From a virus, in IMG/VR virus record IMGVR_UViG_3300020109_000096, positions 1-30,074 of that record: 30,074 bases of DNA; one strand, given 5' to 3'. Position numbers and translations under genes: made by a program. Of the stretch, positions 1 to 30,074 are shown in pieces (the first letter of the stretch is position 1; every line of letters begins with the position of its first letter). The notes beneath the pieces were generated by a model. The model was not told where the DNA came from and ran no database searches. It worked only from the letters and a program-made list of their open reading frames with translations.

Positions 1-43
1 ACATTTTTGCGGGACTATCGAGTTGTATGTCGTCTGGAGTCAT
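1..43 (-). CDS. Small hypothetical protein, 5' part only
   Basis: An ATG at 43 opens a frame that runs off the left edge, beginning MTPDDIQLDSPAKM. An AGGA sequence lies about nine bases upstream and the start follows the stop of the preceding gene by three bases, as elsewhere in this operon. Only 14 codons are visible, so no function can be given. It continues the chain of small co-transcribed genes. Confidence 0.6.
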   Translation of the reverse strand, partial: MTPDDIQLDSPAKM

Positions 44-46
44 AGA

Positions 47-277
47 TTAAAATCCTTTTCTCTTTTTGTTTTTCTTTGGTTCTTTATGGTCTAACACTTC
101 AACATGACTAAGAAAATTACCAGAGTGCTCAAACCATTTGCGTTGCACGTCTTCATAATTATCAAAGACAACGGCATCACCATTAGTCATTATTAATTTA
201 TAATCGTGACGAAGATAGGGTTCGTCAGATGTTTGACGGAAGTAACGTGGATCAGAAGGGTCAATAAGTTGAGTCAT
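47..277 (-). CDS. Conserved small hypothetical protein (76 aa)
   Basis: A 76-residue protein with a hydrophilic N-terminus and a lysine/arginine-rich tail (KKNKKRKGF). The ATG at 277 overlaps the stop of the upstream gene in an ATGA arrangement, which fixes the start and suggests translational coupling. The middle reads as a small alpha/beta domain (RHDYKLIMTNGDAVVF then DNYEDVQRKWFEH). There is no signal peptide or membrane segment. It resembles small proteins I associate with T4-like cyanophages, but no function is known to me. Confidence 0.8.
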   Translation of the reverse strand: MTQLIDPSDPRYFRQTSDEPYLRHDYKLIMTNGDAVVFDNYEDVQRKWFEHSGNFLSHVEVLDHKEPKKNKKRKGF

Positions 278-438
278 TTCACATCCTCAAAGAAAATAGT
301 TCCATACTCACCTTCAACTTCCTCAAAAGTGAATACTTCGTGCCAAGCATAGGGTATCATCTCCTTAACTGTCAATACCTGATCCCTTTCAAATACATCA
401 GTATATTTAATGTTAATGAATCTTACTTTATGAGTCAT
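274..438 (-). CDS. Small hypothetical protein (54 aa)
   Basis: A 54-codon gene found by reading the gap between its neighbours. It begins MTHKVRFINIKYTDVF and ends GTIFFEDVK. Both ends use the ATGA four-base overlap: its ATG overlaps the stop of the gene ending at 435, and its TGA overlaps the ATG at 277. The protein is acidic towards the C-terminus (FTFEEVEGEYG) and has no membrane segment. Function unknown. The two exact overlaps make it a convincing gene despite its size. Confidence 0.75.
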   Translation of the reverse strand: MTHKVRFINIKYTDVFERDQVLTVKEMIPYAWHEVFTFEEVEGEYGTIFFEDVK

Positions 439-599
439 TTGCGTTGTTCTGCGGTTTCTTTACCAATATACTTGGATAGTTCCATAATCTCACTCTGGAC
501 GGACTTACCCTCACCAGTTCTAGTAATTGTATCATAAAGATTCGTCACTGCCAAAGAAATGAGAATCAGTTGCCTATCAGTTAGATTAAGTTCAGTCAT
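435..599 (-). CDS. Small hypothetical protein (54 aa)
   Basis: A 54-codon gene beginning MTELNLTDRQLILISLAVTN and ending ETAEQRK. Its ATG at 599 overlaps the TGA of the upstream gene (ATGA) and its TGA overlaps the next ATG in the same way. The sequence looks like two amphipathic helices (residues about 6-28 and 33-54) and is soluble. Function unknown. It is one of four consecutive genes joined by four-base overlaps, which implies one polycistronic message. Confidence 0.75.
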   Translation of the reverse strand: MTELNLTDRQLILISLAVTNLYDTITRTGEGKSVQSEIMELSKYIGKETAEQRK

Positions 600-757
600 C
601 GTATGTAAAGATACTTTTTGTTTTCAATCATATGATCAAGAATCTGTGCTAGTTTCTGTTCATATGTGGGGTTGTTATGTTTCATACACTCCACATAAGC
701 ATCATGAAGACGAGCATACAAATCATCCCAGTGTTGTTTGTTGATAAGTTCAGTCAT
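596..757 (-). CDS. Small hypothetical protein (53 aa)
   Basis: The frame is open further upstream, but the ATG at 757 (MTELINKQHWDDLYARLHDA) overlaps the TAA of the upstream gene by one base (TAATG). That fits the tight packing of the operon better than a longer form overlapping by 40 bases. The 53-residue product looks largely helical and soluble (DDLYARLHDAYVECMKH, YEQKLAQILDHMIENK). It shares its MTEL start with the next gene downstream. Function unknown. Confidence 0.75.
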   Translation of the reverse strand: MTELINKQHWDDLYARLHDAYVECMKHNNPTYEQKLAQILDHMIENKKYLYIR

Positions 758-1320
758 TAATTGTATTTCCAATGATTGTTGGGGTGTTCCCACCAAAAGT
801 GTAGGTCATGTATTTCATCATGGTAATACGTGCCTACAAAATCGGATTTGAACTTACTATGATAATTTTCACACATCGCCACAGTATGATAGTTATTATC
901 CATCATTTGTGTGATCCACGTATAATTATTACCATGAATGATACCAGCTTCAATCAACACAAAATGCTTCCATTGTTTCGACCATCGTGCATAATTATCA
1001 CGAAAATCTCTAACATAAGCTTCAATCGGTTCATCAGGAAATGGTACATTTACTGCCTCAATATGAAAGATTTCTCGATCAATAGAGAGTGCATGTGACA
1101 GATGTTGTGTCACAATAGCAGAATAGTCAGGCGATACCATCAGAAAGCAAGTATCAAATGGATGAATATCAAGATCTGCCATCTTGATTTTATACACTAA
1201 CTGTTGAATAAGTGCTTTCTCTTGATCTTCTGATATAAAAAGCAGTGGTTTTGCTTTTAATGATTTATTTTCTGCTTCACGACGTTCTGCCTCTTCAAAC
1301 ATTTCATCAGGGTAATTCAT
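757..1320 (-). CDS. Hypothetical protein (187 aa), possible degenerate phosphoribosyltransferase-like fold
   Basis: A soluble 187-residue protein. It has an acidic, helical N-terminus (residues 1-40), an alpha/beta core, and a histidine- and tryptophan-rich end (YYHDEIHDLHFWWEHPNNHW). The segment FVLIEAGIIHGNNYTWI is a hydrophobic strand followed by a glycine loop and helix. It loosely recalls the PRPP-binding loop of phosphoribosyltransferases but lacks the acidic pair of that motif, so this is only a weak structural guess. The ATG at 1320 overlaps the stop of the upstream gene (ATGA), and the TAA overlaps the next ATG by one base. Confidence 0.8.
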   Translation of the reverse strand: MNYPDEMFEEAERREAENKSLKAKPLLFISEDQEKALIQQLVYKIKMADLDIHPFDTCFLMVSPDYSAIVTQHLSHALSIDREIFHIEAVNVPFPDEPIEAYVRDFRDNYARWSKQWKHFVLIEAGIIHGNNYTWITQMMDNNYHTVAMCENYHSKFKSDFVGTYYHDEIHDLHFWWEHPNNHWKYN

Positions 1321-1529
1321 TCAAACTCTCCCGTTTTATTTGTGTATGGTTGAACAGGAATCTGATAGGGTGCTTGACATTGAACTGTGGTGATATTATT
1401 CTTGGTTGCTTCTGCCATCTCACGATAACCAGAACCAACATAGAATTGACCACCCACAACAGCTACAGCACACGCACCCCAGAAGATGTAGTACCATTTG
1501 GATTTGATTTGATGTCTAATGTTTGTCAT
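1317..1529 (-). CDS. Small single-pass membrane protein (70 aa)
   Basis: The ATG at 1529 is preferred to one four codons upstream. It follows a strong ribosome-binding sequence (GGGAGG) and overlaps the upstream TGA as ATGA. The protein starts MTNIRHQIKSKWYYIFWG. One hydrophobic segment follows at about residues 12-30 (YYIFWGACAVAVVGGQFYV), then a polar C-terminal half with a cysteine and several prolines. The basic N-terminus suggests N-in topology. It is probably an inner-membrane or thylakoid-membrane protein of unknown role. Confidence 0.75.
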   Translation of the reverse strand: MTNIRHQIKSKWYYIFWGACAVAVVGGQFYVGSGYREMAEATKNNITTVQCQAPYQIPVQPYTNKTGEFE

Positions 1530-1726
1530 AGTACCTCCCATTCAGTTTCCCAATGGCAATCTTCACTTACATTGACCCAGAAGAAGTATTTCTGGTTCTC
1601 GCTAGCAAGAAACAGCATACCATCTCCTTTGTCTTGCTCAACAACACAGATGGGATTACCACCCATAGAGTTAGCAAGACGATTCTTAGCTTTGCTGGAT
1701 TTAGGTTTTACAGTGACTCGTCTCAT
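1526..1726 (-). CDS. Conserved small hypothetical protein (66 aa)
   Basis: A 66-residue protein with a strongly basic start (MRRVTVKPKSSKAKNRLANS) and then a compact, probably beta-rich part (PICVVEQDKGDGMLFLASEN, KYFFWVNVSEDCHWE). The pattern resembles a tiny conserved cyanophage protein family whose function I do not know. The ATG at 1726 overlaps the TGA of the upstream gene by four bases. The basic N-terminus could contact nucleic acid, but that is inference. Confidence 0.75.
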   Translation of the reverse strand: MRRVTVKPKSSKAKNRLANSMGGNPICVVEQDKGDGMLFLASENQKYFFWVNVSEDCHWETEWEVL

Positions 1727-2118
1727 TGGTCGTTCTCATCAGTTAGGACAGTTCCCATTGGACCTTTTTTGATACGCTCCCACTCTTCTTCTGCCTGCTG
1801 CATATCCTCAAACTTCTTCCTCAGGTCTTCGCCCAAAGTAAGTTCAAACTCATCAGCAACCTTACGCATATCCTCTTCGCTGCGGTCTTCACCAAATGCG
1901 ACACCACAAGCACCTTTCATAATGTTGATGTCATCATGACCCATCGCACGGGCAACAGTTGCGAAGAAACGAAACAGTTGATGAGTATTGAGGTCTTCAG
2001 CAGGAACCTCAAAAGTGTAATGCTCTTCGGGGAGCATCATATCATAAAAACCACTACTGTAATGGGTGGAAGTCCATTCAGTATCAAATTTAACCTTGAG
2101 AGTTGCTTTGTAAGTCAT
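1723..2118 (-). CDS. Hypothetical protein (131 aa)
   Basis: A soluble, acidic 131-residue protein. The N-terminal third looks like beta strands (TYKATLKVKFDTEW, YTFEVPAED) and the C-terminal half is helical and charged (EDMRKVADEFELTLGEDLRK, FEDMQQAEEEWERIKK), with coiled-coil potential. The ATG at 2118 lacks a clear Shine-Dalgarno sequence. A TATAAT element lies 22-27 bases upstream in the 32-base gap, so this gene may head a transcript that continues to the left edge. Function unknown. Confidence 0.8.
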   Translation of the reverse strand: MTYKATLKVKFDTEWTSTHYSSGFYDMMLPEEHYTFEVPAEDLNTHQLFRFFATVARAMGHDDINIMKGACGVAFGEDRSEEDMRKVADEFELTLGEDLRKKFEDMQQAEEEWERIKKGPMGTVLTDENDQ

Positions 2119-2139
2119 AGGTTTGTTGCTTATGAGAAT

Positions 2140-2168
2140 ATTATAAAGTATCAGGACTCTTCTGTGAT
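2140..2168 (-). promoter_or_regulatory. Possible sigma70-type promoter
   Basis: Perfect -10 box (TATAAT, 2140-2145), 17-base spacer, and a weak -35 box (ATCACA, 2163-2168; four of six consensus bases). It would start transcripts about 15 bases before the ATG at 2118. The -35 box overlaps the 3' end of the upstream gene. Confidence 0.4.
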
Positions 2169-2519
2169 ATCCGTTGTGCCAGTTTCAGAAGTGTCCCCTA
2201 AAAGGTCCTTTAATTCATCAAAGAAGTCCTCTGTTAATGGAATGAGTTTTTCTTCCCCACGATCAATACGATCTACCATTTCCTGCAAGTATTCAATAAA
2301 CTCTTTTGATAGGCATTCATCCATGTTGATACTTGCCCAGAACCAGTCATAACATTCTTGATATGGATCATCTTCTGGCAGTAGAGCATAACCCTCATAG
2401 TTGTTACTCAAAAGGTCTCTCCACATCTTGAAGTTGTTCCACATCTCCCGCCATCCTGTTTGGAAGCAGTGACCGAAGTAATACTCAAACCAGTTCAGTG
2501 TAGTCGTATTGTTCTTCAT
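2151..2519 (-). CDS. Hypothetical protein (122 aa)
   Basis: A 122-residue acidic protein rich in aromatic residues near the N-terminus (LNWFEYYFGHCFQTGWREMW). It continues with helical stretches (EFIEYLQEMVDRIDRGEEK, FFDELKDLLGD) and a threonine/glutamate-rich tail. The ATG at 2519 overlaps the upstream gene by 35 bases, unusually long for this operon, and lacks an obvious ribosome-binding site. A later ATG at 2444 is an alternative start. No membrane segment; function unknown. Confidence 0.7.
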   Translation of the reverse strand: MKNNTTTLNWFEYYFGHCFQTGWREMWNNFKMWRDLLSNNYEGYALLPEDDPYQECYDWFWASINMDECLSKEFIEYLQEMVDRIDRGEEKLIPLTEDFFDELKDLLGDTSETGTTDITEES

Positions 2520-2787
2520 TATCGGATTGCAAATGTGTTTCTATCCAAGTATGCGCCATGATGTCAAGATCAAAACCAAACTTATGAGCAAAAAAAATTA
2601 ATCCGAGTATTCTTCCTTGACCCATACTTACATGGAAATAAGGTCCAGATGCAAATTCAGACCAGGAAACCGAAGTTTGTATGAAAGAATACTTTTTTGT
2701 TTTTATAATTTGAAGTCCATATTCGTCTCCAAAATCTTGGCGGTGAAACCAATCAATTAATTTAATTTTTTTAAAAATATTAGTCAC
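2485..2787 (-). CDS. Hypothetical protein (100 aa), GTG start
   Basis: A GTG at 2787 is chosen over an upstream TTG because GGAG lies five bases before it and it overlaps the upstream stop (GTGACTAA) by eight bases. The product begins (M)TNIFKKIKLIDWFHRQDFGDEYG and seems to be a small alpha/beta protein with aromatic strands (YSFIQTSVSWSEFASGPYFH) and a glycine turn (MGQGRILGLIFF). It ends in an acidic tail. The hydrophobic stretch is too short for a convincing membrane span. Function unknown. Confidence 0.65.
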   Translation of the reverse strand: MTNIFKKIKLIDWFHRQDFGDEYGLQIIKTKKYSFIQTSVSWSEFASGPYFHVSMGQGRILGLIFFAHKFGFDLDIMAHTWIETHLQSDNEEQYDYTELV

Positions 2788-2962
2788 TTGCTCTCCAAGA
2801 TTTAATTGTCGGTGTTGACTGGAATTCCTCAACAAATACTAAAATTTCATGAGCAACTTCAGTTGCTTCTTCCTCATTCCAATCATCGCCCCTATCTTTA
2901 GCATTATAATAGTTGTACAGATGATCTTTAATTGAGTCAATTAATCTGTCGTATCTAGTCAT
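2780..2962 (-). CDS. Small hypothetical protein (60 aa)
   Basis: A 60-residue, predicted all-helical protein (MTRYDRLIDSIKDHLYNYYN, EEATEVAHEILVFVEEFQS). The ATG at 2962 follows a 32-base gap containing a TATAAT-like sequence without a matching -35 box. A GAGG sequence lies too far upstream to be an ideal ribosome-binding site. Function unknown. Confidence 0.7.
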   Translation of the reverse strand: MTRYDRLIDSIKDHLYNYYNAKDRGDDWNEEEATEVAHEILVFVEEFQSTPTIKSWRASD

Positions 2963-2994
2963 TTTTTAAATTGCTACCTCATTATAATATAGGA

Positions 2995-3255
2995 TTATTC
3001 TTTATTAGTAAAATTTTTTGTTTCTGAATCAAGATTTTCTTCAAACTGTTTTACCATCTTTTCAATTTTTCGATTTGAAATCCATTTTGTAATTAAATTG
3101 TAAGGATGAAAACGAATCAACCAAATTAATCTTTTAATTTGAATTATTCCATATCGAAACATTAAATCAATATATATTCCCACGTTTCTGTCAAGAACAA
3201 TTAAGATGGCAAGGATTACAAATAAGTAAAATAAAATATAATAATATATACCCAT
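2995..3255 (-). CDS. Small membrane protein (86 aa)
   Basis: The N-terminus is a clear transmembrane segment (residues about 3-21, IYYYILFYLFVILAILIVL). A second amphipathic or membrane-associated stretch follows (IYIDLMFRYGIIQIKRLIW), then a basic, charged C-terminal helix (WISNRKIEKMVKQFEENLD). The ATG at 3255 has AGAGG nine bases upstream, formed by the last codons of the preceding gene. Probably anchored in the host membrane with a cytoplasmic tail. The role is unknown. Confidence 0.75.
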   Translation of the reverse strand: MGIYYYILFYLFVILAILIVLDRNVGIYIDLMFRYGIIQIKRLIWLIRFHPYNLITKWISNRKIEKMVKQFEENLDSETKNFTNKE

Positions 3256-3259
3256 AATT

Positions 3260-3448
3260 TTACCTCTCTAAATACCAATCATCCTTCTCTTTTTTACGAA
3301 GTTTTTTAAGTTCTTTCATCATATCTTTGATTTCTTGATACGCTGTTTCGGGACTCATCTTATCAGAAACTTCAAGACCAACAATATATTGGACTTTATC
3401 TCCAAATCGGGCAAGCGCCCTTTCAAATTCAGTAAGTGTTTCATACAT
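3260..3448 (-). CDS. Conserved small hypothetical protein (62 aa)
   Basis: A 62-residue helical protein, beginning MYETLTEFERALARFGDKVQ and ending in a lysine-rich helix (EIKDMMKELKKLRKKEKDDW). The ATG at 3448 overlaps the stop of the helicase gene by one base (TAATG), indicating co-transcription and probable translational coupling. The sequence resembles a small protein family I associate with T4-like cyanophages. The basic helix might bind nucleic acid, but function is unknown. Confidence 0.75.
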   Translation of the reverse strand: MYETLTEFERALARFGDKVQYIVGLEVSDKMSPETAYQEIKDMMKELKKLRKKEKDDWYLER

Positions 3449-4674
3449 TAGCGTACATCAATAGCGGGTTGACCTTTGACAAAAATAGTATCTACAACTT
3501 CTTCTAGGCGACGTTGTGTTTTTTTGCCATAATTTTTAAATACAGGCACAGTGACATAACCAGTAGGTTTGCGATACATGGAAAAGTTTCCTGCTTCAAT
3601 TATACCACAAGAAATGTCTTTTGCGTCATTTTTGTTAAGGCGGATTACTCTACCAATAGTTTGTGCCATTTCCACAATCGGCAGGTTGCGAAGCAGAATG
3701 GTGTGAGTCAGACCATGAACGTTGATACCTTCAGACAGAATGCTATAATGGAAAATAATAAACTTGCGAGAAGGATCTTGACCCCAAGAATTGAATGTGT
3801 CAAAGAAGGTTTGGCGGTCAACTTTCTTTTGATTGACATATGCACCAAACTTGCTGGTGATATGCAGCACATCATAACCACGCTCAGCAAGGTCTGAGAG
3901 CACCGTGGTGCCCGATAGCATTTGCCCCAGTACTTTGCTGCTAGGAGCGGCGACAAGCACCTTCTGGGCGTTCCTATCGTCCAGTTTGTCAACCATATGA
4001 ATGAGAGTTTCTGCATCATTGTCTGCAGCACTCAAACCTTTCTGGCGTTCAAAATCTACTTCGTGAATGTCAATTGTAGGAAAAAGAATACTGCCTTGAT
4101 CAATCAATTCTGGGGCAGGAACATTTGCAATAATCTGCCCAAAAACAATCTTATTGTTCATGCCAGTGCCAAAAGAAGAGCGGCGATGCTTGGGCGTAGC
4201 GGTAAAATAATAATAACTGGGGGCATTGCAAGAAGCAACGGCATCAAAAAAATCTGTGCGAGTTGCATTATGTGCTTCGTCATAGTAAACAACATCAATC
4301 TTGATTTCAGATTGATTGAGACGACGCAACGAATTATAAGTTGTAAAGATAAGTTTGTGATTGTCTACAGTTTGGTCCCAAAGAGAAATTATTTCGGGTT
4401 TTGTAGTGCTTTTGTGATGCGTTTCTCCACTGTGAACGTGAAGAACATTAGCATCATCAATAAACTCAAGAAACTCGCAGGATAGTTGCTCGGCAAGAAG
4501 AATACGGGGAGCACAGACAACGATGGTCTGAGGAGTTGATGCCTCACGCATACGACGCATAGCATCAAAAATCATGATCAGGGTCTTGCCAGCGCCAGTG
4601 GGAGCGATAATCTGACCGAACATATGCCGCAGCATGGCGTCCAGTGCTTTTTGCTGGTGGGGGCGAAGTTGCAT
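3448..4674 (-). CDS. SF2 DEAH-box DNA helicase, UvsW-like
   Basis: A superfamily 2 ATP-dependent helicase of 408 residues. Visible motifs are a Q-like start (LRPHQQKAL, 3-11), Walker A APTGAGKT (24-31), motif Ia region APRILLAEQ (55-63), DEAH (132-135), motif III TATP (158-161), motif V SEGINVHGL (314-322) and motif VI QTIGRVIR (338-345). T4 UvsW, a related branch-migrating helicase of about 500 residues, has an extra N-terminal domain that this protein lacks. It is therefore UvsW-like rather than a proven UvsW. Expected roles are recombination-dependent replication or R-loop/fork processing. The ATG at 4674 is preferred to an upstream TTG that would place translation within the preceding terminator. 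A promoter at 4697-4725 appears dedicated to it. Confidence 0.9.
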   Translation of the reverse strand: MQLRPHQQKALDAMLRHMFGQIIAPTGAGKTLIMIFDAMRRMREASTPQTIVVCAPRILLAEQLSCEFLEFIDDANVLHVHSGETHHKSTTKPEIISLWDQTVDNHKLIFTTYNSLRRLNQSEIKIDVVYYDEAHNATRTDFFDAVASCNAPSYYYFTATPKHRRSSFGTGMNNKIVFGQIIANVPAPELIDQGSILFPTIDIHEVDFERQKGLSAADNDAETLIHMVDKLDDRNAQKVLVAAPSSKVLGQMLSGTTVLSDLAERGYDVLHITSKFGAYVNQKKVDRQTFFDTFNSWGQDPSRKFIIFHYSILSEGINVHGLTHTILLRNLPIVEMAQTIGRVIRLNKNDAKDISCGIIEAGNFSMYRKPTGYVTVPVFKNYGKKTQRRLEEVVDTIFVKGQPAIDVR

Positions 4675-4696
4675 GGCAAATTGAATCAACAAAAAC

Positions 4697-4725
4697 AGTA
4701 TCGCACAAAAAATGGGGGCAGTCAA
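4697..4725 (-). promoter_or_regulatory. Sigma70-type promoter for the helicase gene, -35 box in a terminator loop
   Basis: TTGACT (-35, 4720-4725) is separated by 17 bases from GATACT (-10, 4697-4702), preceded by a TGC extended-like element. The -35 hexamer lies in the loop of the terminator at 4706-4732. Transcription would start near 4690, just before the ATG at 4674. Confidence 0.5.
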
Positions 4726-4732
4726 CCCCCAT
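4706..4732 (-). terminator. Rho-independent terminator of the late tail-fibre block
   Basis: On the minus strand a perfect seven-base-pair stem (ATGGGGG / CCCCCAT) with a seven-base loop is followed directly by a T-tract. It lies 20-46 bases after the last gene of the late block (4752-5597) and in front of the helicase gene. There is no T-tract on the other side, so it acts only on leftward transcripts. Confidence 0.85.
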
Positions 4733-4751
4733 GTGTCAGTTCGGCACCTGG

Positions 4752-5597
4752 TCAGATACTTTCGTATTCATTAACACACATCGATTCCAATTCAATATTT
4801 GTAATTTTGTTGTCAACCCACAAAAATTTTAAATTACTATTTTGGTTTCTTGGACTTGATTCAAGTATATAATCTACTTGTTCTTGCGTCAATATACCCT
4901 TTTCGGCATACTTTTGATAATACTTTGCTTTATCTGCAGTAAATTTTTCTACATCATGTTTGTTAAAATAATCAGTAAGAGAAATCCATGAGGAAATACA
5001 ATCATTTACATAAATTGAAATTTGTTCAGGATTTTGAAGATCGAAACAATATTTAAAAGCACACGGCATGTTTGATTCTAAACAACATTGTCTAATTAAT
5101 TCAAACTTTTCTAGTTCTGCAAACTCATCTACTTTATCTAAATTAGAAGTTCTGATGTTTACAATATGAAATCTAGTATTTCCATCTGCTTGAATGTAAA
5201 CTCCACGATATGCCATGTCTATTTTTTTATCATAAAATGATTTTAAAGCAGGAAATTTTGCAATTAATTCTGGATCGGAAACAAACGGATCTACTGGTTT
5301 TTTGAGAATTACCATCCTTGTGCTAGGATCACCGTAATAGTTTACATTTGATTCTAAATAATAACCATATATTTGATTTAAATCAGTATTGTAATATGTT
5401 TGTAAATATATAATATTGTTATGGCCAACTTGAGAAGAATATTCGTTTATACCCGATACAGATTCTTCCAATACATATGGAACTTCTATATTCGCATATT
5501 CAAACGGTAATTTTTTAGCATAAGATATTTTTTGTTTTGTTATAACATCAAAAATGTTATGCCCAATTGAATGGTCGTTTGGTGACAGCACTAACAT
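4752..5597 (-). CDS. Hypothetical protein (281 aa), last gene of the late fibre block
   Basis: A soluble 281-residue protein that I do not recognise. It has a mixed alpha/beta composition and many tyrosines and asparagines. A strand-rich segment occurs at residues about 125-150 (AYRGVYIQADGNTRFHIVNI). A cysteine cluster follows (RQCCLESNMPCAFKYCF), and the C-terminal third is helical. The ATG at 5597 has AGGA six bases upstream and follows the previous stop by one base. Position at the end of a block of fibre genes and oxygenases suggests a virion-related or fibre-maturation role, but nothing in the sequence proves it. Confidence 0.8.
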   Translation of the reverse strand: MLVLSPNDHSIGHNIFDVITKQKISYAKKLPFEYANIEVPYVLEESVSGINEYSSQVGHNNIIYLQTYYNTDLNQIYGYYLESNVNYYGDPSTRMVILKKPVDPFVSDPELIAKFPALKSFYDKKIDMAYRGVYIQADGNTRFHIVNIRTSNLDKVDEFAELEKFELIRQCCLESNMPCAFKYCFDLQNPEQISIYVNDCISSWISLTDYFNKHDVEKFTADKAKYYQKYAEKGILTQEQVDYILESSPRNQNSNLKFLWVDNKITNIELESMCVNEYESI

Positions 5598-5598
5598 A

Positions 5599-5943
5599 TC
5601 AATTCCTATTATCGTACATTAATTGACCGCTGTTATTAAAAACCATGACCTTTACATATATCTCATCATCAGTTTTTTTAAGCGGGAAGAAATCTCGTGC
5701 AAAATCTTCTGCTAAACCATTTGAGTGAAATAGCACCGAAAAAATTTTTTCCTGTTTAAGAGCAGCAAATACTTCAATTGGAAGAAGATTTTTGTACAAA
5801 TCATATGCTTCATTTATTTTTTCTTCGTTTGTTGAATTATTAATTCCGACCTTTTCCACAATTATAACAGGTCTATTCAATCCTTGAACATATTTTTCAA
5901 GAATTCCTAGGTAATCTTCTGTTCCAAATAATTGATAGTCCAT
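5599..5943 (-). CDS. Hypothetical protein (114 aa)
   Basis: A 114-residue soluble protein with a helical N-terminus (TEDYLGILEKYVQGL), a strand (PVIIVEKVG), further helices, and a C-terminal beta hairpin (IYVKVMVFNNSGQLMYDN). It starts one base after the stop of the oxygenase gene at 5945 and ends one base before the next ATG. It is therefore embedded in the late block and probably made in step with it. No family recognised. Confidence 0.75.
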   Translation of the reverse strand: MDYQLFGTEDYLGILEKYVQGLNRPVIIVEKVGINNSTNEEKINEAYDLYKNLLPIEVFAALKQEKIFSVLFHSNGLAEDFARDFFPLKKTDDEIYVKVMVFNNSGQLMYDNRN

Positions 5944-5944
5944 A

Positions 5945-6484
5945 TTAGATTAATTGTAATTTCCAAACGACTGACATTCTTAATCCTCCAAAAGTTCTGG
6001 ATGTTTCTTCGGCAAAGTGTTTAATAATTCCTGGAAAATAAATTGCTTTATTTGCACTTGGCATTTCATAATGATATCCATCATTAAAAATAAATGTTGT
6101 TTTGCCATTCCATCTAACATCCCATCCACGATTGACATAGTAAATAAATGTTCTTCCCTTATCATCATGAGCATCTAGGTGTGGTTGACCACTTAAACCA
6201 TAAGTTTGACCATTTGCATAAACAGTTGTAATAATTAAATTTTCGCCAGTCAATTCTTTAATCTTATTTAGAAGATGAACAGTAAAAAACTCATCATCAA
6301 CTAAACTCATAGACCAAAACGGAGGGCAATTTTTATAGTTTTGTGTAGAAGATACATGCCCATATCTCCAATTTGGTCTCGCCAAATATTGGAATATGCT
6401 TTCTTCTTCTGGTTCGGAGAAAACATTTTCATAAGAGATAATGTCTTCTTTAGTAAAATTGTGTGGTAAATTGAGATATCCCAT
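5945..6484 (-). CDS. 2OG-Fe(II) oxygenase (prolyl-4-hydroxylase-like), 179 aa
   Basis: A 2-oxoglutarate- and Fe(II)-dependent dioxygenase of the double-stranded beta-helix fold. Iron ligands are H102 and D104 (PHLDAHDD) and the distal H156 (GIIKHFAEE). R169 (GGLRMSVVWKL) is placed to bind the 2OG carboxylate. The segment KTTFIF before DGYHYEMP and the PSANKAIYFPG strand match the family. These enzymes hydroxylate proteins or small molecules; the substrate cannot be read from sequence. It is one of three such genes downstream of the fibre genes, so a fibre or host-surface substrate is plausible. It starts three bases after the preceding stop. Confidence 0.88.
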   Translation of the reverse strand: MGYLNLPHNFTKEDIISYENVFSEPEEESIFQYLARPNWRYGHVSSTQNYKNCPPFWSMSLVDDEFFTVHLLNKIKELTGENLIITTVYANGQTYGLSGQPHLDAHDDKGRTFIYYVNRGWDVRWNGKTTFIFNDGYHYEMPSANKAIYFPGIIKHFAEETSRTFGGLRMSVVWKLQLI

Positions 6485-6487
6485 AAT

Positions 6488-7135
6488 TTAAAGTTGACCG
6501 TACTCTCTAACAATTTGATATCTTATTCTTTCAAAATCTGAATGATAATCATATATTTCATTTTTTCTATTCATCATTAATTGAGAATAATCTGCCAGTA
6601 TATTTCTAATTCTAGAATCTTGTATTACTGATTCCATCCAAAAAACTATAACATCTCTTTCACCAGAAAGCACTTTATTTACTTTGTGGTAAATTCCTGT
6701 TGGATATACTAAAACTTGTCCTGGGTTTAATTTATATTCTACTTCCTTGTTTCCAACATTTAACACTAATTCTCCGCCTTCATAATCATCGGGAGAACTA
6801 AGGAAACAAGTGCAACTCCAATCTGTTCTTACTTGATCGATTAGGTAGAAATCATTATGATAGTCATAATGCATACCTTTTGTATATCTTAAAAATTTGG
6901 GAAGGGTTGTCGCTCTAGGCGTGAACATGTAAGAAAACTGTTCGCATCTTTTAAATGCTTTATCAGTGTATTCTGTCAAACTATCTAAATGTATTTCATC
7001 ATCAATTACTTCATTATATTTTATTTTTTTGTCGCTAGATCCAGATATAGACCCATCAGAAAATGAACAAAATTTGTAAAATTCTAAAATTGAATTTACA
7101 GTTACTTCATCAATCAAATTAATAGTATAGATCAT
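6488..7135 (-). CDS. 2OG-Fe(II) oxygenase (PKHD/PiuC-type), 215 aa
   Basis: The central part has the PKHD-type hydroxylase layout. RTDWSCTCFLSSP (103-115) is followed by DYEGGELVL (117-125), a proline-glycine turn, LVYPTGIYH (142-150) and a conserved GERD. Iron ligands are H93 and D95 (YHNDFY) and H150; R160 is the expected 2OG-binding arginine. The remaining C-terminal helices (residues 165-215) are typical of this subgroup. The ATG at 7135 lies four bases beyond a TAA (7140-7142) belonging to a second copy of the upstream gene's 3' end. Substrate unknown; probably co-transcribed with the fibres. Confidence 0.9.
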   Translation of the reverse strand: MIYTINLIDEVTVNSILEFYKFCSFSDGSISGSSDKKIKYNEVIDDEIHLDSLTEYTDKAFKRCEQFSYMFTPRATTLPKFLRYTKGMHYDYHNDFYLIDQVRTDWSCTCFLSSPDDYEGGELVLNVGNKEVEYKLNPGQVLVYPTGIYHKVNKVLSGERDVIVFWMESVIQDSRIRNILADYSQLMMNRKNEIYDYHSDFERIRYQIVREYGQL

Positions 7136-7152
7136 ATTTTTAGTTCGGCAAC

Positions 7153-7247
7153 GGTTGTTCTCTTACGTATTTTTCAAAGTCGAAGGATTGTCACCCCGTG
7201 AGGTGTCCACCAGGGGTTGCTCTTTTACGTATTTTTCAAAGTCGAAG
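7153..7247 (-). repeat. 33-bp direct repeat at the 3' end of the 313-aa gene
   Basis: Two copies, 7215-7247 and 7153-7185, match at 31 of 33 bases and are separated by 29 bases (period 62). The upstream copy (7215-7247) encodes FDFEKYVKEQP in the gene's frame. The downstream copy encodes FDFEKYVREQPLPN and a stop at 7140-7142, but in another frame. Flanking bases on the outer sides do not match, so it is not a simple tandem duplication. Confidence 0.9.
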
Positions 7248-8104
7248 TATGGAAAATATTTTTCAAATTTTAATTCAGAAAGTAACTTTTTGATTTTCTC
7301 TGTTACAACAACTTCTTCTGGAATATACTTTTCTGCATAATCACTAATATCTAAAATTCTTGACGCCACCCAATCGTTTGAAGCCATAAATTCTTGTTTT
7401 ACATATTGATCTTCTGTTGAAAGATACTCGACTTCTTGATTTGGGTACTCTTTTAGATAAATTCTAGGATCCAAAGGAATTTTTATTTTAGAAGCATACT
7501 CAAAAGCTTTATATGGAGTTTCAAAATCATCAAGTGGTTTCATTAGTTTTCTGAGTTCATCTCTCCATTTAATCCACATTTCTTTTTCATTTTCCATTTT
7601 TTCTGGGGCATCTGGAAGAATACGCCAATCAGAATATAAAAGTAGCTTTTGTATCTCACTGATTTTTTTCACATATTTTGCTTGATAATAAAAAGATCTG
7701 TCCCATAATTTTTTTACATCTTCAACCCAAGCACTACGTTTTGCTTGTTTTTGAACTCTACCTACACTCTCAAACAATTCATATAATTCTCTTGCTTGCT
7801 CATTTGATCCTTCTTTGAACACATATGATGCCCAATAACTAGATTTTGTTTCAAAATCATATCTGTTTCTTTTCTTTTGACAAAAATATGTATTGTCATT
7901 ATAAAATACCAAAAATTCTATTTCATCTTTTCCTGAATCGTGCCAATTAGAAGGAATTGCTTTTAAAATTATATTTTCCCAAACTTCTTCAGTAAAACGA
8001 GTACACATATCTGATCTCGCCGCAAGTTTTTCTTGGAAGTTAATTTCCATACTTACTTGCCTTTGCAACTCTGTAATTTTAGTTCTGTTCGTAATTTCTT
8101 CCAT
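7163..8104 (-). CDS. Putative tail-fibre assembly protein (313 aa), altered C-terminus
   Basis: A charged, mainly helical protein. Residues 153-186 (LLLYSDWRILPDAPE, then WIKWRDELRKL) match the tryptophan/arginine signature of phage tail-fibre assembly or tail chaperone proteins, where DW, LPD, WxxWR and LR are spaced in this way. Its place downstream of four fibre genes agrees. The call is inferred from this motif and context. The ATG at 8104, two bases after the preceding stop, is preferred to a TTG at 8128. A late-promoter-like sequence lies at 8141-8148. The last 16 residues follow a repeat that puts an older-looking ending out of frame, so the C-terminus may be recently changed. Confidence 0.8.
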   Translation of the reverse strand: MEEITNRTKITELQRQVSMEINFQEKLAARSDMCTRFTEEVWENIILKAIPSNWHDSGKDEIEFLVFYNDNTYFCQKKRNRYDFETKSSYWASYVFKEGSNEQARELYELFESVGRVQKQAKRSAWVEDVKKLWDRSFYYQAKYVKKISEIQKLLLYSDWRILPDAPEKMENEKEMWIKWRDELRKLMKPLDDFETPYKAFEYASKIKIPLDPRIYLKEYPNQEVEYLSTEDQYVKQEFMASNDWVASRILDISDYAEKYIPEEVVVTEKIKKLLSELKFEKYFPYFDFEKYVKEQPLVDTSRGDNPSTLKNT

Positions 8105-8106
8105 GG

Positions 8107-8763
8107 TCAAGGAGTTTTTAAGTACCAACCTGTCAAGATATATTTATCTTGCGTGTAAACAGTTAAACCTCTATGTACATGAGTCATTCCAGCTGGCCAA
8201 AAAACAACTGTCCCTTGTGTGGGTCTTATTCTTCTCTTCTGATATAAAAATTCAGTTTCCCCCTCATTTTCTGGAAGAGTATTTAAATAAATCATCCAAA
8301 CTAATTCTCTGGGAGAATGAAAATACGTGCTGTTTTCATAATGCCAAACATGATAACCACCCATTGGTTCCGTTTTTTGCATTTTAACATCAGTAGACAT
8401 TAATCTGCATGATTTTAATTGTCCAAAAAAATTAATGTAGTGTAGGGCACAAGATTGCAAATATTGTTGCACTTGATATGTTATCGTTGGACTAGCATCT
8501 GATAATGCTATTGATAAATCTTTTCTGCCAAGATTGTTATCTGTAAACTGGTCGGTGCCATCCATGGTTTTGATGTCACTATCATCTTCAGATGGATGAA
8601 TTAAAGAAGAAGTTTGTGTAGTTCCTTCAAATGTATTAATAATAGTTTCGCAAAGTGACGCTGGAACAAAATCTTCCCAAACACCAATAAAATCTTGACA
8701 GTCAAATTTTGTCATTCTCGAATCTTTCATTAATTCGAGAGGTCTAATAGGTTGAATGCTCAT
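8107..8763 (-). CDS. 2OG-Fe(II) oxygenase-like protein (218 aa)
   Basis: The third oxygenase of the set and the most divergent. The core is GGYHVWHYEN (135-144), a strand LVWMIYLN, NEGETEFLYQ, the PTQGTVVFWPAG turn and THVHRG (194-199). Likely iron ligands are H141 and E143 (an HxE variant of HxD) and H195 or H197. The usual distal arginine seems replaced by K207 (DKYILTGWYL). Residues 1-130 are an N-terminal extension. Family knowledge says HxE enzymes can be active, but activity is not certain. It begins three bases after the 1,583-residue fibre gene, which ties it to fibre production. Confidence 0.83.
   Translation of the reverse strand: MSIQPIRPLELMKDSRMTKFDCQDFIGVWEDFVPASLCETIINTFEGTTQTSSLIHPSEDDSDIKTMDGTDQFTDNNLGRKDLSIALSDASPTITYQVQQYLQSCALHYINFFGQLKSCRLMSTDVKMQKTEPMGGYHVWHYENSTYFHSPRELVWMIYLNTLPENEGETEFLYQKRRIRPTQGTVVFWPAGMTHVHRGLTVYTQDKYILTGWYLKTP
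8141..8148 (-). promoter_or_regulatory. Possible internal T4-type late promoter
   Basis: GATAAATA on the minus strand differs by one base from the T4 late consensus TATAAATA. If used, transcription would start near 8135, about 31 bases before the ATG at 8104. That is nearly the leader length expected for the perfect late promoter at 27255-27262. It lies inside the oxygenase gene. Confidence 0.35.
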
Positions 8764-8766
8764 AAT

Positions 8767-11700
8767 TTAATATGCTTTAATTAAGTATTTTACTTTAAAA
8801 TATCTAGTCATTAATGGAACAGTTTTATTTGGTCTTAAATTGACTGTTGGAATTAATGCCTTGGAATTACTTAAAAGGAAATTTCCATCATTTAGGGTAC
8901 TTCCCAATTCCGACGTAGTGAAGTTTATGGATACCGTATTATTTAATGGCATACCAGAAGTACCTTTCCCCCCACCAGTATCGTTTCCCCAACCAAATAC
9001 ATTAATTGTAGATCCAAAAGTATTTAGTGACAGATAATGACTGTGTGTTTGAATGCCAGCAGGAGGTGAATATGATATGGAGTTAGCAGTGTTTGCGTTA
9101 ACATCAAGTGCTGCCAGATAGTCCCGTCCAGAAAGAGGTAAAGAATTATCTAATTGTACTGAACTGTTTTTATCAGATAACCAATAGTTAGAATAACTAA
9201 TTGTCATATCGATAAAAGTTCCTCCACCAAGGGGACCACCAAATGACTGTGGTAAAGATGGACCACCAGGAAGCTCTCCACTTAAATTATTAGTAGCCAC
9301 TCTTCGGCCGCCGCCAAATGTTGCTCTTGTTAACCAAGGAATCAACCCAGTAGTTTGGGCAGATGCAGTTGCAGTAATTATTTCGTGGGTATGACTAGGA
9401 ACAGTAACAATTCTTTCTTGTAAAGGTCCTACAGTTTGAGTTGTATTTCCAGAAATATTAAATCCCACGCTAGATAAAATTTCATCATATCCAGTTGTTC
9501 TGATTGTTCCCAATTTAAAGAACTCGCCATCTTGCCCGCCAGTAAATACTTGTTCTCTTGGATATGGTCCAGAAGCATCTAATTTAGCAATAAACCAACT
9601 CCCGCCTTCTGATCCAACGACAGTTCCACCACCAGAACCAGTACCAGCAGGTCCGTTTGCTGTGGGTAACATAGGAGAAGATACGCTGTTGCCATCTACA
9701 TTTCCCGTCCCCATAATTTTTCTATTTCTATAATTGGGCAACTTAAATGATCCACTATAAGTTTTTGTAGATCCACTAGTGGCAACAGCAGCAGTTCCTC
9801 CATATCTATTTTCAATTACAGCAAATAGATCTGGGTAATCTACGGCATTTAATGATTGTCCCTCACACACAATGAATCCAGGGTAACGAGAAGTTAAAGA
9901 ACCATCTAATGTGCCCCAAGAACCCGTTGCATCTTTAAATATAGAAATAACTGTTCCTATTGCAAGTCCATCAAGTTTTTTACCAATATCAGCATTATAC
10001 CACGTAGATGCTGATGAAGATGATGGTGCTGATCCAAGAACAGAAATTGACCAACTTCTAGACAGTGTGCCAACAGCAATATTTACAGTTGCTATTGGGC
10101 TTCCATATGCACCAGTTGTGAATTTTAAACTTAATGTTTGCCCATCATTAATTGGTGTGCTCGTTGATGTATATGCCCCGCCATCAATTGAAAATTGTGC
10201 GCCACTTGCTCCAGAAATAGCAACTGTTGCTGGCGAAGTAATTCCTTGTATTACTACAGTATTACTATAAACTACGGTACTTGCAAGTTGATTTAGTTTG
10301 TTAACAAAAGCAAAATCATCTGGCGTAGTATCTCCTGCTGATGTAGTTTCAATACTCCAGTCATCTGTTACCTGACCAGTTGCGGGATTACCAATACTTA
10401 CTGTAGTTGAAGCAGATCCAGTTGGTGTAGAAGAAGATGTTAATCTCAGTTGTAATGTTTGATTATTGGTTATTGTTGTTGTAGAAGTAGGAGTAACAAA
10501 ACCAGCACCATTTATGTTAACTAATGCTCCGCTAGTTGTAGCAACCTCAGCAGGAGAATTGATGCCAGTGATTGTAACTACATTACTATCAATTGCAGTT
10601 CCAGCAGCAACACCAGTTTGATTAATAAAATTGAAAAAATCTGGACCAGTATCAACTGTAAGTACAGTTTGTATAATCCAATCAACTGATGCACCAGCAC
10701 CAATAGTAACTAATGCTGTAGTAGCAGTGCCGATGACTGAAGCAGAAGTCATTCGCAATCTTAAAGTTTGACCATTATTAATTGTTCCTGTACCAGATCC
10801 TAATCCCACTCCGCCTATAATTAATTCAACTGGGACTGAAATTCCTCCAGGCGTAGATGCCGTTGCAGATATAGGAACATTTGTCCCTGTCATGCCAGAA
10901 ATTGTAACTTCGTTACTTGTTACTAAAGTAGATAGTCCAACATCCGTTTGGTCAGTAAAATCATATGGATTTGGAACAGAAGTTGGTAGATCTGCAGTTA
11001 TAATGTTCCAATTGGCATTAACAGTAGTGCCGCCAGCAGCGCCAACAATCAAGGTAGTCGTTTTACTAGAAGAAAAAGACGATGAAGATATCATTGAAAG
11101 ACCTAAGACATCATTATTAACTACTGTTGCTGTACTTGTTCCTAAATTAACTCCATTTTTAATTATAGTTGCTCCATTTGTAGCAGAAGCACTCACTGGA
11201 ACATTAATTCCAGTGATTGTTCTGTTTCCACTATATGATGTAGTTGTATTATAGGTTGTGCTGGGAGTTGCGTCAATGATTGAAGTAAAATCAGCTATTG
11301 GGTTGGGAATAGCATCATCCTCAGCGTATATAACTGTCAAAACACCATCAGTTCCGTTTGTTTGCGATCCACCACCGCCTGGTCCAGTACTAAAACTTGG
11401 CGCTGAAGTGTGATAGGTCAAATTATAGTAACTTCCACCGCCAGATCCACCACCAGCATCAGTATCACCCCCAGGTGTAAATCCATTACCTCCACCAGGA
11501 GAACCACCGCCACCGCCGCCACCACCGCCACCATCACCACCGTGGTTTGGCGCATTACCACCATTACCTAAACTAAGTGACGTAGATAAACCACCAGCAT
11601 TTCCTCCTGTTTGGAAAGGATTATATCCCCCATCATTACCACCACCACCGCCGCCACCGCCGCCGCCAGCAACAACAAGTACTGTGCCACTATAAACCAA

Positions 11701-13518
11701 AACACCAGCAGCTCCACCGCCGCCGCCAGCACCAGACCATCCACCAGGACCAGAATTTCCTCCAGTTCCCCCAGATCCACCACTGCTGCTAAAACTGTTA
11801 CTAGCTCCAGATCCGCCAGATCCATTTCCTACTCCTCCAGCTCCAGCGCCACCACCTCTTCCAACATATACTTGGATACTGGCACCAGGAGGCAAATTTT
11901 TGGCGGTTCCTTGAACTCTTCCCCCGCTACCACCAGTTCCGCCAGGGCTTCCCGCATCATAACCGCCTCCACCGCCCCCACCACCTTCTACAGTATAATT
12001 AAATTCTGTTATGGTAGCTGGTAGATTGAATGTTCCAGGTGATGTAAAATTTAATGTTGCCATAGGTCTTGTTGGTAAAACGGTAATTGTATGATAATCT
12101 GTAGTAAGTGTTCCTGAAATACTAGTTGCCGTTAAAGCGTATGTGGTGGTGGTTGTGGGATAAACCTCAATTCTACGATCAGCATCATAAGATACATTTC
12201 CGACTCCATTATTAATTACTAAATTAGTATGATCACCAGCAATTATCCATTGTAAGTAACCAACATCACCAGCAACTATCGTTTCAGATCCACTTAATTC
12301 TACTACAATTGGAGTTCTAATAGTAACAACTGCTTGCCGTACAGTAGATCCGCCAGCATTTACAGCCGTTATAGTATATGTAGTCGTTACCTCAAGGGAT
12401 CCTGCTGGAGTAAGTGCCCAAGGAAGAGTTGGTGGTGTTGAAGGATATACAACGAGAGATCCTGTTGGAGATACTGCACCAATTCCATTATCAATTGATA
12501 TTCCAGTTACATTTCTTCCACCTACAGACCAATTTAAAGTAACTGGATATCCTCTTGCTACTGTAGTAGAAGATGCAAAAAAATTAACTGATGGCGGAGG
12601 AGGATTTGATACTAGTAAACTAACATTTTCTTGCACTGTTCCACCAGGACCAGATGCAGTTACAATATAAACATATGTTCCAGGAGTCGTTGGTGCTACC
12701 ACTCTGGTTCCACTATTTAAAACAGAACCTATTCCTTGATTAATACTTACTGAAGATACAACTCCGCTTGTACTCCAAAGTAAGGTTGCTGTATCGCCAA
12801 CAATTATTGAAGGTACTGATATGTTAAATGAAACATATGGTGGAGGTGGTGCGGCAACAGTAAAACCATATTGTCCAGTAGTGGTTCCTCCTGGTCCAGT
12901 TGCAGTTATTCTAAAAATGTAAGTACCAGAAGAAGATGGAGAAAAAACTCTTGTCCCAGAATTAGGTACTGTTCCGATGCCACCATCAATAGATACAGAA
13001 GTTACTACGCCAGTAACATTCCAACGTAAAGTTACACTTTGCCCAAAAGGAACGGTTCCAACGCCAGCATCGCTCCCATCTTGTCTATCAATATTAAAAT
13101 TTACAAGAGTTGGTGGATTGAAAGTGCAACTTCCGTTATCTACTGTAGCAGACGGATTATAATTATTTGCATTTGGATTTGTGCATCCAGATATTGGACA
13201 CGCTCCAGTGGACATTCCAGAGTGTCTACCAAATAGAGCTACCTTACCAAGTTCTCCACTATCAACACCACCTTGTTGAATCATGTTAGAGACAGATCCA
13301 CCAAAGCGAGTTTGCCCATCACCATTAACCCAAAGATTAACCCAAAACTCTACGCCACCTTGTTCTCCATATCTTCCAAAAAATGTCGAGTATGAATATG
13401 TGATGGAATCGCGCAAAGGATCGCTTCCATCAGGGAACCAAAAAATTCCTTGGTTACATCCGACTGTTATGAATGCTAGATTAAAATTAGATGTAAAGTG
13501 ACCAAGTTGATATGCCAT
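8767..13518 (-). CDS. Large modular adhesin/tail fibre with Ig-like, glycine-rich and collar domains (1,583 aa)
   Basis: A modular receptor-contact protein. Residues 1-110 are a unique N-terminal domain. Residues 111-133 form a cysteine module with the pattern GCTNPNANNYNPSATVDNG. About 138-485 are four Ig/PKD-like beta-sandwich repeats, each with an NWSV- or RWNV-type strand and a ...SI(D/N)xGIGxV turn, joined by proline linkers. Residues 486-731 are a glycine-rich domain with runs of ten or more glycines. About 738-1160 are four further beta repeats (NxVTITGI ... TLxLRLTSS ... WSI). Around 1190-1270 is a phage tail-collar domain (GFIVCEGQSLN, FKLPNYRNRKIMG). The C-terminus (residues about 1270-1583) ends MTRYFKVKYLIKAY. 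It is probably a distal fibre or adhesin; no catalytic domain was seen. It sits between other collar proteins and oxygenases. Confidence 0.88.
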   Translation of the reverse strand: MAYQLGHFTSNFNLAFITVGCNQGIFWFPDGSDPLRDSITYSYSTFFGRYGEQGGVEFWVNLWVNGDGQTRFGGSVSNMIQQGGVDSGELGKVALFGRHSGMSTGACPISGCTNPNANNYNPSATVDNGSCTFNPPTLVNFNIDRQDGSDAGVGTVPFGQSVTLRWNVTGVVTSVSIDGGIGTVPNSGTRVFSPSSSGTYIFRITATGPGGTTTGQYGFTVAAPPPPYVSFNISVPSIIVGDTATLLWSTSGVVSSVSINQGIGSVLNSGTRVVAPTTPGTYVYIVTASGPGGTVQENVSLLVSNPPPPSVNFFASSTTVARGYPVTLNWSVGGRNVTGISIDNGIGAVSPTGSLVVYPSTPPTLPWALTPAGSLEVTTTYTITAVNAGGSTVRQAVVTIRTPIVVELSGSETIVAGDVGYLQWIIAGDHTNLVINNGVGNVSYDADRRIEVYPTTTTTYALTATSISGTLTTDYHTITVLPTRPMATLNFTSPGTFNLPATITEFNYTVEGGGGGGGGYDAGSPGGTGGSGGRVQGTAKNLPPGASIQVYVGRGGGAGAGGVGNGSGGSGASNSFSSSGGSGGTGGNSGPGGWSGAGGGGGAAGVLVYSGTVLVVAGGGGGGGGGGNDGGYNPFQTGGNAGGLSTSLSLGNGGNAPNHGGDGGGGGGGGGGSPGGGNGFTPGGDTDAGGGSGGGSYYNLTYHTSAPSFSTGPGGGGSQTNGTDGVLTVIYAEDDAIPNPIADFTSIIDATPSTTYNTTTSYSGNRTITGINVPVSASATNGATIIKNGVNLGTSTATVVNNDVLGLSMISSSSFSSSKTTTLIVGAAGGTTVNANWNIITADLPTSVPNPYDFTDQTDVGLSTLVTSNEVTISGMTGTNVPISATASTPGGISVPVELIIGGVGLGSGTGTINNGQTLRLRMTSASVIGTATTALVTIGAGASVDWIIQTVLTVDTGPDFFNFINQTGVAAGTAIDSNVVTITGINSPAEVATTSGALVNINGAGFVTPTSTTTITNNQTLQLRLTSSSTPTGSASTTVSIGNPATGQVTDDWSIETTSAGDTTPDDFAFVNKLNQLASTVVYSNTVVIQGITSPATVAISGASGAQFSIDGGAYTSTSTPINDGQTLSLKFTTGAYGSPIATVNIAVGTLSRSWSISVLGSAPSSSSASTWYNADIGKKLDGLAIGTVISIFKDATGSWGTLDGSLTSRYPGFIVCEGQSLNAVDYPDLFAVIENRYGGTAAVATSGSTKTYSGSFKLPNYRNRKIMGTGNVDGNSVSSPMLPTANGPAGTGSGGGTVVGSEGGSWFIAKLDASGPYPREQVFTGGQDGEFFKLGTIRTTGYDEILSSVGFNISGNTTQTVGPLQERIVTVPSHTHEIITATASAQTTGLIPWLTRATFGGGRRVATNNLSGELPGGPSLPQSFGGPLGGGTFIDMTISYSNYWLSDKNSSVQLDNSLPLSGRDYLAALDVNANTANSISYSPPAGIQTHSHYLSLNTFGSTINVFGWGNDTGGGKGTSGMPLNNTVSINFTTSELGSTLNDGNFLLSNSKALIPTVNLRPNKTVPLMTRYFKVKYLIKAY

Positions 13519-13543
13519 TACATATATGTCTCAACTACTATCT

Positions 13544-14410
13544 TTAGTGTTTGATTATGTATTCCACTAAAATAAAAGGAGATACCGCATCATCGAATGT
13601 TTCTGTTGGTTTAGTTGAAATATTAATTGTTGTTTTTAATCCAATTGCTGGAATATTAAATGTATTGTACTTCCATTTATAATTATGCGTATAAGTTGTT
13701 GGCATGGTTATTCTATGTGCATGTTGGGAAGACGTACTGGTTGTTCCCTCTGGTGCCTCTATAGTATAAATATCATTACCAGCAAATGGAGTACAATCAT
13801 TTGTTATACTAGGAACGGCTGGACCACTTCTTGAAGAAACCAAATAATTTCCAGTACAATTTAAAACAGTTTGATTTGCTAAATGGCCATGCCCCTGAAA
13901 ATCGCTGTCTGTTAAAGTAGCAATTTCAGTGTCTCTTGTTGTTGTACTATTATATCTTGGGTTTCCAAGCAACGCATCCTCTTGCCCAGAAACAACAAAT
14001 TGCCCTGTGTAAGAAATCTCTGTAGAAGTTCCTATGTTAGATGTTGCTTCAAACTCCGCACCAACTCTTTTTGTTGTGCCATCAGACAATGTTAATCCAG
14101 CATATGTTCCAGTTGCTGTTCCAGGTTGTATATATTTTGATCCTAAATCTGGTAATTGAAATTGATCGTTTCTTAAGGTTGCGCCTTCTTTTTTAAATTT
14201 ACTTTCGCTTCCAACGCCTAAAACTTCTGCTAAAGCTGGATATAGATTAGAAGACAATATACTTCCATCGCAACGCAAAAATCCAGCTGGTATTAAAGAT
14301 CTAAAAGTGGGGTCTGCAGGATCATTTGTTGCTGGTAATTGTGTTGAAAATAATTGAATGGTTCCTACCATTCCTCCAAACTTTGCTTTCTGTACTGCGT
14401 AATTTGCCAT
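13544..14410 (-). CDS. Collar-domain tail fibre protein (288 aa)
   Basis: A short fibre protein with a phage tail-collar-type N-terminal region. GGMVGTIQLFSTQLP is followed by PAGFLRCDGSILSSNLYPAL and QFQLPDLGSKYIQP, the usual order in collar domains. The rest is beta-rich with histidine-containing turns (GHGHLANQ, SQHAHRITMP) resembling metal-binding needle sections of T4 short-tail-fibre proteins. It ends SPFILVEYIIKH, similar to the ends of both neighbouring fibre proteins. It starts three bases after the 430-residue gene. The exact place in the virion is unknown. Confidence 0.85.
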   Translation of the reverse strand: MANYAVQKAKFGGMVGTIQLFSTQLPATNDPADPTFRSLIPAGFLRCDGSILSSNLYPALAEVLGVGSESKFKKEGATLRNDQFQLPDLGSKYIQPGTATGTYAGLTLSDGTTKRVGAEFEATSNIGTSTEISYTGQFVVSGQEDALLGNPRYNSTTTRDTEIATLTDSDFQGHGHLANQTVLNCTGNYLVSSRSGPAVPSITNDCTPFAGNDIYTIEAPEGTTSTSSQHAHRITMPTTYTHNYKWKYNTFNIPAIGLKTTINISTKPTETFDDAVSPFILVEYIIKH

Positions 14411-14413
14411 ATA

Positions 14414-15706
14414 TTAATACGCTCTTATAATATACATGACAATAACACTAGGAGTTTGTGTTATTACTTTGGTATTTAGAGCACTAGGAACATTTTGAGG
14501 AACTACATCAGATCTTACATTTGCAGTGATTGTGGTTGGCATTCTAAGAGAAGATTTGTCAAAAGTAATATCAAATGTTTCATGAGTATGAGAAGTAATT
14601 ACATCAGAAATACCAGCAGTTGGTGTTACTTTATTAAAGCTAATTCCAGAATGATTAAACATGACTTCATATGGACGATGTTGATCAAAATCACTATTCG
14701 CACCTCCATTATCAAAATTTCTCTGTGCTACTCTTATATTACTTCCACCAGGACCATATGGAGCACTATCTAGGGGTTCAAAATTTCTGTCCTTTAGCTG
14801 AAAATTTGGTGGACCAGGGGTGCCTTCTGGTGTGTCACCCCCGCCCCTACTATATGGAGCTGGTATATCTGGCGCTACAGAAGATCCAAACCAATTAGAT
14901 AGTCCGTGAGAAAAAATCTCCCTTGGAATTCCGTTCTGTGGCACTGCTTCTGAGAGTACATTTCCTAAAACAACCCCTGGCGCTCCATTTCCGAATGCAG
15001 TTCCGCTTGGTGAAAAATAATTAATATCAACCTCAACTGGGGCGAGCAAATCGTCAAAATACGCCTTTGTTATTTTATAACTGATTTGTCTTGAACACGA
15101 AACCCCGTCTCCTGCTCTTCCCTCTGTCCCTATTCCTTTGTTTATACTCGGAACAGTCGTTGGGTGTGAGTGGGTTGGTGTATGTCTTCTCCCTAATTTT
15201 CTGGCAGAGGTGAAAACCGTTTTTGCTCCAAATCCAGGATCGTAAGTAGATCCAGTTATTCTACCAGAAAAATCATTTTCTGGAGTGTAGCTAAACATAA
15301 TGTCAGTATAAATGTCATTAAATTCTCCTGGAACTCCATTATCTGTATCTCCAGGTCCAATATACGTTGAAACAGCTGCTAATGCATCAGCCGTATCTAT
15401 ATTTGGTCTTATTGCTCCTCCAGCAAAATAAGCACTATCAACATCTGATAGTGCTCTTTGAGAAATATTTGGTAAAGTTATTGTGCCAGCATACTCTGGA
15501 AATGAACTCCCAGGTCCAGTAGCAGGAACTGTCCCTCCATATGTGTTTTTAATAACTTGCGTGAGTAAGGGAAAATCACCAGCAGGTATATCATTACCAT
15601 TACATATTAACCATCCCCTAGGAACTTCAGTTAAATCTCCTACCCACGGCATAATAGTGCCAATGGCGCACGCTTTCATCGTTTTAATGCTTCCGTAATC
15701 TGCCAT
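14414..15706 (-). CDS. Collar-domain tail fibre protein (430 aa)
   Basis: Starts MADYGSIKTMKACAIGTIMP and shows a phage tail-collar domain at residues about 14-95 (WVGDLTEVPRGWLICNGNDI, then PLLTQVIKNTYGG and ITLPNISQRAL). The C-terminal two thirds are beta-strand and glycine/proline-rich, with paired histidines (RRHTPTHSHP, SHTHE) that may hold metal in a trimeric needle. It ends TPSVIVMYIIRAY, paralogous to the ends of the 288- and 1,583-residue proteins. TGGAG lies nine bases before the ATG at 15706, which follows the giant gene's stop by three bases. Confidence 0.87.
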   Translation of the reverse strand: MADYGSIKTMKACAIGTIMPWVGDLTEVPRGWLICNGNDIPAGDFPLLTQVIKNTYGGTVPATGPGSSFPEYAGTITLPNISQRALSDVDSAYFAGGAIRPNIDTADALAAVSTYIGPGDTDNGVPGEFNDIYTDIMFSYTPENDFSGRITGSTYDPGFGAKTVFTSARKLGRRHTPTHSHPTTVPSINKGIGTEGRAGDGVSCSRQISYKITKAYFDDLLAPVEVDINYFSPSGTAFGNGAPGVVLGNVLSEAVPQNGIPREIFSHGLSNWFGSSVAPDIPAPYSRGGGDTPEGTPGPPNFQLKDRNFEPLDSAPYGPGGSNIRVAQRNFDNGGANSDFDQHRPYEVMFNHSGISFNKVTPTAGISDVITSHTHETFDITFDKSSLRMPTTITANVRSDVVPQNVPSALNTKVITQTPSVIVMYIIRAY

Positions 15707-15709
15707 TGA

Positions 15710-18700
15710 TTAAATCTCCATTAACCACCAACCTTGTCTATCACTTGGTACTCCAGAAGCAGCACCATTTGATAGGAATGGACCAGCATAAACAAGTCCA
15801 AATGCTGCATTTGGTGTTGTAACAACTAGTTCGCCGCCATCGTATCCTGTAAGAGTTATACCTGTAACTGTTGCAGCAATGTTTGTTGCATCACCCTGAA
15901 TTGGTACTCCAGTTGCTGCTCTAACAACAAGTTTCGTGTCATATTTTAAGTTTCCACCAACATCTATAAATCTAATCATGTCGCCCATGGAGGGACTTAA
16001 TGGTAATCTGACATAAATCGTTCCAGTTGCATTTACAAAATAATTTACATTACTTGTAACAGTTCCAGCATCTCCAGAAGGAGCACCAAGTAGTTCCCAT
16101 CTTCTAGCTCCTGTAGGACCATAAAAATAATCAAGTCCACCAAGGTCTATTGTGCCATTATTATTAACTCTAAAGTGATTATAAACCTCTAAACGTGCCG
16201 TGCCATTGACTGCAAATCCAGTTGTATGAGTTGGAGCACCAGGTCCTGTAGTTCCAGCTTGTGTAACTCTGTAGGTAATTCCATTGTTATAAACAAAAGT
16301 ATTTACAGCAACTGCCGTGGTTGCCACCCATTGGGATCCTCTATTAATTTGAAGATCTCCACCATTCAATCTTAAATCACTATTGAAGATGTTGGTTCCA
16401 GAAGTTGCATCTGAGGTATACAATCCAGAAATTGTTAGGTTTCCAGTTCCATTCTGTAAGAACAATCTATTACCAGTTCCAGCAGAATCATAAATCCTGA
16501 AATCACCGCCATTAATTGTTGTATTGCCATTAGATCCAGTTACTGTTAATTTATTGAATCCAGCGCCAACATTAAGATTTCCAAGAATACTCGTGTTGCC
16601 ATTTGCACTATCTACTTTAAATGAAGTTACAGCAGAAGAAACGGTTACAGCATCAATAATAACATTTGAATTGGTAGCAAATGTTGGACTTGCTGCGGTT
16701 AAGACGTTAATATTGCCATAAGTAAACTCAACTGCTTGTGTCAACACTGATGTAGTGTTTCCACTAAGAACAGCAGTAACCGTTAATCTATAAATATGAA
16801 TTTCAGAAGATACTGATTGTGGTCCAGAATATCCAACTGCAGAAACTCCATCTGTTCCTGGTGCAGTTGTAATATAATTTGGTTGAATAACAGTTCCAAC
16901 TGGTAATGTAGTGGCATTTGCTGGTAATGTAGTTGTTGTTGAAGGAATGCCAGTTAGGTGCCAATGTACTATTCTTCTTCCAGTTGATGGATTAGTTGCT
17001 GTTAGATCTTCTAGATAAATGGTATAACTAGAAATTGTAATGCCAGTTGGTAGCGATCCAAATGACCAAGATAGAGCGGGGTTCTTGTTTTCTGCAGCAG
17101 CGTATACTGCACCGCCGCCAGTCCAAGTTCCAATCATGGAATCAGTGGCAACTGGTAAAACTGTACCAGAAGGTACTAGAGGAGGAGGAGTAGGTGTGCC
17201 ACTTGGAGTTACTGTAAATGTGCTTCCAGTAACAGCAGTTGTTGATGATGGTGTTGTAGTAGTTGCTCCATTATTAATTGCAAATAGTTTTGTATTTGCT
17301 GCGTCGGAACCATATAGATTGATACTATTGTAGATATCAGTTCTACCTTTAATCGTAGTATTTCCAGTTGTTGATTCAACTAAGAAATTAGTTACTGCTG
17401 GAGATCCACCATCAGTAATTCTAAGAGATTGAATTGAAGTTAGAGCAGAAACAAGTGATTGAATCTTAACTAATTCAGTATTAGATAATCTCAAGAAGTC
17501 GTTAGCAACAAGAGCGCCGCCAAATTCTGCTGTTTTAATAACGGTGTTTGCTCCAGCAGTGTTAAGACCAACTGCTTCAGTTAAGAAGCTAACATCATTT
17601 GACTTAACTAATTTAACAATAGGAACATTATCTGGATGTGCGCCAGCGGTTGTTCCCTCTTGTCCTCTAAAAACTTCAACTCTAAATCCAGCAGGATCAG
17701 CAGAGTTATTTAAATTCGTTAATTTATCTACTCGAACAATTTCACTAGCTGCTTGGTTTGGAATATATCCAGCAGGTTGACCAGGAAATGTTACAGATCT
17801 ATCGATTAATAAGAAATCTCCAACATTTATATCTGTTGTTGATGATGGTTCATTTAAAAATAGAGTGTAATTTGTTGCCAACCAAGTTGCTGCACCTTGC
17901 GTATCTAATGTTTTACCAATAGTAATTGGATGATACAAGTCAATATTTAAATTAAGTAAAGATCCTGCTAAGTGAGAAACTGGGGTTGTTCCAAATACTC
18001 CACGAACTACTTCAACTCCTCCAGCATTTAAACCACCAGATAGAGTAATATCACCATTAACAGTTTCACTCGCTCTAATTAGAACACTGTTATTAATTGT
18101 AGTTGTACCAGCATCAGCACCTACGTTTAAAATAGAGGCAGTTCTAGCAAAATTAATTGTGTTAGGACCACCAGAGGCACTAAACAGATTTAAGTTTTGA
18201 GCAAAGGTGTATAGGTTTGTTGTTCCAGATCCAACTGGAAGACCAGATCCAATTTGAACATCTCCATCCAAATTGATGTTCTTATTCTTAACGGTAAACG
18301 AGCTTGAACTGTTTGCAAATGCACCACCAATTGTTATATTTGAAATATAACTAGCATTTGCGTTATCTACCGTGCCAATATTAATTGTAGAATTTCTAGA
18401 ATTTTTATGGATATCTAAAATTGAGGTTGTAGCAGCATCACCTATTTTAACAGTTTGATTAGTAAAATAATTACCAATATTTAAGGCTTGCGTTCCAGTT
18501 GCTAATGTGGAATTAGATATATTTAATAATGTTGCGCTATTAGCAAAAGAAACCGTAGTTGGAAGTGTTGCCAAATTAAACGTTGGGTTTGGACTATCAA
18601 GGTTTCCTGTTGATAGTGTTACTGTTCCAGCAATCTTAAGAGATCCGAGAATATCTGTACTTCCTTGAACGAGGAAGTCGGCACCAGCAGCAGTTATTTC

Positions 18701-21700
18701 GGCAACAGAAGCATTAATTCCAACCTTACCGCCAGAAGGACCGATGGTAGAAACACGGAAAGATGCTCTATCGTTTAGAGCAGTGTGATTGCCGCCGACA
18801 ATAAATGCATCATCTCTAGCAACAGATGCTTTTGTTTGTACCCCACCAGCAACGGTAATATTTGTTTTCTTACCGCTAATGAATACAGTTCCAGCAACGT
18901 CCAAGTTTGATACTGGATTTGTTTCTGTCTCCACAAATCCATTTTTATAAGCATCGTTAGTCGCTCTGGAAACCGTGTTAATTCCTAACTTATAATCGCC
19001 AAATGTTTCTGTATTAGTTCTGAGTGTTTCTGCGCCGATTACACCAACTTCCTTCCAATTTGCTCTAGCAACTTCCATTTTAGGAGTTGTTGGTAGCGTA
19101 GACCAAGTATAAATGGTACCACTAGCTGGTGGTACAACAATTCTTATTTTACAAGAATTTGCGGTTGGCGCGAATCCAGAAGATAAAACTGTCCAAATGC
19201 CATTTAAATTAGTATTTGAGGAGAAATTACTAATTCTAATTTGAGACCCAGCAGAAACATTGACATCTGAATTTTTTACCGCTCCTGTCCAAGTAATTGT
19301 AAGGTCAGTGCCGTCGCTGCTAATACTTTGAATACTCGTATCAGCAATTTGTGTGTAATAATTTGCATAAATCCATCCAAGAGATCCAGATAATCCAACT
19401 TCGCTGCCCTTTAATAAAATGTCTCCCGATTGTGCTCTTAAAGACGCACTATAAGAAACTTCTTGAGTATTGCTGAATAATTTTGTTTGATCTGGAGTTG
19501 TGTTTGTTGGTCCTAGTGTCGTTGTAAAATGAGTTCTAAATGAATACGGTTGACCATCTACTCCCAGTGATTGTCTTGGCGTGACTGTGTAAATTGCAGA
19601 TCTAATTTGATTCTTAGTTAATGTGATATCTCCATCATTATTATTTCTTTGTACAGATCTGCTTAAAGAAACGTCGTCGCCTAAAGTTCCATCTACTACA
19701 CTGTAGATACGTAGTGCAGTTGATTCGCTAGCGTCAACTGCAATTTCAACTGGATTATTAAAGTTGGCGTTTCCTTCAACAGTAATTCTATTATTAAATG
19801 TTACTGGTACATCAAACGTTGTAACTAATCCACCGAGATTATCAGTAGAATCATCATCAGATTCAACCAACTCTGCTCTTTCTAAATAAGTTTCTTCGCC
19901 AGTAATGGCATTAATCTTGCGATTACCAATGTAGAGATCTCCATTGGAGTTCAAACCAGTATAGAATACAATACCGCCATCTTCTCTCTTAGATTGAGCG
20001 TATTGATCTTGAGAGGTTGAAAGAACAACTTCCTGGCGGAGTGGGAAACCAGTTGAGTAGTTACCAGGACCAAATCCAAGATATTCAAACGTGTGGTTAC
20101 CTGAACGAGCAATAGATGGTCTACGAAGTTCTACGTATATTTTTCTTTGAGTTGGGAATGTAGAATTACCAGAAATAGGGATATATCTGTCTTCCGATCC
20201 AGAAGTTGCATTTCCTTCTTGAGCTTCAATAATATTAGATCCACCAGCAGGATTAAGAGTTGGGGTTGTTAAAGTTTCTGAGTTTACAAATGTATAAGAA
20301 TTCAACGCTGGTTGTAAAACTAAATCCAAAACCAATTCCTTGGTTTGACTATTTTTAGAATCATTAATAGTAACTAAACCATGAACATAGTTATCTGCGG
20401 CAGCAACTGAAGCGGGCACATCGTTATTAGATGCTTTTAATTGCTTAAACCATACAGGATCGTTCTTATAGTTTAATGGATATAATTGTGAAATTGGTTG
20501 AGAGAATTTATAATTTTTAAAGTTATCGCCAACACCAGCACCAGTTGGGAATGGTGATATGTTACCACGTAGACAAGTTAGATAGTAAACACCATCTTGT
20601 TGTCCTGGGATTCTTTCTTGAATTGTATCAATGTCAAAGATATAGAAAGTATCTTCAAAATCACCAATATCAGTTACAGATACAATTCGATAATTATTAC
20701 TTGCATCATCAGTGATAATATCGCCAGGAACTAATGTATAAACATTTGCACCTTCAACTCTGTATAAGTAATCTTTTCTATTTGATTTATCCCTTCCTTG
20801 TGAATCCCCAATACTATTTGGTTTTGCACGTAAATCTGCAAACACCACTCCCTGTGTAAATCTGGTGTCAATGAGATTATTGTATACTATTGGATCGGAT
20901 ACATTTTTGAGAACAAGGTAATGTTTTCCTGCAGCACTAAAATATCCTTGAATATAAGCAGAACCTTGTGAGTTGCCGCTCCAAGTAACCGCATTTGCAG
21001 CAACAGAAGTAGAATTGTTTATGACAAACGATCCCCCCTGAGGAGCATTAATTTCTACAACAGTGAAAATTTCATTTTTTAAAGCAGTATTTGTAATGGT
21101 ATGATCAAATGCAACCAGTTCTAAAAATGTATTTGTACCTACTGTTACTTGATTTGCAGATTGAATTGTAAATGCAATTTTACTAGATGTTTTATCACTA
21201 TCAATAATTTTTGGATTATTATATGGATCATAGAGTGATGTTCTCTTTTCTGGAGATAGATTAAATATTCCAGCATCAACTGGATTTATGGGATCTGCAG
21301 AAAGTTGTGTTTGATTAAATCCAATTCTTTCTTGTGCGCCAGTTGGATTTGAGAACCTTGGGATTGCTGGGGCGCCACCAATTGGTTCTAAACGTATTCT
21401 TTGTGGTACTAATCTTCTCTTGTCATCAGTTCTTGCTTTAATAATAAATCCATTAAGTGGATCTCTTACAGTTGTCAAATAATATGGAATAACATACTTT
21501 AATCTATAAATTCTATCTTGTTTTGATCTATTATCTTGTACACGAGTAAACCATGTGTCAAGGGTTCTAATTTTTCCAGATCCTGCACCATATGCAGCAA
21601 CATTATGGAATCTATCTAAAATGCTATCCGTTCTAGGTGATGTTCCAGAAGATTCATCTTTTACTTGTAAGTACCACAAACCAGAAGTATTTCCTGGTGC

Positions 21701-24700
21701 CGTGTATAATGGATCAAATCTTAGTGGACTAATTCTTTTATCGGCATAAACATAAAAGTTTTTCCCGCTACCAGAAACAAATGAGACAGCATTTGTACCA
21801 GCAATTGCATCGGCGTGTGTTAAGTGGATGCTAAACTTTTTAGAAGTAATGTATCTGACAAAGAAATAAGTTTTTGTATTTATTGTTGCTCCCCCAGCAA
21901 GTTCTGGTAAATCAGATCCAATAATATCAGTAGCTAAACGGAAAAATACTTTTTGTGGAGTTACATTATTATTTGGAAGATCAAAAATATGCGATACATC
22001 AGTTTCAAGTTCTGTTGCCCCAGCGATATTACACTTGTATTTGTGTAAATCATATGTTTCATCAAGGACATATTGTTGAATTTCAATTTGTACATTAGGA
22101 TCAACGGCATCTGTTTCTGGCGAATAGATATAGATGCCCGCAGCGGCATTCTCTTTTGTAGCTGCAAGCATTAATTTTGTTTGGTCTGATCCATCAAAAG
22201 TACTAGTACTATTATATTTTTCTGGTTGAGTTTCTCTACCTGGAGCAATTACATAGTAAGTTCTATTAGTTTCAAATCCTATTGGAAGACGAATTACTCT
22301 CTTGTCTGGTGTAGTCCCCGCTTTTGCAATCGGAACAAGTTTTACTGGCGTTCCAGTTTCAAATTTATGTGGATTTGTTGTTCCGCTACCAGTATTTACT
22401 GTAAATATTGTTGCTCTTTTTGATAGTCCTGCATAATCAATAACTGGTTCTACTCTTGTAACACTAGCATATGTTGGTGTTGTTTTTACAACGCCAGTTA
22501 AGTTGCCAGGGGCAGTTGCGGTGCCAACTGCTTGAAGAAGAATATCTATTAAATTGGTGATAGCAGTAGCAACATTAGCACATGCTGGAGTACTAGTATC
22601 AACTGTAATTGTTAGATCTTTAACTTGTGTTAGCGTAGATCCAGTTATGGTAATTGTTTCATTTCTCATGGCTTGAATAGCCATGTTTCTCACCTGTTCA
22701 TAAACATACCTAGATTGTTCTCTTTCACCCGCCAATAAAGCGGGTTCATTAACGTAAAATAACCCTGCCTCATAAATTTTATTATTTGATCCAAATTTGA
22801 CGTTGAATGCTAAAGCGTCGATGACCTTAAGAACATCATCAATGCACTCCTGATTCCCCCCAGGAATAGAAAATCCAGGGAAGTTTGTTAACATCCTATC
22901 AACAGCAACTTGAGCAATTAATTGTTTGTTATCTATGATCAAATCAGAAGCATCAGCAGATTTATTATCTACAGGAGTTAGTCCTTGGTTTAAAATGCTG
23001 GTGAAGTCATTAAAGTATCCAGTAATAGTTGACGCAACAGTGGCACATTCTGGATATGCTGTATCTTGTGTAATTGTGGGATCTGTTACTGGCGTTATAG
23101 TTGACCATGCCCCCGCAGGAAGATCAAAATATAAATTTGTTGTACTAGAAGTTTGGAGAGCGTTTACAACAGCCCCAGTTGTTAATTTACTTCCAAGAAC
23201 ACCTAATTCAATTTTACTGGCACTGACAATCCTCTTTACATAAGTGTTGGCTGGAATATTAGATGTGACTGGAGTTTGTGCTGGTGTAGTTATTAGTTTT
23301 CCATTCAAGAATGAACTGGGATTATACGAACGAACACGCATTCCAATTATAATACCCGATGTACTGCCAACATCTACAATAGCACTTCCTGCACTTGTTT
23401 CACAATTTTTTCTCAAATAATCAAAATTACGCATTGCAGCAATGCAGATATTTTTAACATAATCATACGCTTCAATACTTTCTGTAAGTTCGCCCGAAAT
23501 ATATGAAAGATTAGTGCCAACGAAGTATGATTCTGCTGCTTGAATGCTGTTGATATTACCGCCCAATCTTAAATCTTGAACAATAGCATCAACTAGATAT
23601 CCAATGTCGCGCTTACACTTTAATATATTGATACTAGTATTTGTCAGTAAAGCTGGGTATTTTGTAATAATATACTGATATGCTTCTTCTTGAATGAATG
23701 CTTTGTTATCTTCAATCTGATTAGCAGCGTCTTGTGCTTTATTATCAATAACAATGCCAGCAGGATTTAGTGTATCTAAAGAAGTTGTGTATCTAGTAAA
23801 TCCTGTTGGTTCTAAGCATGAATAATAAGTTCCATTATCAAGTTTTACATATAATTTTTCATTTGTCTTGCTTCCAATTCTAAACCCGTCTACAGAAGCT
23901 GCAGGTCTTACCGCTGGATCAGATGCTCCATCCGTTCCAAGATATAATTTGGTGTGATTTGTGGCACTATTTGACGCTTGAATATCTAATGTATAATATT
24001 GAATTTTCTTCTCATTACTTGAAGATGTATTAATGATTTTTGGTGGAATAATATCAGTAATGTATCCACCCTTATCTTGGTTGAATGAGAATCCTTTAAA
24101 TCCCTTTGCGTGTAAAGATGTATTACCAAAGTTAGAGTTAGAGTTGGTGATTGACATATCACCGCCGCTTTCCATCAAGAAGTGATCGTGGAATCCAACC
24201 GCGAAGACAGACACGCATTGAATAAAGGAATCATCCGAAGCGCGAATGTGGAAGTTTCTCCAATCATCTTTCCAATATGCATCCCCCTTTGTGTGGTAAG
24301 GAACAGTAGCAAACGCATCAACTAAAGATGCTTGATTCCAAGTGTTGGTAAATTTATCATAGCGAATAAATGCTCTATCGTCTTTTTGTAGAGAAACCCC
24401 TGTGTATTGAGCAACAACCATTGACTTGAATCCAGTTGCTTTGGATCCATCTGCCCACATTCCGTTCATTCCCCAGGTAGATCTGATTGAACAGTTAAAG
24501 ACATATGGGGATGCAGATTCTACAGAGTCAATTTCTGCTTGCGCTACAGCATTAGTGCTCAGGCTATTAGATGCATTATAAATTTGACCAGATACCAATC
24601 CCAACCCAGCAGCAGTACCACTAATTTGGTATTCAAATACTTTAGGGTTTGTTGTATCTAAAGCTGTAACCTTAAATGTTCCGTTTACTTGTTCATCAAG

Positions 24701-27217
24701 TCCTGAATTTAAGATAGCAACATATTGATCAACAAAATATCCATGATCAATTTTTGTTGTAACTTTAGCTCTAATCGTCCCAGAAGGAACCGAATCAAAT
24801 AGTTGAATACTTTCAATTCTTCTTGTATCAGAAAGAGGTCCAACAATTCTATTTTCTTGAACTAACGCTTCAAATTCGCCATCATCAATATCTGGTTGGA
24901 ACTGTACGAATGCCCTTCCAACTTTTTCGTAATAACGATCAAGTTCCTCGGTATCCGCATATTCCATAATACAAATTTTATGGTGCGAAAATTCTGGAAT
25001 AGACAATTGCGAGACATTGCCTTTTTGGGAATAAACCTTACCAACACCAGCAATATTATCATAAAGTGGGGAATTACTTGATAAATCTCCATCTTTAATT
25101 GTAAACTGCCAAATATAACAACCACCAGTTAAGTTAAAAAGTGACGTTCTTACCTGTGATCCATCGGCGGGGTCAGGAACATATAATGGTCTGATAATTG
25201 TTCTACGAAGGTCATATCCAATTAGAGAGCAACCTCTAGGAACAATGCATCCACCAGTTGAAGCATTAAACTTATAAAGAACGTTGTTTGGATTACTCAA
25301 ATCTAAGATACTTTCATCTTGCCATTCTTGTAAGGCGCGATTATAATTAAATACTGGTTGTGTACCAGTAATTACAACAGAAGCTAAGTTATTAAGATTT
25401 CCTGCTTGTATTGTGGTTGTTAATACGCTAACCAGTGTTGTGATAGTATTTTGTACATCAACGCACTGTGCAGGATTACCAGATGCTAAATGTGGAATAA
25501 TTGGAGTTATTGCACCAGCAAATGCTGGTCCCAGTTGAATCGTAAAATCTTTGCTTAAAAGTTCATTCACGATTGCTTTTTTCATCATGTCACGAGACAT
25601 GTTAAATGCCGTGATAGATTGAGCTTCTTCGTTTACTAATCCATTTAAAATTGGATTGCCTTGTCTATCAAAATAGGTTTTGGTTGCAGATACAATATTA
25701 TAATTTCCGCCAGTTCTCAAATCTGCACAAACTGCATCAATAATAAAACCAATATCTCTCTTACATTTTGTTTCTCCAGCAGGTACAGTTCCTAAAGTTT
25801 CTGCAACAAAATGACTTCCAGTTATGTTACCAGCAGTAATTGTAGTTGTAATTAAAGAAATTAAATTTGTAATTTGTGTTTGGACGTTAGCACAGGAGGT
25901 GGAATTTGTATTCGATGCAGATCCAGATCCAGGTGTTGGGTCTGCAGTAATTGTAAGATCTTTAACATATAATTTGTTAGTGATCGCCTCAATCATCACA
26001 TTTTTTGCTTTGTTAAAAGCCGTATTAGATTGAGCCTCTTCGCCCTGAAGTCCCGCAGTAATCCACGTTGATCCGTCTGGGGTAAAATAATTTTTTAAGA
26101 ATTTTCTGGTGTATTTGTTTCCGCCACCTAAAGACACGTCCAAAGAAACTGAGTCAACTAAAATTCCAATATCTCTACGACACTTATCCTGTCCAGTAAG
26201 GAAAGTTGGAGCAACTTCTGAAACAAGTCCTGTTGTATTGCCAGCATTTATGACCGATGTAACATTTGCTGTCAAAGTTTGTATTGTTGACTCAAGAGCA
26301 GCATATAATGCTGGTGGTTGTGCAAGTGTAAGATCTTGATATGCTGCACCAACAAGTGTGTTGGTGATTGCCTGTTTCATGAAATTTCTTGCCTGCTCAA
26401 AAGCTTCTATTGATTGAGCTTCTTCACCTAAAAGACCATTCGTAAGAGGAGTTGTTGGACCAGTAAAATACTGAAGAACAAATTTTCTAGAGTATTTTAC
26501 TGCCCCCAAGAAAAGATCTAAAGAAATGGCATCAACAAAAATACCCAAATCTCTTTTACATTTTGCCTCTGTGGGAGCAGCACCTGGATATGACAATAGC
26601 ATAGTATCCCATGCTCTATCAATAATAATTTGTCTGTTCTTTTGAATCAGACGATACGCATCATATCGAGCAAGTTGGGGAGAGGGTGTTGCTGTTGGAT
26701 CACCAGGAAAATTAAAATCTTCGTGGTCAATTGCAACTTGAGCTAAAGCTTTATCTAAAATTTCGTCTCTATTTTGTTGGATTAGACGATAAGCATCTTT
26801 AAATCTAGACACAGCAGTTGTTGCTGGATCACCAGGAAAATAAAAATCTGGGTGTTGAACTGCAATTTCTGCTGCAGAACGATCAATAATTTCTTGTTTG
26901 TTTAACTCAATTAAATTTGCCGCATCAAGATATCTCTGTTCTGCATTTGCAGCATCAACAAGTCCAGGTCTATTATCAATATAATGGTTGCCAGGCATCA
27001 ACATGACGCTAAACTGGTCAAACCTATCATTATTCTTACCAGGAAGATATGAATAACGTGCTACTTCAATAAAAGCTCTTTGAATTGTTTTGAATGGGCG
27101 TAGAGGAGAGTTTCCTCTATTATCTAATTCATCAGTAGCATTGAAATCATCTGGAGATACGTATAGATATTTTCCTGTTTTACTTGAATATAAATTATCA
27201 AGCCTTGTAAGAGCCAT
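15710..27217 (-). CDS. Giant tail fibre/virion structural protein (3,835 aa)
   Basis: One unbroken frame. The N-terminus (about 30-95, SPLRPFKTIQRAFIEVARYS then MLMPGNHYIDNRPG) and a later part (about 655-720, PRGCSLIGYDLRRTIIRP) look like a pectate-lyase-type right-handed beta-helix of the sort that anchors cyanophage fibres. Between them are helical repeats with DAYRLIQxNRxxIID at about 97, 141 and 186, and CKRDIGxxVDA at about 220, 346 and 485. Two more such modules occur near 1200 and 1458. Then come long serine/threonine/asparagine-rich fibre repeats. A PEBP-like domain lies at about 3355-3483, and the C-terminal tip includes TGYDGGELVVTTPNAAFGLV and ends WWLMEI. Expression is from the late promoter at 27255-27262, and GAG lies just upstream of the ATG. 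It is probably a long fibre or baseplate-attached adsorption protein. Confidence 0.88.
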   Translation of the reverse strand: MALTRLDNLYSSKTGKYLYVSPDDFNATDELDNRGNSPLRPFKTIQRAFIEVARYSYLPGKNNDRFDQFSVMLMPGNHYIDNRPGLVDAANAEQRYLDAANLIELNKQEIIDRSAAEIAVQHPDFYFPGDPATTAVSRFKDAYRLIQQNRDEILDKALAQVAIDHEDFNFPGDPTATPSPQLARYDAYRLIQKNRQIIIDRAWDTMLLSYPGAAPTEAKCKRDLGIFVDAISLDLFLGAVKYSRKFVLQYFTGPTTPLTNGLLGEEAQSIEAFEQARNFMKQAITNTLVGAAYQDLTLAQPPALYAALESTIQTLTANVTSVINAGNTTGLVSEVAPTFLTGQDKCRRDIGILVDSVSLDVSLGGGNKYTRKFLKNYFTPDGSTWITAGLQGEEAQSNTAFNKAKNVMIEAITNKLYVKDLTITADPTPGSGSASNTNSTSCANVQTQITNLISLITTTITAGNITGSHFVAETLGTVPAGETKCKRDIGFIIDAVCADLRTGGNYNIVSATKTYFDRQGNPILNGLVNEEAQSITAFNMSRDMMKKAIVNELLSKDFTIQLGPAFAGAITPIIPHLASGNPAQCVDVQNTITTLVSVLTTTIQAGNLNNLASVVITGTQPVFNYNRALQEWQDESILDLSNPNNVLYKFNASTGGCIVPRGCSLIGYDLRRTIIRPLYVPDPADGSQVRTSLFNLTGGCYIWQFTIKDGDLSSNSPLYDNIAGVGKVYSQKGNVSQLSIPEFSHHKICIMEYADTEELDRYYEKVGRAFVQFQPDIDDGEFEALVQENRIVGPLSDTRRIESIQLFDSVPSGTIRAKVTTKIDHGYFVDQYVAILNSGLDEQVNGTFKVTALDTTNPKVFEYQISGTAAGLGLVSGQIYNASNSLSTNAVAQAEIDSVESASPYVFNCSIRSTWGMNGMWADGSKATGFKSMVVAQYTGVSLQKDDRAFIRYDKFTNTWNQASLVDAFATVPYHTKGDAYWKDDWRNFHIRASDDSFIQCVSVFAVGFHDHFLMESGGDMSITNSNSNFGNTSLHAKGFKGFSFNQDKGGYITDIIPPKIINTSSSNEKKIQYYTLDIQASNSATNHTKLYLGTDGASDPAVRPAASVDGFRIGSKTNEKLYVKLDNGTYYSCLEPTGFTRYTTSLDTLNPAGIVIDNKAQDAANQIEDNKAFIQEEAYQYIITKYPALLTNTSINILKCKRDIGYLVDAIVQDLRLGGNINSIQAAESYFVGTNLSYISGELTESIEAYDYVKNICIAAMRNFDYLRKNCETSAGSAIVDVGSTSGIIIGMRVRSYNPSSFLNGKLITTPAQTPVTSNIPANTYVKRIVSASKIELGVLGSKLTTGAVVNALQTSSTTNLYFDLPAGAWSTITPVTDPTITQDTAYPECATVASTITGYFNDFTSILNQGLTPVDNKSADASDLIIDNKQLIAQVAVDRMLTNFPGFSIPGGNQECIDDVLKVIDALAFNVKFGSNNKIYEAGLFYVNEPALLAGEREQSRYVYEQVRNMAIQAMRNETITITGSTLTQVKDLTITVDTSTPACANVATAITNLIDILLQAVGTATAPGNLTGVVKTTPTYASVTRVEPVIDYAGLSKRATIFTVNTGSGTTNPHKFETGTPVKLVPIAKAGTTPDKRVIRLPIGFETNRTYYVIAPGRETQPEKYNSTSTFDGSDQTKLMLAATKENAAAGIYIYSPETDAVDPNVQIEIQQYVLDETYDLHKYKCNIAGATELETDVSHIFDLPNNNVTPQKVFFRLATDIIGSDLPELAGGATINTKTYFFVRYITSKKFSIHLTHADAIAGTNAVSFVSGSGKNFYVYADKRISPLRFDPLYTAPGNTSGLWYLQVKDESSGTSPRTDSILDRFHNVAAYGAGSGKIRTLDTWFTRVQDNRSKQDRIYRLKYVIPYYLTTVRDPLNGFIIKARTDDKRRLVPQRIRLEPIGGAPAIPRFSNPTGAQERIGFNQTQLSADPINPVDAGIFNLSPEKRTSLYDPYNNPKIIDSDKTSSKIAFTIQSANQVTVGTNTFLELVAFDHTITNTALKNEIFTVVEINAPQGGSFVINNSTSVAANAVTWSGNSQGSAYIQGYFSAAGKHYLVLKNVSDPIVYNNLIDTRFTQGVVFADLRAKPNSIGDSQGRDKSNRKDYLYRVEGANVYTLVPGDIITDDASNNYRIVSVTDIGDFEDTFYIFDIDTIQERIPGQQDGVYYLTCLRGNISPFPTGAGVGDNFKNYKFSQPISQLYPLNYKNDPVWFKQLKASNNDVPASVAAADNYVHGLVTINDSKNSQTKELVLDLVLQPALNSYTFVNSETLTTPTLNPAGGSNIIEAQEGNATSGSEDRYIPISGNSTFPTQRKIYVELRRPSIARSGNHTFEYLGFGPGNYSTGFPLRQEVVLSTSQDQYAQSKREDGGIVFYTGLNSNGDLYIGNRKINAITGEETYLERAELVESDDDSTDNLGGLVTTFDVPVTFNNRITVEGNANFNNPVEIAVDASESTALRIYSVVDGTLGDDVSLSRSVQRNNNDGDITLTKNQIRSAIYTVTPRQSLGVDGQPYSFRTHFTTTLGPTNTTPDQTKLFSNTQEVSYSASLRAQSGDILLKGSEVGLSGSLGWIYANYYTQIADTSIQSISSDGTDLTITWTGAVKNSDVNVSAGSQIRISNFSSNTNLNGIWTVLSSGFAPTANSCKIRIVVPPASGTIYTWSTLPTTPKMEVARANWKEVGVIGAETLRTNTETFGDYKLGINTVSRATNDAYKNGFVETETNPVSNLDVAGTVFISGKKTNITVAGGVQTKASVARDDAFIVGGNHTALNDRASFRVSTIGPSGGKVGINASVAEITAAGADFLVQGSTDILGSLKIAGTVTLSTGNLDSPNPTFNLATLPTTVSFANSATLLNISNSTLATGTQALNIGNYFTNQTVKIGDAATTSILDIHKNSRNSTINIGTVDNANASYISNITIGGAFANSSSSFTVKNKNINLDGDVQIGSGLPVGSGTTNLYTFAQNLNLFSASGGPNTINFARTASILNVGADAGTTTINNSVLIRASETVNGDITLSGGLNAGGVEVVRGVFGTTPVSHLAGSLLNLNIDLYHPITIGKTLDTQGAATWLATNYTLFLNEPSSTTDINVGDFLLIDRSVTFPGQPAGYIPNQAASEIVRVDKLTNLNNSADPAGFRVEVFRGQEGTTAGAHPDNVPIVKLVKSNDVSFLTEAVGLNTAGANTVIKTAEFGGALVANDFLRLSNTELVKIQSLVSALTSIQSLRITDGGSPAVTNFLVESTTGNTTIKGRTDIYNSINLYGSDAANTKLFAINNGATTTTPSSTTAVTGSTFTVTPSGTPTPPPLVPSGTVLPVATDSMIGTWTGGGAVYAAAENKNPALSWSFGSLPTGITISSYTIYLEDLTATNPSTGRRIVHWHLTGIPSTTTTLPANATTLPVGTVIQPNYITTAPGTDGVSAVGYSGPQSVSSEIHIYRLTVTAVLSGNTTSVLTQAVEFTYGNINVLTAASPTFATNSNVIIDAVTVSSAVTSFKVDSANGNTSILGNLNVGAGFNKLTVTGSNGNTTINGGDFRIYDSAGTGNRLFLQNGTGNLTISGLYTSDATSGTNIFNSDLRLNGGDLQINRGSQWVATTAVAVNTFVYNNGITYRVTQAGTTGPGAPTHTTGFAVNGTARLEVYNHFRVNNNGTIDLGGLDYFYGPTGARRWELLGAPSGDAGTVTSNVNYFVNATGTIYVRLPLSPSMGDMIRFIDVGGNLKYDTKLVVRAATGVPIQGDATNIAATVTGITLTGYDGGELVVTTPNAAFGLVYAGPFLSNGAASGVPSDRQGWWLMEI

Positions 27218-27254
27218 AATTACTCAAACCCTTGGTATTTTGTCTTCTTCATTG

Positions 27255-27262
27255 TATTTATA
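27255..27262 (-). promoter_or_regulatory. T4-type late promoter
   Basis: A perfect TATAAATA on the minus strand, the late consensus recognised by the gp55 sigma/gp33 system in T4-like phages. It is placed to start RNA near 27249, about 32 bases before the giant fibre gene's ATG. It immediately follows the T-tract of a terminator. Confidence 0.85.
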
Positions 27263-27263
27263 C

Positions 27264-27289
27264 AATAAAACCCCTCCTGAAGGAAGGGG
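27264..27289 (-). terminator. Rho-independent terminator after the tRNA module
   Basis: On the minus strand CCCCTTCC pairs with GGAGGGG around a TTCA loop, with one bulged base, and is followed by TTTTATTGT. It would end transcripts coming through tRNA-Asn and separates them from the late fibre block. A second CCCCTTCC lies upstream at 27303-27310 and could compete for the same partner. Confidence 0.75.
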
Positions 27290-27335
27290 CTTAAAGTCAC
27301 ACGGAAGGGGTTTGGTTTGATGGCAGTATCGCCAA

Positions 27336-27407
27336 CTGGAGTAGTGGGATTCGAACCTACGACCAATCGGTTAACAGCCGACCGCTCTACCACTGAGCTA
27401 CACTCCA
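27336..27407 (-). tRNA. tRNA-Asn (GTT)
   Basis: A 72-base cloverleaf. The acceptor is TGGAGTG/TACTCCA, the D-stem GCTC/GAGC, and the anticodon stem GTCGG/CCGAT with loop CTGTTAA, giving anticodon GTT. The T-loop is TTCGAAT, and the discriminator is G. One A-C mismatch occurs in the T-stem (GTAGG/CCCAC). CCA is not encoded. It starts six bases after the stop of the small gene at 27414. Confidence 0.95.
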
Positions 27408-27413
27408 ATAAAA

Positions 27414-27584
27414 CTAAGATTGTTTACATTCCATTATATATTCTACAGTATTTGCAATGTCATTCATTGCATCGCGTAGGTGTGGTTGTTGCCCCGTTTC
27501 TTGCCTGACAACTGGACGGTGATCATCTGTAAGAGACCAACGCCATTGTTTCATATGAGTACAATACCACAGATTAATTTTCAT
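27414..27584 (-). CDS. Small hypothetical protein (56 aa)
   Basis: Begins MKINLWYCTHMKQWRWSLTD and continues through a polar middle (RQETGQQPHLRDAMNDIANT). The ATG at 27584 overlaps the end of the upstream gene by 11 bases, with GGAG about ten bases upstream; this is preferred to a longer form starting at 27647. The WYCxxMxQWRWSLTDDxRPV pattern is one I associate with small cyanophage proteins. Function unknown. It lies directly before tRNA-Asn and probably shares its transcript. Confidence 0.75.
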   Translation of the reverse strand: MKINLWYCTHMKQWRWSLTDDHRPVVRQETGQQPHLRDAMNDIANTVEYIMECKQS

Positions 27585-27735
27585 GTTTGCTATGCTCCAG
27601 TTTAATCCAGTTGAGCAAGGCGTTGTATTGAAAAATTTTATTTTCATCTGGTGTATGATAAGTTTTCAAAGATAGTACATAATATTCTAGAGCTTGAATG
27701 ACCATTGCTCGGTCTATTTGAGAAACTAATGACAT
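27574..27735 (-). CDS. Small hypothetical protein (53 aa)
   Basis: A 53-codon gene found in the gap between tRNA-Leu(TAG) and the gene at 27414. It begins MSLVSQIDRAMVIQALEYYV and ends NWIKLEHSKHEN. AGGTGG six bases before the ATG is one of the best ribosome-binding sites in the window. The protein looks like two amphipathic helices with no membrane segment. It overlaps the next gene by 11 bases. Function unknown. Confidence 0.75.
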   Translation of the reverse strand: MSLVSQIDRAMVIQALEYYVLSLKTYHTPDENKIFQYNALLNWIKLEHSKHEN

Positions 27736-27751
27736 AGTTTTCCACCTCGAC

Positions 27752-27784
27752 TTTTTTTACGAATTTTTTGGCGAAATTTTTTTT
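27752..27784. other. A-tract-rich, probably curved leader
   Basis: Three runs of 7, 6 and 8 A/T (27752-27758, 27764-27769, 27777-27784) spaced 11-14 bases centre to centre lie between tRNA-Leu(TAG) and the 53-residue gene. Spacing near the helical repeat suggests DNA bending. No convincing promoter boxes were found beside it. Confidence 0.3.
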
Positions 27785-27823
27785 CCCACTTTTATGTATC
27801 TGAGTTTTCAATTTACCTCAGAA

Positions 27824-27905
27824 TGTCGATGAGAGGACTTGAACCTCCACGGGATGCCCCACTGGAACCTAAACCCAGCGCGTCTACCAATTCCGCCACA
27901 TCGAC
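27824..27905 (-). tRNA. tRNA-Leu (TAG)
   Basis: An 82-base class II tRNA. The acceptor GTCGATG/CATCGAC is perfect, the anticodon stem is CTGGG/TCCAG with loop TTTAGGT (anticodon TAG, codon CUA), and a long variable arm has a GGG-CAT-CCC hairpin. The T-loop is TTCAAGT, and the discriminator is A, as expected for leucine. CCA is not encoded. Three bases separate it from tRNA-Thr. Confidence 0.95.
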
Positions 27906-27908
27906 ATA

Positions 27909-27982
27909 AGCCTAAGGTCGGACTTGAACCGACGACCTACGGTTTACAAAACCGTTGCTCTATCCAGCTGAGCTACTCAGGC
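27909..27982 (-). tRNA. tRNA-Thr (TGT)
   Basis: A 74-base cloverleaf. The acceptor is GCCTGAG/CTTAGGC with one G-T pair, the D-stem GCTC/GAGC, and the anticodon stem ACGGT/ACCGT with loop TTTGTAA (anticodon TGT, codon ACA). The T-stem is GTCGG/CCGAC, and the discriminator is T. CCA is not encoded. Its first ten bases are also the last ten bases of the cpeT reading frame. Confidence 0.95.
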
Positions 27983-28497
27983 ATTCTAATAAATTCAAAT
28001 TGATCATAATTAGATCCCCACAATTGAGTATGATCATTAGCACAATATCCTTTATCCATGATGTAATAATGTTCTTTTGTCAATTCAATTTTTGTTTGTA
28101 CATAGGTTTTTTTACTATCCCAATCAACTATACAATCACAACCAACCAATTCACCAACAAAAAAAGATTCTTGTTGTTTAAAAATGAGATCACAACCATT
28201 TTTATATTTTAACATATTTTTTTCAATTTTGTCAAGGTTTGAAAAATTTACATATCTTTTTTTGTCGTCAATTTTATAATTTTTAACACGTATGTAATCA
28301 TTTTCTAGGATGGGTTCCAAAACAAATTGTCGATATGGAAGATGTAACTCATGTTTATAAGCTTGCTCTCCATAAAATAACCCATCCCCAATGTTGACAT
28401 GAGTTACTCTAATATATGCATACTTTGAAGGATATGAAAATGCTTGGGTTCTATTTTCAAATTTACCCTCAAACATCAAAAAGAAATCATCAATCAT
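27973..28497 (-). CDS. cpeT: CpeT/CpcT-type phycobiliprotein bilin lyase
   Basis: A 174-residue member of the CpcT/CpeT family, which attaches bilin chromophores to phycobiliprotein beta subunits in cyanobacteria. Family marks in order are FENRTQAFSYPSKYAYIRV (13-31), EQAY (44-47), PYRQFVLEP (54-62), GCDLIF (101-106), GELVGCDCIVDW (115-126), a glycine-rich MDKGYC, and LWGSNYDQFEFIRM (159-172). Host proteins are usually somewhat longer. Phage copies are thought to help keep light harvesting going, or to alter pigments, during infection. The start at 28497 overlaps the upstream gene by eight bases. The stop codon lies inside tRNA-Thr. It is probably expressed from the promoter at 28875-28903. 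Confidence 0.88.
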   Translation of the reverse strand: MIDDFFLMFEGKFENRTQAFSYPSKYAYIRVTHVNIGDGLFYGEQAYKHELHLPYRQFVLEPILENDYIRVKNYKIDDKKRYVNFSNLDKIEKNMLKYKNGCDLIFKQQESFFVGELVGCDCIVDWDSKKTYVQTKIELTKEHYYIMDKGYCANDHTQLWGSNYDQFEFIRMPE

Positions 28498-28756
28498 CTT
28501 TTGGTAACAATTCAGGATTTTCTACCTCTATATTAAACAGTAATGGATGCATTTCCTCCATTATCAAATAGTTAGAAATTCTATACATTTCTTCATCATC
28601 AAAATCACGATTTTGAAGTGCTTCTGTTTGAATAGATGGATGGTCTTGTATAAGTTGAGGTAATTCGTCAAATGTGTAGGGCAGACCTTGTATGAAATAC
28701 ATGCGAACAACTTGCCCCATATAGAAACAATATGCTTGAGAGAGTATGTATTTCAT
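28490..28756 (-). CDS. Hypothetical protein (88 aa)
   Basis: An 88-residue acidic protein starting MKYILSQAYCFYMGQVVRMY, with a moderately hydrophobic first helix. A glutamate/aspartate-rich helical part follows (FDELPQLIQDHPSIQTEALQ, DFDDEEMYRISNYLIMEEM). The ATG at 28756 follows GTGGGA by six bases. It starts 33 bases after tRNA-Leu(TAA) and overlaps cpeT by eight bases, so it is likely co-transcribed with both. Function unknown; an accessory role to CpeT is only guilt by association. Confidence 0.75.
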   Translation of the reverse strand: MKYILSQAYCFYMGQVVRMYFIQGLPYTFDELPQLIQDHPSIQTEALQNRDFDDEEMYRISNYLIMEEMHPLLFNIEVENPELLPKDD

Positions 28757-28789
28757 GACATTCCCACTACAATATATTTAGTGAGAAGG

Positions 28790-28862
28790 TAGGAGTGGTG
28801 GGATTCGAACCCACCCTTGAACGATTTTAAGTCGTTTGCCTCTTCCGCTGGGCTACACTCCC
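28790..28862 (-). tRNA. tRNA with anticodon TAA (Leu), short variable arm
   Basis: A 73-base cloverleaf. The acceptor GGGAGTG/CACTCCT has G-T at the first pair, the anticodon stem is AACGA/TCGTT with loop CTTAAAA (anticodon TAA, codon UUA), and the T-stem GTGGG/CCCAC with loop TTCGAAT. The discriminator is A. The variable region is only five bases (CAAGG), while bacterial leucine tRNAs have a long arm. It therefore has class I shape with a leucine anticodon. A promoter starts just six bases upstream. Confidence 0.85.
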
Positions 28863-28874
28863 TAGAATAAGACA

Positions 28875-28903
28875 ATCATAGCAAAAGTTGCTTAGGTTGT
28901 CAA
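28875..28903 (-). promoter_or_regulatory. Strong sigma70-type promoter
   Basis: TTGACA (28898-28903), 17-base spacer, TATGAT (28875-28880). Transcription would start near 28868, about six bases before tRNA-Leu(TAA). It would serve that tRNA, the 88-residue gene, cpeT and the following tRNAs. The -35 box begins directly after the tRNA-Met sequence. Confidence 0.75.
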
Positions 28904-28904
28904 G

Positions 28905-28977
28905 TGCTCCTTGAGGGGATCGAACCCACCTCACATCGATTATGAGTCGATTGCTTTCACCAGATAGCTAAAGGAGC
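28905..28977 (-). tRNA. tRNA-Met (CAT), or less likely tRNA-Ile2
   Basis: A 73-base cloverleaf. The acceptor GCTCCTT/AAGGAGC is perfect, the anticodon stem is ATCGA/TCGAT with loop CTCATAA (anticodon CAT), and the discriminator is A. The T-stem contains one T-T mismatch. A CAT anticodon can mean elongator Met or an Ile tRNA modified to lysidine. Because a separate Ile-TAT tRNA lies next to it, Met is the more economical reading. Confidence 0.9.
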
Positions 28978-28981
28978 AAAG

Positions 28982-29053
28982 TAGGACTGCAGGGAATTGA
29001 ACCCCGTTCACACCGTTATAAGCAGTGGGCCTTAACCAATAGGCGACAATCCC
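28982..29053 (-). tRNA. tRNA-Ile (TAT)
   Basis: A 72-base cloverleaf. The acceptor GGGATTG/CAGTCCT has two G-T pairs, the D-stem is GCCT/AGGC, and the anticodon stem CACTG/CGGTG with loop CTTATAA (anticodon TAT, codon AUA). The T-loop is TTCAATT, and the discriminator is A. CCA is not encoded. It would read AUA, a codon favoured in AT-rich phage genes. Confidence 0.92.
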
Positions 29054-29056
29054 AAG

Positions 29057-29073
29057 AAGTGATTATATCACTT
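29057..29073 (-). other. Short perfect inverted repeat before tRNA-Ile
   Basis: AAGTGAT and ATCACTT, seven base pairs with a three-base loop, span the stop of the 42-residue gene and end four bases before the tRNA 5' end. There is no T-tract, so it is more likely an RNA-processing or stability hairpin than a terminator. Confidence 0.45.
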
Positions 29074-29196
29074 CCATATTCGTCCGATTTTTGCCTTCAT
29101 AATCTGGACACGTTTCTTTGCCGCTCTCAAAGCTTGTGGTTTGAGAGACCTTTTTTGTTCTTTTTTGCTGTGGTGCTTCCAATTTGGAACAATCAT
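29068..29196 (-). CDS. Very basic 42-residue peptide
   Basis: A 42-codon gene beginning MIVPNWKHHSKKEQKRSLKP and ending AKIGRIWK. It has fourteen Lys/Arg and only one acidic residue. The ATG at 29196 is preceded by GAGAG about five bases upstream. It starts some 18 bases after the predicted start of the promoter at 29221-29249, so its leader fits. The composition suggests nucleic-acid or ribosome binding; no family recognised. It heads the transcript that continues into tRNA-Ile and tRNA-Met. Confidence 0.65.
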   Translation of the reverse strand: MIVPNWKHHSKKEQKRSLKPQALRAAKKRVQIMKAKIGRIWK

Positions 29197-29220
29197 GATT
29201 CTCTCGACCTCTGTGTATAT

Positions 29221-29249
29221 AGGATAGCACAATCAACACATTATGTCAA
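29221..29249 (-). promoter_or_regulatory. Sigma70-type promoter of the tRNA module
   Basis: TTGACA (29244-29249), 17-base spacer, TATCCT (29221-29226). The start would be near 29214, in front of the 42-residue gene and the Ile/Met tRNAs. It sits just after the stop of the gene ending at 29259. Confidence 0.7.
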
Positions 29250-29258
29250 CCCCAAAAT

Positions 29259-29465
29259 TCATTCTTCTTCTTCTGCGTTCAAACACTTCTCAAATTTATC
29301 TCTTAACTCATTAATCTTAGCATTGTGCTGAAACTCCATAATGTAATCATTGATTTCTTTTTCTTCTTCTGAAAGAGGCATACGATATTTGAGTTTGATA
29401 TCAATCAAACGCACCATATCCATATAATGTTCGGTGCCTTTGTGTATAAACTCTTCGTAAGTCAA
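29259..29465 (-). CDS. Small hypothetical protein (68 aa), TTG start
   Basis: The start is taken as TTG at 29465, giving (M)TYEEFIHKGTEHYMDMVRL, because it overlaps the upstream TGA as TTGA. This mirrors the ATGA overlaps elsewhere in the window, and GGAG lies about nine bases upstream. A TTG five codons earlier is possible. The product is helical and charged, with an acidic end (KCLNAEEEE), and soluble. Function unknown; it resembles small cyanophage proteins. Confidence 0.7.
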   Translation of the reverse strand: MTYEEFIHKGTEHYMDMVRLIDIKLKYRMPLSEEEKEINDYIMEFQHNAKINELRDKFEKCLNAEEEE

Positions 29466-29809
29466 TCCCTCTGTCTCCAATCGGTTTGATCTTCATCACG
29501 CTTAAACCAATCGTGTAGATCATCTGGATTATCAAAACCACGGCGACCAAAGCGTTCGTGTCCTAATCCACCAATATCAAGTTGATTCATAAAATCATCC
29601 ATCGCATCCATGTCAGGATTTTCTGCTTTCCTTCTTGCCTGACGAAGTATAGTCGCAGCAGAGCGATTTGCTTTTGCAAGTTTTTCTGCCCAGATCATAT
29701 CTTGCAAACTTACTTCTTCATGAAGAACAATCTTCTCACAGATTGCTTCTAAGCGCAAACGATACTGTGTGGAGAGCATATGCAATTTCCATATAGGGTT
29801 ATTTAGCAT
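29462..29809 (-). CDS. Hypothetical protein (115 aa)
   Basis: A 115-residue protein with a helical N-terminal part (LSTQYRLRLEAICEKIVLHE, MIWAEKLAKANRSAATILRQ). The C-terminal part is polar, with glycine, arginine and aspartate (GGLGHERFGRRGFDNPDDLH). No membrane span. The ATG at 29809 overlaps the upstream gene by 11 bases; an ATG ten codons later is an alternative. It forms a transcript with its neighbours from the promoter at 30023-30051. Function unknown. Confidence 0.75.
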   Translation of the reverse strand: MLNNPIWKLHMLSTQYRLRLEAICEKIVLHEEVSLQDMIWAEKLAKANRSAATILRQARRKAENPDMDAMDDFMNQLDIGGLGHERFGRRGFDNPDDLHDWFKRDEDQTDWRQRD

Positions 29810-29999
29810 GAATCATTGATTCTAACTCGTTGACTCTACTGAATTCTTCGTATGCTTTTTCTGACCTTTCTGATAGGATATCAGAAATATCTTCAAGGAT
29901 TACACTGTTATCAATGTATTCATCTAGATACTTATCTAGTGCTTCTTTCAAATATCGATAGCGATGCCACTCGGGAGAATATGGTTTGTAATGTGCCAT
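29799..29999 (-). CDS. Small hypothetical protein (66 aa)
   Basis: A 66-residue, tyrosine-rich and then acidic helical protein (MAHYKPYSPEWHRYRYLKEA, DKYLDEYIDNSVILEDISDI). It is the first gene after the promoter at 30023-30051, with a leader of about 15 bases. No convincing Shine-Dalgarno sequence precedes the ATG at 29999. Function unknown; an early-gene role is inferred from the promoter type. Confidence 0.78.
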   Translation of the reverse strand: MAHYKPYSPEWHRYRYLKEALDKYLDEYIDNSVILEDISDILSERSEKAYEEFSRVNELESMIHAK

Positions 30000-30022
30000 G
30001 ACAAAATAGATATATGTAGATA

Positions 30023-30051
30023 ATTATAACCTATATATATCCATTTGTCAA
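30023..30051 (-). promoter_or_regulatory. Consensus sigma70-type promoter
   Basis: Perfect -35 TTGACA (30046-30051), 17-base spacer, perfect -10 TATAAT (30023-30028). This is an early-type promoter recognised by unmodified host polymerase, driving the three small genes down to 29259. The ten bases TTGACAAATG at the -35 box are repeated at 30065-30074. Confidence 0.85.
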
Positions 30052-30074
30052 GCACCTGGATAAGCATTTGTCAA

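Follow-up and report, generated by a model that had tools for sequence, protein, structure and literature searches.

The locus analysed here raises the question of whether a stretch within a giant cyanophage tail fibre is a PEBP domain, how it came to be placed there and what it may do for the virion. PEBPs, a family that counts the flowering signal among its members and has representatives in bacteria, animals and plants, are present in every domain of life as well as in giant viruses, and what they do at the molecular level is still under dispute. As to viruses, the part of PMC8793217 that deals with viral PEBPs names giant DNA viruses together with some lineages related to them; phages go unmentioned in the text.

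The window, i.e. the whole stretch of DNA that was analysed, is an IMG/VR virus record of 30,074 bases. Judged by their sequences, its genes are those of a T4-like cyanophage, kin of Synechococcus phage S-PM2. The giant tail-fibre protein of 3835 amino acids is encoded by an open reading frame on the minus strand (15710..27217), most of which is spanned by a match to PHROG 4527 ('short tail fiber protein'). Three further virion genes lie on the same strand: a gp12-like short tail fibre of 430 amino acids (14414..15706, PHROG 4591) which in the window has no PEBP insertion, a tail-collar-domain protein of 288 amino acids (13544..14410) and a virion structural or tail protein of 1583 amino acids (8767..13518, PHROG 4924/2155/30655). 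The 1583-residue protein holds no PEBP copy detectable by the phage PEBP profile, and a degenerate copy in the other tail proteins of the window was likewise considered and rejected with the phage-specific profile. Beside the tail-fibre cluster stand two 2OG-Fe(II) oxygenase-like genes that are paralogues of each other, both on the minus strand (6488-7135 and 8107-8763); such genes are common, unexplained neighbours of cyanophage fibres.

Assignment of the domain to the PEBP family

Residues ~3357-3506 of the fibre are assigned to the PEBP/YbhB family by sequence profiles and by a predicted structure. The original prediction had proposed a PEBP domain embedded in the giant fibre from a series of landmarks, and all of these were found at the residues named: NPALSW (N3379), YTIYLEDL, VHWHLTGIP (H3418/W3419), GYSGPQ (G3462) and IHIYRL (H3474).

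The Pfam model PF01161 matches residues 3374-3483 (16769..17098, minus strand) over profile positions 9-101 of 135, scoring 37.1 bits (E 4.9e-9) when the entire protein is searched and 43.2 bits when the domain is excised, the curated Pfam cut-off being 24 bits. The same model matched all 16 family members scanned at E <= 0.01, a few of them under the curated cut-off. By the NCBIfam model TIGR00481 (YbhB/YbcL) the domain is related to this subfamily but is not a member, as it scores 29.2 bits against the model's own cut-off of 57.75.

A profile of seven homologues was compared with all PDB sequences and found YbcL (1fux, E 1.6e-7), YbhB (1fjj, E 9e-4), Rv2140c (4beg, E 2e-3) and HP0218. Profile-profile comparison with YbhB/YbcL gave a probability of 96% and an E-value of 4.7e-9. 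A further HMM was trained on three proteins only, namely YbhB, YbcL and a phage PEBP of the stand-alone kind, with no fibre sequence included, and it scored the window domain at 29.1 bits, compared with 6.4 for the best of 1000 shuffled sequences and -4.2 for the reversed domain.

The AlphaFold2 model of the excised domain is of moderate confidence (pLDDT 73, pTM 0.73) and is weak at residues 15-48 of the excised domain; a second, longer model was slightly worse and the first one was kept. With this model, the first 19 PDB matches in Foldseek were all PEBP/FT proteins (best E 6.6e-7), among them YbcL, YbhB, Rv2140c, HP0218, CT736, Plasmodium PEBP, FT and TFL1, at TM-scores of 0.5-0.6. The predicted structure thus has the two-sheet beta core of the PEBP fold. 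An Ig-like or other beta-sandwich carrying the motifs by chance is a reading to which we give next to no probability: fibronectin and Ig folds did appear as weak Foldseek matches, but they ranked below the PEBPs, and the profile, structure, homologue and shuffle tests all contradict it. The PEBP assignment was upheld by sequence profiles, homologues and the predicted structure, which gave PEBP matches on top and no Ig sandwich.

YbcL and YbhB of E. coli (PF01161; 1fux, 1fjj, 1vi3) are the best matches of the domain in both sequence profile and structure, and share with it the fold and the SPxLxW, HW, GYxGxxPP and HxY motifs. Unlike the phage domain, which sits in a fibre and has neither the second Asp nor the Arg, they are free proteins of a single domain in which the DPDAP motif is complete and the C-terminal element present. 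PEBPs of phage genomes also include PHROG 5139, which the fibre domain matches, and stand-alone proteins. One stand-alone protein, a ~207-residue open reading frame of a gut phage (L108, MT835538), covers PF01161 positions 8-135 at 130 bits and is not part of a structural protein.

Insertion sites, distribution and descent of the module

The giant fibres of the Synechococcus phages Sf-CH1b and S-PM2 belong to the same fibre family as that of the window, and PF01161 has no match anywhere in either genome. The Sf-CH1b fibre aligns with both flanks of the domain, at 49% and 41% identity, and leaves the site empty: NGAST-PITTFDVDS in Sf-CH1b corresponds to NGATT-[208 aa]-AVTSFKVDS in the window. 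The inserted unit of ~208 amino acids (~residues 3321-3528; 16634..17257, minus strand) consists of a linker, the PEBP domain and a return to the stalk, and has no counterpart in Sf-CH1b. This alignment bears out the embedding of the domain in the fibre; the original prediction had located it at 16769-17155, where the domain does lie, but these bounds are slightly narrow for the inserted unit. The insertion site coincides with a boundary between FxVxSxxGNTxIxG stalk repeats, ~310 residues from the C-terminal end.

Relative to Sf-CH1b there is a second, smaller insertion of ~50 amino acids (QWVATTAVAVNTFVYNNGITYRVTQAGTTGPG..., ~residues 3629-3675; 16193..16333, minus strand), nearer the tip than the PEBP insert. 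It is rich in aromatic residues, looks by eye like a small carbohydrate-binding module, and has no Pfam match.

A second clean insertion of a PEBP domain is found in the gp12-like fibres of L093 and L098, where it lies between YIGTG and TDILFEY when aligned with the 430-residue homologue in the window. Altogether the domain occurs in 33 IMG/VR contigs including the window, a sample biased toward relatives of the window fibre, and in four virion-protein contexts. The first is the giant fibre, in the window, G001, G046 with two near-copies (L095, L097), G005 and G047. The second is the gp12-like short fibre (PHROG 4591) adjoining the giant fibre in G005 and G047. The third is a structural protein of ~1400-1900 amino acids (PHROG 30655/4924), which carries the module at residues ~210-520 in 21 contigs, and the fourth comprises other tail proteins in five contigs, one of which (L110) adjoins genes closest to those of S-SKS1, S-SRM01 and P-SSM2. 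Wherever a protein that harbours the module has a PHROG match, it resembles a tail, baseplate or virion structural protein. From sequence, the module appears to have moved between several different tail proteins.

In two contigs the giant fibre and the gp12-like fibre beside it each carry a PEBP module (L071/L093 in G047, L007/L098 in G005). The two modules within G047, or within G005, are only distantly related to each other.

The domain was thus recovered in further cyanophage fibres on IMG/VR contigs. A search of cyanophage fibres for the same insert found PF01161 in 5 of the 79 records behind the fibre loci, and most of the sampled related fibres are without the module. In a tblastn search of 50,697 deposited phages with five different members, no cyanophage matched and a single gut phage matched weakly. 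The only confident match to the module in a viral structure library is A0A6S4P7W4, a 'cell wall/surface repeat protein' of 724 amino acids from uncultured marine phage MedDCM-OCT-S31-C1 (E 5.6e-5, 21% identity), which probably carries the same module, deposited but not named as a PEBP. No cellular donor was identified, since a profile scan of ~85,000 prokaryote genomes found no relative. The expectation that no fibre with this domain had been described agrees with the open-access literature, where we found no paper on a PEBP domain in a phage tail fibre, a receptor-binding protein or a cyanophage, and no report of a PEBP on phage virions.

In a tree rooted with three non-fibre PEBP sequences only (YbhB, YbcL and the stand-alone gut-phage PEBP), 24 fibre members form one clade with support of 100/100 and long branches, and mostly cluster by host protein. 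A single origin per host protein was considered and rejected: on the best tree, whose basal branches are weak, the giant-fibre copies are not one group and two changes are needed. Between the window and G001, dN/dS is 0.098 in the PEBP domain and 0.077-0.108 in its neighbours, and the domain is therefore under purifying selection.

Phycobiliprotein-like repeats and the CpeT gene

The same fibre contains helical repeats resembling phycobiliproteins (Pfam PF00502, Phycobilisome) at residues ~185-286, 1159-1264 and 1418-1519 (26360-26665, 23426-23743 and 22661-22966, minus strand), with weaker repeats besides these three; on the whole fibre the E-value is 3e-10. A profile of eleven repeats retrieved 101 PDB sequences at E <= 1, of which the best 60 of 101 were essentially all phycobiliproteins, C-phycocyanin alpha being the best match (E 1.7e-4). 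The resemblance extends over only ~58 aligned residues, and both homology and bilin binding are putative. The 58-residue stretch takes in the bilin-attachment segment (AKCARDIGYYLRM in phycocyanin vs LKCKRDIGYLVDA in the phage); the CxRD attachment motif is largely kept and CxxD is present in 125 of 129 repeats. Relatives of the repeat were found by tblastn in 405 phage records, essentially all of them cyanophages.

A gene of the CpeT/CpcT family of bilin-lyase kin (27973-28497, minus strand; PF06206, E 1.6e-35) lies a short way upstream of the fibre gene and is surrounded by tRNAs. A CpeT gene likewise precedes the fibre in S-PM2, Sf-CH1b and Sf-FR1, and its position beside phycobiliprotein-like fibre repeats is suggestive. 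These repeats may matter more than the PEBP module.

Fibre residues ~1401-1600 are largely absent from the G001 fibre, the flanks of which are 71-80% identical; one phycobiliprotein-like repeat, together with its neighbour, has been lost or gained between these two close relatives. In S-PM2 (L002, NC_006820.1, locus 15502-20329), the RefSeq annotation has 16 tRNA genes within the span of the giant fibre gene. ARAGORN found no tRNA within that gene, and we take the overlap to be a coordinate error for this reason, the annotation apparently being shifted.

The pocket and possible functions of the module

FT/PEBP proteins have five near-universal residues, D71, D73, H87, H118 and R119 in FT numbering, with D73 and R119 forming the shoulder salt bridge, and they have been proposed as enzymes with a 2 His-2 Asp-1 Arg centre, as described in the part of PMC8793217 on these residues. 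In the window, D3404 of the LEDL motif (17006..17008, minus strand) corresponds to the cavity-rim Asp (D70 of human PEBP1, D71 of FT) in two profile alignments; this is probable and not certain, because MAFFT shifts D3404 by two residues, against the second Asp. H3418 of VHW (16964..16966), followed by a Trp that is invariant in the family, aligns with the first rim His (H86/H87) and H3474 of IHIYR (16796..16798) with the second (H118), both on the minus strand, and the rim trio is likely to be kept in the window.

Across the 24 members, the first rim position is D or N in every case, the first His is present in 13 and the second in 18, and nine members, the window included, have the full D-H-H trio. 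The second Asp and the Arg, i.e. the D72-R119 'shoulder' salt-bridge pair, are absent from all 24; the window has T3406 and I3475 instead. The loss of this pair does not exclude the domain from the PEBP family, because accepted but divergent members also have disrupted shoulder positions in the account given by that part of PMC8793217. The original prediction, which regarded the ligand site as altered and the pocket as possibly reused, holds for the second Asp and the Arg; since D3404, H3418 and H3474 are kept by profile alignment, the pocket may be intact and not merely reused. PF01161 matches stop at positions 98-105 of 135 in every fibre member and the last ~34 positions have no match. Positions after ~105 are absent in all fibre copies, and the domain is therefore trimmed at its C-terminus.

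Depolymerases are often carried on phage fibres, and with a rim trio that is likely intact in the window, the module could be a fibre-borne enzyme modifying a surface sugar or small molecule. We regard this as quite improbable, because every one of the 24 members has other residues in place of the second Asp and the Arg, which are among the five proposed for catalysis, and we know of no PEBP with demonstrated activity on surface glycans.

The reading that we favour, with somewhat more than even confidence, is that of a mobile accessory host-adhesion module near the fibre tip which binds a small polar surface group. The PEBP/YbhB-family domain, trimmed at its C-terminus, has been inserted as a mobile module in the stalk just upstream of the C-terminal tip, and three or more additional virion proteins appear to have received this module. 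On the favoured reading it would project from the fibre shaft and be exposed, and its cavity, or the surface round the cavity, may recognise something small and polar on the cyanobacterial cell, for instance a sugar or an anionic substituent. This extra attachment point might strengthen reversible attachment or shift host range. The analysis establishes the fold and family, the clean insertion at two sites, the four virion-protein contexts and the purifying selection, and beyond these the reading is inferred, namely exposure on the fibre, ligand binding and a part in adsorption. To our knowledge, cyanobacterial membranes lack phosphatidylethanolamine, and this lipid is for that reason unlikely to be the literal ligand. 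Against the adhesion reading, many relatives have lost the rim His pair, so that a conserved ligand cannot account for everything; the missing salt-bridge pair and the moderate confidence of the structure model also count against it.

Phage tail proteins also bear accessory domains, Ig-like and others, that are dispensable, mobile and surface-exposed and are thought to bind cell-surface carbohydrates. The Ig-like domains are comparable mobile modules, but their fold differs from that of PEBP, and we know of no PEBP among the described accessory domains of phage tail proteins.

The main rival to the adhesion reading is a passive structural insert, i.e. a rigid knob or spacer at the stalk-repeat boundaries that has a vestigial pocket and contributes length, trimer stability or resistance to proteases. 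In part of the family the pocket residues have been free to erode, the invariant positions are mostly structural (W58, W93, G136-Y137 and P140 in excised-domain numbering), and most sampled related fibres manage without the module, all of which would suit a spacer. Independent placement in four protein contexts suggests more than that, as does retention of the D-H-H trio in two contexts and in one member of a third, and there is hardly any variation in the GYxGPQ loop, which lies at the edge of the pocket. We consider the spacer unlikely, though deserving of serious attention.

It has also been proposed for secreted YbcL, the closest solved relative and encoded in prophage DLP12, that it acts on host physiology, and the module might similarly act after entry or on release while merely being carried on the virion. 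However, YbcL is a stand-alone periplasmic protein whereas the phage domain is always within a large tail protein, fibres remain outside the cell, and a long, fully supported branch parts the phage-fibre clade from YbcL, which makes such a role very improbable.

Adhesion may also be put in a wider form, which we offer tentatively and hold at slightly less than even confidence: a phage-specific PEBP clade would supply marine T4-like cyanophages with an interchangeable cassette for receptor binding, one that has repeatedly entered unrelated tail proteins and that recognises a small group, anionic or a sugar, on the surface of picocyanobacteria. If true, this cassette would be a new use of an ancient ligand-binding fold. 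In the trimmed, mobile PEBP of cyanophage adhesins, nature has in effect run an experiment in variation that bears on which elements of fold and pocket are indispensable, and the module can be used for domain-swap tests. It is a candidate host-range determinant of Synechococcus and Prochlorococcus phages, in a group, the cyanomyoviruses, whose receptors are largely unknown.
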